A stretch of DNA of 64,000 nt, from the NCBI GenBank assembly GCA_928724745.1, contig CAKMXJ010000002.1, forward strand, positions 1,302,001 to 1,366,000, read 5' to 3'. Position numbers and translations under genes: made by a program. Below are positions 1-64,000 of the stretch, piece after piece. This DNA is from Anthracocystis setariae (lineage: Eukaryota > Basidiomycota > Ustilaginomycetes > Ustilaginales > Ustilaginaceae). Under the pieces are notes generated by a model. That model worked only from the letters and a program-made list of their open reading frames with translations, was not told where the DNA came from and ran no database searches. Numbering within the stretch: position 1 is the first letter of the stretch; each line of letters begins with the position of its first letter.

Positions 1-3000
1 GAACAGCGAATGTTCGAGGATCGTCTCGACACCGCCGAGAGCTGCGATCGTGTCGGTACGCAGCTGATTGAGGTTGTGCAGCTTACCGTCGTGACGCTGG
101 TTGGTCCAAGCAAACGGTTGCGCTTTGGCGATCTGATACTTCTTGAACTCCTGTCGCACACGCCACATCTTGTCGTACGACAAGATGGTACGGTCCTTCT
201 GGAACAGCGTCGCGATACGAGGCAGACCGCGGTGGAAAGAGTCTTCGAGGTCCTCGAGCGTCAAGCGACGATTCTGTTCGTTGGCCTCCTTTCGCTTCTG
301 TGCATACTCCTGCCAAACGCGCGCCGAGTCCTCGAATTCGGACGCCCAGGGTGTGATGTATCGGTAGAGTGCCGGCAGCAGCTGGTCTTCCTGATTCGAC
401 AGACCGGCACGGAAGTGGGTGATGCCTGTGGTCGTCTGGCGCGAGTACTTGAGGTCGGATGCAGGGATGAGCACGTGACCCATCGAAAGCATACCGAGAC
501 CACCCAGTTCCTTGGGCGATGCGAGGATGTGAATCGGCCAACGCGAAGGCATCTTACTGTTGACACCGGACTTGATGCGGTTGATCACCTTGTTCTCGCT
601 ACGCACCAGCAGGTCCAGCATCTCCTCGGTGTTGACCACAGCCTCGCGATAGTAGGTCATCAATGCAATAAGACACGTGTTCCACTTGTTGGCGATCTTG
701 CTGAAGGGAGCTGCACCCGCCGACATGAGCAGTGCGCGAACTCGGTTGCTGAAGTTGGAGATGCCTTCCTCCGACACGCGCAGGAACGCAGTCGACGTGC
801 GCTCACCTGAGCTAGCCTGGATCAGCGGCCACACGCCGTCGCGCGCAACATCGACATCTTCCTGTCGAATCTTTGGCAAGATGCGCACTTCAAAGCCGAG
901 CATCGAGAAGAGCAAGTTGGGGTTGTCCTTGCTGTAGACCGAGCAGAACGTATCCTCCCATTCGATCGTGGTGAGGGAGCGCGGTAAGCTGTTCTTGACA
1001 GTCCAGAAAACGGCGCGACCCAAGTTGACATCGTGCTTGACGAGACGCATGCGAGCATCCCGCGGCCAGCACTTGCGATTGTTGTAACCGATGACGTTGC
1101 TGTTGTTCGGGTCCGGGTTGGCGGTCAGGTAACGCTGCACCAAGTCGCGAGCCTCCTCGGCGGTGAAGCGGTAGAGGATGTGGATGCGGTCGATGTAACG
1201 CGTGTAGAGTCGTACCGGGTGGCGGGTTTCGGTGGCGGTGTTCTGGAACTGGAAGAGACCGTTGGGCATGTTGAGCGGCCCCGCCATCTCGTTGGCACGC
1301 TGCAGGCCAAGGATCAAGAGATCGAGGACCAGTCCGTAGTACTGGAAGACAAACGAGCTGAACTGTAGACCGCGGATGAGACCGTACGAGTTGACGTGGG
1401 ACATATCCTTGAACACGATCGAGATGTTGTTTTTGGATGTGATGTAATCGGCCAAGTTGTGATCCATGATGAGACGCAGCAGACGGTTGAGCAAGGTGAG
1501 GTCGATCTTTTCAAACACTTTGCTGAGCGTCGTCTCCATGAGCACGTTGCATTGTCCCTCGGAGGTATCCCAGACTTCGTGCGCATTGTTGATGCCATTG
1601 CACCACTTGTAGACGAGGAGCGGAGCTGGCTCGGAATCACTGGGCTTGATCCATGCTGGGAAGAGCTGACGTTTATCAGCTTCGTACGAGAGGTACTGAC
1701 TGAGATAGGCGTCGGTGATCTTTTCGATGGGCTCAATGTCGTAGGTTGGGGTCAACTTGTTGAAAGTGTCGAAGAATTCGAAACCGGCCTCCTTGAATGC
1801 ACGCTGTGTAAGCATCAATCGCTTGACACGCGCCAAGGTCTCGTGTGGGTTGTCGAAAGCCTGCTCGATCAGCGCGAGCTCTTCGCGTTGGCTCTGATTG
1901 AGACGACCCTTGACCGAGTAGGCCTCTTTGAGCGAGTCGAGCGCCAACACCAGGTGCTTGACATCGTGCTTGTTGTTGAGACTCGGGAATGGGATTGGAC
2001 TGAACCGGCGGGCTTCGAGCCACTGCACTGTCGCTGTGAACGCAGCAACGCCGACCTCCGAGGTGATGTAGGGACCACTCTTGAGGTAGTCAGCCTGACG
2101 CTCCTGCTCGGCTCGCAAGAAGAGACGGGTCAACCGACCCTGGTTTTTCTTGACTGCTGTCTTGTCGACGGTGGCACCGCGGGCAATTCGAGCACGCTGC
2201 TGGTGCGCGACCGAAGTCCACCAGTCAAACTTCTGCTTGACGTAGCGCAAGATGAGATTTTCAATTGGAGCCGGCAAGTTGGGACTCCATGGGGTATTGC
2301 TGCGACACGCACGCCAAGCTTCCTGGAGATGGCTCATGATGGTCTTGATCTTGTTTTGTCGCATGCCTTCGGGCATGGCGTCCAAGATGTCGTGCATCAC
2401 GCTGGCACGCAGTTCGAGATCCATGGCAGATTCGACACGCTGCTTGGTAATCGACTGGGCACCGGTGCGGCCAGCTCGACCCTCGAACTGACGGGCCAGC
2501 AAGTTGCCTAGCCATCTCTCGAGGAGGGGAACGATCCCACGCAGGAAGAAGATCCATACGCGCCACGATGGTGCCCAGAAACCGACACCAGGACCCTTGC
2601 CGACACCGGCCGCATTGAAGCGGTAGTAGATGACATGCTTGAGATCCTTGCAAGCTCGGATCTGACGCATGGAGCGGTACTTGTATCGGTAGATACCAGA
2701 CAAGGTGGCGACGTGGTTGAAGAGATATTGGAGGCCGTCGGCGAGCTGGAAGGCGTCGATCGAGCCGAGACGGAACTGGACGTGAGCATCGACGACGAGC
2801 TTCATGACACGGCTCAGCTCTCGCACCAAGTGGAAAGCGTTACCGAATCGACTCTTCTTTCGCTCCTTGGTTGTGAGCGTCTTGGTAGGCTTCAAGTTCA
2901 TGTTGTAGTCGAGGTGAAGATAGGATGCGCCCTTGCGATGGATGAGGAGGTTCATCATGTTGAACGACTGCTTTGCGACCTGAAGACCCGCCTCGAGCCA

Positions 3001-4599
3001 GTCGATGGAGGTGTTTTGGAAGAACTTGGTGTTGTTGAGCTCGCGCAGCAAGTTGGTCCGCTTGTGTACCTTCTGCTTCGTTGTATGTAGACTGTTGTAG
3101 ACGTAGTTCTTGAGCAGCTTCTGGTAACTGACACGGACTTTGACGGGTTGATTGGGTGGACAGTGCTCGAGGTACCAAGGTTGGATCAACGGCACATCGA
3201 CGGCGCGCCTTGTCTTGCCGCTGCGCAGAGAGTAAGGCTTGGGCGCCCACCAGAGGGCGATGGCGTCTGCTGTCAGCTCGTTCTCGAGCGGTGCATCTTG
3301 GAGGAAAGGCTCGATCTCGTCTGGCAGGGAGAAGGCCACCTCGTCTGGTAGCTCGTCGTCGCCTTGGACATCTTGACCAAAGACGTCGTCCTCGTGGCTG
3401 AGCACGGGTGTTCCGTCATGGTACTCGGCGCGGAAGGCGTTGGAGCTGGCGAGTGTGCGACCCGAGATGGGGTTGATGGCGGGGTCAAAGTAGAAGGCCT
3501 GGTCGATGTCGTCGGAGCGGATGTAGACGTTCTTTGGTTGGTGATAGGTGCCGATGTGTACTGCCCTTGGCCTGCTGTTGTAGAGATGCGGGAAAGCGAC
3601 GCGATACTCTGTGCGAATCTGCTGGCGAATGATGACTTTGCGGAAGTCGGTGAAATCGGTGAAGTCGTCATCAAAACCGTCGGTGTCCTTGAAGAGTGGC
3701 TCGTACTTGGGACCGCCGGGGATCGCCATATTGAGAGCTTTGGCGGTGTAGAAAGCCTTCTTGTCGAAAAGGTAGAACTGATTGCGGTCGCCGGACGATG
3801 CGGCATCGCTGAGAAGCGTTCGACCGAGACGATGCAATGTTGTCATTTGGGGTAGATCGAGGTTCCAAAAGCGATAGGAAGGGCCGTTGACGTGGTTACG
3901 GTTGTTGATCAGCGGCTTGTGGTCGTAAAACCAATCGATGACGGCGCCATCTTCGTCTTGGTCGAGTTCGAGCTGGATGGCCTCGAGGGGTTCGACATCG
4001 AGCAAGTTGTCGGAGTAGTCGACGACGGGCTCTTCGTCATCGAAAGGAGGGAAACGCATGCGTTTGAAATGGCGTCGATCGCGTTTCTCTCTTCGCATTG
4101 CGATCCACATTGTTGCCCACTGCGCATGGAAGATGGGTTCGATGACCTTGGGTACTTGGTTGACAAACGTGATGGCGCCCGTGATGTGGTAGAGGACGGG
4201 TACGTCACGGATCTGCTCCCAGGGCATGGGAATGTTCTCGAGCACCTTCATCATGGCATGTGGGAGGTACTTGAGCGCGCCGAGATGGACGCGCTTATCC
4301 TGTCGATACTTTTTGTTGGTCATGTCGCCATGCTCCTTGATGATCTTGCGAAGAACCTCGGGGGGCATTTCTTGCTTGCCTGTATCTACGAAGGCTGTCT
4401 TGCCTCTACGGTCACCAAAGCGACGGCTCTGTGTCTGCTGCCATTTGCGTGCTTTGGCCTGGAGCTGCTCGGGAGTGAGAAGAGCAGGCTCGCGGTGGGA
4501 TGGTGAGGCGACGGCGGAGGGGGGCATGCCTGGTGGCGGGCCTCGCATGGAGGCTGACCGCGACGGGGGTGGACCCCTGTATCCGGGCGGGGCGGACAT
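1..4599 (-). CDS. PRP8: Pre-mRNA-splicing factor PRP8, N-terminal two thirds (runs off window)
   Basis: This is the central U5 snRNP scaffold of the spliceosome, which cradles the U5/U6/U2 RNA active site in the nucleus. Read on the minus strand, the frame is open without interruption from the ATG at 4599 to position 1, giving 1,533 codons with no intron. A proline-rich N-terminus ([15 protein letters not shown]) is followed by highly conserved PRP8 blocks: [17 protein letters not shown], the [20 protein letters not shown] segment, the PROCN-type region with KNYVYNSLH and [19 protein letters not shown], and the reverse-transcriptase-like core. The last residues ([14 protein letters not shown]) match the linker region before the endonuclease-like, RNase H-like and Jab1/MPN domains, which lie outside the window. 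The family is usually about 2,300-2,400 residues, so about a third is missing because of the window edge. Identification is very secure; whether an intein sits in the missing part cannot be seen. Confidence 0.97.
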
Positions 4600-5137
4600 A
4601 TTCAAGATACGGCGCGCAAAGAAGCGCTATGTGAATGCTGGATCAGTCTCGGATGGAATCGTGCTAGTTGGTGATGGACGAGGATCGCAGGTCTCAACGC
4701 TGCTGAGGGTTGATCGAACAGCCGCTACTGCAGACTTTATTTGTCAAGAGGAAAAGACGGAAGAGGGGGGGGGGCAGCTTGACCGTCGAGAGGGACGACC
4801 CTTGATGGATGAAGAAGGAGGAAGGCAAAGGGTTGACGATGGAATCGACATTCAGTGATGGCTCAGCAATTCACAATTGACTTCCATCTTCCGAATCGTC
4901 GATTTTTTCGTCGCGCGATCCGATGCCTTTTTTTTTTTTCTTTCGCATTTGTGTTATGTATCGGTGTAACAAATATCGTAAATTGTAGAGCGGGAGTCAA
5001 GTGCTCAGACCCTTTGTTGATGTCGAGTAGAGTAATGCTTAACACCTCGGCCATCCTTGCCGACACCATCACCATCCGCAAGAAACCACCACCAGCAAGG
5101 CTCAGCTCGTGGCAACTTGCGCTACTACTTTGCAACC
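4600..5137. other. Intergenic region between divergent PRP8 and small gene
   Basis: This 538-bp stretch holds the promoters and 5' UTRs of the minus-strand PRP8 and the plus-strand small gene. It contains a run of eight G at about 4767-4774 and a T run at about 4928-4939. No coding region is supported. Confidence 0.6.
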
Positions 5138-5705
5138 ATGGCGGACTCTTCGGCATCCACAGTGAGCAGCAGCGCTCAGCCCATCGATGCAGACCTCAAG
5201 CACGACATTGGTACTGCCAGCAACACCGACCCAAACGATAACGATGAGGACATGGGTGGCGACTCTACACCAGCAGCTCAAGGTGCACAAACACCCCAAA
5301 GCGTCGATTCCGACTTGGCCTCAACATTCTATACCACCACCAGCACAAAGAAGCGTCCCACCGCATCCAGACTTGCAGCAGCAGCAGCAGCAGATGAGGA
5401 CGACGATATGACGATGGAACCAGAATTGTCCGGCCGAGAAGAAAGGGTGAGTGATTCGGAGCAGAAAGCCTTTTTGATCTTTAATTGCAGATTCATGCTG
5501 ACAATGACCGGCTGTTTATTGCAATAATGACAGCTGCTGGACGACAAGATCCGCGCACGGTATATTCAAGGTAAGTAGACTGACCCGTGAATCGTGATAC
5601 AAGCGAGCAAGTGCAGAGCTGACCCAGGTGGACTGCCGCATTGCTTTGCTTTCTACATGGGATGTATGCTTGGACGGGTTTGCAGAGATCGGAGATATCT
5701 TTTGA
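5138..5705 (+). CDS. Small acidic protein of unknown function, three exons
   Basis: I do not recognise this gene. The ATG at 5138 sits in a good context (gcaaccATGG). Exon 1 is 5138-5446, exon 2 is 5534-5570 and exon 3 is 5686-5705. The introns are 5447-5533 (GTGAGT to GACAG) and 5571-5685 (GTAAGT to TTTGCAG); both contain a CTGAC branch-point-like sequence. The joined frame is 366 nt, or 121 residues. The protein is Ser/Thr/Asp-rich and low in complexity up to about residue 95, has an alanine run with an acidic patch, and ends in a compact helical-looking tail (LLDDKIRARYIQEIGDIF). That tail is the only part that looks conserved and is probably the functional element. The third exon is only 20 nt, so the exact C-terminus is less certain than the first splice. 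Confidence 0.55.
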
Positions 5706-5892
5706 TATAGCAAGGTCGAACTGTGGCAATGCACACTATATCCCTTGTGCTCCTTGAAACACAGTTTCATCAGCGATGCGGCTTGCTTGAGCGTCGCTCT
5801 TTCTGCTAGCTACGTATTGATCTGCTATGCATTTCCATCTTGACTTGACCTCGCCACCAAGCGATCTAAACGTGTTTCAACTCGGATGCGGA

Positions 5893-6192
5893 TCACGTGT
5901 TGGCGGTAGCATTCTGTGGCTGGTTGGGGTTATGATTCTCCTGCTGGCTAAGACCTGGCTGAGTGCCTGGATCTTGCTGTTCATCGTGATCGTGGTGGTG
6001 GTGAAGGTAATGTTGATGTTGAGCATATTGGTGTTGGTCTTGGACCGAGCCCGAGTCGTCGTGCCTGACAGAGGAGAAGGAGCTGGAAGTGATGTTGGGG
6101 TTGTGCTGCATCATCTTGGCGCGTCGATAAGCTTTGAGTGTTTCGACGTCGGATTCTTGTACCGAAAGGCTGTTAGGTGGTCTTCGGATCAT
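5893..6192 (-). CDS. CDC26: CDC26-like anaphase-promoting complex subunit (candidate)
   Basis: This single-exon frame of 99 codons starts at the ATG at 6192. The N-terminus MIRRPPNSLSVQESDVETLK resembles the conserved start of CDC26 (M-[LI]-R-R-x-P-[TN] followed by a D-[IV]-E element). In characterised CDC26 this short N-terminal segment is clamped inside the TPR superhelix of the APC/C subunit CDC16/APC6 and stabilises it. The remainder is His/Gln/Asn-rich and low in complexity, as is common for the tail of this small subunit in fungi. It is convergent with the small gene that ends at 5705. The assignment rests on about 20 residues read by eye. The alternative is an unrelated short protein, or a chance frame whose tail happens to be repetitive. 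Confidence 0.5.
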   Translation of the reverse strand: MIRRPPNSLSVQESDVETLKAYRRAKMMQHNPNITSSSFSSVRHDDSGSVQDQHQYAQHQHYLHHHHDHDEQQDPGTQPGLSQQENHNPNQPQNATANT

Positions 6193-6624
6193 GGCGATCG
6201 ACTTGAAAGCACAAGAGCAGACGAGATGGTGTTTGGTGGTGTGAATGGAAAGGCAAGGCTGAGATGCACGATGGTGGTGTTGAAGGTTTCACAGCGTCTT
6301 TTTGTCGACGTTATTTTTTTTGGCAATAAAAATGCGTTATTTTTTAATGGCAGCAAAAAAAAGTGCGAATTATTAATATAAAAAAAATGAATATCATCAA
6401 ATGGTGCGTGCGTCTGAACAGCTTTCCCAACGATACACCACCACCACCACCAACCACCTCTCACCAACTCGTTCATTGATTCATCTGGTTCATCTCGAAC
6501 CCTCGTGCCAAGCTCACACTAGACAGACTGATCCCACACAGTCACACGCCAGCCAACAAACTCAAACAATCTGGCCGCTCGCTAGTCTTATGACCATCCT
6601 CGCCCCGCCTTGTCGAGCTCGACC
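6193..6624. promoter_or_regulatory. Divergent promoter region between CDC26-like and WTAP-like genes
   Basis: These 432 bp contain A/T-rich stretches (T run near 6316, A runs near 6354 and 6380) and a CCA/ACC repeat near 6434-6455. It must serve both flanking genes, which are transcribed away from each other. No specific factor site is claimed. Confidence 0.45.
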
Positions 6625-6642
6625 ATGATGGCAATCAGATGA
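6625..6642 (+). promoter_or_regulatory. Five-codon upstream ORF overlapping the downstream start codon
   Basis: The uORF ATG-ATG-GCA-ATC-AGA-TGA encodes MMAIR. Its stop codon at 6640-6642 overlaps the ATG at 6639-6641 that opens the 392-codon frame, forming ATGA. This geometry is compatible with termination-coupled reinitiation, or with repression so that ribosomes use the later in-frame ATG at 6723. Confidence 0.5.
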
Positions 6643-7281
6643 ACTCTCGATCTGCTCTCCATGTCCAAGATCCAGCTGCGCTCAGCAATACCAGCAGCAG
6701 CAGTAGCACTACCACCACAACCATGTCGAATCAGAAACGGCGGCCGCCCACGCAGCAGCAGCCTCCTCACTATGCACAAGCCTATACTCCCGATCTAACC
6801 TACAACCCCTACGGTGCAGCACCATGGCACGCAAGCCAACAACAACCGCTCTACTACCCCGCCTCTCAACAGTACCCCTCCGTCGAAACCTACGGCTATA
6901 CCCCGCATACCCAGATTGCTCCCACCTTGCCTGCACAGCACCAACCCTACCACCAACCGTACCCTGCACCGCATGCATACGCTTCGCCCCACTATCTCGC
7001 ACCCGACTACCCCACCGCAACGACGACGGCGGCGTCGGTGGATCTCTCGCCCGCACACAGCCCCAAACCGCACATCGGCAGATCGAGATCTCAAAACTTT
7101 CACCCATCCATGCAACCTTCGAGTCCGAACCTCGATGCCAACGTAGCCACGCTCAGTCTCGATGCACACGTTCAAGCCAAGTCGCAGATCGCGCTTCGAT
7201 ATCCTGCACTGCCCCAAGTTCCTGCACGTCCTGCCACTCCGTCAGCGTTGCAGTCCGAAGCTGAACCGTCGTCATCGTCAT

Positions 7282-7315
<34 letters not shown>

Positions 7316-7817
7316 TGAGGTGGTGGAGTATGTCGAGTCGTTGAGGAGGATCATTTCGGTTTATGAGCAACGCGATGATTTGTTGCGTTTGCGGACGGAA
7401 GCGGTTGGGTTTCAGCCCAAACTTGCGTACCTCGCTTGGCAATCCCCCAACTCCTCCCCATTCACACATGATGAAGAGGCACAAACCAATCCCATCCTAG
7501 GCATCCGTCTCCTTCAGCGCTTACACCACCTTCAAACCGAAAACAACCATCTCGCCCTCCTCCTCACTCCCTCCTCAAAGCTCGAGCGAGAGTTGCACGA
7601 TTGCTACATCCTCATCGACAAGATGGATGTTGCTTTGACAGCTGCCGAGGTGAGGGCGCAGAATAGCGAGAGAGCGTTACATGCTGCGTGTCAATCAAAT
7701 TCGATCGCCATCACAAACGATAGTAAGCAGAGTAAGGCTCAAGTTCGCAAGAACGTCAAAAACAAACCAAAGTCTCCAGCTTCAACCATCCCAAAAGGTT
7801 CCAAACCAAAATCATAA
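6639..7817 (+). CDS. WTAP/Mum2-like coiled-coil protein (m6A writer accessory candidate)
   Basis: A 392-codon single exon; an in-frame ATG at 6723 would give 364 residues. Residues 1-200 are Gln/Pro/Tyr/Ser-rich and disordered, followed by a Ser run and an Ala run at about residues 208-226. The C-terminal half is a predicted coiled coil containing VVEYVESLRRIISVYEQRDDLL and a block with the pattern L-Q-x-E-N-x-x-L-x-x-L-L, then LERELHDCYILIDKMDVAL. This block resembles the WTAP/Mum2 family (an LIQEN element, then ALExEL, then IxxLDxxVE), whose members scaffold the nuclear mRNA N6-adenosine methyltransferase complex. The tail is Lys/Ser/Pro-rich and could be a nuclear localisation signal. The family match is by eye on about 50 residues, so a generic coiled-coil protein remains possible. 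Confidence 0.5.
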
Positions 7818-7957
7818 AAAAGGGGCCCACTCATAGTTCATCAGTGTATCGATATAGGCTGTCTTCCAATGCGAATGTCTTTCAAAGTCCACAGCAGTAA
7901 GCGCGAAGAGGTCGGGGGGAATTGTAGGGATTCTAGTCTAGGCTTGTGGACTGTCTA

Positions 7958-9928
7958 TCATGGTGATGGTGGTTGGTTCAAGGCGAGGTAGATGACGTAG
8001 ATGACGGTGGTGAAGAGCCAGAGCATGAGTAGCAGCATTCCTAGCGCCAGGCCGCCCATGACGAGCATGTAGGCGTAGAACGCGGGTTTGCGTAGCATCG
8101 GCGGGATTTGCGACATGACCATATCCAGCAGTGGCGTCTCGCCCTGCACTTGCGCAGGTTGAGTTCCGTTCGCTATAGATGTGGACATCGTGGTGGTGGT
8201 GGTGGTGAGTTGCTTGCTGTCGGCGCCTTCGGCTTTGTTGGCCCAAGAGGGATGGACAAGTTGCGGGACGAGGTGGCCGTAAGCGTCGTTGTTGGTACCG
8301 AGCAGGTCAAAGGGGTCGTTGCGGATTCGATCGGCGTTTTCCTCGAGCCATTCCTTCTTGCGTTTCCACATGCCCTTCTGCTTCTCTTCGCGCTCCGAGT
8401 CCCACTTCCACGTCCATTGACTCGCACGCGCAGGGTCAGCAGCCGCAAGCTCATCGTACAACTCGGTAGCAAAGTGCAGCTCGCTCGGAGGACCATCTTC
8501 CAGACTACCGAGCAGCGCGTTAAAGCCAACGTAGGTGAGCGGGTCCGATGGATCCACCTTCTCATCCGGTTGAGCCGAGGCCAACCTTCTCTGGTACAGG
8601 TAGTCGAGTCTTGCCTGAGGATTCTTGAGTCTCTCTTCGACTGAAGCGGGAATGGACGTGATTTTGCCGCTCCATACCGCGGCGATCCATGCCGAGAGCA
8701 GATCGTTGAACGAGAACGGCATTGTGCTTACCACTAGCCCAACAAATCCAAGCGTCAGCCGAGGCGACTTGCAGTAGAGTGCAAAGTTGTACATGTCTGG
8801 CACGCGCGTTGCCTTGAGATGGTCCGGTGTCAGAGGCTGCACTTGGGCGGTGCCCTTCTCCCTGGCGTCATCCGTCAGCACATGAACCCAAGGATATCTT
8901 TGGCCATAGCCGGTGCCAAGGATCACATAGTCTACGCTGCGAATGACAGTGCCATCCACGAGCGTCAAATCCAACTTGGTCGCCTTTTGCTTGCCTAACG
9001 TACTGGTGATCACTAGATCGTACTGCTTGATCATACCGACGTCTTTGATCCTCTCGTCGGGCAGGGCGGGACACTTGACATCAGGAGCCACTTTGCTCGA
9101 TCTGAACACAGGAGATTGTTTGGTGTTGAAAGGCGCCAAGTGAGCTGCGACTTCGTTTGCCGAATTGTTGTTACCCACCACAACCACCCTCTTGCCCTTG
9201 TAAGGCGTCGAGTCACGGTAGTGCTTGCAATGATGGACATGGCCGGCCTTGTTGGCCTCGTCGATTCCGGGCACATCCGGGTAGTAGGGGCTGTCGTACC
9301 AACCTGCAGCCACGACGACCCTGTCGAATCGCTTTGTTTCAACGGTGGGGGTGAAGCTAACCGACTTGGCTTCGGGCGTGGTGTTGCGCCAGTCCTTGAG
9401 CGTCACTTGCCACCCGTGGTCTTGAGGCAGCTCTTGCACCCTGAGCACCTCGATGCCGCATCGGATGGATTGTCTGAGTGGCTCAGCAAACGCTCTCAGA
9501 TACTGGTGGGTCTCTTCAAGGCTGGGGAAAGTCTCACCATGGGCAGGAGGTGGAAACTTTTTGCCCGAGAACTCGAGAAACTCTGGAAGTACGTTTCCCC
9601 TCAAGTTGAGATAGGCTGGGCTGGGCCAGTGAGGTTGGCCTTTGGGGTCGTACACTGGGGACAGGCCCTGGATCTTGTCTGCTCCAACGGTGCGTTCGAG
9701 CATGTAAGTGTGGTCGGACCAATACCAGACGCCGCCAACGTCGTCGCGACGCTCTACCAGGAGTGGTTGGAAAAGTGGATAGGTTCCTTGAGAATCTGTG
9801 CCGACTTGCTCGGAGAGGTTGCGCAGAGTGACGAGACCGGTGGCGCCACCTCCGATAATGAGGACGGATTCCGGGCCCTGCTCCCTTGTGCGAGGGGTGA
9901 GGTGGGTTGTGGATGTTGAGGCCGACAT
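7958..9928 (-). CDS. Flavin-containing monooxygenase with C-terminal transmembrane anchor
   Basis: An FAD- and NADPH-dependent monooxygenase, which would oxygenate soft nucleophiles (N or S) or act as a Baeyer-Villiger-type enzyme; the substrate is unknown. I chose the ATG at 9928 (MSASTSTTHL), giving 656 residues; the frame upstream is only a CAA/TTG repeat. Residues 22-31 carry the FAD Rossmann motif (LIIGGGATGL), and DDVGGVWYWS is the typical region after it. Around residues 210-235 is the FMO segment FDRVVVAAGWYDSPYYP. The NADPH-binding loop reads VVVVGNNNSANEVAAHL, so the usual GxGxSG/A is GNNNSA. A hydrophobic segment at the C-terminus (AFYAYMLVMGGLALGMLLLM and onwards) followed by a short polar tail suggests a tail-anchored ER or outer-membrane protein. 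Confidence 0.85.
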   Translation of the reverse strand: MSASTSTTHLTPRTREQGPESVLIIGGGATGLVTLRNLSEQVGTDSQGTYPLFQPLLVERRDDVGGVWYWSDHTYMLERTVGADKIQGLSPVYDPKGQPHWPSPAYLNLRGNVLPEFLEFSGKKFPPPAHGETFPSLEETHQYLRAFAEPLRQSIRCGIEVLRVQELPQDHGWQVTLKDWRNTTPEAKSVSFTPTVETKRFDRVVVAAGWYDSPYYPDVPGIDEANKAGHVHHCKHYRDSTPYKGKRVVVVGNNNSANEVAAHLAPFNTKQSPVFRSSKVAPDVKCPALPDERIKDVGMIKQYDLVITSTLGKQKATKLDLTLVDGTVIRSVDYVILGTGYGQRYPWVHVLTDDAREKGTAQVQPLTPDHLKATRVPDMYNFALYCKSPRLTLGFVGLVVSTMPFSFNDLLSAWIAAVWSGKITSIPASVEERLKNPQARLDYLYQRRLASAQPDEKVDPSDPLTYVGFNALLGSLEDGPPSELHFATELYDELAAADPARASQWTWKWDSEREEKQKGMWKRKKEWLEENADRIRNDPFDLLGTNNDAYGHLVPQLVHPSWANKAEGADSKQLTTTTTTMSTSIANGTQPAQVQGETPLLDMVMSQIPPMLRKPAFYAYMLVMGGLALGMLLLMLWLFTTVIYVIYLALNQPPSP

Positions 9929-9940
9929 GTTGATGAGTGC

Positions 9941-9978
<38 letters not shown>
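9941..9978. repeat. (TTG)n microsatellite just upstream of the monooxygenase start
   Basis: About twelve copies of TTG (CAA on the coding strand) end 12 bp upstream of the chosen ATG. If translation started further upstream it would encode polyglutamine, but 5' UTR is more likely. Confidence 0.85.
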
Positions 9979-10296
9979 GAGGATAGAATCGACCAAGCCT
10001 AGGACGAGGAGCAAGAATCAGGTGTGTGGTATCGGGATGGCAGGAGTGTTGGAAGCGGGTGGAATGGGAAGGCGAGGTTTCAAGTACGGGCGGGGCGGAC
10101 CAATGACAGCCGACTCGAGATACAGTAGTAGCAAGCGGCGTTGCCAAATTAGACTCTCGGCACGTTTTCCCTCGAGGATTGTGATTGCTAACAGGAAGAA
10201 AAGGCGAATTTTGGCAAATGTCGACTCGAAGCAGAAAGCGCTGTGCACCCACGCAATTTCTCGTCCAATGGGAGCAACAGCAGTCCAGTCCAGTCT

Positions 10297-10325
10297 AGTA
10301 CAGTACAGTACAGTACAGTACAGTA
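10297..10325. repeat. CAGTA pentanucleotide repeat
   Basis: Tandem GTACA/CAGTA units form a short perfect array, preceded by related CAGTC units from about 10281. Confidence 0.8.
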
Positions 10326-10553
10326 TTCACTGATAGCGGTGCTTATCTTGGTGTGTTTGCTCGTAGACTTTCGGCTTTGACGCTCATTGCCGGCGTTCAA
10401 CATCAGTGCGTTGTTTTTTTTTTTTTGAGCCCTTGATTTGTATTGACGACAAGCATCCATGGTGCAAGCTTGACCAACACACAACGGACAAAATCAACAG
10501 AGAAAGCAATGCGTTGGAAAGTTGCGAGTATGCTGTGTCGATGATGACCATGG

Positions 10554-11489
10554 TTACAATTCAGCTAGCAACATGGTACCCAAACTCTGAACAATCTGAT
10601 CGCCCATGGTTTGTTCTACGGCGTCTTCCAAATGTCGCTTGGGATCCTGCTTACCTACATGCCTGGTTTTCAACTGTTCTGGTGTCAAGGTGCTCTCCTC
10701 TTGGACCGACTTGTTGTAGGCCTCGCTCAAACTCAACATCCTTTGGATGGCCTTTGTGTTGTTCTGCTTGTGTTCGCCAAAGTCTCTCAACCTCAAGCCC
10801 TCGGTCCAATTTCGCTTGTGCAGGTTGTTGAGCATGGTCTGCTCAAGCTCGGTCTTGCGGTATCCGATGGCGATCGAGTAGTAGTGACGATTCAAGCCGT
10901 GGATGAGCGACTGGATGGAAGGTTTGTTGAGATGGCCGATGTTGGAGGTGGTTTGACGTGGTTCCTGGCCGAGCATCACTGTGGATGGGTTGATGAGGCG
11001 GAAGGCGTCGATGACCACCTTACCTTTTACGGATTGAATCGGATCCACCACCACGGCGACGGCGCGAGGGTTGAGCTGCTCGAACGACTGCTGCGTGTTG
11101 ATATCGACGTTACTCAACCAACAGCCGAATCCAGGGTGCGAGTGATACCATCCAACCACCATCTCGGGACGACCGGTCTGCTTGAGCATATCGAGCATCT
11201 TGGTTTGGAAGACCGGATCCACCGCTTCGACCGAGACTCCGGTACCGGATTGGGGCATGGCAAAAACGTCGATCACCGAGACGGTGTAGTCGTCGATAAA
11301 GGAACCGAGCATGAGACCCATGACCTCCATCGGAACACCGGCGCGACCGTGTTTCAGCATCTTGATGAGCGCAAGCGACGAGATGTAGACCATTTCGGCG
11401 TTGTCGTTCTGTGGTGCGTCACCGGGAGCGGCACCCGATCCCATACCACCGCCCATACGAGCTTGCTGCATCATGGATTGGAAGTCCAT
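10554..11489 (-). CDS. RPN11: 26S proteasome lid deubiquitinase RPN11 (PSMD14)
   Basis: RPN11 is the zinc-dependent JAMM deubiquitinase that removes ubiquitin chains en bloc from substrates committed to the 26S proteasome. The ATG at 11489 gives [15 protein letters not shown] and 311 residues, the family's usual length (about 306-310). The MPN domain spans about residues 32-170. The JAMM metal-binding set is intact: E55, H116 and H118 in the [14 protein letters not shown] block, S126 and D129. The C-terminal helices (residues about 190-311) that bind the lid and RPN8 are present, ending in [11 protein letters not shown]. No intron is visible. It is divergent from the ARL8-like gene. The longer open frame upstream lacks family similarity and is treated as 5' UTR. 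Confidence 0.97.
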
Positions 11490-12239
11490 GTTGGGTGGAT
11501 GTGTGGTTGTCGAGAAGATGTGTAATTTCCCAAGTGTATCGCACGGCCAGTATGAAGCGATGCGCTGCTTGCTTGCTTGCTTGTTTGTTTGTGAGGCTTG
11601 CTGATGAGGATTCCAATGTGGATAGGATGATGGTCGAGATGCAAGTGTTGGGTATGAGCGCAACCCAAAAGTGGAGAAACCCAAAACGGCACAGCAGAGC
11701 AGCAGAGCAGCAGAGCATCGAGTCTTGCACGGGCTAACGCGTCCCCAATTTGGGTTTGTGGGTCCAAAGTGAAATCGTGATCGCAGCCAAAGCGCAACGA
11801 AATGCTGATGCTGATGTTGATTATGTAAGTGCGACAAACACAATTTTCTCGCCTCCACAAACACAATTTGAATCTGCAGCTGCTCTCTTAAAATTGATGA
11901 TATCACAACCAACACCCCACAAATTTCAACGTTTGACACAGCCATCCATTCTCTTGGCTTGCATCCTCATCTTTACCACCCATCCCATCTTGATCACCAT
12001 CGCTCACCATTTATTACTAGCACCGTCCATTCAATCATCATCAAGCAACGCCAAAGCATCGCAAAGCAATCAGGATATCAAGCTATCCTAAACAAACAAG
12101 CTGCACCTAGCACAAGAGCACCTCGGCGTACCCACACACACACACACTCTCTCTCTCTCTCTCCTCTTCTCTTATCGATACCTCTGTGCGGGCTCATACC
12201 AAATACGCTTGGATTCCTTCCTCGAACAAAACCGCCATC
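11490..12239. promoter_or_regulatory. Divergent promoter between RPN11 and ARL8-like gene
   Basis: A 750-bp region with a TTGC/TTTG tetranucleotide tract near 11568-11592, an AGCAG repeat near 11695-11716, and CA then CT dinucleotide tracts at about 12137-12165 directly upstream of the ARL8-like start. CT-rich tracts before the start codon are common in fungal 5' UTRs. No gene is supported. Confidence 0.5.
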
Positions 12240-12908
12240 ATGTCGTCCGCGTTAGGCTCACTCTTTTCGTCGCTCTTCAACTACCTCCGATCGCTTCTCT
12301 TCTCCAAGCACCTCGAGATCTGTGTGGTCGGTCTGCAAGCGGCGGGCAAGACGTCGCTCGTCAACCTTCTCTCCTCGGGCCAGTTCGCCGACGAGATGGT
12401 GCCTACCGTGGGCTTCAACATGCGCAAAGTGCGCTCTGGCAACACCACCATCAAGGTGTGGGACATCGGAGGTCAGCCAAGATTCCGAAGCATGTGGGAG
12501 CGCTATTGCAGGGGTGTCAGTGCGATCGTGTTCGTCGTCGATTCTTCCGTACCACTACCTGGCTCCGAACCACCCGCCAAGCCGCCAAAGGAAGCTTCGG
12601 CAGCCACTGCGCTAACAACTACACCCAGCGCCGGACCCAGTACTCAGAATAGCGCAGCGTGGAATGTGGCAACCGAAGAGCTTCATGCCCTCATCGAACG
12701 ACCGCATCTCTCAGGAGTTCCACTGCTGGTACTAGCCACCAAGAACGACATCAAGGCAGCCGCCAGGGTGGATGATGTGATCAAGATCATGAAGCTCGAT
12801 ACCATTGCCAACAGGGAAGTAAGTTGCTACAGTATCAGCAGTAAAAATCAGGTCAACATCGATGTCACGCTCAAGTGGCTCGTAGCTAGAAGTCCAGCTG
12901 GAAAGTAA
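12240..12908 (+). CDS. ARL8: ARL8-type small GTPase with an internal low-complexity insertion
   Basis: An Arf-like GTPase of the ARL8 subgroup, which positions lysosomes or vacuoles and late endosomes. The ATG at 12240 gives 222 residues against about 186 for typical ARL8. The N-terminus (MSSALGSLFSSLFNYLRSLLF) is the hydrophobic amphipathic helix typical of ARL8, which lacks a myristoylated glycine. The P-loop GLQAAGKT is at residues 31-38, switch I contains PTVGFNMRKV, and WDIGGQPRFRSMWERYCRG is the diagnostic ARL8 switch II. Between VVDSS and WNVATEELHALIE is an extra Pro/Ala/Ser/Thr-rich stretch of about 36 residues. The guanine-specificity motif reads TKND instead of NKxD. It appears intact, with a complete C-terminal domain. 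Confidence 0.9.
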   Translation: MSSALGSLFSSLFNYLRSLLFSKHLEICVVGLQAAGKTSLVNLLSSGQFADEMVPTVGFNMRKVRSGNTTIKVWDIGGQPRFRSMWERYCRGVSAIVFVVDSSVPLPGSEPPAKPPKEASAATALTTTPSAGPSTQNSAAWNVATEELHALIERPHLSGVPLLVLATKNDIKAAARVDDVIKIMKLDTIANREVSCYSISSKNQVNIDVTLKWLVARSPAGK

Positions 12909-13396
12909 TGAGCGCTCATCTCGCAATCATCAGGATGGCAATGCATGCGCTTTGGTCCATCCATCCATCCATCCATCCAACAGCAAAGGTTGCGTTGACT
13001 CTATCCACGCAGCTAGCTTGGTGGCTGTACATCTACCCCTCCTTATATCCCCGTACGCCGTTTCAGTCATAGCAACCGCCTTGCCAGTATAGTCCGCAGC
13101 TTTTGCACAATTTCCCTGCAATCATACCCCACCGATTCTGTCCAAGTAGCCCAGCTGCTGCTGCTGCTGAGGAGAAGCATGCCAGCTGGTCTTGGTGCTT
13201 GTGTGTTGATGGTGCATCCTAGCGAAATTCGAGCTGAGCGTGGCGGCGACTACTGTACTGCCAAATAAAGTCAGAAACATGCGCGCTCAGGCCGCGCACT
13301 TTTCTCTCTTTGCTTGCAACCATCGTTTTCAACATCCTCTCCTCTTTCATCCTCCCTTTCTCCTTCTTGCACACAGATCGCCGCCACACACACAAA
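12909..13396. other. Intergenic region with ATCC tetranucleotide repeat
   Basis: This 488-bp gap between two plus-strand genes contains a (CCAT)n tract at about 12956-12979 and a GCT tract near 13156-13167. The distal part is presumably the VPS52 promoter. No gene is supported. Confidence 0.6.
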
Positions 13397-15637
13397 ATGG
13401 CAGCAGACGACGCCAAAGCAGAGCGTCTCGTCTCCCTCGCTTCGTCTGCCTCCCAACTCACCTCCAACGCCGACTCGATCCAATCCATATACGCATCGGC
13501 CCTAGCCAAGCGCGCACAACTCGAACGAGAACAAGATGAAAAGTACCTCTCCCTCGCACCCACCTTGCTCTCTCTGCACCAACAAGCTGCTTCCTCCAAC
13601 CAACTCCTCTCGTCACTCGAGTCGTTCCTCTCCACCTTCCAGTCCGACCTGTCCACGCTCTCAACACACATCTCGGCACTCCAAAACACCTCGCACCAAA
13701 TCGACTCGCGTCTAGATGCGACAAGGGATGTCGAGGTCCAACTTGCTTCCATCCTCTCGGAAATCGCTCTGTCGCCCAGGATCGTCGATCTCTTCTTCGA
13801 CACCGATCCAGAATCCAGACCCGAACTCTGGTTCAAGGCGGTCAAGCAGCTCGATCGCGTCTTGGAAGCCACTTCGCCATCTGCCACCATCGCTCTCCCC
13901 TCGTCGGCCTCAAATGCGTCAAGCAATGACGAGATCCGAGATGTTCAAGCAGTCAACGAGGTTCGAAGCATCGCCGAGTCGTGCAAGAACGTCGTGGCGA
14001 CAAAGTTGAGATCCTACCTTACCGCGCCTCATGCCAGTATCAAAGCCTCGGTCACCACCAACTTACAGGTTCTGCAAACGGGTGTGTTGCTCAGGCATCA
14101 CAGGCCACTGTACGCATTCTTGGCGAGACAGATGCCAAGGGTGGCCATCGACGTGCAGAGGAGCTACGTCGCTGCTGCGCGACTGTATTTCGAAACCGCC
14201 TTCCGCAGATACGCTCGTAGTCTCGGCGTCGTTCGAAAACGCTGGACAGAGAATTCCACAGCGGGCAATCTGATCACCGACCCCGTCCCGAGCTCGAGCA
14301 AAGGCGACTACGCCTCCACCTCAATCACATCGCTACAGAACGGCATGGCAGCACTTTCCAAAGCTACCTTGTCCTCCACCGCCACCGCCAACTTCTTTCC
14401 CCCCGGCAGGCAGAGTGGCGGAGTCACACCAGCCAGAACGGCAAGTGCCGATGGATCCTCCTCCTCCTCCTCCTCGCTCGGCGACTCCGACGCGATGAAT
14501 GTGTCCGATCCTTGGCTCTACTCCAGTTCGCGCATGCTGTACAGCAGATTCGATAGTCCTGTCGCCACCGTGTTGGGCTATCTAGCGGACGAGACGAGCT
14601 TCAAGGCGTGTCCCGAGAATCTGTTCAGGTCGTTGAGCTTGGTGCTCGTCGACAATGCGTGTTCCGAGTATACTTTTCTCGTGCGGTTCTTCGAAAGCAT
14701 ATCCGAGGACGACTCTGCAGCCCCGTCTACGGTCAGGAACGAGGGTGGAGAGAGTAGTGGCGGTGGGACAGGTGTGGGTGTTGGGCCGGAGGAGAGTGTC
14801 TCGGCGCATGGCGACGATACTATCGATGACGAGGCGGGTACGGAAGCATCGGTGGTGCAGTTGAGTTTGCAAGAGCAAAAGAGACTCAAAGGGCGAGGCG
14901 CATCGGAAGAGATCTTCAAGCAGATCTTTGAGCCGGCACTAAGCACGTTTGCAGCATTTACCAAGTCGCTCGTCAGTGGGTCGGTATCGGCGACGGGTTC
15001 TAGCGGTAGTCTGAGTGCCAGTGGGTATTTCTCGTTGCTGTCCATGTTGACGCTCAACGATGCGTTGCTCGACTTGGTGGCTAGTCGTGGCTGTAGCAAT
15101 GCGGTTCTCGAATCCGCACTGATGGGTGTCAAACTCTCGGCATATCCACTCATCAAACGTTTCCTGGATGATCAAATCGTCGCCATCTCCACCCTCACCA
15201 ACCCAACCACCTCCTCAAACTCAAGCTCTACTTCGCTGTGGGGTGCAATTGGCTCCCTCACCGGCACTACCTCCTCTTCTTCCACGACGCTTACGACCGA
15301 ATTAGGTCAGGCGATTGCGATTCGATACGTCTCGCTTTTTACGAAAACCCTATGGACACTGCAGGACTCACAAGATCACGGCATTCTCCCGTCGCTCCAT
15401 CGACTGCGTTCCGAAATCGCCACACTCTTCTCCTCCGCCAAGGACGTCCGGTTTGATAATCTCAAATGCATACAAACCATCCTCACCACCATCGAGGCCA
15501 TCACAAGCGTCACCGCGGGTACCAACCTAACCTCGCACGCCAAAGTTCAAAACGAATTCAGCTTCTGGAACAACCGTCTCCACCAATCCACCACCACCAC
15601 CTCGTCGTCGTCGTCGTCGTCGTCGTTAAAACGCTAA
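13397..15637 (+). CDS. VPS52: GARP/EARP tethering complex subunit VPS52
   Basis: VPS52 is the largest core subunit of the GARP complex, which tethers endosome-derived vesicles at the trans-Golgi network and binds Rab and SNARE partners. I chose the ATG at 13397 (MAADDAKAERLVS, context CACAAAATGG), giving 746 residues. Residues about 55-115 form the signature helical bundle (LESFLSTFQSDLSTLSTHIS, then RLDATRDVEVQL), matching the Vps52/Sac2 N-terminal coiled coil. Residues about 215-300 (LLRHHRPLYAFLARQMPRVA and FETAFRRYARSL) match the conserved middle domain. Ser/Gly-rich insertions near residues 350-380 and 440-500 are not conserved in the family. The C-terminus ends in a Ser/Thr run. It is convergent with the MAPKKK gene, with only 54 bp between stop codons. 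Confidence 0.88.
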   Translation: MAADDAKAERLVSLASSASQLTSNADSIQSIYASALAKRAQLEREQDEKYLSLAPTLLSLHQQAASSNQLLSSLESFLSTFQSDLSTLSTHISALQNTSHQIDSRLDATRDVEVQLASILSEIALSPRIVDLFFDTDPESRPELWFKAVKQLDRVLEATSPSATIALPSSASNASSNDEIRDVQAVNEVRSIAESCKNVVATKLRSYLTAPHASIKASVTTNLQVLQTGVLLRHHRPLYAFLARQMPRVAIDVQRSYVAAARLYFETAFRRYARSLGVVRKRWTENSTAGNLITDPVPSSSKGDYASTSITSLQNGMAALSKATLSSTATANFFPPGRQSGGVTPARTASADGSSSSSSSLGDSDAMNVSDPWLYSSSRMLYSRFDSPVATVLGYLADETSFKACPENLFRSLSLVLVDNACSEYTFLVRFFESISEDDSAAPSTVRNEGGESSGGGTGVGVGPEESVSAHGDDTIDDEAGTEASVVQLSLQEQKRLKGRGASEEIFKQIFEPALSTFAAFTKSLVSGSVSATGSSGSLSASGYFSLLSMLTLNDALLDLVASRGCSNAVLESALMGVKLSAYPLIKRFLDDQIVAISTLTNPTTSSNSSSTSLWGAIGSLTGTTSSSSTTLTTELGQAIAIRYVSLFTKTLWTLQDSQDHGILPSLHRLRSEIATLFSSAKDVRFDNLKCIQTILTTIEAITSVTAGTNLTSHAKVQNEFSFWNNRLHQSTTTTSSSSSSSSLKR

Positions 15638-15691
15638 GTGTTTTGTATTGTTCGGATAATCAAATGATACAACTACCACTGGGAGGGGTGT

Positions 15692-18600
15692 TTAGGATTC
15701 ATCTGGAAGCGTGCTGAGTGAAGAATCGTGTCGCAGCATGGCGATTCGTTGCGCTTCTTCTTTTTGATACTGAAGATCAGCGATGAGAGCGGGGTAGCCT
15801 GGATGAGAGTGGTCCGGATGACCCGGCACGTGTGTGATCCCCCTCCTCCCCTCCCCCTTCCCCTCTTCTTCTACATGTTCAGCTCGATCATCCTGCTTCT
15901 CCCTCTCCTTTAGCAACTGCTGTTGCTGTCGAAACCCTAAACTGGCCCTTAAACTCATACTCGGATTATACGGTGTAGTGATACCTGTGCCACCACCGCC
16001 TCCCGATCCAACCTCACTACTACTCCACCTACTCCTAACACTGTTCAAACTAGAAACATTGCGATCCAAACTCTTAAACATCCCTGGCATCCCCACCCCA
16101 ACCCCAACCCCGACCCCCGTCTCGCTGGAACTACTCGACTGACTACCCATATCATCCTCCAACACCCCCACCCCAGCCGCAGCTGCAATCTCCGCAGCCG
16201 CCTCGGCGGCGTTCGCCTCATCCAACTCCTCGATCAAATGACGCATCCACGCATCCTCCTTCAATTGAATCGCCGTAGGCCGCTGTCGCGGGTTGATCGT
16301 CAAACACTGGCGGATAAACTCAATGCCCATCGCCGACAATTGCGACGAATCCGGCAACGCAGGATGCTGCTCGGCCATCCCGATATGAAACATGATCGCC
16401 CACTCATTGTCAAAGTTGCTCCACGGTCGTTTACCCGTGGCGAACTCGAGCACCACGCAACCGAGCGACCAAATATCCGCCGCCGCCTGCGGCACATCCG
16501 GCGTCCCCTTGATCACTTCGGGCGACATGTACATCGGTGTACCCTGCAAACTCGCCATCGCTCCCGCAGGCCCACCCTGCTTACCGCCTTCCAGCCCACC
16601 AGCGAGCATGCCAATGTTGCCCAACCCCCCAACCTTGCGCGAGCGCTGGATGGTGCGACTGTTCTTGGCCAGGATCTTGGCAGCACCGAAATCGACGTAC
16701 TTGAGCACACCCATATGGTCGAGCAGAATGTTGTCCGGTTTGATGTCGCGATGAATAATCCCCTGCGAGTGCAGGTAGATGAGACCCTCGAGCATCTGCA
16801 GCGTATACACCTGGATCACCGTCTCGTCCTCGATACGGCCGTGCTCCAACAGTGCGGCCAGCGAGCCTCCCTGGCAGTACTCTTCAAAGATGTACACGCG
16901 ATCGCGATGCACCTCGAGACCGTAGTACTCGACAATGTTGGGATGCGACAGCATCGACATGACCTCCATCTCGTCCCGAATCTGCTGGTACAAATTCGGA
17001 TTCGACGACACGTCCTGGAACCGAATCTCTTTGACAGCCATAAGCCCACCGCTGTCCAGATTGACCGCCAAGTAGACCGTACCGAACGTACCTCCGCCGA
17101 TGAACTGTCCCTGCTGCCACCGGATCGTGATCTTCGATGCTGACTGCGCCAGGAAGTTCAAGCTGCGATCTTCCAGGCGCGTATCGTCCAGCACCCGTCC
17201 AATGAGGCGCTGCTCGAGATCCAGTTCGTGCCGCGCCGCATCCCACTCGAGCACCTTCGAGATCCACCGTTCCTCGGTCGCCTGCATCGCTGCATCGAGT
17301 TTGTTGAACAGCATCTGTGCGCCGATCCCTGGCCCCACAAGTTCCGACTTGTCGCCCTCCGCACCCTCGCCATTGCCTTGCAGCCGGAGCGATTGAAAGT
17401 CCTCGGCCAACCCCTGGACGGCGTCGGCGCCCCCAGCGGTGATGCGTTCCTTTTCGAGCTTCTCCTGCTCCTCCTGCGCCTTGGCCACACTGCTTCTCGC
17501 ACCGAGAATGTCAAAGTGCGAGATGAGCAGCGCCATGCACGAACCCACCTTCATGCGCAGCAGTGTAAAGTCGTGCTCGTTGAGTCGAAAGATGTTCTCA
17601 GCCGACGTGATGTGGTTAGCATTGCCTAGAGCCGTGACGGCCCACTTGAACGTCTTGCGTTCACTCGGCACACAATCATCGCAAATGAAAGCGATCCAGT
17701 CGATGGCGAGACGACCCAAGGCCAACGTCATCTGGTCGCGCAGACGAGCCGATTCGATAAACGGCAGCGCACGTCGGCCGTGCTCAGCTGCCATCGAGTA
17801 GCAGTTTTGGATGAGCTCGTCGCAACTTCCGCCCAAAGGCCCAGTTCCGATATCGCCCGTCGTGGAGCGCGGAGTGCCGCTCTTGGCTCGAGCCCGAACT
17901 CCCAAGCCGCGAAGCCGGCGTCGGATCTCGGGCACCTTGCGGATGATGGTATCGGAAAGCATGTACACGCCCTTGTTGATGTCTTCCAGTCCGGACTGGA
18001 CGCGACTCATGTGCGCCATCTGATCATTGAGTGTATCCAGTGGAAACGCACCGTGTCCATCCTCACTGCCATCGTCGGGATCTTCGGCGGTACCGGCGTG
18101 ATGCGAAAAGATGCTCTGGAAGTGTCGCTTGGCCAACTCGAGTCGGCGCTTGGGCCCGTCCGCAATGAGACGGACACGGCGATCCGCGAGAGCGATATCG
18201 ACACGCGGCATGATGTGATGCATCACCTTGCCCGTCCACATAAACGGATCACGAGGACTCAACAGCAAGATGTAGCGCGGACGGTTGTCGGCGTCGTCAT
18301 CGTGGCCACCTGGGCCGTTACTGGCAGCGGTCTGCTTCTCAAGCTGTTCACGCAACGCGTTGGCGGTACCGATGCCACCGCCTGCTGGGGCGTCGTCGCC
18401 ATCTTCGCCATCAGCGTTGAGCGCGTTGGCAGCGCCTTCTGCAGCCAGCGCCGAATCCTCCTCTCCCGGCCGCACGCGGTGGAGACACTTGCAGACGAGC
18501 TCTTGAATCAGATCCGGCTTGTCCTGCAGGCTGGGTTCGGCCACTAGGTAGATGCCGTTCTCCTCGAGCGCCTCGGTATATACCAGAAAGTAGTCGTGGT

Positions 18601-21223
18601 CGATGAGCGTCAGCATGAAGGAGCTGAGCGTCATGCCGCCGGCGTTGTTCGCATCGCTGTACTCGGCGATGGATCGATCCTCAGCCTCGAGATAGTCGGA
18701 AGAGGGCCGAAGGGTGCCGAGGTCGTACTCGGCCGCGTTGTCGAGTCGATTTCGGATGTCACGTGCAAAGCCGAGGAGCTTTCGAGATCGGATTCGCACA
18801 TTGTCAAAGACGCTGTGGATCCATTTGGCACGGTCTTCGAGCGTGATGAAACTCTTGCCCTGTCCAGCTCGGCCGGTAGTAGCGCTCGTGCTGAGATTGG
18901 GAGCCTGGTCGGACTTGGACAAGCCGACGGGGCCTGATGTCGGATTGGGTAGACGTCGACCATGCTGGTCCTGCTGCGTCATGGTTGCTGTCAGCTCGCG
19001 GTTGAAGTAGCGGGCAATACGATCGAAAAGCTTGTTGACGAAGCGTGTGATGTTGGTAGCGACGATGACGTCACCGCCTTCGATGGATTCGACGGCGGTG
19101 CTGAGGAAACGCCACTCGGGCTCGAGAATCTCGGTCTCCTTGAAGTAGACACTGGCCTTGAGTTTGAGACGGAGCAGCTTGAAGAAGAACTTGAGCGCAC
19201 TTCGCAGCACTTCGTCGTAGCCCTCGGCGATGCATGGCTCCAGGTCCCAGCCGCGTTCGGGATCAGCCACAATGATGCTAGTGTATTGCAGCTTGACACG
19301 GCACGCCATTGCGAGCGCTGTCCGCAGATCGTCGGTGAGCGAATCGACGATGAGCACACTTGGCTCTGCCAGCTTGCCGGCATAGTCAAGACGGAGACGC
19401 AGTGCACCTTGCATGAGGCGCGTGGGGAAGTTGATGAGTGTGATAAGCTCTGGCTCGATCGATGGCAGCGCCAGGCGCGCAAATTCCTTGTGATACTTTG
19501 TGATGGTCTCTTTCGCCTTGAAGATGAGCTGGTAGAGACTGGCGAGGGTACGCTTCTCGAACGTAGACTGAAGTGAGCCTTCCTTCTGGATCCTCTCTAC
19601 AAAGGTGCTGTCGTCATCGACCGCAGCGCGGCCTGTGCGGGGTCGATCGCGTTGTTGATCGGATTCGCGAGCGCCGTGGGTGGCGATCTCGAGGGTATCG
19701 GAACCGGTCCATTTGCGAAGGATTTCGATCTGGAGACGCAGCGAGGTGGTGATGTTGAACCAACTGTAGAGCACGGCGAGCTTGGCCTGGATCTCGGCGT
19801 CGCCCCACTCGGGTACAAGCTCGACAGCACGCCTGGTCGAGGGGAATTGTTCCTCTGCGCTATCGATCCGACCGAGCAGCTGCCCAATCTCGGCTAAAAC
19901 CGCTTCTTTCTCTGCTGTCACTGAGGATGAGGTGGTATCCGACTCGGCTTTCTCCGACTTGGCCGCTGGATCTACGTCAGTGGTACATTCATGCTTGACC
20001 GACGACGAGGTGGGTGGTGAGGTTTGACTGTCAGCAGCTGCGATGTGCTGGGCGCGGCAGTCGCGCACTTGTTGGGCTAGATCCTTGAGCATGGTGCCGA
20101 ACCCTTCTTTGAGACGCTTCTCTTCGTCCTCGATGGCACCGCGCTGGAGACCCCGGCCACGGAGGGTGGCTTTGATGTCGAGCCAGCGTTGATAGCTGAG
20201 CTCCTGACGAGAGAGATCAGGGGTGTCGACCGAGTTGATACGTTTGGTCTCGGATTTGAGCACTTCGGAGTTGAGCACGGAGCCGAGCATGCTCTGCCAT
20301 TCCATGCGAAGTTGGGGATCCAGAACGGGCGTCTCTGACTCGCCCAAGTCGGCGGGTGTATGCAGGTCAGCGGGAAAGCTGGGACCAGGAGTTGCGGCGA
20401 CACCTGCGACCGGATCGGGCGCGGGTGCCAAGGGGTCGAGAGGTGCTACAAGAGCGCGGGAGGCATTGGAGGCGCCAGGAGGGTGAAGCGCATTGGCTTC
20501 GCCGTCCCAGTCGTCGCTATCGTCACTAGCGCTGGCGCTGGACCAGTAGGCGTTGTTGCGCTTGGAAGGCATGGAAGCCCTAGCTTTGTTCCTGTCATAG
20601 CTTGAACCGGAGCGCGAAAAGTAGTCGTACTCATCGGGAAGAGCGTCGGCTGCAGCTTGGTTGGCTAGTTGGTGCATGGCATCTTGGGGAGCGTCGGTGT
20701 AGCGGTCGGAGTCGTCGGAATCGTCAAGCAGCGCGGCATCTCGGCGACGCTGACGCTCTGCTCTGGACTTTTCGACATTGACTTGACGCTGGACCAAGCT
20801 GGTGGTGGCTGGTTCGTCAAAGTAGGTGGACTGGGTGGAGGGGACGCGATCTTCTGGCAAAGGCTGAGCCAGACTGGTGGTGCGTGTACGATTGGTAGTG
20901 ACATGTCGAAGGGACGAGCTAGAGCGAGGTGCGCGACGAGGCCCGGTTCGGGTGCCAAGGCCTGCTGCGGGGATGCGTTGGCGCCCATCGGTTTCTGGCT
21001 CTGGAGCAGCAGTCTGCGCAGCTTCAAGCGCATCCTCGGATATGGACTGTAATGGATCGTGGTCAGAGCTGTCATCGGGCTGCTGAAAAGTGACACTAAC
21101 CGCTCGCTTCCTTGAAGGAGATGCAGAGGTTGGGTGTTGCTGGTCTTTGGCCTCCTCGGAGATGGAGGTCGTATAGCTGGATGAGGAAGGCCCAGCGTCG
21201 CTGCTTTGGTTCGGATTCGACAT
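15692..21223 (-). CDS. SSK2: SSK2/SSK22-type MAP kinase kinase kinase (HOG pathway)
   Basis: This MAPKKK would phosphorylate a PBS2-type MAPKK in the osmotic and general stress (HOG/p38) cascade after activation by an SSK1-type response regulator. The real start is the ATG at 21223 (MSNPNQSSDAG); the slightly longer frame begins with TTG. It is 1,843 residues with no intron. Residues 1 to about 330 are disordered. The middle (about 330-1350) is the helical regulatory region characteristic of SSK2/Wak1/MEKK4. The kinase domain lies at about 1365-1680: glycine loop (IGGGTFGTVYLAV), VAIK-type lysine (MAVKEIRF), HRDIKPDN catalytic loop, DFGAAK, an expanded activation segment with a Gly-rich insertion of about 40 residues, then GTPMYMSPE. 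The tail after about 1700 is Ser/Gly-rich. All catalytic residues seen are intact. It is divergent from the RasGEF gene. Confidence 0.93.
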   Translation of the reverse strand: MSNPNQSSDAGPSSSSYTTSISEEAKDQQHPTSASPSRKRAVSVTFQQPDDSSDHDPLQSISEDALEAAQTAAPEPETDGRQRIPAAGLGTRTGPRRAPRSSSSLRHVTTNRTRTTSLAQPLPEDRVPSTQSTYFDEPATTSLVQRQVNVEKSRAERQRRRDAALLDDSDDSDRYTDAPQDAMHQLANQAAADALPDEYDYFSRSGSSYDRNKARASMPSKRNNAYWSSASASDDSDDWDGEANALHPPGASNASRALVAPLDPLAPAPDPVAGVAATPGPSFPADLHTPADLGESETPVLDPQLRMEWQSMLGSVLNSEVLKSETKRINSVDTPDLSRQELSYQRWLDIKATLRGRGLQRGAIEDEEKRLKEGFGTMLKDLAQQVRDCRAQHIAAADSQTSPPTSSSVKHECTTDVDPAAKSEKAESDTTSSSVTAEKEAVLAEIGQLLGRIDSAEEQFPSTRRAVELVPEWGDAEIQAKLAVLYSWFNITTSLRLQIEILRKWTGSDTLEIATHGARESDQQRDRPRTGRAAVDDDSTFVERIQKEGSLQSTFEKRTLASLYQLIFKAKETITKYHKEFARLALPSIEPELITLINFPTRLMQGALRLRLDYAGKLAEPSVLIVDSLTDDLRTALAMACRVKLQYTSIIVADPERGWDLEPCIAEGYDEVLRSALKFFFKLLRLKLKASVYFKETEILEPEWRFLSTAVESIEGGDVIVATNITRFVNKLFDRIARYFNRELTATMTQQDQHGRRLPNPTSGPVGLSKSDQAPNLSTSATTGRAGQGKSFITLEDRAKWIHSVFDNVRIRSRKLLGFARDIRNRLDNAAEYDLGTLRPSSDYLEAEDRSIAEYSDANNAGGMTLSSFMLTLIDHDYFLVYTEALEENGIYLVAEPSLQDKPDLIQELVCKCLHRVRPGEEDSALAAEGAANALNADGEDGDDAPAGGGIGTANALREQLEKQTAASNGPGGHDDDADNRPRYILLLSPRDPFMWTGKVMHHIMPRVDIALADRRVRLIADGPKRRLELAKRHFQSIFSHHAGTAEDPDDGSEDGHGAFPLDTLNDQMAHMSRVQSGLEDINKGVYMLSDTIIRKVPEIRRRLRGLGVRARAKSGTPRSTTGDIGTGPLGGSCDELIQNCYSMAAEHGRRALPFIESARLRDQMTLALGRLAIDWIAFICDDCVPSERKTFKWAVTALGNANHITSAENIFRLNEHDFTLLRMKVGSCMALLISHFDILGARSSVAKAQEEQEKLEKERITAGGADAVQGLAEDFQSLRLQGNGEGAEGDKSELVGPGIGAQMLFNKLDAAMQATEERWISKVLEWDAARHELDLEQRLIGRVLDDTRLEDRSLNFLAQSASKITIRWQQGQFIGGGTFGTVYLAVNLDSGGLMAVKEIRFQDVSSNPNLYQQIRDEMEVMSMLSHPNIVEYYGLEVHRDRVYIFEEYCQGGSLAALLEHGRIEDETVIQVYTLQMLEGLIYLHSQGIIHRDIKPDNILLDHMGVLKYVDFGAAKILAKNSRTIQRSRKVGGLGNIGMLAGGLEGGKQGGPAGAMASLQGTPMYMSPEVIKGTPDVPQAAADIWSLGCVVLEFATGKRPWSNFDNEWAIMFHIGMAEQHPALPDSSQLSAMGIEFIRQCLTINPRQRPTAIQLKEDAWMRHLIEELDEANAAEAAAEIAAAAGVGVLEDDMGSQSSSSSETGVGVGVGVGMPGMFKSLDRNVSSLNSVRSRWSSSEVGSGGGGGTGITTPYNPSMSLRASLGFRQQQQLLKEREKQDDRAEHVEEEGKGEGRRGITHVPGHPDHSHPGYPALIADLQYQKEEAQRIAMLRHDSSLSTLPDES

Positions 21224-22781
21224 GGTGACACCACTTGTCAAGAGACCGAGGCGAATCGTGGAGAAGCCGATGCGATCAGCGTTAGCGTTGAAATCAATGC
21301 GATGGAAGTACAGCCATTGGTGCTGCTGCCTTGGCTGCCGAGTACGATGATGAAGGATGTGACAAACGATCAGCTGGAATGATCCACGACGTCAAGGTGG
21401 AGGCTGTTGTTGTGATGAAAGGTGTTGCTTGGGATACGACGCAGCCGTGTTGTCTATTCGGGGTGTGATGGGTGTCTCACGATGAGATGCTAGTCGGGCT
21501 AGTGCCGTGTTTATGTAGATTGGATGTGTGTATGTGCTTGCGGTAGCATTCATATGACATCCGCTGCGTGCTGATATCTATCCATAATGAATGCAGTCGA
21601 AGGATGGCCCGATGGCTGATGGCTCGATGGCTCGAGTGTCACTTTTGCTCTTTGGCCGCTCGGCTGTCTCTGACGGTCACAGCGCATACAGCGATCTGCA
21701 CCCACGCACGCACCTACCTACTACTACGCAGCAGCAGCAGCAGCAGTCTCGCTCGCACGCACGCACGCAAAGCGTCCGCACACCCATTCGCTTACTGTAC
21801 CCCCTCTCTCTCACACGGAACCGAGCTGAGGGGGAAAAAGAGAAAAAGAAAAGGGAAAAGAAAAAGAAAAAGAAAAAGAAATCCCGATATCAAAAAAAAA
21901 AAAAACCCCCAATTTTCAGGGTCCCCGTCGAGAGTCCTTTCGGGTCGCGCGGTGTTGGTGGTATGCGTGTGTGTGCTCTCTGCTGTGCCCTTCTTTTTTC
22001 CCGACTTGGCACTCTTGCTGCTTGCCAAAGCAGTGTTGGTTTTCTCACGCCTCTCGCATCTCCCCGCACAGCACAGCACCGCACAGCGCAGCACCGCACC
22101 TCACCTAAAGTCAACATCAATCAATCACTCAATCAATCATGGTTCAGGTCGCGCTCGCCATTTCTCGAAAAAGCTAAGCTCACTCCCGTCGGGTCCCGTC
22201 CGTTGTCAGTCTCATTCTCCTTTTCCTTCAACACCATCACCACCACCACCACCACCACCACCACCACCACCACCACCACCATCACCCTTCGCTGCCGCCG
22301 CTGGTGCCATCATTGTTGCTCTCCGACAGCTCGGCTCGCTTTAGGAACCGTTCCTCGGTCGTCCAATATCTAGCCAGGCAATCAATCGGTGGCTTGACCG
22401 GTCGCTCTTCTCCTCTGGACCCACTTGCACCTATCGCAAGGACGCACTCTGTTTGTCGCTGACACGTGTCCTTGCCGGTCAAGGTCGTTCTAAAGGTCAC
22501 TGCAGCACTTTCAACAGCATCCCGACATCGCAGCCATCTATCAAAGCGCTCTCGTCTCGCTTCTTGGCAATTCAATCCATCTTGAAAAGCATCCATCTGT
22601 ACACGATCTCGACTCGGCTCCAACCTTCAAGCTTCTGTTCGTCTCGGCCATGATCTGGTCAAGTTGATATCGTCATCGTCAGTCTCCACCTTTTATCACT
22701 TGCACGAAACTTGCCATTCATACGCTTCAGCTTGCTCCGTCTTTCTTCGCTGCACTGCCGCTGATCTTTGATATACCAGCC
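21224..22781. promoter_or_regulatory. Long divergent promoter between MAPKKK and RasGEF
   Basis: This 1,558-bp intergenic region contains GCAGCAG and CGCA tracts (about 21729-21770), a purine-rich AAAAG block with an A13-14 run (about 21836-21905), GCACAGCA repeats (about 22066-22096), AATC repeats (about 22112-22136) and a long CAC microsatellite at about 22231-22281. Frames that cross it are made of these repeats and are not considered genes. The length suggests long 5' UTRs or complex regulation of the two signalling genes. Confidence 0.55.
22231..22281. repeat. (CAC)n microsatellite
   Basis: A near-perfect CAC/ACC trinucleotide tract of about 50 bp in the leader region upstream of the RasGEF gene. 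Confidence 0.85.
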
Positions 22782-25700
22782 ATGTCGTCGTTCGCCTCCA
22801 CCTCTGCATCGCACGCCGACGCCAGCTTCGTACCGTCCTATGCCGACCATGACGATCACCTCCAAATCCAGCCCGAGGAACACGTCGTAGCACTCCACGA
22901 CTTCAACTCCAACAATGCTACCTGTCTCTCTTTCCATGCCGGTCAAGTCATCAAGGTCTACAACCGCGACCCGTCTGGCTGGTGGGATGGAGAGCTCGAC
23001 GGTCAGCGAGGCTGGTTTCCCAGCAACTATGTCGATCAAGAAGCCGTCTATGTCTCGGACGACGCACACAACGATTCCTATTCGCACGACGAATCCCATC
23101 AGATGCGCCATTCTGCCATCAGTAACTATTCCTCCGACTTTGACCACATCGCTGACTACAGAGCTGCCGCTCCCAGCGCCTCCGGTCGTGAACGATACTA
23201 CTCCGCCCGTGCTTCCCGCTCTTCCACTCCGACCTCGGCTCCCCTCATGCATCGTGGCGATGCCGGCGTCCTCGATCCCATCCTGCATGCCATCGCTTTG
23301 CTCACCAACGCCGTTCGCGCAAACAGAGTCGCTCACTTCCAGCCATCGACAGCATGCGTCATCTCGTCGGTTCGCTCCGTCCTTTCGGCCACCGACTGCC
23401 TCACTCGCGAGTCAAGCGTCCTCAAGGCCAACCCGCATCTCGCCCGCGAGCGCAAAGCCATCCTCTCCGAACTCAGCAAGCTCGTCGCCCAAGCGCGTAG
23501 AGCTTCCGCGCCGATGGTCGACGAATCACACCGCCCAGCAGAGATGGACGCCATGCTATCTCTTGCCGACCAAGTCCTCGCCAACGTTCGCAATTTCCTA
23601 GGCGTGGCCGTCGAATCCGGCGTACCCGTACCCGACCGTCGCTCGTCGGTCTACGATGATCTCTACGCTGATCGGGGCGATCCATCTTTCGACCATCACC
23701 GCTCTAACCACGCCCGACAGGAGCTCGACAAGACGCCCACTCCGGACTATCCCAACGCTCATGATCCTGCATCGCGCAGCCATGCCGCCCACGCCTCCGA
23801 CCGCTATCCCCTCTACCACCAAATGTCTTCCCAAGACGCTGCTTTCAGGCAGTTTGACCCGCGTCGGCAGCACGCACAGCGCCGTCATCCTTCTGATGGT
23901 TCGGCGGGCTCGTCAGATGGTAGCGCAGCCGCAATCGCACAGGCTCGCGACCAGACACAGCGTCAGCTCGACGGCCGCGACACACGTGCCAGCGTCGTGG
24001 CGGCGGCTGTTGCCCAACATCTGAGTATGGCACGCTCCCGCTCCGATTCCAGCTCGGACTCGCCCGAGTCCATTTCTGGCAATGACACGGGCTCCCAAAA
24101 TGGCTCTGCAGGCTCTGCAGACGACGAACAGCCGCCCAGCCCAGTCGAATGTACGTCCTACGAGGTCATGCAGCGCCTCAGCCACACCAACGACCAGCTG
24201 CTATCCATCATCGCCGCTTTCATCGGCCACGTCCACACCCACACATCCGAAAGCCACGCTTCCAGTTACGCCCATCTCATCGACATGACACGCGAGGCCG
24301 TCGTCGGCGTGCGCAACCTGTTGCTGGTGGTTGAAGCCGTCAACAACAATGTCGTGTTGCAGCAGATTCGTCCGCGCGAGACAGCCATCCTGTGGGAGAC
24401 GCGCGAGAACCTGTACGAAGCCACCACCCAGCTTGTCACGGCGGCGCGCATCGTCACCTCGGCTCCGTCCGCCTCGATCACCGCAGGCTCGGCTGCCGAA
24501 GCAGAGGACAAGTCGCGACTGCTTCAGGCCGCCACCAGCGTCCTGCGAACCGGTGGAGAGTGCGTCGGAGCTGTGCGCCTCTGCATCGACCGACTCGACC
24601 CTACCTTCACCATCGCGCTGCCCGCACCGACACGCGCGAGACAGGCACCAGCCTCTGTGCGTGCTTCGACCGCAACCGAGCACATGGCCTCCCAGCGAAT
24701 GGACCGCGATCAGGGCAGTGGTAGCCGCGATACGGATGACGCTGAGGCCGAGTCGGCACGCGAAATCAGGCGCAAGAACACACTCTCGTTCCTCGGACGC
24801 AAAGCCACCAGCTTGTCGTGCCTCAAGCAAAAGTACGAACGCGACGAATACCAGACAGGCTTTGAAGACATCGATGAAGACGAATACAGCGCCGAAGAAT
24901 CCGATCTGTCCAAGAGCAATGCCTCGATGCAGCAAGCTGCCCGCCAGACTCCTTCCACCATGAGTCGGTCATCTTCGCTTCAAGGTGCAGCATCGATCGC
25001 ACCCAACCCCAACAGATTCGAGCAACATGCACAGCGTCGTCCGGCCGACAACCGAGCCGAGCCCAGAGCCGCTTCTGCATCCAGCAGCAATGGCTTCAAC
25101 CTCGGCTCTCCCGTTGACCAGCTTACGCCAGATGCCATTCGAGGATCCCGATCAACCATCCGGTCGATCCGCTCCGAGGTCACCGGCGAGACTTCGACGC
25201 GCCCTTCCCTGGACATGCACCAAGCCACTGGCTCCGCACCTGACGCTCACACTACGGCTCAGTTCGCTGCCAAGCAGCTTGCTGGCGGTGTGGTGGATCG
25301 TCAGTCGATGTACAGGGAGCAGCGTGGTCCCGCCATCTCGGTCGAATCACGCTACATGGCACCGGACTACGGTCCATCAGACGTGGTTTGCAACTCGGAA
25401 GGCCAAGTTACTGGAGCTACGCTCAAGGCTCTGGTTGAGAAGATGACGCCGCACAACACCATGGTCGAGGCTACCTTCTCGACCGCCTTTTTCCTCTGTT
25501 TCAGAATGTTCACATCGCCGCAGGAGCTACTCGACACGCTGGTTGCGCGCTTCGAGCTGAGGCCACCTGCAGACCTCGCCATGAGCGAAGCGGACCTGGC
25601 GCGCTGGAACGACAAAAAGGTCGTCCCCGTCCGTCTTCGGGTGCTGAATCTGCTCAAAAGTTGGCTTGAGAATCACTGGAACCCGGCTACCGACCGACCC

Positions 25701-26924
25701 ATTCTGCAGCAACTCATTCCTCTGACCGAGCGATGGGCCGGCATGCCAGGTGCCGTTGCTGGCCCCGCTCATCGGCTTGTAGACTTGGCACGCAAGCGTC
25801 TTGACGGAACGTTGCAAAAGACGACCGTTCTGGTCGGCAATAGCCGCGGGCCAGGCAGTCTACAACGCGTGGTCTCGTCTGAGCGCATGAAGAGCAATTC
25901 CGGTCTCGCTATGACCGACACTTCGCAAATGTATGCGCCCTCGGCATTTTCCAAAGGTGCGCCGCTGCCGCCGACGTCGGTGGTGTCCAAGACACTGCTC
26001 TCAAACCTGCGCAACGAACTTTTCGACAAGATCAACATTCTCGATTTCGACCCGTTGGAGCTGGCGCGCCAGCTGACCATCATCGACAGCAAGCTGTACT
26101 GCGCGATCCAGCCGGAAGAGCTGCTTGGATCCAAGTTTACCAAGCAAACAAGGGCACTAGGGATGAGCGAGGATGTGCACGTCAAGAGCATGTCGTCCAT
26201 GTCGACGCGAATCACCGGCTGGATCAGCGAATGCATCCTGAACGAAGTCGACGCAAAGAAGCGTACACAGTTGCTCAAGTTCTTCATCAAGCTTGGCGAT
26301 CGGTGTGAACAGCTGAACAACTTCCACACGCTCATGGCGATCCAGTGTGCGCTCAATTCGTCGACGATCGCACGCCTCAAGAAGACATGGGACGGCCTGT
26401 CTGTCAAGTATCGTACCATGATGGACCATCAGCGACGTGCGGTGGAGCACACGCGAAACTATGCTGGCTACCGTGCTCGTCTTCGCAACACGACGCCACC
26501 TGCAATTCCGTTCTTGGGCCTCTTCCTGACAGATCTGACGTTCTGCCACGAGGGTAATGCACCTACGCGACCGTGTCCATCGGACCCGGAGAAGAAGTTG
26601 CTCAACTTTGACAAGTACATCAAGATCAGCCGCATCGTCGGCGAGGTACAGCGCTTCCAGGTGCCGTACAATTTGGTGGAGGTGCCGGAGATGCAAAAAT
26701 TCCTGCAAGGCGCGCTCAACGATGTGCAAGGGGCTCAGGGTGGACGCGGTGCAGATGATCTCTACCGACGCAGTTTGCTGCTCGAGCCACGGGCAGGCTC
26801 GTCGGCCAATGCGACGACGGCGCCTCTGACGGGCAGTTTGGCCATGCGTTCGACCAACAGCAACAACGCCTCGGATGGCGGAAAAGCGGGTGCATTGGAC
26901 ATCTTTAATTGGCGACATCTTTAA
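22782..26924 (+). CDS. CDC25: CDC25-type Ras guanine-nucleotide exchange factor with SH3 domain
   Basis: This protein would activate Ras by catalysing GDP release, upstream of adenylate cyclase/PKA and possibly MAPK signalling at the plasma membrane. It is 1,380 residues in a single exon from the ATG at 22782. An SH3 domain lies at about residues 35-85 (VVALHDFN, GWWDGELDGQRGWFPSNYV). A long region of disordered and helical segments follows, with two related four-helix-like blocks (about 165-275 and 455-620). The RasGEF-N domain is at about 875-1010 (NTMVEATFSTAFFLCFRMF). The catalytic RasGEF (CDC25) domain is at about 1085-1340 (DPLELARQLTIIDSKLYCAI, FIKLGDRCEQLNNFHTLMAI, the PPAIPFLGLFLTDLTF motif). 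The SH3-RasGEFN-RasGEF order is the fungal CDC25 layout and all parts look complete. Confidence 0.93.
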   Translation: MSSFASTSASHADASFVPSYADHDDHLQIQPEEHVVALHDFNSNNATCLSFHAGQVIKVYNRDPSGWWDGELDGQRGWFPSNYVDQEAVYVSDDAHNDSYSHDESHQMRHSAISNYSSDFDHIADYRAAAPSASGRERYYSARASRSSTPTSAPLMHRGDAGVLDPILHAIALLTNAVRANRVAHFQPSTACVISSVRSVLSATDCLTRESSVLKANPHLARERKAILSELSKLVAQARRASAPMVDESHRPAEMDAMLSLADQVLANVRNFLGVAVESGVPVPDRRSSVYDDLYADRGDPSFDHHRSNHARQELDKTPTPDYPNAHDPASRSHAAHASDRYPLYHQMSSQDAAFRQFDPRRQHAQRRHPSDGSAGSSDGSAAAIAQARDQTQRQLDGRDTRASVVAAAVAQHLSMARSRSDSSSDSPESISGNDTGSQNGSAGSADDEQPPSPVECTSYEVMQRLSHTNDQLLSIIAAFIGHVHTHTSESHASSYAHLIDMTREAVVGVRNLLLVVEAVNNNVVLQQIRPRETAILWETRENLYEATTQLVTAARIVTSAPSASITAGSAAEAEDKSRLLQAATSVLRTGGECVGAVRLCIDRLDPTFTIALPAPTRARQAPASVRASTATEHMASQRMDRDQGSGSRDTDDAEAESAREIRRKNTLSFLGRKATSLSCLKQKYERDEYQTGFEDIDEDEYSAEESDLSKSNASMQQAARQTPSTMSRSSSLQGAASIAPNPNRFEQHAQRRPADNRAEPRAASASSSNGFNLGSPVDQLTPDAIRGSRSTIRSIRSEVTGETSTRPSLDMHQATGSAPDAHTTAQFAAKQLAGGVVDRQSMYREQRGPAISVESRYMAPDYGPSDVVCNSEGQVTGATLKALVEKMTPHNTMVEATFSTAFFLCFRMFTSPQELLDTLVARFELRPPADLAMSEADLARWNDKKVVPVRLRVLNLLKSWLENHWNPATDRPILQQLIPLTERWAGMPGAVAGPAHRLVDLARKRLDGTLQKTTVLVGNSRGPGSLQRVVSSERMKSNSGLAMTDTSQMYAPSAFSKGAPLPPTSVVSKTLLSNLRNELFDKINILDFDPLELARQLTIIDSKLYCAIQPEELLGSKFTKQTRALGMSEDVHVKSMSSMSTRITGWISECILNEVDAKKRTQLLKFFIKLGDRCEQLNNFHTLMAIQCALNSSTIARLKKTWDGLSVKYRTMMDHQRRAVEHTRNYAGYRARLRNTTPPAIPFLGLFLTDLTFCHEGNAPTRPCPSDPEKKLLNFDKYIKISRIVGEVQRFQVPYNLVEVPEMQKFLQGALNDVQGAQGGRGADDLYRRSLLLEPRAGSSANATTAPLTGSLAMRSTNSNNASDGGKAGALDIFNWRHL

Positions 26925-28284
26925 CTGGCGTGGCTAATGACGAATCGAATCGCGCATCTGACTAAGGGGTCGGAAGGTTGACTAGGGGAACAAGCAAGTC
27001 CAGCCTCGCTCGTGTACGATAGTTGCCATCCAATTTTTTATCTTTATCGGTTTGTACACTGTTGACTATGAATGCTTGATTCGTCGAGCGTGAGTGTGGG
27101 GGTGTGGTTGTGGCATTGATCAGATGGTGACGGGAGAAGTTGCTGCTATCTCGGCTTTGTTGCGCAGGAACGGGGAGCAAGGGTGGAGTCGGGGAGCATC
27201 AGGATCCTACCGGCGAATTGCTAGCTTGCTCCGGAGCTAGCAGGAAGGTGATTGACACCTGACCGTCTTTGAAGCGGTCGGCCAATCCGAGAAGAGGCAA
27301 GTCGAGGTTAATTCCGCTGCCGGGCGGAAAGATCCGTCTGACTGTTCTTTGGGAGTCACCTTCAACGGTTGGATTTTCATCGCTCACTCGTTGAATCACG
27401 AACAGATGACTTTGTCAGCTCCGATACTTGAAGTATTCGCTTCGTCAATGGGTCATGACCGAGACAGTTGATGCAGAGAAAAGGTTGGAATGTCGCTGTG
27501 AGGCCCAGGTGAGGACGATGAACATGAAGGATGCGAGCGCTGTCAAGTAGTATCTTGGCTGGTTGGTTGGTTGGTTGGTCGGTCGGTCATTTCCGCGTTT
27601 AAGCTGGCTAGAACCGGGCACGCTGCGAGATCGTGGCACCCTTGGCCCAACCACGGCAGCTCTGCGAATACAGTACTGTACTGGAAAATGGAAGAAATTC
27701 GAATTGGAAAACAAGAACACGAGCCTTCCGAAATACAGTACAACTTGTGCATCGCATTTTGTATTGATTGGAGCTTCGAGTGGAATTCAAGATGACGAGG
27801 GTCATCAGGCCAAATACAGAGGTGAGTACAGTACGATCATCACAATCCGAATACTCTAGCTCCACCTGCGTCACGCTGCCCGTGACTGCCTTGGACTTGG
27901 TCCGTGACTGCCTGCTTCTTCCTTCCTGCTGCCTGCTGCCTGTTGGCTGCTGCAAAGTGGAAATTCTGTGCAAAACTTGGCTCGTCTGCCGGTCAAAAAG
28001 TGTGTGTGTGGTGTGTGGACCGTGACAGTGTAATAGAACAGCACAGCGCAGCGCGGACAAAGTCCATTCTCCGTGTCCAACTTGCTGTCACTCAACTCGC
28101 TTGGTCTGCATCTTTCCTTCTTCTCCCTCTCTGCCCCCTTCCTCCTCCACAGCAGCATCTTCCATCCTCGTGCTCAAGTCTAACTTGCAACTCGGAGGTC
28201 ATATACTTACCGCCCCATCGTTTCTACCCAACCCAACCCCATCCGAGACCACTACCCTTACGCTCGCTGGCCCCATCCGTCAAC
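26925..28284. other. Intergenic region upstream of KGD2
   Basis: This 1,360-bp stretch contains a TTGG/TCGG tetranucleotide tract at about 27556-27588 and two short palindromic ACAGTACTGTAC-like motifs near 27670. The last few hundred bases are probably the KGD2 promoter and 5' UTR. Short frames here have no recognisable content. Confidence 0.55.
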
Positions 28285-29712
28285 ATGCTCTCTCGCTCCG
28301 TTGCTCAGACCGGCGCTCGCGCTGCCAGGAGCCTCGCTCTCCGAACCGGCTCGGTGCGCATGGTCACGCCTGCTGTCGCTCGACGAACCCTCGTAACCTG
28401 CTCTGCTCAGACGACCTTGGCTCTCGGTGCCCACAAGACCGCTCTTTCGGCGCAGAGGAGCTTCTCGTCCTCCTCGAGCCGTAACGAGGTGGTCAAGGTG
28501 CCCCAGATGGCCGAGTCCATCACCGAGGGTACGTTGAAACAGTGGAACAAGAAGGTCGGCGACTTTGTCCAGGCTGACGAGGAGGTCGCTACCATCGAAA
28601 CCGACAAGATCGACGTCTCTGTCAACGCACCCCAGTCTGGTACCATTGTCGAGATCTACGCTCAGGAGGAGGACACCGTCGAAGTCGGCAAGGACCTGTT
28701 CAAGCTCGAAGCCGGCGACGCCCCCGCCGGTGGTGCCAAGAAGGAGGAGACCAAATCAGACAAGAAGCAAGAGAAGAAGGACAACGACAAGGCCAAGAAG
28801 GAAGAGTCCAAGCAGCCCGAGAAGAAGAGTGACGACAAGAAGCCCACGCCCTCGGCTGAGCCCGAATCGCGTCCCTCGCCCGCCGCCTCCGCTCCCGCTC
28901 CATCCAAACCTGCGTCGTCCTCGCCGTCCTCGCCGTCCAAGTCGTCGTCGTCGTCATCATCTTCAGCTTCTTCCTCGTCGTCTGCACCAAAAGCTGCTGC
29001 TGGCAGCCGAGAGGAGAACCGCGTCAAGATGTCGCGCATGCGTCTCAGGATCGCTGAGCGATTGAAGCAGTCGCAGAACACGGCTGCTTCGCTGACCACG
29101 TTCAACGAAATTGACATGTCGAACCTCATGGCGTTCCGAGCCCGTCACAAGGACCGCATCCTCAAGGAGAAGGGAGTCAAGCTCGGCTTCATGTCGGCCT
29201 TTGCCAAGGCGTCCGCCATGGCTCTCAAGGACGTGCCCGCTGCCAACGCCAGCATTGAAGGTGCTGGGCTCGGTGACACGATCGTTTACCGCGACTTTGT
29301 GGACCTGTCGGTTGCCGTCTCCACGGACAAGGGTCTGGTTACGCCCGTGGTGCGAAACCTCGAGAGCATGTCGCTGGTCGAGATTGAGCAGTCGATCGCC
29401 GAGCTTGCCAAGAAGGCTCGTGACAACAAGCTCACTCTGGAGGACATGAGCGGCGGTACGTTTACCATCAGCAACGGTGGTGTGTTTGGTTCACTGTTCG
29501 GTACGCCCATCCTGAACTTGCCCGGCTCTGCTATCCTGGGCATGCATGCTGTCAAGGACAAGGCTTGGGTGGTGAACGGCAAGGTCGAGATCCGACCCAT
29601 CATGGTGGTGGCTCTCACTTACGACCACCGACTGCTCGACGGTCGTGAGGCGACCACTTTCCTTGTCAAGCTCAAGCAGTACATTGAGGACATGCCTAGC
29701 ATGCTCCTCTAG
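28285..29712 (+). CDS. KGD2: Dihydrolipoamide succinyltransferase, E2 of the 2-oxoglutarate dehydrogenase complex
   Basis: KGD2 transfers the succinyl group from E1-bound thiamine diphosphate to CoA through a lipoyl-lysine arm, in the mitochondrial TCA cycle. The ATG at 28285 gives 475 residues. Residues 1-70 are Arg/Ser/Ala-rich without acidic residues, as expected of a mitochondrial presequence, ending near RSFSSSSS. The lipoyl domain is at about 73-146 with lipoylated K108 in the ETDKIDV motif. A Lys/Glu-rich then Pro/Ala/Ser-rich linker spans about 150-240, and no classical E3-binding domain is evident, as is usual for eukaryotic KGD2. The catalytic domain is at about 245-474 with the active-site YDHRLLDGREA (His near residue 446) and the FTISNGGVFGS motif. 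The linker carries a TCG/TCA microsatellite. Intact. Confidence 0.96.
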   Translation: MLSRSVAQTGARAARSLALRTGSVRMVTPAVARRTLVTCSAQTTLALGAHKTALSAQRSFSSSSSRNEVVKVPQMAESITEGTLKQWNKKVGDFVQADEEVATIETDKIDVSVNAPQSGTIVEIYAQEEDTVEVGKDLFKLEAGDAPAGGAKKEETKSDKKQEKKDNDKAKKEESKQPEKKSDDKKPTPSAEPESRPSPAASAPAPSKPASSSPSSPSKSSSSSSSSASSSSSAPKAAAGSREENRVKMSRMRLRIAERLKQSQNTAASLTTFNEIDMSNLMAFRARHKDRILKEKGVKLGFMSAFAKASAMALKDVPAANASIEGAGLGDTIVYRDFVDLSVAVSTDKGLVTPVVRNLESMSLVEIEQSIAELAKKARDNKLTLEDMSGGTFTISNGGVFGSLFGTPILNLPGSAILGMHAVKDKAWVVNGKVEIRPIMVVALTYDHRLLDGREATTFLVKLKQYIEDMPSMLL

Positions 29713-30957
29713 ACGAAACACGAGTCGCATGGCGAAAAGTTGGCTAGCCAGCTGTCTGTAGGTGGTGTCAGTCAGGCGTCCGTCAGCTGAATCTTGTTTT
29801 TGGTTTTGTTTGTTTTTTTTCTCTTTCTTGTTTGTGACATTCCGAGGTACCATATAAAGGTCTCGTGCTCAGTAAGGAAGGCTTGTGATGGGTCGAGACT
29901 GTATCGTGTGCAAGAGACGAGATGTCGTAGCAAGGTTGGCTGCAGGCGAGCAAAAGTGGGATCTACAAGAGCAGATGTCTGAAAGGATGAGCTTTTTCGA
30001 AAGAGAGCCAGCGAAGATGACCAGGTGCCAAGTGCAAGCAGTGGCTTGAGGATGGCTGAGGAAGAATGCAAACATCACAGTCGAGTGGCCTATGGCTATG
30101 GATGGGAATTTGGTGTCAGGGCGGCTCCAAGGCTGTACATTAAGGGCCCTGAAAACTGGCACATTGTTGCGTCACCGTTGGCAGTGAGATCGAAGACAGT
30201 ATGAACGTGCAAGTAAATTTGGGCTGATCTGGAACTTGTAACGGCAAGGGTCGTAGGAAGGATCCTGGTTTCAGAGATCGAACCCGTCATGGCAGCATGG
30301 TTCAGACAGTAACAAAGCGTTGCCCTAGACTGTGCAAGAGGACAGCGAGCCGACGCCTTAAAATTGCGCCAAGTGGGCTTGGTAGTCGTTTGGCCGAGTG
30401 CGAGAAAGGCTCGGAGGAAATGTCAAAAGAGATACACCGATGATGAGAGTCGCAAAACGGTAGAACCGCATGGCAAGGCGCAAGTATCGCCGTTCTGTAG
30501 TGCTGCATGTCGCCCAGGCTATTCAGAGATGGCACGAGTGGGTTCAGAACTGGTGGGTTGCCGCTTAGATTTTGCACCATTAAACTTGAACCGAGGTCAG
30601 AGATAGTGGTGCTGCAGGCAAACGACGGCGCCGCCATCACTTTGCTACGCCCCACTTGCCACGCCCATCTCTGCTGCTAGCATGATGTTGACAACCTCGC
30701 CCATGATATCTACAGTGACAAGACAGACTATGGAACTATATAGGACAATCCAAGGCTCGAAACGCTCCAATTCCGTCAAAATGAGGCTGTCCGATGCACA
30801 CAGCGTCTGCACCCTCGCCAATATATTTAATAATGCTAAACGGGATATCGTGCAGGAACGGGCACCCTTGGCTGCATGCAAGCCAATGATCCGGTACTTT
30901 ACAGCACAGCACAGCACAGCACAGCAGCCAACGAAACAGCCTCGACCTGAACGCACA
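29713..30957. other. Intergenic region between KGD2 and the retrotransposon nest
   Basis: These 1,245 bp hold no recognisable gene. An AGCAC repeat (about 30902-30925) lies close to the insertion point of the outer retrotransposon. Short frames on both strands have no family features. Confidence 0.6.
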
Positions 30958-30962
30958 AACAC
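30958..30962. repeat. Target-site duplication of outer retrotransposon (left copy)
   Basis: AACAC directly precedes the 5' LTR, and the identical AACAC at 46356-46360 directly follows the 3' LTR. A 5-bp duplication is standard for Ty3/gypsy integrases. Confidence 0.9.
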
Positions 30963-31160
30963 TGTCACGTGTGCACGTGACTAACGCTTAGTCAGCGTCT
31001 GCCAAGCACATTTCGTGGCTTGCCTCACCGATCTCTCGTCGCTTCGCTCTCGCTCCGCTCCTCATGTATATAGTCAAGGTATCTTCATCGGATCTCACCT
31101 TCCTGAAATCCACTGCCTTTACTATTCACATATTGCATACAAGCTGTGCATCGTGTGACA
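30963..31160 (+). repeat. 5' LTR of outer element
   Basis: 198 bp, TG...CA termini. It begins with an 18-bp inverted repeat (30964-30981) made of two CACGTG boxes. A TATATAG box lies at 31067-31073, consistent with a transcript start shortly after. No ATG occurs between 31067 and the gag ATG at 31413. Confidence 0.95.
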
Positions 31161-31161
31161 T

Positions 31162-31168
31162 TGGTAGC
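31162..31168 (+). other. Primer-binding site of outer element (initiator tRNA-Met type)
   Basis: TGGTAGC begins two bases after the LTR end. This matches the start of the initiator-tRNA-Met primer-binding site used by Ty1 and Ty3. The match is only 7 nt, so the primer assignment is an inference. Confidence 0.5.
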
Positions 31169-31412
31169 TTCTGTGTTCTTTTCGACAAAGCCTTACCTTC
31201 TTCTACGCTCGCACCATACGCAAGAAAATTTTTTCTTCTCTACTTCAACATAGCCGCATATACTCGACAACCTCTTCATCATTCCCACGACAACGCGCGC
31301 CCGCAGGTCCTCTGACTTGCTTCCTCTCGATCCCGACATCCATCTCCTACCTCGTCGGCTTCACTCAACGTCGTCCCCTTCCGTCCAATCCGTAACCCCA
31401 GCGACGTCCATC

Positions 31413-32480
31413 ATGCCTGACTCCCCTCCCTCCGCCCCAGCCGGTTCGGCTGCGCCTGCTTCCAGCAACGATATGGGAGCTCTCATGGCTCAGTTGCTCG
31501 CTTCGTCGCTCAAGACGACCGAATTGCTTGAGCAACTGCTCGCAGGGCGCACTCCCACTCCTCAGTCCCCTTCTGTCGCGCCTACTCCTTCGCATCATCA
31601 TCTTGATGACCCTTCCCGCGATTCGCTGCCTCCGCACGAGATGCAACCTCTTCTTGACGTAGTCCGCACTACCGCCCAGCTGCGCCCAAAGGACATCGCC
31701 ACCTTTGATCCCGAAGACAAAGGTGATGTGGAGCTCTTCTGCCGTCGCATTCACGATGTGGCGGAGCTTCATCCTGCTTCGGTAGTCTGCGAGGCGCTTC
31801 CTCGGTGCCTTCGTGGAACGGCCCTTGATTGGTACACCAACTTGGGGGCCGTTGACAGGGCCAGCCTCCAGCGCAATCCCCATGCTTGGATTCGACTCCT
31901 CAAGGACCGTTTCGGTATGAGCGAAACCGAGGCCTTCAGCGAGTTACAGCGCATGCGATACAGCCTGGCTACCGACTACAACGCGTACCATGAGCGTGGC
32001 ATCCGTCTCGCTCGCATCGCTAATCAGACGACACCCAAGCAGGTCGTCCAGTGGCTGCTTAACGGCCTCCCCTTCGCCATGCAAGCGCAGCTCGCCACAG
32101 CTGCTGAAGACCCCAGCATCGACCCCAATGTCTTCAGGCGTAAAGCCCTTGCCGTTCGTGCAATCCTTCAACAGGGCAAGGAACGTCTCGCCGCGGGTAA
32201 GGATCAGGTCCGCCAGTCGCCCTCACGTCCGACATCTCAACAGCGCACTTTCGAAAGACCGGTTCGGCCCCCCCCCGCGGCCCTGTCAGCATTGCAACGG
32301 CTCGCACTGGGACGCTGACTGCCCCACCCGGGCTAAAGCGGTTCAGTTGTACAAGCCTTCAGCCCCTGCCGTGGCGACACATCACGCGCAAGCTGAGGCG
32401 CAGCAGCCGGAGCCGGACTACGAGACTGCGCAGTACGAGGCCCTGCAGGAGGCTTATTTGTGTCACTCGCAGGACGCTAC
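31413..32480 (+). pseudogene. gag: Outer element gag, 5' portion (interrupted; frame change at C9 tract)
   Basis: Structural protein of the virus-like particle. The start is the ATG at 31413 (MPDSPPSAPAGSA), the first ATG of the leader. A capsid-like helical region runs from about residue 90 to 260 (FDPEDKGDVELFCRRIHDV, LRGTALDWYTNL). At the C9 run 32268-32276 the frame that began at 31413 continues for only 14 codons, ending at 32318 with no nucleic-acid-binding motif. The frame one base ahead carries a zinc knuckle CQHCNGSHWDADC and stays open to the nested insertion at 32480. One extra C in this copy explains it most simply. The knuckle spacing is C-x2-C-x3-H-x4-C, one residue shorter than canonical. 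The gag end lies at 42175-42232. Confidence 0.8.
32476..32480. repeat. Target-site duplication of inner retrotransposon (left copy)
   Basis: GCTAC precedes the inner 5' LTR and GCTAC at 42170-42174 follows the inner 3' LTR. It lies within the outer gag frame. Confidence 0.92.
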
Positions 32481-32974
32481 TGTCACAGGCGGTGAAGCCG
32501 AGGCGGCGGAAAACTTGGTTTTTGGCCGCTCTCAGCCCAAGCGCGGTCGATAGGGTCGAATTCGGCCGCTCTGACATTGGAGGAGAGGAGGTACGAGGCC
32601 GGCAGTGCGTCGTATTGAGTAGTGTCGTTACCCCCAGGCGGCGTAGGCGGAGCGGTAGAAAACACGCTTTTCGGCCGCCGTCAGTGCGAGTGCGGTCCCG
32701 AGAGTCTCTTTCAACCGCTTCTGTTCATAGTGGTCGGATTGCGGCCGTTCGACATCACGGAGACGCCGGATCGCGACAACACCATCTCGAGGTGATCAAC
32801 AGTCAAGGGACACCATCTCCGGCGCTCTCAGAGGCTTGGAGGTGATCAGCCGCTTGTACCACGGTCAGCACATGCGCACACGCAGGCCATGCAGCTAGAC
32901 AATAGGCTAGCGCCGGATCGGCCTTGTCATAGGGGTTGGAGCTGTCTTACTTAAGGCCTCCTCCTCTGACTCGC

Positions 32975-32997
32975 AGTGGATGAGCTCCTCATCCACT
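32975..32997. other. 10-bp-stem inverted repeat at the inferred LTR transcript start
   Basis: AGTGGATGAG and CTCATCCACT are perfect inverted copies separated by CTC. The right arm contains the sequence complementary to the primer-binding site. The same structure is repeated in the 3' LTR. Confidence 0.8.
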
Positions 32998-33146
32998 CTA
33001 CTTCTTACAAACACAATCTTCAGCTCAGTATCTATTCTTGACGACGTCTTCACGATCATTCCAGTAACTAGTTTAGTAAGTTGCAATACAGTAGCATTGC
33101 AGCTTCCTCGCGTGCCTCCGTTCAAGTCGGAGAACAGCTAGTCCTC

Positions 33147-33225
33147 GTCGGTACGTGTACCGACACCGCAGCGCGTAAACGCTGCTTACACGCTGACACC
33201 GAGACGGCAGGCTCTTAGCCGTCTC
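33147..33225. other. Cluster of hairpins in the R/U5 part of the inner LTR
   Basis: Three consecutive inverted repeats occur within 80 bp: GTCGGTA/TACCGAC with loop CGTG (33147-33164), GCAGCG/CGCTGC with loop CGTAAA, and GAGACGGC/GCCGTCTC (33201-33225). They would fold in the leader of the genomic RNA and may act in packaging, dimerisation, translation or 3' end formation. Confidence 0.7.
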
Positions 33226-33592
33226 TCTAACAGCTTGGCGATCACTTCCAGTGACCACCTAACCAATCAACACGCCTTCTGTCTTGTCAAGAGCGCTCGC
33301 GAGACACTAGGCTATCACGCCGTAATACCGAGTACGCCGTGCTGCCGCTGAACGGAGCGCCAACAGCGTCAGTCGGTAATAGGTCGAACGCGGTCGAGAA
33401 ACTCACACTCCGCCGCCGCGGAATCGAGTGCGGCTTAATAGCCCTCATCGGGCCGCCGGCGTACCTGCGCAACCCACCTCGTACTCCTCCGTTGCACAGG
33501 CGTATATCACAAACTCGGCGGCCCAGCCCTGCAGGACCGCACCGCGCTCGAACCGAGATCGGCCTATTTACCAGGCGCCCGACCGCTGACAT

Positions 33593-33602
33593 TAGAGTGG
33601 AT
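33593..33602 (+). other. Self-priming primer-binding site of inner element
   Basis: TAGAGTGGAT starts two bases after the LTR end and is the exact reverse complement of ATCCACTCTA at 32991-33000 (and 41569-41578), just downstream of the TATA-like box. In Tf1/sushi elements the first nucleotides of the element's own RNA, rather than a tRNA, prime reverse transcription. Confidence 0.7.
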
Positions 33603-33628
33603 CGTTCAAGCAGCGCCCCGTACTCGAC

Positions 33629-35305
33629 ATGTCCGACGCAGCCGCGCCGCGAGGAAGCACTCCTCGCAGCCGGGCTTCGTCGCCTCCTGCAGCGAATCCG
33701 GAACCATTGCTGCAAGGCTTAATTGAGGACATACGACTTCAGATGAAGGAGGTCCATAATCAACGCATGGTTTACGAAGCTAGTCGACAGGAGGCCATGC
33801 TGAAAGAGAGTCAGGACCGACTCCGCTTCCAGGAGAAGCTCTACACACTCATGGACCAGGCGACCGGCTTCAAGTCGTCGTCCACGCCTTTGACAGCTAT
33901 CCCAGCGTCGTCGCGACCTCCAACGGCGCACCAGGAGGAGATCCTCGCGCTTAAGGCCGAGATCGCAGACCTCCGGGAGCTGATCAAGCCAGCTCTACGC
34001 CGAGGGGGTGAGCCGGAGGTCGCCGCCGTTGCTCCTGGCCTCGAAGCGCAAGAGGAGAGATCGTACAGCATGCACGATGACCCTCGGCGCTCTGCCCCGC
34101 TAGGTAGTTCCACCCCAGCCCGCCGGCCAGCGACGTCAGTCCTACGCTGGAATGACGAATACAGCCAAGAGGACTTGTATTCGACGTCTACCGGCCGACG
34201 CCCCGCCTGGGACCACCCCACGATGCCGACACGGGAATCAAACTTCGAGCGCAACACTACCAAGAACGACCCGAAGCTAGATTTCCCCGACTGGCAAGAG
34301 GATGACCTGGAGATGTCACTCATTCAGGTCGAGGCCTGGTTCCGATACCAAGAGATGTCCGACGGCCGCAAGAGGATCCAGTTCCTAGGGCCGCATCTCA
34401 AGGGTCGGGCTCTCACTTGGTACCGGTCAAAGCTACGAGCCGATCCATCCCAGTCGGGTGCGCTGTTCGGTGACTGGGCTCTATTCGTTAACCGACTCAA
34501 GCAGCTCTATGGAGTACACGACGAAAAGCTAGACGCTTTCAACAAGCTCTACGCTCTGCGCCTCGCCAGCGACAAACCAGGCGCCGCAAGCGAGTATGTT
34601 GAGGCGTTCAGGACCCTCGAAGAGCGCGCCGGCATGAGCGACGAACACCTCAAGCTCCACCTTTTCCGACGAGGTTTGACGACAGCTCTCCAGCGTCAGT
34701 TCGAACGCACGTCGCCGAAGACGATGTGGGAATTCTATCGTGAGGTAGAAGATTTGGACCGCAATCGGGTCCTGGCGCAACAGACGTACCAGGGCGGTGC
34801 AGCGACCCTCACTCAGCCGACTTCAAGTTCACTGCGGTACGATTTCCTCACTTCGGCCGGGCGAACTAACGCTCCGGCCGCCGTCGGTGCAAAAGCGGCT
34901 GGACGAGTATTAGCGCCGTCCGCGACAGAGCCTCGACCGGCTGCAGCCACACCCGCTCCAGCGCGCCCTCGGCCGTTACCGCCTCATATGGCCCAGCGCT
35001 TGCCCGTCGTCTACGATCGCTCACCGACGACCCTTGGTGCCACCACTTGCAAACGATGCGGTAAGGAGGGCCATTGGGTGCGAGACTGCCCCCAGCCGGC
35101 CCGCGAGACGTCCACCGGAGCGCCACGACGGCCTGGACCTCGAGCCTACGTCGCACAAGAGGACGTCGTGGCACACGAGGACGCCGAAGACCAGGAGGAG
35201 GAGGAGGAGGTGCTTGATTTTGAAGACCTCCCACCCCTCGCTGACGACGACCGGGTCGATGGTGATCCTGACGACGAGGGAAACGGGCGTGGGACAACCG
35301 AATGA
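33629..35305 (+). CDS. gag: Inner element Gag
   Basis: A structural nucleocapsid polyprotein of 558 residues from the ATG at 33629, the first ATG after the inferred transcript start. Residues about 20-75 are a coiled coil; about 195-370 form a retrotransposon Gag capsid-like domain (KLDFPDWQEDDLEMSLIQVE, FLGPHLKGRALTWYRSKL). A canonical CCHC zinc knuckle CKRCGKEGHWVRDC lies near residues 475-488, followed by an acidic Glu/Asp-rich tail. The stop TGA at 35303-35305 overlaps the pol ATG at 35302-35304 as ATGA. Intact. Confidence 0.93.
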   Translation: MSDAAAPRGSTPRSRASSPPAANPEPLLQGLIEDIRLQMKEVHNQRMVYEASRQEAMLKESQDRLRFQEKLYTLMDQATGFKSSSTPLTAIPASSRPPTAHQEEILALKAEIADLRELIKPALRRGGEPEVAAVAPGLEAQEERSYSMHDDPRRSAPLGSSTPARRPATSVLRWNDEYSQEDLYSTSTGRRPAWDHPTMPTRESNFERNTTKNDPKLDFPDWQEDDLEMSLIQVEAWFRYQEMSDGRKRIQFLGPHLKGRALTWYRSKLRADPSQSGALFGDWALFVNRLKQLYGVHDEKLDAFNKLYALRLASDKPGAASEYVEAFRTLEERAGMSDEHLKLHLFRRGLTTALQRQFERTSPKTMWEFYREVEDLDRNRVLAQQTYQGGAATLTQPTSSSLRYDFLTSAGRTNAPAAVGAKAAGRVLAPSATEPRPAAATPAPARPRPLPPHMAQRLPVVYDRSPTTLGATTCKRCGKEGHWVRDCPQPARETSTGAPRRPGPRAYVAQEDVVAHEDAEDQEEEEEVLDFEDLPPLADDDRVDGDPDDEGNGRGTTE

Positions 35306-38300
35306 TGGCTTGTCTTGCCCTGCAACCGCCCTCGCCATCACCCTGTATATATCGGAACTGTTCGTTGTGTTTCTCAGCCAACTCCAATCCATCGGTCCTC
35401 GAAGTTACCGGCACCATCAACGGGTGCCCGGCTCGCATCCTGGCCGACACCGGAGCTTCACTGTCTCTTCTCTCCAGCGCTTACGCTCGTACATATTGTA
35501 TTAACACCAGGACCACTCCCCAGCCCACCGCAGTCCACGGCGTCAGCGGCCATCGTCTAGCCATCACTCACGATGCGACGCTGGCTGTCAACATCGGCAA
35601 GCAAACCTTACCACCGCTGCAGGCCTATGTCGCGGACATCAGCGATTTCGATCTCATTATCGGCTACCAGGAGCTTCGCACACTTCAGCCGAGGATCGAC
35701 TGGGATTCGGGCCGAATTAAATTCACCGCGGCACAGCGGGATCAACTAAGCCGCGTTGAACACGACTTCGGCCCGACACATAATGCCACCAGCCGCGCCC
35801 TACCATCTAACGAGCCGGCTATCACTGTCCACGGAAACGAGTTCGTCTCATTCCAACAGCTCGTCCAAGCGTCCTATCAGGATGGACCGATTGGCATTAT
35901 GCTGATCGATGCTCCACCCTCATCGCTGCCCAGCTTCGGCTTCGTCCCTACCGGCGAAGACAAAGGCATCGAGATCGAGGTGGAACCGGAGTCACCTACT
36001 CCAGTATCGATCCCCGAGCATTATCGGGATCTCGAGGCGGTATTCAGTGAAGTCGAGGCCGACAAGCTGCCTCCTCGCACCAGCACTGACTTGCCCATTG
36101 AGCTCGTGCCGGGGGCCAAGCCTCCTCAGGGACCACTCTACCTCAAGGGGCCTAAGGAGATGGAGGAACTACGCAAGTACCTCGACGAGAACCTCGCGAA
36201 GGGGTTCATCCGACCATCAAAGAGTCCAGCGCGCTCACCAGTGCTGTTTGTACCGAAGAAGGATGGCGGCCTCCGCCTCTGTGTCGACTATCGAGGACTC
36301 AACGAGATCACAGTCAAGAACCGAGCGCCACTACCGCTCATCGAGGAGCAGCTGTTCCTACTGAGGAATGCCAAGGTGTTTAGCAAGCTCGATCTCAAGG
36401 CAGCGTACAACCTGGTACGTATAGCCGACGGCGACGAATGGAAGACGGCGTTCGGCACTCAGCTCGGCCTGTACGAGTACCTCGTCATGCCGTTTGGGCT
36501 GGCAAACGCGCCGTCGCACTTCCAGTCTCTCGTCAACGGCATCTTCCGTGACATCATCGGCGTCTTCGTCGTGGTGTACCTCGACGACTTCCTCATCTTT
36601 AGCAACAATGAAGACGAGCACGTCGAACACGTCCGCGAGGTATTGCGGCGTTTGCAAGCGAACCGACTCTTCGCCAAACTGTCAAAGTGCACTTTCCATA
36701 CTGACACCGTCGAGTTCCTTGGCTACATCATCACGCCAGGAGGCATCGAAATGGATCAGGAGAAGGTGCGAATCATCAAGGAGTGGCCGTTGCCGCAGAC
36801 GATTCACGACATCCAGCGCTTCCTTGGGTTTGCGAACTTCTACCGTCGGTTCATCTCACATTTCGCTCGGATCTCGAAGCCCCTCACAGCGCTCATCAAG
36901 CCTACGGAGCGGTTCAAGAAGCTACAACTGTCGGAGGAGGCGGTTGAGGCTTTCTACAAACTCATCGAAGCGTTCACGACGGCCGGGGTACTGCGGCATT
37001 TCGACTATCACAAGCCAACCCGCCTCGAGACCGACGCCAGCGACTTCGCCATCGCCGGCGTCCTCAAGCAGGAGACGGAAAAGAGATGGCACCCCGTAGC
37101 TTTCTATTCGCGCAAGATGACGTCGGCCGAGAGGAACTACGAGATTCACGACAAGGAGCTCCTCGCTATCGTTGCCTGCCTCCATCAGTGGCGACATATG
37201 CTGGCAGGGCTCCCGACTCAGTTCGCCGTTCTCTCGGATCACGAGGCGCTCAAGTACTTCACAGTGCAACGTCGCATTAGCGGTCGACAAGCTCGGTGGG
37301 CCGTGCTACTGGCCGACTTCGACTTTGTTGTTCAGTACCGGCCAGGAGATAAGGCTGGCGAGCCCGACTCCCTGACACGACGCAGGGACATGGAGCCATC
37401 GGCCGAAGAGCGCGAACACAACGTACAGCAGCTCCTCCACCCCCGCATGTTTGGAACTGTATTACCGAAAAATCAGTCATCGAGCCGAAGTGGACCCGAC
37501 CGCGGCTTAGCGGAGGCCATCAAGCCGCGGTCGTCGATGGCGGCAATAGTGAGGGGCGGCCTGCCGGAGTTAGCTCGCATTTTCCAGCCACTAGACACCG
37601 AGCTCCAAGCGCTCCACGAGCACACGCCCTTCGAGGTAAAAGACGGTCTATGGCATCGAGAAGGCCGACTGGTCATTCCCAAGGTCACGCTGGCGGGAAA
37701 GCAGGGTCGTCGTGACACACGCTCGGCCAAGATCGTCAGCGAGCAGTCACTCTCGGTGGAGCACCTGCGATTCATGGTAATGACACAGTGCCACGACGGC
37801 ATCACCGCCGGCCACCCGGGTCGTGATGCAACGCTAGTCCTCACTCAGCGACACTATTGGTGGCCGGGAATGCGTGCTTGGATTGCCGACTATGTAGCAA
37901 GCTGTCCAGTCTGTGCTCGCTACAAGGCACCCCGACATCGGCCGTACGGCCTGCTTAAGCCGTTAGCCACTCCCTCGAGGCCATGGGGTTCGATATCCAT
38001 GGATTTCATCGAGGGCTTGCCACCCTCCGACGGCTCCGACTCGATCCTCGTTGTCGTCGATCGGCTCACCAAGCTCGCGGTACTCATACCGACGGTCAAG
38101 ACTGTCACATCAGCTCGCACAGCAGAGCTCCTCCAGCAACATGTGTTCCGCCGGTTCGGAACACCCGAGCATATTGTCTCTGACCGCGGTCGTCAGTTCA
38201 TCTCAGCGGTCTGGAGGCGTTACACCGAGTCTCTGTCAATCCAGCATTCGCTTTCGACGGCGTATCATCCGCAGACGGACGGTCAGACGGAACGGGTCAA

Positions 38301-39057
38301 CCAGGTCGTTGAACAGTATCTCCGTATGTATTGCAACTACGAGCAGGACAACTGGGCCTCATTGCTGGCCAACGCCGAGTTCGTCTACAACAATGCGGTA
38401 CACAGCAGTCTCGGTGTCTCACCGTTCTTTGCATGCTATGGGTGGAATCCTAAAATGCACCCGGAAGTACCGGAGCGTGCAGGCGTGCTAGACCCTCAAC
38501 GGGCTGAGTTCGCCCGCTCGGAAGCAGAGCTCACGGTCTATCTACAAGCTCAAATTCGGTCGGCCCAGGCACGTGCGGTTGAACAGTACAACAAGAAGCG
38601 TCTCGACGTCGAGTTCAAAGTGGGTGAGCTCGTCTACGTCAACCGACGCAACTGGAAGACCCGCCGGCCGAGTCCCAAGCTCGACACCCGCTTCGCCGGG
38701 CCGTACCCTATTGTCGAGCGCATCGGCGCTAGAGCATACCGCCTTCAATTACCGACGTCGATCCGTGTCCACGATGTGTTCCACGTCTCGATGCTCGAGA
38801 AGCGGAGGTCCAGCGAGCTCGTTGGAAGGGATGAGCGTGCGGTGATACCGCCGTTGCACGACGAAGACCTCGAATACGAGGTCGAAGCTATCACGGGACA
38901 CCGCGCCGTCAGCGGCCGGCTGCAATACCGCGTCCTCTGGAAGGGCTATCCGGAGGAGCAAGCATCTTGGGAGTATGTGGATCTTCTCGCCTGCCCAGAC
39001 CTCATTCAGGAGTATGAGGAAAAGCGGGGGGGACGATTAAGGCGGCAAGCAAATTAA
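35302..39057 (+). CDS. pol: Inner element Pol polyprotein with C-terminal chromodomain
   Basis: A 1,251-residue polyprotein beginning at the ATG that overlaps the gag stop. In order: aspartic protease (ILADTGASLSLL, catalytic Asp near residue 49), reverse transcriptase (YLDD at 426-429, GLANAPSHFQ), RNase H (LETDASDFAIAGVL), and integrase with an H2C2 zinc finger (GHPGRDATL through SCPVCARYK, about 830-875). The DDE catalytic residues lie in SMDFIEG (about 901), IVSDRGRQF (about 960) and QTERVNQ (about 997). A chromodomain follows at about 1190-1245 (YRVLWKGYPEEQASWEYV). The protease-RT-RNaseH-integrase order plus chromodomain defines a chromovirus; the chromodomain is expected to steer integration to marked chromatin. 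All catalytic residues are present and the frame is open. Confidence 0.97.
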   Translation: MMACLALQPPSPSPCIYRNCSLCFSANSNPSVLEVTGTINGCPARILADTGASLSLLSSAYARTYCINTRTTPQPTAVHGVSGHRLAITHDATLAVNIGKQTLPPLQAYVADISDFDLIIGYQELRTLQPRIDWDSGRIKFTAAQRDQLSRVEHDFGPTHNATSRALPSNEPAITVHGNEFVSFQQLVQASYQDGPIGIMLIDAPPSSLPSFGFVPTGEDKGIEIEVEPESPTPVSIPEHYRDLEAVFSEVEADKLPPRTSTDLPIELVPGAKPPQGPLYLKGPKEMEELRKYLDENLAKGFIRPSKSPARSPVLFVPKKDGGLRLCVDYRGLNEITVKNRAPLPLIEEQLFLLRNAKVFSKLDLKAAYNLVRIADGDEWKTAFGTQLGLYEYLVMPFGLANAPSHFQSLVNGIFRDIIGVFVVVYLDDFLIFSNNEDEHVEHVREVLRRLQANRLFAKLSKCTFHTDTVEFLGYIITPGGIEMDQEKVRIIKEWPLPQTIHDIQRFLGFANFYRRFISHFARISKPLTALIKPTERFKKLQLSEEAVEAFYKLIEAFTTAGVLRHFDYHKPTRLETDASDFAIAGVLKQETEKRWHPVAFYSRKMTSAERNYEIHDKELLAIVACLHQWRHMLAGLPTQFAVLSDHEALKYFTVQRRISGRQARWAVLLADFDFVVQYRPGDKAGEPDSLTRRRDMEPSAEEREHNVQQLLHPRMFGTVLPKNQSSSRSGPDRGLAEAIKPRSSMAAIVRGGLPELARIFQPLDTELQALHEHTPFEVKDGLWHREGRLVIPKVTLAGKQGRRDTRSAKIVSEQSLSVEHLRFMVMTQCHDGITAGHPGRDATLVLTQRHYWWPGMRAWIADYVASCPVCARYKAPRHRPYGLLKPLATPSRPWGSISMDFIEGLPPSDGSDSILVVVDRLTKLAVLIPTVKTVTSARTAELLQQHVFRRFGTPEHIVSDRGRQFISAVWRRYTESLSIQHSLSTAYHPQTDGQTERVNQVVEQYLRMYCNYEQDNWASLLANAEFVYNNAVHSSLGVSPFFACYGWNPKMHPEVPERAGVLDPQRAEFARSEAELTVYLQAQIRSAQARAVEQYNKKRLDVEFKVGELVYVNRRNWKTRRPSPKLDTRFAGPYPIVERIGARAYRLQLPTSIRVHDVFHVSMLEKRRSSELVGRDERAVIPPLHDEDLEYEVEAITGHRAVSGRLQYRVLWKGYPEEQASWEYVDLLACPDLIQEYEEKRGGRLRRQAN

Positions 39058-39275
39058 ATTAGCCGCCCAGCCGCGTTGAATATTTAGCGGTGCGACGCGG
39101 GTCATTCAGCCGCTGTGACGCGACCGCGGCTCGATGGCATATTCACTGGGCCGCCATCGACACCCGTCACCACACACTCACACTCTTTTCTCAAGTTTCA
39201 AGACATCACGACCATTTCAGAAGTTTCTCAAGCACAACAAGAAGACAGAAACGACCTCAAATTACTGGACAATGG
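39058..39275. other. Convergent gap between pol and antisense gene
   Basis: 218 bp separate the pol stop from the stop of the opposite-strand gene. Nothing coding is seen; the 3' ends of both transcripts probably lie here or overlap. Confidence 0.55.
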
Positions 39276-40912
39276 TTAGCGGAAGACTTCAGGGCGGTGG
39301 TATCGTACCTCGTCCTCGTCGTCACCACGGCTCTCCACGAACCAGCCAAGACCCTCGAAGTTCGGCTCCTCCTCCATGACTTCGCACGGAAGGTATTGGC
39401 CGAGCAAGGAACGATTCTCGCGGTGATACCGCGCCAAGGTCTCACGCACCTGAGTCCCAATGGCGCCCTCCGTTGAGAAGGCGTCGCGAGCGTCGAGGTG
39501 GAAGGATCGCTCCTTGAACCAGTCCACCAGGCGGTCGCGACGCCGCACTGCACCCAAGCCAGGCCCACCAGCGTACGATAGGTGGGCACGCACCACAGCC
39601 CGCTCGTGCGTTTCCAGCGTGGTGTAGGGGCTATCGCCGATGTATTCGTGACGTGTGGAGCGCCAGATCGTGCGGCCGCCACATTTCTTCTTGCTCGTCA
39701 AGCAGTGACAGCACGACGAAGCCGCCGGTCGGGGACGAGGACCAGTGGGATCACCATAGGTGACCGGAAAGCACCTGATTAATCAAAAGACGAGTCAGAT
39801 TGTCAGTGCTGCCCAAACCACTTACTTTGGAACGATACTTACGGTACATCCAGGTCGGTACAGTGCTGACAGCTGTAGTTCGGCCATGGCGAGCTACCCT
39901 CGGTCAAGCGCCGCACCATTGTACGGTGCAACCAAACTTTCCCGGCATCGTCGAGCTGCCAATTGCGGTCCCAGGCCTCGTTGACAATGGCAATGAGCAG
40001 CGCGGGGGCGGTAAATCGCTCCGTCCATTCCAGCATTTCGGTCAGAGTGGGTTTGCGTGGACCGGTACGTTGCGGCACCACGTCCTCGGCTCGGCGAACG
40101 GGCGGCGGGCCGATCTCAGGCGTTCGGCGGCCGGGCGAACCCAGTAGAGGGCCAAGATCAGGCGTCTGGCGGCTGGGCGACCCCCAGGAACCCATAGGCG
40201 TGTCAGCGCGCCCAGGACCAGCGGGCTCGTTCGATTCGGCACCATAAGCGGGTGAGCGGGGTCCCACGGGCGAGGCTGGCGTTAGACCATGCTCATGGAG
40301 CTGCGCGCTCGTCATCACACGCAGCTCCTCGGCCGAGAACCTCACCGGAGAGGTAGGGATCCGCGAAGGAGAGGTGGGGGGCGCGTACAGTTCCGGCGAC
40401 GAACGTACGTAGACCGGCGAGCGAGGTGGCGAAATCGAACCTCTTGAAGAAGGCGAGCGCGACGGGCCGAGGAACAGGGGTACCAGCAGGGAGCCGCCCC
40501 CAACAGACGCAATCCGGCTCTGTGGAGGGGTCACGGCGACTGGCTCGGGGACACCAGTAGGGGACGCAACGGCGTTGGGCGGGGCAGTAACAGCAGCTAC
40601 AGCCATGGTGTCGGATTCGGCAGTCACAGTAGCTACAGCCACGACATCCGGCGCGGTAGCAGCAGCAATCTGGGTCCCTCCATCGGTTGGGACGGCAGCA
40701 GCGATTACAGCCATGGAGTCGGACAAGTCAGCAGTGGCGGCAGCGACGACGGCGACAGCAGGCGCGGTAGTACTGGTAGACGCAACCGGGGCAGCACTGG
40801 CGCCGGACGATGACTGGGAGGCGGTATCAACGCCGGCTGGCGTCTTGGCGAGCCGAGCCGATCGACGCGAAGGAACGGCAGGCGCAGTAGTGGTTTTCTG
40901 TTTGGGAGCCAT
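39276..40912 (-). CDS. Antisense two-exon gene carried by the inner retrotransposon, Zn2Cys6-like
   Basis: Exon 1 is 40912-39843 and exon 2 is 39774-39276. The 68-bp intron has GTAAGT and TTAATCAG ends and CTGAC branch-like motifs. The joined frame is 1,569 nt, 522 residues. The N-terminus has a basic RRSARLAKTP motif, then Ala/Val/Thr-rich degenerate repeats and a Ser/Pro-rich region to about residue 270. A folded-looking segment follows at about 300-345 (LTEMLEWTERFTAPALLIAI). Cysteines 348, 351, 358, 378, 381 and 388 give C-x2-C-x6-C-x19-C-x2-C-x6-C. The intron falls in codon 357, so this pattern exists only after splicing. The spacing equals the fungal Zn2Cys6 DNA-binding cluster except for a long middle loop and few basic residues in the first half. 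After it comes a charged helical domain to the C-terminus. Function is unknown; a DNA- or nucleic-acid-binding regulator is an inference. Confidence 0.75.
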
Positions 40913-41058
40913 GGTGCTGATGGCGATGAAGAAGCTGAGAGTGATGATGGTAGTTCTTCAAACTCATCATTCAGCCGCCGAAGGGCTCACAGCGGCTGGA
41001 AGATGCGCAGTCCATTTCATTTCGCCTCGCAGGAGCTCGGGTCTCGGACGGGGGGTAA
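40913..41058 (-). promoter_or_regulatory. Presumed promoter/leader of the antisense gene, next to the 3' LTR
   Basis: Only 146 bp separate the antisense ATG from the 3' LTR, so its promoter probably lies here and in the LTR read backwards. The last bases before the LTR (G run at about 41050-41055) also serve as the polypurine tract of the plus-strand element. Confidence 0.4.
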
Positions 41059-42169
41059 TGTCACAGGCGGTGAAGCCGAGGCGGCGGAAAACTTGGTTTT
41101 TGGCCGCTCTCAGCCCAAGCGCGGTCGATAGGGTCGAATTCGGCCGCTCTGACATTGGAGGAGAGGAGGTACGAGGCCGGCAGTGCGTCGTATTGAGTAG
41201 TGTCGTTACCCCCAGGCGGCGTAGGCGGAGCGGTAGAAAACACGCTTTTCGGCCGCCGTCAGTGCGAGTGCGGTCCCGAGAGTCTCTTTCAACCGCTTCT
41301 GTTCATAGTGGTCGGATTGCAGCCGTTCGACATCACGGAGACGCCGGATCGCGACAACACCATCTCGAGGTGATCAACAGTCAAGGGACACCATCTCCGG
41401 CGCTCTCAGAGGCTTGGAGGTGATCAGCCGCTTGTACCACGGTCAGCACATGCGCACACGCAGGCCATGCAGCTAGACAATAGGCTAGCGCCGGATCGGC
41501 CTTGTCATAGGGGTTGGAGCTGTCTTACTTAAGGCCTCCTCCTCTGACTCGCAGTGGATGAGCTCCTCATCCACTCTACTTCTTACAAACACAATCTTCA
41601 GCTCAGTATCTATTCTTGACGACGTCTTCACGATCATTCCAGTAACTAGTTTAGTAAGTTGCAATACAGTAGCATTGCAGCTTCCTCGCGTGCCTCCGTT
41701 CAAGTCGGAGAACAGCTAGTCCTCGTCGGTACGTGTACCGACACCGCAGCGCGTAAACGCTGCTTACACGCTGACACCGAGACGGCAGGCTCTTAGCCGT
41801 CTCTCTAACAGCTTGGCGATCACTTCCAGTGACCACCTAACCAATCAACACGCCTTCTGTCTTGTCAAGAGCGCTCGCGAGACACTAGGCTATCACGCCG
41901 TAATACCGAGTACGCCGTGCTGCCGCTGAACGGAGCGCCAACAGCGTCAGTCGGTAATAGGTCGAACGCGGTCGAGAAACTCACACTCCGCCGCCGCGGA
42001 ATCGAGTGCGGCTTAATAGCCCTCATCGGGCCGCCGGCGTACCTGCGCAACCCACCTCGTACTCCTCCGTTGCACAGGCGTATATCACAAACTCGGCGGC
42101 CCAGCCCTGCAGGACCGCACCGCGCTCGAACCGAGATCGGCCTATTTACCAGGCGCCCGACCGCTGACA
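41059..42169 (+). repeat. 3' LTR of inner element
   Basis: 1,111 bp, identical to the 5' LTR except A at 41321 where the 5' copy has G (32743). It is preceded by a purine-rich GGACGGGGGG tract suitable for plus-strand priming. Confidence 0.95.
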
Positions 42170-42232
42170 GCTACCCCGGATCTGTCCTCCTCGTCTGACG
42201 AGAGTACCGATCTCTCTACGCACGTCGACTAG
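42170..42232 (+). pseudogene. gag: Outer element gag, C-terminal end and TAG stop
   Basis: After the right GCTAC duplicate, the outer gag frame resumes at 42175, encodes a short acidic Ser/Asp-rich tail (PDLSSSSDESTDLSTHVD) and ends at TAG 42230-42232. The frame is continuous with the zinc-knuckle frame left at 32480 and with pol. Confidence 0.8.
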
Positions 42233-42268
42233 GAACTCGTGGGGGGACCTGCACGCCAGCTCTCCCCA
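42230..42268 (+). promoter_or_regulatory. Putative stop-codon readthrough signal between outer gag and pol
   Basis: TAG is followed after 7 nt by a hairpin: arms TGGGGGGA (42240-42247) and TCTCCCCA (42261-42268) pair over 8 positions (one G-U). After a C-C mismatch the stem extends by CTG/CAG around the loop CACGC. Stop codon, spacer of about 8 nt and stable structure is the layout of gammaretroviral-type readthrough sites. Confidence 0.65.
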
Positions 42269-45200
42269 ACCCGTCTTCCTCCCGACAAATCATCCTTACC
42301 AATTATCGACGCCCATGAACCCGCTCCGACCTTCCACCTCTTTCCCTCTTACCTGCGTCTGCGTGTCCAACCTCCCGGAGGCGCCACATTCGAAGCATGT
42401 TTGGATACCGGGTCCACACTGTCTCTCATCGACCAATCTCTACTTCAATCCTTCACCTATTCTATGTCCGAGAACGCCATGCTGGTAGACACCGTCAGCA
42501 CCCCGACCCGTACTCTAGGTTCCGCCACATTCACGCTCGACATTCCCTGTCCGCCTCAAGCAATCGCGCGCACACATGTCAAGTGCCACGTCGTCGCCCA
42601 TCTTCCCCCTCGCCTTATCCTAGGTATGGATTTCATCCTCGCCCACGGCATCCTTTTTGACGCCATCAAGTCCGTCATCACTCTCCAATCTTGTGGCCTT
42701 CGCACGGCAGTTCTGGTGGCTCGCGACGTTTCCAAAGCATCACCAATCGTCGCTCAGGTCATCGGACCTCCTCCTGATGGCGTCCTCGCCCCCGACATGC
42801 GCGCACCGCCTGATATGGACTCCTACACGCTTCCTTTCACCATCATTCCCGACCAACTCCATTCGAACGCCTTACCAACCTTCGACGACGATTTTCCTTC
42901 CGACCGCAAAGCCGAGTTTCTTGCGCTCTTCGACCGTTATCCGGACGTGTGGCGCCCAGGACTAGGCATGCTTACAACAGGCGATGCTATGCGCCTGCCT
43001 TCGCGCGAACTGGATGAAAACCCAAGCAAGTTCAAGCCGCGTCTCTATCGTGTCTCCCAACGCGATCGTCAGGCCATTGACGAGGTTTTCGATGAGCTTG
43101 CCCGACAAGGTCGACTCCATAAGGCACCTCCTGGGACACCATGCGGGTGGCCGGTATTTGTAGTCTATCGCAACGGAAAACCGAGGCCTGTAGTTGATCT
43201 CCGCCAGCTGAACGCCGTCGTGTTACCCGACCACTACCCCCTTCCGACTCCAGACGAGTTACGGGAGCGTCTCGCCGGCGCTCGTTTCATCACGACGTTT
43301 GATTTACGCAAAGCCTTTTACCAAATGCCGTTGCATGAAAACGACCGCTGGAAGGCCACCGTCCTTACCCATCGTGGTCAGGAGACTCTCGCGTGTACCA
43401 TTATGGGCCAGTCCCGCTCTGTAGCCTTCCTCCAGCGAACTCTCACGGACGCCTTCGCCACCGCTGGTCTTGGCGCCAAAACCTTCATCTACGTCGACGA
43501 TTTTGGCGTGCGCTCAGCTACTCTGGAAGAGCACCTGCATGACGTTAAGGCCGTCCTCGACGTCATACAGCGCCTTGGTCTCACCTTGGCTCAAGACAAA
43601 GCACACGTGGCCCGGCGTGAAGTGCCCTTACTTGGTCATTTGGTCTCTGGTACAGGTACACGTACTCTGCCCTCTAAATGTGCGGCGATCCAGCGCATCG
43701 AGTATCCTAAGACACTCAATCAACTCGAGCACGTCATCGGGTTCTTTTCCTATTATAAGAACTACGTGTCTCGCTTCGCCGCGCTTATTCGCCCCCTCCA
43801 GAACATCAAGACTCAGCTACTTCGTGGCGCGCCCGTTGGTGGTCACGCTCGAAAAAAGCATTGCTCCTCAACGCCAGTTCCTCCCGATCCTGCAGCACTT
43901 CAAGCACTACTCGAGCTCAAGACCATCCTCCAAAACAAGGTGCTCCACTTCCCCGATTACAGCAAGCCCTTCTTACTGTACGTGGATGCATCGCAACAAC
44001 ACGGATTCGCGTTAGCGCTACATCAGAACCTGAGCACTCCACCCCTCGCGCCCTCCCAGCCGGCTGAAGTTCCCATCTGGTTTGACTCCCGCGCTCTTCA
44101 ACCGACCGAGCGAGCCTATTGGCCGACCGAACTGGAGGCGGCCGCTGCCGTCTGGGCCTTACAACGCGTAAAGCGTTTCCTCGACGCATCGCCAGGGCCG
44201 CATTTGCTCTTCACCGACCACCAAGCGGTGACGTCCATTGCCGATGCCAAACCCTTCTCCACCACGCCTGCGGCTCACAACCCGCGCCTTGTTCGCTTCG
44301 CGCTCATTCTCGCGGAATTCCGACCTAAGCTTACTATTCTCCATCGGAAGGGTATCTACATGACGCACGTTGATGCGCTCAGTCGGATCCAAGCCGCGGA
44401 AGAAACCAGTCTAGTCGCGCACGCTCATACCGTCACCTTAAGCCCTTCTCTGCGTACCGACATCCTTTCTAGCCAGTCCACGGATCAGGCCTTCGCTCGA
44501 ACCCGGTCCGACCTCGTGAGCAAAGCAAACGGCAAACGACCCTTTCATAACGGCGCTTTTGGCATCGACAAAGACGACTTACTTTACAAGATTGATGACG
44601 ACGGCACCTGGCGCATCTGCATCGGCCCTTCCGCGCTTCCGCGCCTCATTGCCCTTGCTCACTCCGGTCACCTCGGCGTGAAAGCTACCTTCGACCGATT
44701 TCGTCAAGTTGGCTACGCTCCACACCTCCTTCGCCACGTGGACAACTTTGTTCGCCATTGTACGCACTGTCAACAGACCGCGACCCACCGCCATCGCCCC
44801 TACGGGTCTCTCCAACCTCTCGCCAGCCCCGCTCTCCCTTTCGTCACCCTCTCGTGCGACTTTATCGTACGCCTTCCCCCTGTCCGGTCCTCCTTTGATC
44901 GCGATCTGCTGGACACTATCTTGGTTGTTACAGATACGGGAACTCGGCGAATCTACCTTCTTTCAGGTGCTACTACTTGGTCTGCCGAGCAATGGAGTTT
45001 CCGATTTGCCGAACGGCTTCTGCCTCACATCGGTTGGCCTCAGAAGCTCATAAGTGACCGCGATTCCCGACTTACTTCCCAGTTCTGGCGCTCATTACAT
45101 GCCCGGTATGGCTGTGAGCTTGCTTTCTCCACCGCCCATCATAAGAGCGATGGCCAAAGCGAGCGAGCCATACAGTCCGTGGAGATGCTCCTTCGCGGGC

Positions 45201-45934
45201 TATGCAACGCCTGGTCCGATGATTGGGCAACGCATTTACCCTTGGTGGAGCTCCTTCTAGGGAATCGCGTCAACGCTTCCATCAATGCCGCACCGAACGA
45301 TCTCCTCTACGGTATCAAGTTACGCGACCCGTTCACCGCGATCCAACCTGTCTCCTCCCTCGGTGACCTCACCCTACCTGACCGTCGCGTGGCATTGCGC
45401 CGGGAAGCGCTGGATCATCTGGCCTCAGTTCAGGCATACATGAAGTATAGGTATGACCGTCTCCATTCCCCACCCCCCAAGCTACAAGTCGGCGACTGGG
45501 TGTGGTTGAACATAGGCGAAGGTTACACAGTGCCCAAAGGACAGCTGCCTCCGGATCGTCGGCTCGGCATTCAACGAATTGGCCCCTTCCCGATCAGTCG
45601 CGTGGTAAGCAACTTAGCCTACGAATTAACCCTCCCCTCCGACTCACGCCTTCATCCCGTTGTCTCCATCCAGCATCTCGAACCGTACATACCCTCCGGC
45701 AAGCCGATCGCCTCCACCAAGGTAGCGATGATCCTTAAAGAACGTCATCTCAAAACTCGTGGACGTCAATTCCTTGTGCGGTACGAACATTCTGGACGTG
45801 ACCAATGGATTCCCGCCTCAGCCATTACCGACCCCTCCATCCTTGACGCCTGGCGCGTCCGACAATCCTCGTCGACCCTGCCAGACTCATCCGCCCCTCC
45901 GCAAACTCCAGCTCCACAGTCTCCTTCCACCTAA
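42233..45934 (+). CDS. pol: Outer element Pol polyprotein, in frame with gag after TAG
   Basis: 1,233 codons open from directly after the gag TAG to the TAA at 45932. There is no ATG in the first 75 codons, so independent initiation would lose the protease; expression as Gag-Pol is implied. In order: aspartic protease (CLDTGSTLSLID), reverse transcriptase (FDLRKAFYQMPL, YVDD at about 420-423), RNase H (LLYVDASQQHGFALAL), integrase with H2C2 finger (HLGVKATFDRFRQ, HCTHCQQT), and DDE residues in LSCDFIVRL, ISDRDSRL and SERAIQ. The C-terminus (KTRGRQFLVRYEHSGRDQWI followed by ITDPSILDAW) resembles a divergent chromodomain. No disabling mutation is seen in pol. Confidence 0.93.
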   Translation, partial: ELVGGPARQLSPTRLPPDKSSLPIIDAHEPAPTFHLFPSYLRLRVQPPGGATFEACLDTGSTLSLIDQSLLQSFTYSMSENAMLVDTVSTPTRTLGSATFTLDIPCPPQAIARTHVKCHVVAHLPPRLILGMDFILAHGILFDAIKSVITLQSCGLRTAVLVARDVSKASPIVAQVIGPPPDGVLAPDMRAPPDMDSYTLPFTIIPDQLHSNALPTFDDDFPSDRKAEFLALFDRYPDVWRPGLGMLTTGDAMRLPSRELDENPSKFKPRLYRVSQRDRQAIDEVFDELARQGRLHKAPPGTPCGWPVFVVYRNGKPRPVVDLRQLNAVVLPDHYPLPTPDELRERLAGARFITTFDLRKAFYQMPLHENDRWKATVLTHRGQETLACTIMGQSRSVAFLQRTLTDAFATAGLGAKTFIYVDDFGVRSATLEEHLHDVKAVLDVIQRLGLTLAQDKAHVARREVPLLGHLVSGTGTRTLPSKCAAIQRIEYPKTLNQLEHVIGFFSYYKNYVSRFAALIRPLQNIKTQLLRGAPVGGHARKKHCSSTPVPPDPAALQALLELKTILQNKVLHFPDYSKPFLLYVDASQQHGFALALHQNLSTPPLAPSQPAEVPIWFDSRALQPTERAYWPTELEAAAAVWALQRVKRFLDASPGPHLLFTDHQAVTSIADAKPFSTTPAAHNPRLVRFALILAEFRPKLTILHRKGIYMTHVDALSRIQAAEETSLVAHAHTVTLSPSLRTDILSSQSTDQAFARTRSDLVSKANGKRPFHNGAFGIDKDDLLYKIDDDGTWRICIGPSALPRLIALAHSGHLGVKATFDRFRQVGYAPHLLRHVDNFVRHCTHCQQTATHRHRPYGSLQPLASPALPFVTLSCDFIVRLPPVRSSFDRDLLDTILVVTDTGTRRIYLLSGATTWSAEQWSFRFAERLLPHIGWPQKLISDRDSRLTSQFWRSLHARYGCELAFSTAHHKSDGQSERAIQSVEMLLRGLCNAWSDDWATHLPLVELLLGNRVNASINAAPNDLLYGIKLRDPFTAIQPVSSLGDLTLPDRRVALRREALDHLASVQAYMKYRYDRLHSPPPKLQVGDWVWLNIGEGYTVPKGQLPPDRRLGIQRIGPFPISRVVSNLAYELTLPSDSRLHPVVSIQHLEPYIPSGKPIASTKVAMILKERHLKTRGRQFLVRYEHSGRDQWIPASAITDPSILDAWRVRQSSSTLPDSSAPPQTPAPQSPST

Positions 45935-45969
45935 CAAGCCTTCTCCGTCGATCTTCTCGTCGCCACACC

Positions 45970-46080
45970 AGGATCCGTTTCAGCTCTGTTCCGTCCTCTT
46001 CTGCCGTTCGTGTTTCGTCCGTCTTCACCGCATCAGGATTCGCTTCAGCTCCGTTCCGTTCCCTTCTGGATCTCGTGTTT
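45970..46080. repeat. Imperfect 65-bp tandem duplication in outer 3' untranslated region
   Basis: Two related C/T-rich blocks begin with AGGAT at 45970 and 46035 and share CAGCTC-GTTCCGT and TCGTGTTT segments at a period of 65 bp. They sit between the pol stop and the polypurine tract. Confidence 0.65.
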
Positions 46081-46146
46081 CCCCGTTTGTCCTCGTTTCG
46101 CATCGCATTTCTTCTACTTCTTCTTCGCAGCGCAGCTGCTTCTTTT

Positions 46147-46157
46147 AGGGGGGGCAG
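46147..46157 (+). other. Polypurine tract of outer element
   Basis: AGGGGGGGCAG directly precedes the 3' LTR and fits the plus-strand primer of Ty3/gypsy elements. Confidence 0.75.
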
Positions 46158-46355
46158 TGTCACGTGTGCACGTGACTAACGCTTAGTCAGCGTCTGCCAA
46201 GCACATTTCGTGGCTTGCCTCACCAATCTCTCGTCGCTTCGCTCTCGCTCCGCTCCTCATGTATATAGTCAAGGTATCTTCATCGGATCTCACCTTCCTG
46301 AAATCCACTGCCTTTACTATTCACATATTGCATACAAGCTGTGCATCGTGTGACA
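46158..46355 (+). repeat. 3' LTR of outer element
   Basis: 198 bp, identical to 30963-31160 except A at 46225 where the 5' copy has G. It is followed by the AACAC target duplicate. Confidence 0.95.
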
Positions 46356-46360
46356 AACAC
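46356..46360. repeat. Target-site duplication of outer retrotransposon (right copy)
   Basis: AACAC, matching 30958-30962. It marks the right end of the 15.4-kb nest. Confidence 0.9.
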
Positions 46361-47029
46361 TCTCGATCCCGTTGGCCTTACTCACGATGCGTAGCCAACA
46401 TAGCCATCCAAAATCGCTTTTGTCACCATCAACGCCCCGGTTTTAAATAGTAGTAGTGTAGTTGTAGAAATAAAGCAAAATTGTTTTCAGGACAGTGGCA
46501 GCGAAACCTCTTTCTTGGTGGTTGGTTTGATGGTTGGTTGGTTGGTTGGTTGGTTTGATGGTTGGGTTATCTTACTTTGGTCACCTCGCAAACAGTTCAG
46601 ATCGCCTTTCTGAAACCTGAACCCTCTTGATCGTCCTTGCCATGCCACCCACACAAACACATTCTCGATCCACTGTTTTCACTTTTCCTACGCACCGCTA
46701 ACGTTGGTCGTCGGAAAGCTTCTATGCTGCAGCTGCCACTTGAACAATAGGATTGCACTTTGTATACCCGTCTCCGCTGCTCAGCATCTCTGCCTGTCCT
46801 CCAAGCCTTTCGTCGTCACTCGCAATCCACATATCTTCTCCGTCATCTTTTTCAGCAGTGGTCTTTAGAAGCGGCTCCTTTCCACCCGGGCATTCCACCT
46901 TGACTCGCCTCCAAGATACCCACTGGATCACACCTAATTCCGACTGCTCCACCTCCCGATACCACCAAGACAACTTGCAAAGCCATGAGACATCTGCGTC
47001 TCGCTGCTTAGGTTCCCCTTCGTTCCAGC
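46361..47029. other. Intergenic region right of the retrotransposon nest
   Basis: 669 bp with a TTGG tetranucleotide tract at about 46518-46553 and an AT-rich stretch with AATAAA (about 46470). The distal part is the presumed promoter of the next gene. No gene is supported. Confidence 0.55.
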
Positions 47030-50000
47030 ATGCCGTTTGCAGGTCTCCTCAGGCGAACCCCGTCGCAATCACGGCTCGACTCTAAGGCCTCAGCTGCCTC
47101 GATATCCTACCACGCATCCGGCTCAACATCAGCTTCTAAACCTCCAACATCTCCTTCGAGTCCGGATCGCTTCACCTTTGGTCGCAGCGCCAAGGATCGT
47201 TCTACCGTCGCCGCAGACGCTGCACTTCTTCGGCCGCGTCCCATCCATGACAGCAAGCGCTTTTCCAATTACTCGACACCAGACCATCACAACATCGGCC
47301 AGGCGCCATCCCATGCTCGGTCTCGCTCTGCAGCACCATCGCCATCGCCTTCATCTGCCAACGATCGCCCCCGATTGTCTGATCCATCAACTATCAACCT
47401 ACCGGTCAACCAGTATGATCGACTCTTTGGTCTCTCTCCACGCCAAACGCCTGTCGCAATCGTCAAGCAACCATCAACTGCACCATCCTCGTCATCAACG
47501 CACATCGCATCCTCCGCGCCGGTCGAATCCCCAGAACCCACATCTGCGCGATTGCCCACCGACCGACCAACTTCCCCACCTTCAGCGTCGGCGTCATCGA
47601 CACTCTTGCCAAGTCGAAGCACCAACACTCGATCTCCCTTCCCGCCCGCTTCTACCTCGACCGGAACTAGCGCCATCCAGCGAGACAAGTCGATCGTGAG
47701 CAACTCCATCTTTCGCAGGCCAAGTCTGCGTCGCCGTAGAAGCTCGCACGATTCAACCAACGAGATCGTAGACAAGATCATGTCGCAACATGCTCCTGGC
47801 ACATCCACCGCAGATGCCGAGGCCAAGCCAAGGCCAGCGCCAACCGACTCGGCTGTTGCTTCCAATCTAGCCCCGGTCAATGCTGTTGCTTCCAAGCCAG
47901 TTTCTTCAACTGCAACTGCTCCAGCTTCAGCTCCGGTTACCGCAGGCCGCTTCGCCCGCCTGTTTCGGCGAAGAAAGTCCATATCGAGCCCCATCAACAC
48001 TTCCATGGTCTCCAAGCCAAATCTGATCGCGCACCCCATGCCAGCTCTCAAGGATGCCTCTTTTGCAATCAACAGAAAGTCTCCTCCCTTGGCCATCATC
48101 TCCGCCGCCGCTGATAAGTTAGCCAACTTCAATCCCGACTCTACCCTCAGCAAGACAGAGCCACGCCCTTCAACAGGCACACAGCAACCAAGCGTCCTAC
48201 CCAGCTCGGCAACGCAACAGCCTGAAACAGCGCAAGCTGAATCCAATCTTCTGACGGTCGACAGCACCACCGACCGGGGCCCGACATTCACCTTTCCTGG
48301 CCATTCGTCTGTTTCGGAAGACTCTGTCCAGAAGAATGGTGCCTTCTCAGACAATGCTCGACCAAGGCAGGCCAAGCATTCGACCAGCCGATCACTGCCT
48401 CTTGCTTCGTTGCCCGTTTCCAGTGCCGCACCGCCTTCGGCCTCTCCAAATCCATCAATAGGCACGTCAGTCAACAGCCTTCAGCGACGCCCAAGTCAGC
48501 TTGGACGCAGTGTGAGACATCGAAAGAACAGCAAAAGCCTTTCCATAATCGGCAACATCTTCGGTAGCTCGACCTCCCCTCCATCCTTGCCGTCGACGAC
48601 CGCCATCAGCCCAAAGTTGCTTCAAGCCGAAAACCAGTCAAGCCAAAAGAAGGAAGCATCTGCGTCAAACATCGCTCGTAGACCCTCGCTCCGCTCGCGT
48701 CTCAGGATTGGAAAGGGGAGCATGGACAAGGACTCCAACCGTCCTACGACTCCGGAGATCGAAAGTTGGAAACGAAGCAGTGACAACAGGCAAGCTCCAT
48801 CTGCTGCCCCTAGAAGTCGAGCCAGCGTCGACGGCCTTTCTCGTCCTCAGACTTACGAATTGCCGTTCAAGATCACCAGGTCCAGAAGCGCTATCCGACG
48901 CAAACCCGCACCCGAGGTCAAGCAGGACGAGATCGACAGCAGCTCGAGCACGCCCGTGCACAGCTCTTCATTTCGAGTTCTTGACGTCGGTAATCCTCGC
49001 GGAGGCAGCCTCGCCTCGTCTCCGGGTGAGCAGTCTGCTGATCTTCCTGGCTTCTTTTCTGACGCTGGACACAGCCCCAACCTCCTCGCTCCATCCCCCA
49101 CTGCTTTGGCAACCGAGGCTAGCATCTCGGCCAAGACCGATCAGATCAGGTCTAGCCCGGTCCAGGGTCTTGGCTTGAGTGGTACGTATGACAATTCCAA
49201 CGACGGTATGACTCGTTTGGTGCCGACCATCGATATCCGACCTAGCACACCGCCTCACGATGCCGTTCTCACTTGCCCCGAGCATGATTCCAGCATGCGA
49301 GAAAGGCTCGTGCTTTCTTCATCTTCGCCTCTGCCTGACATGCAACCTCGTTCCGAGGCGCACAGCATTGCTCCTTCGGCTGCCTCACACGATCGTCCTT
49401 ATTCTTTGATCAGCGCCTGCGAGACCGATACGCCTCTTCTCAAGCTGCGAAAATTTGTCGTCGACACCAACGGCTCCGACGACGGCAGAGATGGACACGG
49501 CATCGGGCTCTTCTTCCAACCCGTCGACCGAGATGGTAGAGACAAGAAGAATTCACAAGTGGCTTCGCCCACTGAAGAGCTTGCACAAGACTATACCAAG
49601 AAGGAAGCGGTGGCGGCACCTGCCGAACACCCAGAGCGATCGCGATCTGTCTCCCAGTCGACCACACGCTCAGATACTAAACATGAAATCTCTTCGATTC
49701 ACACGCATGATTCAAGCACGGTTCGCCCGTCTCGCAGTCTTGGAGCTCAGACCAGCACGTCGGTGTTCTCCACTGCCTCTGCAGCTCCTTCGAATGCTTC
49801 GACGACCTCCACTGTTGGACTGCACAACCCGCCGATCGATCTGGGTGGCGTCACCGCGAAGCCGGTCTCTGTTGTGACCGCTGCTGCGGATGACGGCGAT
49901 GCCGAACGCGACGATGATTCTGTTGGTCCTCTTCCCGGCAAGAGCCCAGCCATGTCTCAGCGTTCGCTGCGCTCACGTCAGAGTCCACGGGATAGCACGC

Positions 50001-51994
50001 TATGGCAAGCTTCCGGTCCGACGACAGCTCAACAGTCCCATCGACTCAGCACCGCTTCGCGCATGACAGCACGCAGCAGTGGTCACTGGAGCGAAAGTCG
50101 CTTGTCCGAGGACGCTCTGAGCGCTCTCGAGGCCGAGGTGGGTCAAGCACGACGAGCCGAGGTGGTGGCGCTTGGCAAGGGTCGAGTCAAGGACTGGGTC
50201 GGCGGCGGTGGCGTCGTTCGTGTGCTCGCCACTGCCGAAGCTCCTACGCTGTCGCGCAGCAACACATTGCGCAAGAATGTGCAGCCAACAGCTAAGCAAT
50301 CGGATGAGGTTGAAGTCGGTGATGTCAAGATTGACGATAGGGAAGCAAGGCGACAAAAGGCGCTGAACGACGGACTGAATCAGAAGCTTCGACAGCTTTC
50401 TGATGCGCAAGATTTGTCCGACGCGGTTGGTCGATCTAGTCCAGCTGCGGGCGAGATCGGCGAGATTCCGGACGAAGAAAGTCCCCAAGGGATCGAGGCC
50501 GAGTCGCAGCAGCAGAGCGCGGCATCGAGTTTTGGACGATTGTCGGCCTTCAACGATCGAAAGCTCGAAGGCGACGTCGACCAGGATGTTCCGCGAACAA
50601 AGGCACCGCCCGCGGCCGTAGTTGGCCAGACGATGGAAGAGGCGGTTCGACTCGGTCGTGCGCCCTCGAAGCGCGTCCGACGCAGTATGAGCGAGGCCAA
50701 GAGCGCTGGCGAGGCGGTGATCGTGACACGCGAGGTGCCGAGCCTACCTGCTCGACGCTCGAGTTCGACTGCTTCAGGTCTAGCTGCGGCTCGTCACCGT
50801 CGACGAGCTTCGGTGTCAGCTAAGTCGACGTCGAGCCCGGATTGGAACGCACCAACGCTCGATGCTCGTCTGCCTACGGGCCTTGCGATGCAGATGAAGG
50901 ACGTCTTGGGTGAGAGGATGGACGCCGAGCCTGTTCAGTGCAACATCAGCAGCGAAGGGAAGGAAAACGCTGTTACAGGCCACCGCTCTAAGCAAGCTTC
51001 GAAGCAGCGGTCTTTTGCTACGTCGGAAGAGGCGGCGCGGGCCAGGCAGCAGGAGCTGATGGATCGAGACCGACGACAAGCCGAGAAGGAGGCTAAGCGG
51101 CAGGCTCAGTTGCTGCAGAAGTATGCGCAAAAGAAGCAGAACGATCCCTTGTTCGCCGCAAGGCTGGCGTTGATGGGGCTGCAGCCCGGCGAAACAGCAT
51201 CCAAGTGGAAGCGGGAAGAAGCTGGCACTCAAGATGGCTCGACGTTCGTGACTGGTTTGCAGGTGCGGGCGGTGGTGGAAAGACGAGATGCGGGCTTGTC
51301 GCCCGGATTTTTAACGGCTCGTAACGGCTCGTTTGCAGGCAGCGTCACGTCATTTCACACGGCGCCGGATATGGCTTCGGCCAGGCCTTCGCCGAAAGCC
51401 ATGACTGCGAGCCTTGAAGAGGACGGCAAGAGTCGAGATGACGTGGCAATCGCAGCCGGGGCAGACGCGTCGTTCTCGTCCAAGCGCAGCGACGAGGTTC
51501 GGCCGGATACATCGTTCAGCATCGCGTCGTCGCTGGCGGTGGATTTCGAGTTCCCCGTGCCACCGCAGCGAATGAAGGAGCAGCTCTCGGAAGACGGAAC
51601 ACTGCTCAGCCGAGCGGGACTGCAAGAGTCACCTCTACAGCAGCAGCGACGGATGGGATCGGGATTGTATCAGATGCGCACGCCGCCGCGTGACTCGTCT
51701 CTGCGACATCGAACGAGCAGCGCTTCGAGACCAGACATGCAGCTGGCGCCCGTCTCGCCGCTCGACTCTACCAAGGAGACCGTAGCGCTCAGACGAGCCA
51801 AGTCGGTAGGATACAATTTGGCAGGTAGTCCGCAAAGCTTGCAGCAGCAGCAGTGGGCGCAAGGGATGGGATTGGAATTTGATTTGGTGGGATTGAATGG
51901 AGCTCGACGTATCTCGAGCAACAATGATCTGGGTGGGACTATCACAGCGACACAAGTGGGAGATGGCGAGCGTGGGTCCTTGGCAGCCGCTTAG
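47030..51994 (+). CDS. Very large Ser/Pro-rich disordered protein, unknown function
   Basis: I do not recognise this protein. It is a 1,654-residue single exon from the ATG at 47030 (MPFAGLLRRTPSQSRLD). Nearly all is Ser/Pro/Thr/Ala/Arg-rich and predicted disordered, with many basic RxxS-type potential phosphorylation sites (RRPSLRRRRSS, GRSVRHRKNSKSLS). A short charged helix occurs at about 1335-1385 (RDRRQAEKEAKRQAQLLQKY, then ARLALMGLQPGE), which may be a conserved module. No transmembrane segment or catalytic motif was seen. The style suggests a phosphoregulated scaffold of cell polarity or signalling, but that is only inference. The frame is fully open for almost 5 kb, so the gene itself is secure. 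Confidence 0.85.
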   Translation: MPFAGLLRRTPSQSRLDSKASAASISYHASGSTSASKPPTSPSSPDRFTFGRSAKDRSTVAADAALLRPRPIHDSKRFSNYSTPDHHNIGQAPSHARSRSAAPSPSPSSANDRPRLSDPSTINLPVNQYDRLFGLSPRQTPVAIVKQPSTAPSSSSTHIASSAPVESPEPTSARLPTDRPTSPPSASASSTLLPSRSTNTRSPFPPASTSTGTSAIQRDKSIVSNSIFRRPSLRRRRSSHDSTNEIVDKIMSQHAPGTSTADAEAKPRPAPTDSAVASNLAPVNAVASKPVSSTATAPASAPVTAGRFARLFRRRKSISSPINTSMVSKPNLIAHPMPALKDASFAINRKSPPLAIISAAADKLANFNPDSTLSKTEPRPSTGTQQPSVLPSSATQQPETAQAESNLLTVDSTTDRGPTFTFPGHSSVSEDSVQKNGAFSDNARPRQAKHSTSRSLPLASLPVSSAAPPSASPNPSIGTSVNSLQRRPSQLGRSVRHRKNSKSLSIIGNIFGSSTSPPSLPSTTAISPKLLQAENQSSQKKEASASNIARRPSLRSRLRIGKGSMDKDSNRPTTPEIESWKRSSDNRQAPSAAPRSRASVDGLSRPQTYELPFKITRSRSAIRRKPAPEVKQDEIDSSSSTPVHSSSFRVLDVGNPRGGSLASSPGEQSADLPGFFSDAGHSPNLLAPSPTALATEASISAKTDQIRSSPVQGLGLSGTYDNSNDGMTRLVPTIDIRPSTPPHDAVLTCPEHDSSMRERLVLSSSSPLPDMQPRSEAHSIAPSAASHDRPYSLISACETDTPLLKLRKFVVDTNGSDDGRDGHGIGLFFQPVDRDGRDKKNSQVASPTEELAQDYTKKEAVAAPAEHPERSRSVSQSTTRSDTKHEISSIHTHDSSTVRPSRSLGAQTSTSVFSTASAAPSNASTTSTVGLHNPPIDLGGVTAKPVSVVTAAADDGDAERDDDSVGPLPGKSPAMSQRSLRSRQSPRDSTLWQASGPTTAQQSHRLSTASRMTARSSGHWSESRLSEDALSALEAEVGQARRAEVVALGKGRVKDWVGGGGVVRVLATAEAPTLSRSNTLRKNVQPTAKQSDEVEVGDVKIDDREARRQKALNDGLNQKLRQLSDAQDLSDAVGRSSPAAGEIGEIPDEESPQGIEAESQQQSAASSFGRLSAFNDRKLEGDVDQDVPRTKAPPAAVVGQTMEEAVRLGRAPSKRVRRSMSEAKSAGEAVIVTREVPSLPARRSSSTASGLAAARHRRRASVSAKSTSSPDWNAPTLDARLPTGLAMQMKDVLGERMDAEPVQCNISSEGKENAVTGHRSKQASKQRSFATSEEAARARQQELMDRDRRQAEKEAKRQAQLLQKYAQKKQNDPLFAARLALMGLQPGETASKWKREEAGTQDGSTFVTGLQVRAVVERRDAGLSPGFLTARNGSFAGSVTSFHTAPDMASARPSPKAMTASLEEDGKSRDDVAIAAGADASFSSKRSDEVRPDTSFSIASSLAVDFEFPVPPQRMKEQLSEDGTLLSRAGLQESPLQQQRRMGSGLYQMRTPPRDSSLRHRTSSASRPDMQLAPVSPLDSTKETVALRRAKSVGYNLAGSPQSLQQQQWAQGMGLEFDLVGLNGARRISSNNDLGGTITATQVGDGERGSLAAA

Positions 51995-53242
51995 GCACAG
52001 ATTCAACATCATTAGTGGATGGTATTGATTGGAAGTTTTGGATTGGATTGTAAAGTCGGATCTGTTAATAATGGGATACTGTGTTCACATGATGGAGCGG
52101 TCGAGTGTGAGTACTGTGCATGATGATGGCATGGCTCAAGTCGAGCAGTTGAGGGGCCATGTGTGCGGCGAAAGCGTTCGACGATCTCACATGCTGATTA
52201 AACTTTTTGAGGACTGTGCGAGTTACAGAAGTGGGTAGTAAGTGTAGTTGTGTAGTGGCATCGCGAGGACACGCGTAAATGGTGGTGGTGCGGGATTTTT
52301 TTTTTTTTTTCCCACGCCGGCCAGCACCTCGCAGGGAAAAAGAATGAGGGGGGTTGTACTCTAGTAACGGGACGCGGTCGCGGTGATGCCGAATTCGAAT
52401 TGAATTCAAAAAGGATTGATTTGGTGGGTGGGCAGACTGGGATGGTGCATCGATTTCAAGCTGCAGTGGCTCGCTCCTGGATTGCGCTAGTCTAACGATT
52501 CTGTGATTTCGAGCCTCGGCAGCGTTTCGTTTGCTTGTGCATCTCTCGATTGCCCCTTTCTTCGCTTTGACCGCCCCGCCTCTTGTTCATCTCGTCTCGT
52601 CTCCCTTCCTCCATCCATTGCCACCATCGAGTCCCGTAGAGGCGACGACATCGTCCTGTTCCTCAGAGTCTCCCCCTCTTCTCTCTCTCTCTCTCTCTTC
52701 TTCCCTCTTTCGGTATCTGCAACGTCGTCAACGCCACGCCCCCCTCCCCCCCTCCGCTACTTTGAGGTTCTCGTCTTGTTTCTTTTTAATTGGTTTCATC
52801 ATCTTTATTTGCAAATCGCATCGCTCCATCACAAATCTTGTCTACGAAACGACGACATCATTCAAAGCCCCACTCGTGCGTAGACTCGGCATCAAATCCC
52901 ACGCATCCCCAACGCCAATCGACCCACAACTTCATTTATTCATCACCATCATCAAGTCAAAAGAAACGCAGCAAGCACAAACGCCTCTGGCAGGTCAGCT
53001 GTTCTGCCTCTCTTCTACCACAGTCACCCCACTTTTTGCTGGTCAAACCAAGCTTCTACTTGCCCCGCCTCATCCCACTTTGCTGCTGGCAGCCATCTTC
53101 CACCAACCCATCTCGTTTCCTTCTTCATCCTTCGTCTACATTGTGTTCATCTATCCCAGCCCATCATCATCTCAGCCATCATCATCATTGTCCCAAAAGT
53201 CGAACTTGTGATCGCCACGTCGAAACAAGAGCGCACGCAATA
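51995..53242. other. Intergenic region between two large disordered-protein genes
   Basis: 1,248 bp containing a T run (about 52298-52310), an AATTCGAATTGAATTC palindromic patch (about 52391-52406), a CT tract (about 52680-52701) and pyrimidine-rich sequence leading to the next start. The 3' part is probably a long 5' UTR. Frames here lack a convincing ATG or similarity. Confidence 0.55.
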
Positions 53243-56200
53243 ATGTCTACAATCACCCCCACAGCCGACCTGGCCTCCGAACCATCGCGCCAACGCAAAG
53301 AGCAGATCCTCTCTGCAAAGAAGAAGCTCAAGAGCTACCGTGCCAAGCAAGCGCTCATGGCCCAGTCTCAGAAGCGTGCTTCAACAACATCATCATCATC
53401 GTCACATTCGCGAACCAATTCTGGCGTTCGTTCCACAGACGCCCCAACCACTCGCGCTGTTGCCGAGGCTCTTTCCAGCCAGATCATGTCGCAAGCTTCC
53501 ACTTCCGCATCAACCATCAATCCATCTGCATCACACTCGCGAGTGGCATCGCATAGCCACGGTCGCGGTCACTCGCGCGCCGGTTCCATCTCCATCACTC
53601 CCAACGCGCTCTGGTCGCAAGCTCAGGCTTTGAGCGACACTCCCGCCGTTGCATCTACTTCCACTCTTGGCCGTCCGCCTTCGATCGTAGCATCGACCTC
53701 GGCTCACGCTCGACGCCATTCCCGATCCCACTCGAGGAACCTGTCCATGTCTCGCCCCGTCAGCATCTCCAAGCTCGGTGCAAAGAAGCAAGAACCCGTT
53801 GTGGTCGCCATCGAGCATCACGTTGGATCGGGCAACGACCACGTTTCCACCGACACGCATCGTCTCTCCCAGCCATTCCTCGACTCGTCCGCCCTCTTTG
53901 GTGGATCGGTCACCCCTGGCTTGCAGCCGAACCCCACCACCTCGGCCAAGCGCCTCTGCAACTTCGCTCCCGTCTCTCCTTCGCTGTTCGAAATGTCGGC
54001 TTCAGCAGCTACGCCGTCTCCATCTGTGCCAAGCTCTTCGCGTCACTCGAAACGGCTGAGCCGACACAATCGCACCATCAGCATCTCGACCAAACGCGAA
54101 AGCATGGAAATCATGGGCGGCCTCGGCACGGGTCTGGGCCTTGACATGTCTGCCGACGTCGCACCTCTTCAGTCGCAATCCCTCGCTTCTTCGCGACGCC
54201 GCAGCTCGCGCATGTCGAATCTGCCTTCCGCCAGTGTGCTGTTCGGTACCTCGGAGCCCGGATCCAGCTCTGAGAACAAGGAAAACCAGCAACGCGCGAG
54301 CGTGCAACAGTGGGATTGGCGAAAAGCGTTTGCCGATGCGGATGACGAGGCAGACGAGGGAGCCGAAGGCCGTCTCACGGCTCTCGAAAAGCTTGAAGGT
54401 CGATCGTCGGCAGCTCGCAACGCTCAGGTCGAATCGTCGTCTCCGTTGGGCGCTGCCAAGCGTGCTTCGAAACGTCTTTCGAGCCATACACGAACGGAGA
54501 GCATCCAAATCCCAAATCTCGATGAGATTCACCAGCAGGAGATCAGCGAGCGCAGAGCGAGTTGGACTGCTCAAGCCGCTGGCACGCCTGCCACCGCTCC
54601 GGGCGCATCTGCCGCCAACCGTCGCGAGAGTTGGGGTCGCGGCCTCCTGCCTCCTGCCTCGACTTCGTCGTTGTCGAACGGGTTCTCGTCGCCGCTGATT
54701 TCGGGCTACCTATCGAGTCCGAAGCGCCCCGAATCCATGATTCTGCGTCCCGAGTCGCCGCAACCCGAGGGACTTGGTACGCTCGTGGAGGAGGAGGAGG
54801 AAGACGATGCCTCGCCCTTGCGCGAGCGCTCGAGCCTCGACTTGCCCGTTGACGCCAGCGCATCGGCCGAGCAGCCGGCTCGCAAGCAGCGATCCGAGAT
54901 CGAGGAAGAGCTTGTCAAGCGCAATCGCCGTGCCAGTCTGCGTGCCAGCTTGGCTCCCAAGCCGCTCAAGCTCAAGTCGCGTCCTCCCAGCCTGTACTTG
55001 ACGCCATCGCAGCGAAACGCGCTCATCAGCAGTCCGTCGATGCCCCATCTTGGCTCTTCGCCACTTTTGCCAAGTGATGCCACACCCAAGACTTTCAAGG
55101 CTTCGCCGCTGCCCGACATCGAAGGCGATGATGACGAGAGTCAGGTCATCGAACAGCCCGAAGAGGCAGAGGAATCGATCGCTATCCCTAGCCGCAGCAC
55201 GACCTGCCCAGACTTGTCGTCGTTCGACGTCGGATCTGCTGCGCCGCAAGAGAAGGAGGCAGGAGACTCTCCTTCGTCGCAACCACCATCTTCTCAACAG
55301 CTGGCCAGCCAGGAGCAACGCCAGCTCGAGGAGGTGCAGAAGCAGATTCTTCGCGCTCATCGCAACTCGGTCATTGCACCGGCGGCCACTTCTTCGTCCG
55401 TTGAGCCTAGCATCACCAGCGCATCATCACGACAGGGCATGCGCACCCTGCGTCTGGGAAGCCAAGCTTCGCTCGCCTCGATCATGGAACCTGTGACCGG
55501 CCGCGGTTTGTCCGGCATCAACACCAACCCTTCCTCCACCACGACCACACCGGCGCAACGACGTCGCAGTCTGATTATGGGCCCCATGTCGGCCGGGCCT
55601 GCAGGCAGCTCATCCTCGCGCGACAGCGATTTCATGCCGTTCAGCAGCAGCAGCAGCAACAACAACAGCAACGCCGTCGCCGCCGCTTCGTCGTCCAGTC
55701 GTGCCTCTCGCCGATCGTCCATCATCTACAAGCCTGCGACTGCGTCTGTGGCGGAGTCGGGTTCGTCGCACTCGGCATCCAACTCGATCGCCAGCCTTGC
55801 GAGTGTGCCGCTGGCGGTGCACGATGAGCTGAAGGCCAAGGCGAATCGCGATGCGGCGCTGCTCGAGTCGATGCGCAAGCAGGTCGAAGTGCTCGAGCGT
55901 GAGCTGGCCAACGAGGCGGAGCGCAGTGCCAGGGACAAGGCGGAGCTGGAGCAGTGGAATATGCATAGAGAGGAGCATCTCTTTGATCGGGCGCAGAGGG
56001 CGGAGAAGGCTGCGAGGGAGAAGGAGGAGGCCGAGGTGGCGCTAAAGGCGGAGCTCGACCAAGCCAAGGAGCAGTTGGAGGATCTACAGGCGGAGAGGGA
56101 GGTGTTGCAGGATGACATTGAAGGTTGGCGATCGAGATGCCAATCTTTGGAAAAGACGCTGAGGGCTGAGAAGGCCAAGGCGGACGAGAGTAGGAAGCTG

Positions 56201-58015
56201 CGTGCGGCGGCGAGGGTGAGGATCAAGCAGCTGACGGCGCACATTGAGCAAACGGGTGGGGAGGTGCCGGTCGACGAGCTTGGTGTGCTGGGCGCGTTGG
56301 AGATGCCCCAGCTCGACCTGGCATCTGTACTGAAAAGCCCTAACCTTGGTGCGTTGAGTCCCAATCTTAATGCCGCTACGCCGGGTCTGTCGCCCAGTCT
56401 AGGTCCAGAGGACGTTCCGCCTCAGATCACAAAGCTGCTGGCGGATATGCGACAGCAGATCTTCAATCTGGTGGGCAGCCTGGAGCACGAGAGGAAGCAG
56501 CACTTGGCGGCCAAGGAGGAGGTGGTGCGATTGCAGGGGGAGAAGCTCGAGCAGGCAGCTCAAGTCGAGGCAGCTGAGGATAGTAGTCGGACCGAGTCGG
56601 TTTGCTCTGCGTCTGGGTCGGGGCGCCGATCGAGTAGCGTGGTGGGCAAGAACAAGCGGCACGTGTTTGCGTACGATTCGTCGATGGGCAGTTTTGGGCA
56701 GTCGCAGAGCAGTACGTCGCTGTCGATGACGGCAACCGACGATACGGTGCATACGGACAACGACTCGGAGAGGTCGGACTCGTTCTCGGGCAAGTTTCCG
56801 ACGAGTGAGAGCGAGTTGATTGGATTGGGCATGGGCATGGGTATGGGCAGTTTGAAGACGCTGGATGAGATCGAGGAGGTGAGCGAGGTGAGCGAGAGCG
56901 TTGCGGATAGCAATGGGACGCAAACGGTGGATGCGGAGCCGGAGAGTCCCAAGTGGATGGATGTGGAGGCAGCAGCAGCGGCGGGGGCGGCGGCGGGGGG
57001 AGGGTTGGATGTGCGCGGGTCGAGTTTGGATTTGAGCGAGGCGAGCTATCAGGATGCGGAAAATGCGCCGCCGACACCGGAGCTTTACCGTCATAGAGAG
57101 GCGAAGGAGCGCGAGCATGGAGTGCAGGCTTCGAGCATGTCGATTTGCAGTTCGACGGATAGTCATGCAGCGCCGTCGACTCCGCATGCCGAGGAGGTGG
57201 TGATGCGCACGCCGGCGAGTCCGAGACCCGAGTTCCACCGCGAGTGGAGTTTCGAGTGGGGAAAGTCGAGGTCGCGAAGGTGTCCTAGTGTTGAGGTTGG
57301 GGTGGAGGATTTTTTTGGGATCATGAAGGAGGAGGATGTGCTTCCGGCGTTGAGTACGAGCGAGGAGGCGTTGGATTTGCCGCCGATCATGGTGCAAAAT
57401 GGGATGACGATTTTGGCCACGGTCAAGATCAATAAGGATGGTAGGCCGGTGTATGCGCAGGCGCAGGCTTCGACGGGGGCGGTTAGGGTGGCGAGCATGT
57501 TTGGTGGACGAAGACCTCCGGTGGCTAGATCGGCGTATTTGCGAGAGAGTTTTGATGCCAACTCGGTTGTAGGCGGTGGTGCGGCAGGAGGGTTGATCCA
57601 GCATCATGGTCATCATCAGGGGTATGGTCATGAGGCGCAGATGAGCTCGGTGAGCAGTCTCGCCGCGCTTGGATCGCGAGCTTTAAGTCGAGTTAGCCTA
57701 CAGGGTCTCACAGGCGCGTTTAGTGGATGGAGCGGATATTTGACAAACCCCCAATCCTCCACCGTTCAAGCAACCAAGATCTGCTCCTCCTCCTCTTTCT
57801 CAGAAGACGACCACCTCGAATTTTCTCCGGATCAAGAGTCAGCAGATTCCATCATCCTTGCTCAACAACAGCAGCAGCAAAAGAGGTTTGTGCCTAAATC
57901 TAAAGTGAATCCGCCAAAACCAACGCCGGTTTGGATGCTCGATTTCACAAAAGCAACCCACACAACCTACGGTTTAGGTGCGGTTCAAGTCGCCCCGCCT
58001 GTCTTCACGCTTTAA
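53243..58015 (+). CDS. Large coiled-coil protein with golgin-like N-terminal motif
   Basis: The ATG at 53243 (MSTITPTADLASE) gives 1,590 residues in one exon. Residues 15-35 (QRKEQILSAKKKLKSYRAKQ) resemble the N-terminal basic motif of golgin GM130/GOLGA2 (AAKKKLREY). Residues about 40-860 are Ser/Arg-rich and disordered, with repeated RRxSxR patches. A long coiled coil runs at about 865-1010 (LLESMRKQVEVLERELANEA and onwards), a shorter one at about 1055-1110. The rest is acidic and Ser-rich with a Gly/Met repeat near 1195. The last 30 residues (PTPVWMLDFTKATHTTYGLG) look conserved and folded. A tethering or cytoskeletal scaffold role is plausible; the golgin link rests on one short motif. 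Confidence 0.8.
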   Translation: MSTITPTADLASEPSRQRKEQILSAKKKLKSYRAKQALMAQSQKRASTTSSSSSHSRTNSGVRSTDAPTTRAVAEALSSQIMSQASTSASTINPSASHSRVASHSHGRGHSRAGSISITPNALWSQAQALSDTPAVASTSTLGRPPSIVASTSAHARRHSRSHSRNLSMSRPVSISKLGAKKQEPVVVAIEHHVGSGNDHVSTDTHRLSQPFLDSSALFGGSVTPGLQPNPTTSAKRLCNFAPVSPSLFEMSASAATPSPSVPSSSRHSKRLSRHNRTISISTKRESMEIMGGLGTGLGLDMSADVAPLQSQSLASSRRRSSRMSNLPSASVLFGTSEPGSSSENKENQQRASVQQWDWRKAFADADDEADEGAEGRLTALEKLEGRSSAARNAQVESSSPLGAAKRASKRLSSHTRTESIQIPNLDEIHQQEISERRASWTAQAAGTPATAPGASAANRRESWGRGLLPPASTSSLSNGFSSPLISGYLSSPKRPESMILRPESPQPEGLGTLVEEEEEDDASPLRERSSLDLPVDASASAEQPARKQRSEIEEELVKRNRRASLRASLAPKPLKLKSRPPSLYLTPSQRNALISSPSMPHLGSSPLLPSDATPKTFKASPLPDIEGDDDESQVIEQPEEAEESIAIPSRSTTCPDLSSFDVGSAAPQEKEAGDSPSSQPPSSQQLASQEQRQLEEVQKQILRAHRNSVIAPAATSSSVEPSITSASSRQGMRTLRLGSQASLASIMEPVTGRGLSGINTNPSSTTTTPAQRRRSLIMGPMSAGPAGSSSSRDSDFMPFSSSSSNNNSNAVAAASSSSRASRRSSIIYKPATASVAESGSSHSASNSIASLASVPLAVHDELKAKANRDAALLESMRKQVEVLERELANEAERSARDKAELEQWNMHREEHLFDRAQRAEKAAREKEEAEVALKAELDQAKEQLEDLQAEREVLQDDIEGWRSRCQSLEKTLRAEKAKADESRKLRAAARVRIKQLTAHIEQTGGEVPVDELGVLGALEMPQLDLASVLKSPNLGALSPNLNAATPGLSPSLGPEDVPPQITKLLADMRQQIFNLVGSLEHERKQHLAAKEEVVRLQGEKLEQAAQVEAAEDSSRTESVCSASGSGRRSSSVVGKNKRHVFAYDSSMGSFGQSQSSTSLSMTATDDTVHTDNDSERSDSFSGKFPTSESELIGLGMGMGMGSLKTLDEIEEVSEVSESVADSNGTQTVDAEPESPKWMDVEAAAAAGAAAGGGLDVRGSSLDLSEASYQDAENAPPTPELYRHREAKEREHGVQASSMSICSSTDSHAAPSTPHAEEVVMRTPASPRPEFHREWSFEWGKSRSRRCPSVEVGVEDFFGIMKEEDVLPALSTSEEALDLPPIMVQNGMTILATVKINKDGRPVYAQAQASTGAVRVASMFGGRRPPVARSAYLRESFDANSVVGGGAAGGLIQHHGHHQGYGHEAQMSSVSSLAALGSRALSRVSLQGLTGAFSGWSGYLTNPQSSTVQATKICSSSSFSEDDHLEFSPDQESADSIILAQQQQQQKRFVPKSKVNPPKPTPVWMLDFTKATHTTYGLGAVQVAPPVFTL

Positions 58016-58078
58016 TCCCTTTTGTTTAGAATGCGTTCACATGCCATAGGTTTTTGGTTTCTCTGTCACGGGGGGGGG

Positions 58079-58182
58079 GGTTTTTTTTTTTTTTTTTTTT
58101 TGCTTTTTGATTCTTCTTTACGTTTCTTTCACTGTCTTGAAACGAAATGGTTCTTGGTTTTTTTTTTTTTTTTTTTTTTCGA
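58079..58182. repeat. Poly-T tracts between convergent genes
   Basis: A T run of about 22 (58081-58102) follows a G run, and a second T run of about 21 (about 58159-58179) lies in the 207-bp gap between the coiled-coil gene and the forkhead gene. They may mark polyadenylation regions or retroposition scars; lengths may be unreliable in assembly. Confidence 0.7.
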
Positions 58183-58222
58183 TGATTACGAATTGCTAAT
58201 GAGGGGTGGGTGGTGAAAGGGT

Positions 58223-59597
58223 TCAGCAGTAGCGAGCGCGCGGGGCGGTGGCGGTGGCGGTGGCGGTGACGATGGGGATGATGGGGTTGGCCAGGTAGTA
58301 GTCGGCCAAGCTCTTGGGTGTTTGCGGGGTGTTTGAGGTTGAGTGTGATGAAAGGAATTTGGTGAGCGATAGGGATGAGAGTGGGGGGAGGGGGGAGGAT
58401 GTTGCAATGGTGGCCGAACGTGGGCGTGGCGGGTGGGTGCGGATGGGGCCGAGGGTGGTGGTGGTGCTGTCATTGTGCGAGGTGCGCGAAATGGGTCGAT
58501 TAGGGGTCGAGAGGCGGCGTAGAGGGTAAATCGAAGCACGAGAGGTGCTCTGCGTTTGCTTGGGATGATGGACCAGATTGTCTGCACGGTACGGTGTGTA
58601 GTGGCGCGAGTCGCGGCGTAGCTGATGTTGTGATTGCAACTTGGTGGGCTCATATCGAGGCAGAAGCGGTTGATTTGGACAAGGACTCGCTCCCACCATG
58701 GGCTCTGGCGATAAAGATGGCGAAGTCGAGCACTGCAACTCGGCGCCGCCATAGAAATTGCGCTCGAGCGCATCTTGTGGTGATGGAAGCGCGGCCGAGG
58801 TGATTCTAGGAGGAGGTGCCCATAGCGCCGAAAGCTGTACGATGGAACTCTGAGCAAGCGAAGAGGGCTTCTCAAGATCAGGGCAATATGCCCAGTAATA
58901 ACCTTTACCTGGCTGAGTGTGATCGCGATCGAGCTTGACAAAGTAAGGCTGAGTGGAGAGGTTGTGACGCAATGTGTTCTTTGGTGGATAGGTGATAACA
59001 TCATGTGCGACGCCAAGTTAACTTAGTTACCTCTTTGCGTGGAGCCGATGCGAACTTGTCGCGATTTACAGTGCTTACCTTCCAACCGGTTCCTCGGATC
59101 GATGCTGCAAAGTATGGAAACTTTTCTTCCAGGTCGCGGTAGAGCTGGCTGAGCGTCAACTTTCCCTCGCGTCGCTTGAGAATGCACAGCTTGATGAGAT
59201 CGGTGTACGCAAGAGCCGGTTTGGTATCGCAAGTGCCGACGTCGAGGTTATCCCATAGTCTTTGGACTTGTTGGGATCGGAACAAGCGCGATTTGGAGAA
59301 TCCTTGATAACTGACTGAAGTCGAAGTGTATCTCGACTGCCTAGGAGAACGCAGGTGAGCAAGTTCTCGGTTATCCAGCGGCTCGGATGGCTGTGGATCA
59401 TGCGATGCAGTAGACCGAAGCTTCAAAGACCCAGAGCGAGACAAAGTGAAAGCCTCGGGCGGCTCAGGATGCAAAACGGGGACCATCTCCTTGTCTTGGC
59501 CAAGATGAACAAAGTTTGAGGGACGAGTTAGACAGGTGGTTCTGGAACATGCTGCTGGCATGGGAGTCAACAGGTCGTGTTGCTGAGACAGATACAT
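58223..59597 (-). CDS. Forkhead (winged-helix) transcription factor, two exons
   Basis: A nuclear DNA-binding regulator. Exon 1 is 59597-59079 and exon 2 is 58978-58223, with a 100-bp intron (GTAAGC to CAAAG) in phase 0 inside the forkhead domain. The joined frame encodes 424 residues. The forkhead domain is at about 126-205: KPALAYTDLIKLCILKRREG (helix 1), KLTLSQLYRDLEEKFPYFA (helix 2), GTGWK, then across the junction NTLRHNLSTQPYFVKLDRD (recognition helix 3) and GKGYYWAYCPD (wing). The recognition residues RHNLS are intact; the usual NSIRHNLS reads NTLRHNLS. The C-terminal half is Ser/Pro/Thr-rich and ends in a VTATATATAP repeat. The start at 59597 is the first ATG in a plausible frame; 59561 is an alternative. 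Confidence 0.82.
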
Positions 59598-62185
59598 GAT
59601 GTGTAATGCAGACGAGAGAACGAAGACGGAACTCGACTTGATGAGCCAAGGTCTGACAACGTTGAGGCTGAAACGAAGAATGTGATCTTCTTGCAATGCA
59701 CCGATGGCAGAGCAGGGAGGGGGGGGTTGGGGCTCGAAACATGCGATAGGCAGTTGCAAAGAAGCGACAACGAGGATTGCAAAGGACGCTTTATAGGCTT
59801 GGATGGTGATCTTGGGATTTGGCCGACGAGTTTGTGACAAGATGGCAAGCCAAGCAAGTTGACGGCTACGCCAGCCAGCAACGAACGACTTGTGTGCTTC
59901 AGCAGCGTATACAACTCTACAATCACCACGCTGCTGAGCTTGTTTTGCTTTGCCGTGAATTGGTGAGAGAGCGCATGGTCTAGGGTGGAAGATGACGAAA
60001 AGCAGATAGGCTATGGACTTGAACTTGGCCTGTTGAGCTCATAAGCGGAAGCGCCGTCTTTCAGCGAGATTCCCCAGATTCTGATGGCGTCAAGAAGAGA
60101 CAGTCGAGCTCGGTTTCATCGAGTGTGCACGTCAGATGCGAACCAGTATCGTTGCAACCGGTGGCCCGGACTTATTTCTGCTGTTTGTCCCGCCAAAGGT
60201 AGCTTAGACTGTGCATCGAGCTACTCGACTTTAGTTGGCCGGTCCGCAAGTTTTCAAAAAAAAAAAAGGACCAGATAAAGAAAAGATCGTCATATGCAAG
60301 ACGTGTGACGACAGGTGTCAATACAATCGGTGGGCGCTACACATGCAACTACAATAATGAGCATCGCAGCAGAGTACAGTACTGTATTTCTGGCTGGACG
60401 CTCACGGAGGAGCGTCGGTGCCATTTCAACTACAGTCGGGTATCTCTAAAAAAGATGATTGAGAGGTGTTGGATGATTTCGAGACAAAGTTCCCACGGTT
60501 AACAAGGTGGTGATTGCAAGCACATTGCTTCGCAAAGGGCTAAACACAGGCGCACACCGGTCAAGTTGCCTTCACACCGGTAACCAGCCAGCACGATACA
60601 GTAGATCGATATGTCGTTTGAAGCCGTGTCAACTGTTTCGCGTCTCGAGCCCATTCGCTGTTCATGTCTGCATAGCTCACTGCAGATATCCGGCAGTTGT
60701 CGGACCTGCACTCTGGCATGGATGAGCAGACGAGAGACTGACATTCAGATCAAGCTCAAGGTTTGGTTTATATCTCGGTCGGCGCTAGGTCTAGCTTCGC
60801 TGTGCTGGTTTGTGGGAATCAAGCACGCACATCTCGTACCTTGCGAGACACTCGTCAAGGACGGAGCCTCTGGGAGCGGTTCGTAAGTGCAGACCAAAGA
60901 GTGGGTCTCAACCTTGGTGGAAAAGAAGCAGTTGGCAAAGCAATTCGCAAGCTAGCTCATGCGATCCAGCAGCGGAGGTGGCCGCTGTTCGTCGCTTTGT
61001 TCTCAACAACGTGGCCGCCACAGTTTGCGTTGTTCTGTGGTGTGGAAGCGGCTTGCTTGCCAATCTGGCTTGGCAAGGCCTATTCTCAACAAGCTCATTC
61101 TCAGCACTCGAATTCAGAACCGTCTCTTGTGATCCGCTTATGAAGGCAGATGGCTCAGAGCATGTCCCTCGGTGCTGGCTTCTCCATCATTGACACTTAC
61201 TTGTAAGAGCTCCAAGCATTCCAAATGAAGGCGCTCATACTAGGCACGCAAGTACAAGCTCTTCTTTGTGGGAGCTTCGGAACGCAACTTGAGCTGAGTT
61301 ACGACGCTCGAAATGTGCAGATCACATCGAGGGATGCCCCAAGTCCTATGGCGTCAGTTTTATTGGCTTGCAATCTAGGATTTGGTCAGTTGCCCCACAG
61401 TTGGAGAAATGCCAAGCGTTACCTGTGCCTAGCAAACTGAAGTACAGCAACACCCACAGCATTGCCCACCTCCAATTCGTCAACGCAGACAACAGCAAAG
61501 CAGACAACATCTTGTTCAGTGCAGTGCTGTATGCGCATCACACTGTTGTGCGGGGGCCGGCGCACATTCCACCGTTGAGTCTGCTCAGCTGAATCTCTGC
61601 AGGTTCGATCCTACAAGCGCTAGCTGGATCGTCTAGAGCCTGTAAAATCAACACAGTCATGATGTCGCTTGTGTCCTTGGTCGCGCCGGAGTTAGGCTCG
61701 GCCATTTCAAGCTGCGCATCTGACGCAGATCGCCGCGAATAGACCGGTTTAGGTTGTGAGTTTGGAGCACGTTGCTCCGCGACGATACAGCCGCAATGAA
61801 GTGGAAGTTTGCGCTTCTTGGCGACGCGCTTCAACCTTTTCTCACAGTCTTGGCTCCCATCGTCCCACCACTTGCGAACAGGTTTGGCATCACGCTAGCC
61901 GACTCTCGGAACACACCATTGCCGTACAATCTCAACTTTGATTGTCTGGCAGAGAAAGAAGAAAAAAAATCAACAGATGAGGACGCATCCTTTGCTTTGC
62001 AAAAACATCGGACAGACGCATGCTGAAACAGGCACAGGAACACGCACATACACATGCACACAGCCTTGCTTGGCTTCTGTTTGCGAACGCAGAGATACAG
62101 GCACATTGATTGTGCATCTGTGCACACCAACCGGATCGCTTTCCGTCGAGTTGCAGCGTAACATACAGTAATTTGATGACCGTTT
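59598..62185. other. 2.6-kb stretch without a recognisable gene
   Basis: Only short, unrelated frames occur on both strands, none with recognisable domains, consistent splice sites or low-complexity signatures like the neighbouring genes. An A run (about 60257-60267) is present. The left side holds the forkhead promoter and the right side the dihydroorotase 3' end. It may hold non-coding transcripts, decayed sequence or a small gene that I cannot resolve. Confidence 0.5.
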
Positions 62186-63475
62186 TTACACAATCTCCCA
62201 AGCAAGACGCTTACCTGCCCAGAAGGGCACAACCTGAACCTTGGCTGCATCCGAGTCAGCCACTTGTTGGAACTCGGGATGGACGTAGACCGCAGGCACG
62301 GTCGCAGCCGATGAACCAGGCCCCACCCTGCGAAGCTTGATGCTGCCCTTTTCCATCTCTGCTGCATCGTCGTAGCCGTAGAACCTCCTGCCGTTCAAGC
62401 TGACATAGTTGGCGAGCTTGTCCAGCGCACCGAATCCTTCCAAGAGCGTTGCGCACAACGGCACAAGGATCGACGAGGTGTAGACACCGGCGGCGCACCC
62501 ACACGAGACAACACCGGTAGGCTCAAGCTCGTCACCACCACAAGAGGATGGTTTGGTTCCAGGCGCACCGTGCGTGACTGCAGATGGATACTTGTTGGCC
62601 AATGGGTGCGGTGCCGAGTCAGAGCCGAGGAAGAAGCGTGGGTGGCCTGCGTCGAGCATAAGTCACAGTGGTTGAAGCATGATAAGAGACAGAAGAAAGG
62701 TTGGTATGATACGCTTGCAGAGAATCAAAAAGATAGAGGAACGATTTCACTGTGCAGTGGTATGCTTACCTTGGCGAATGACATCGCGCAATGCCTGTCG
62801 GTCGTCGGGGTACTTTGCAACCGGCTTGCAGAAGTTGAGCGGCTTTCCAGCCCAGTCGTCGACGATGAGCTCGAGGTGGTGCGGTGTGATGGTGCAGCCC
62901 ACAGTATCACCGCACTGCTTGACAGCCTCTACGGCCTTGCGAGTGGTGGCGTGCTCGAGCACGATCTTGAGGTTGGGGAACTGGCGGTGGATTTTCAAGA
63001 GATGTGTCAAGAACTTTTCCTCGGCATTCAAGACGCAGATGCCCGCATCGGCGTTGGATGGCACCTCACCGTGCAGGTTGAGGATCATGTTGTGCTTCTG
63101 CATCTCTTCAAAGATGGGATAGTAGGTCTCGTAGTCCTCAATACCGCTGTCCGAGTTGGTCGTCACGCCACGCGGGTAGCTCTTGACCCCGCGCACCCCA
63201 TTCTGGGCTGCCTTTGCGATCTCGGCTGGCGTAAGTACGGGAGAGAGGTAGAGAGTGCCGATAAAGTTGGTCTTCGGAGCGATGGAGCGGAGTGACTCGA
63301 GGTATTCGGTTGCTTGCTGCGTCGAGGTGATCGGAGGCACCAGGTTGGGCATGACGTAGGCGAGCGAGACTCCACCGTCGGCGACATGCGGGGTGACGAG
63401 CTCCGACATCTTGCCCTGTCGGAGGTGGACGTGGAAGTCGGCCGGAGCGGGAAGGGTGATCTCTTGTGCGGACAT
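62186..63475 (-). CDS. URA4: Dihydroorotase (class II, homodimeric type), two exons
   Basis: This enzyme catalyses cyclisation of N-carbamoyl-L-aspartate to dihydroorotate, the third step of de novo pyrimidine synthesis, in the cytosol. Exon 1 is 63475-62770 and exon 2 is 62646-62186; the intron 62769-62647 (123 bp, GTAAGC to GACGCAG) is in phase 1. The joined frame encodes 388 residues starting MSAQEITLPAP. Metal ligands are seen: H15 and H17 (DFHVHLRQG), the carbamylated Lys near residue 98 (GVKSYPRGVTTNS), His in NLHGEVP, His in LEHATTRK and the catalytic Asp in FFLGSDSAPHP, which directly follows the splice junction. The C-terminus has CGCAAGVYTS and the LANYVSLNGRRFYGY motif. An insertion of about 20 residues precedes CGCAAG. 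The joined length is slightly longer than the bacterial PyrC form. Confidence 0.95.
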
Positions 63476-63609
63476 TGCGGCGTGGCGTTGGTGATTGGGG
63501 CGCCAAGGTGAGATGGTGGTGGCGCAAACGATGACAGCGTGGGCGGGGTCGTCGCAGTGGACAAACAAAATCACACATGTCGGTCGTGCTTCGGAGGGAA
63601 CCGACTTTT

Positions 63610-63642
<33 letters not shown>

Positions 63643-64000
63643 GAAGAAATGGTGTGGCGTGAAATCGTGAGAGTGATTTTGTTAGATTTATGATGTTGCG
63701 ATCCTTCCAACAGTGCAGCCGAAGAGCAACGTCAAGGGTCTAGCCGCGGTCGTGTGGATACTTTTTAAACTGGTGACTGTGACGTTGTGAAAGAGCAAAG
63801 CCATATGAACCTCGCTTGACGCTGATGATGGTCTGACAGGTGATGTTGAAACTGGCCAATTGGATCTTGAGCAAAGCTGCACTCTGTGTCATAGACACGG
63901 ATTTAAGCTTTCGATGTGCATCGAATCCCACGGTTGCCTGCCTCCACTCACGTTTGGCTGCGTTGCATTCTCGAGCTTCGGCTGATCCGGAGGCGGTGCG
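63476..64000. other. Upstream region of the dihydroorotase gene to window end
   Basis: 525 bp containing a poly-T tract of about 30 at 63612-63641. The promoter and 5' UTR of the dihydroorotase gene lie here. No gene is supported up to the window end. Confidence 0.55.

Follow-up and report, generated by a model that had tools for sequence, protein, structure and literature searches.

A spliced antisense gene under purifying selection in a fungal chromovirus encodes a six-cysteine cluster completed across its intron

Within a 64,000-nucleotide stretch of the Anthracocystis setariae genome, hereafter the window, two open frames lie on the strand opposite to gag-pol in a retrotransposon and can be joined through a short intron to give a protein with a regularly spaced cluster of cysteines. 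This locus raises the question of whether these frames constitute a genuine gene, whether that gene belongs to the element, and what its product might do. The host is a young Ty3/gypsy chromovirus spanning 32481-42169 of the window: the integrase follows the reverse transcriptase (RT), the chromodomain (PF00385, E 1.1e-12 in Pfam) is at the C-terminus of pol, gag-pol lies between LTRs, and a target-site duplication flanks the whole. In blastn the LTR pair differs by 2 mismatches over 1,114 aligned bp, of which one lies a single base beyond the LTR. The parts of the element are:

32476-32480, no strand: target-site duplication GCTAC, left copy (sequence context)
32481-33591, plus strand: 5' LTR, TG...CA, 1,111 bp (blastn of the two LTR regions and end context)
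33596-35305, plus strand: gag frame with Retrotrans_gag (PF03732) and a CCHC zinc knuckle (frame list, Pfam)
35272-39057, plus strand: pol, with protease, RT, RNase H, integrase and chromodomain PF00385 (frame list, Pfam)
41059-42169, plus strand: 3' LTR (blastn of the LTR regions and end context)
42170-42174, no strand: target-site duplication GCTAC, right copy (sequence context)

The chromovirus is itself nested in another gypsy element, with a gag-like frame (31254-32318) to the left and a 1,233-aa pol frame (42233-45934) to the right. RT, RNase H and integrase were found in this outer pol by Pfam, with no chromodomain match. Over the 1.3 kb past it the minus-strand frames reach just 116 and 108 aa, and a 397-aa minus-strand frame (47287-48480), farther away, lies opposite a 1,660-aa frame.

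The antisense gene is located inside the LTR bounds, in the interval from pol to the 3' LTR and antisense to gag-pol, which is the position of aORF-3R genes. It converges with pol, from which it is separated by 218 bp, and is composed as follows:

40986-41010, minus strand: unit of a ~30-bp motif upstream of the ATG, single copy in the window (upstream alignment)
39843-40912, minus strand: exon 1, ATG at 40912 (frame list, translation of joined frames)
40844-40867, minus strand: RRSARLAK, codons 16-23, resembling the HMGN/Dsup nucleosome-binding core (invariant in 20/20 sequences)
39775-39842, minus strand: intron, 68 bp, GTAAGT...CAG with a CTRAC branch-like motif, inserted after the second base of a codon
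39681-39871, minus strand: six-cysteine cluster, codons 348-388, spanning the intron (cysteines invariant in 20/20)
39276-39774, minus strand: exon 2, with the second half of the cysteine cluster, the C-terminal domain and the stop (open in 20/20 sequences)

The joined protein has 522 aa plus stop, and its cluster reads C348-x2-C351-x6-C358-x19-C378-x2-C381-x6-C388, with further cysteines at C379 and C487. Since the intron donor creates an immediate stop (CCG TAA), unspliced RNA terminates after residue 357 with half a cluster. These results agree with the preliminary description in the antisense frames, the 68-bp GT-AG intron, all six cysteine positions and the claim that splicing alone completes the cluster. 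Without splicing, the pattern was absent from a six-frame reading of the window, and a scan of both strands of the window for junctions (GTRMG donor, AG 50-90 bp on, and frame) found it to be unique among 3,672 donor/acceptor/frame combinations. Furthermore, the gene frame is open across both exons in 20/20 sequences, while none of the other five is open in any of the 20, apart from one whose exon 2 is open in 2/20. The earlier judgment that a chance origin is very unlikely is therefore upheld by both the junction scan and the openness of this frame. Between the ATG and the LTR, the ~30-bp unit (CTGCGCATCTTCCAGCCGCTGTGAG...) occurs in 2-3 copies in L015, L017, L018, L020 and L026 and once in the other 15 of the 20 aligned sequences, and may act as a promoter or binding site.

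A search of the genome (21.5 Mb, 36 contigs) returned at least 30 matching places. Beside the window, 20 copies were fetched; 9 of the 30 listed places, including fragments and the old copy C28:1929513-1931112, were left out. The GTAAGT donor, a CAG or TAG acceptor (68-75 bp intron) and all six cysteines were kept in each of the 21 copies examined, of the at least 30 places listed, consistent with the conservation in most copies expected of an aORF-3R gene. CTRAC was present in 20/20 introns, and intron length and letters vary outside GTAAGT, CTRAC and AG. One copy, L021 (C28:1003942), has a divergent N-terminus; it is part of the cluster and splice count and is excluded from the dN/dS, codon, frame and upstream counts. 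The old copy contains stops, indicating that some copies do decay.

Selection was estimated by the Nei-Gojobori method as a ratio of means over 20 codon-aligned sequences and 183-186 of 190 pairs, the means excluding those whose dS did not exceed 0.02 or could not be computed. For the whole antisense protein dN/dS was 0.19, with values of 0.38 for aa 1-190, 0.18 for aa 191-300, 0.042 for aa 301-347 and 0.090 for aa 393-522. Across the cluster region (aa 345-392) the ratio was 0.032 (dN 0.027, dS 0.85). The question posed in the preliminary description, whether the six cysteines are under purifying selection, can thus be answered in the affirmative, as all six are invariant in this region. By the same method the last 60% of pol gave 0.067 (codons within nucleotides 1501-3765 of pol, each copy represented by its best blastn piece), so that selection on the C-terminal half of the antisense protein, at a mean dS for the gene of about 0.6, is as strong as that on pol. 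Moreover, the gene co-diverges with pol: dS of the gene and of the sampled part of pol are correlated (Mantel r 0.65, reached by 0/2000 permutations). Collectively, the conservation of the intron and cysteines, the low dN/dS and the dS correlation with pol imply that the protein is selected for as a gene of the element, and confirm that the locus is a spliced antisense gene inside a chromovirus, under selection.

Further evidence on the splice comes from a second element family of the same genome. Family B, present in three copies that are 99-100% alike, has a pol 69% identical to that of the window element (family A), with chromodomain PF00385, and LTRs at C28:674329-675173 and C28:682692-683536 (identity given as 100). 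Between its pol and 3' LTR lies a 630-aa antisense frame (L029:4213-6105) that reads CERCWRLGVPCFRS...CTNC...KC without an intron, uninterrupted where the window gene has one: LGVPCF is continuous in family B, whereas in family A the intron splits LDVP from CF. This intronless relative, reading straight across the junction, corroborates the splice of the window gene. When the A and B domains were aligned locally the score was 197, whereas 300 shuffles reached 59 at most; BLASTP with default filters recovered RRSARLA alone (E 0.65), and the unfiltered search gave 99.8 bits. Among fungal proteins, the cluster was also found in P0001, annotated as a 'hypothetical protein' (638 aa) in Kalmanozyma brasiliensis (Ustilaginales), which matches at 47% over residues 290-522 and keeps the six cysteines. 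Both the antisense homologue in another gypsy element and the fungal relative that the preliminary description had suggested looking for therefore exist.

Several observations concern the DNA of family B itself. A 43-bp segment of the window (41025-41067), spanning the G-run that precedes the 3' LTR and the first bases of that LTR, is an 88% match to family B, and the family B LTR is otherwise without a match to the window element. At C18:230808-250043, ~17.6 kb of inserted DNA interrupts a family A antisense gene; the insertion contains a family B element, which has an antisense gene of its own. Beside family B, a frame at L029:6957-7475 (C28:683456-683974) matches tyrosine recombinase/phage integrase PF00589 (E 5.5e-8) and may belong to a Crypton-like element; DNA resembling the stretch beside the family B LTR also occurs at C7:582909, C36:603594 and C8:415232.

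Two additional families, C and D, carry antisense genes in the same slot, the slot position being read in one element each for B, C and D, with LTR copies on both sides. Family C has an RT 58% identical, chromodomain PF00385 in pol, LTRs at C8:451258-451618 and C8:459099-459459, and a 622-aa antisense frame between pol and LTR (L030:891-2759; C8:456893-458758). At least 48 matching pieces were found, many copies are open over 600 aa, and the pattern CWSC-x10-C-x22-C-x2-C-x6-C is present in 8/8 loci (L031-L038). In these eight sequences the variable sites at codon positions 1, 2 and 3 number 34, 29 and 71, the bias being weak over the first 150 codons (12, 10 and 15). A sense frame of at least 735 aa overlaps the antisense frame in 7/8 loci, and as the third position of the antisense frame is the first position of the sense frame, the third-position excess favors the antisense frame. 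No ATG precedes the cluster in 6/8 loci, so an upstream exon is possible. Family D, read at one of the 16 places listed, has chromodomain PF00385 in pol, LTR sequence of at least 333 bp at C7:512470-512802 and C7:520588-520920, and an antisense frame at L039:3953-5458 that is related to family C (local score 174, at most 56 in shuffles) and to the ENA protein P0002.

Homology between A/B and C/D was not detected by hhalign or by shuffled local alignments. For A, B and P0001 against C, D and P0002, the hhalign match covered 26 columns at E 0.058, and each of the nine local scores between the groups was reached in 12 to 126 of 300 shuffles, leaving common descent of the two groups unsupported. 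We take the slot and the CxxC pairs that they share to represent either parallel use or a homology that may lie beyond detection.

The identity of the cysteine domain was less straightforward. Canonical Zn2Cys6 domains follow C-x2-C-x6-C-x(about 5-12)-C-x2-C-x(6-8)-C, the basic residues lying in their first half. The window protein resembles this GAL4-type domain (PF00172) in its two C-x2-C-x6-C halves, but its loop has 19 residues and a KKK is found in the second half rather than the first. With the joined domain, no family was listed at E up to 10, in a search where HMMER's filters drop most hits above about 0.1, and canonical PF00172 membership was rejected. Thus the half-site spacing of the Zn2Cys6-like cluster proposed in the preliminary description stands, while the lack of a PF00172 match, the length of the loop and the lysine placement set it apart from the canonical domain. 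Pfam returned no match above cut-off for the antisense proteins of A, B or P0001, PDB searches gave no match, no relatives were found in viral contigs, and a profile search with A1, scoring only the candidates that share most words, returned nothing although P0001 was in the profile. Structure prediction for P0001 from three rows had a mean pLDDT of 38.8 with the cluster unresolved; 10-residue blocks over 381-420, helices before the cluster, alone reached 75-85.

The N-terminus of the protein carries a feature that the preliminary description had missed. RRSARLAK is located in the fastest-changing part of the antisense protein, yet is unchanged in 20/20 sequences, each of its eight residues being written with 2-3 codons. 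Family B has RRSTRL, RRSARL, RRSARL and RRSARL at 33, 106, 179 and 213, partly through tandem duplication, and P0001 has RRSTRR at 47, RRSTR alone being kept of the motif. RRSxR is absent from the C and D proteins and P0002, so that such an anchor is not common to all antisense genes here. Among 20,000 shuffles of the window protein, RRSARL arose in 0.04% and the looser RRS[AST]R[LIVMR] in 0.26%, rates to be read in light of RRSARL being six residues chosen after the fact. The Pfam profile HMG14_17, which we take to represent the HMGN family, was not matched, and exon 1 gave DUF7547 alone (E 0.55).

According to the accessible text of two studies, HMGN proteins bind nucleosomes through the core RRSARLSA and Dsup has a similar core; by cryo-EM the acidic patch holds R23 and R26 of HMGN2 and R363 and R367 of Dsup (PMC12487698, PMC6773438). 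In this connection Dsup is described as so far the sole nucleosome-binding protein found outside vertebrates (PMC12487698). The window motif is identical to RRSARLSA in the first six residues, followed by A-K for S-A. The window protein shares with HMGN/Dsup this core, set in an Ala/Pro/Ser/Thr-rich region near the N-terminus, and family B has RRS(A/T)RL four times; however, no overall similarity was seen, and the window motif belongs to a larger, retrotransposon-encoded cysteine-cluster protein. Weak on its own, the match becomes a serious lead through its invariance and recurrence, and makes the predicted chromatin role more specific.

The preliminary description held host-type spliced genes to be rare in such elements, which overstated the case, as antisense extra genes of LTR retrotransposons are a known class. 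One is brtn of Boty-like elements of Botrytis cinerea, reportedly the subject of work by Zhao et al. in 2011. In the accessible literature, brtn is an antisense gene of a fungal gypsy element with a Pol chromodomain (PMC8365987, PMC4227169, PMC7264820), placed between pol and the 3' LTR (PMC7264820). Compared by description alone, it is like the window gene in occupying the antisense slot of a fungal chromodomain gypsy element, but these descriptions, so far as accessible, mention neither a cysteine cluster nor an intron, both present in the window gene. Protein searches with the antisense proteins returned no Botrytis protein among the matches listed. In plants, aORF-3R genes of gypsy elements include Grande gene23, those of RIRE2 and PvRetro13, and TRP28 of Retand, which is thought able to bind DNA (PMC7264820, PMC11963269). 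The accessible part of one of these sources describes antisense genes without clear similarity to database proteins, gives their function as undetermined and the Grande product as nuclear (PMC7264820); the Grande gene is transcribed from its own antisense promoter. These systems differ from the window gene in that their hosts are plant elements, Retand is a non-chromovirus, and the window protein has no TRP28 or SMC Pfam match; the TRP28 profile, PF04195, was absent from the Pfam matches listed for P0001 and for the antisense proteins of families A to D. HBZ and APH-2 of HTLV have also been named as antisense retroviral regulators in the text available (PMC11963269). As antisense-coded nuclear proteins of a retroelement, they at most work like the window gene might. 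In the titles and abstract openings covered by our literature search, neither a cysteine-cluster antisense gene nor RRSARL was found in a fungal retrotransposon. As far as these searches show, the spliced, cysteine-cluster version of such a gene is new, as are the occurrence of antisense genes in four families of chromoviruses within a single fungus, codon-level selection, and an HMGN-type motif in a gene of this kind. One study, in its accessible text, screened the frames of smut LTR elements for Pfam domains (PMC9603552); since no Pfam model matches the window gene, that study presumably would not have named it.

Based on these data, the reading that we favor, to which we give about an even chance, is that the gene encodes a nucleosome-anchored accessory protein of chromoviruses, read antisense from the interval between pol and the 3' LTR. 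In this protein RRSARLAK would serve as an anchor at the N-terminus, followed by a long and variable linker, while helices and the spliced six-cysteine cluster would lie in the C-terminal domain. Antisense transcription may start from a promoter in or adjoining the 3' LTR, and the intron would escape removal during transposition, as the genomic (sense) RNA carries it in the reverse orientation, in which splicing is impossible. The protein is predicted to enter the nucleus, where the arginines of RRSARL may grip the nucleosome acidic patch while the cysteine domain binds zinc and probably DNA; it might then act on the element's own chromatin, tuning transcription or steering integration beside the Pol chromodomain.

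It is possible, though we consider it rather improbable, that the protein restrains its own element as a copy-number or repression factor instead of helping transposition. An antisense product that binds chromatin or DNA could act as a competitor of sense transcription, and the two genes are convergent, 218 bp apart, but selection maintained over a mean dS of about 0.6, with a C-terminal half constrained like pol, fits a helper at least equally well. That the cysteine domain binds RNA, or acts in the particle as a second nucleocapsid, seems to us unlikely. CxxC clusters can bind RNA, and the CCHC knuckle of gag indicates that zinc modules are normal in such elements; however, the antisense protein has no CCHC Pfam match, and the conservation of RRSARLAK points to chromatin. 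Antisense RNA roles have been proposed for elements of this class in the accessible part of PMC7264820, but codon-level purifying selection and a single frame kept open in 20/20 sequences make it very unlikely that the transcript, through dsRNA or interference, is the active agent and the frame a passenger.

A recently captured host gene would account for the spliced, host-like structure. Against this, LTR and opposite-strand pol sequence adjoin the gene in 20/20 fetched copies, its divergence tracks pol, and a diverged relative occupies the same slot of family B; capture thus appears highly improbable. The term 'host-type' is likewise not sustained, as no separate host copy was recognized among the genome matches (21 of 30 places) and PF00172 was unmatched. 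Finally, chance frames joined by a chance GT-AG can be effectively dismissed, given the 21/21 conservation of splice and cysteines, the dN/dS values, the frame openness in 20/20 and the unique hit in the 3,672-combination scan.

Returning to the accessory-protein reading, these results provide an antisense gene with clear codon-level selection, where the accessible literature describes a class lacking determined function (PMC7264820). The intron finds support both in its conservation and in an intronless relative, and the same slot is used by at least four element families of the genome. The two motifs give direct predictions, of zinc or DNA binding for one and of the nucleosome acidic patch for the other, so that the function of antisense retrotransposon genes becomes testable with purified protein. 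More speculatively, and with considerable doubt, a fungal retrotransposon may have evolved or borrowed an HMGN/Dsup-type anchor and coupled it to a splice-assembled six-cysteine domain, a single antisense protein tying the element to chosen chromatin; the occurrence of two unrelated-looking double-CxxC groups in the slot would suggest that an antisense zinc-type regulator of chromatin or nucleic acid is a standard part of the life cycle. If RRSARL does bind nucleosomes here, the HMGN/Dsup mode would be extended beyond animals.
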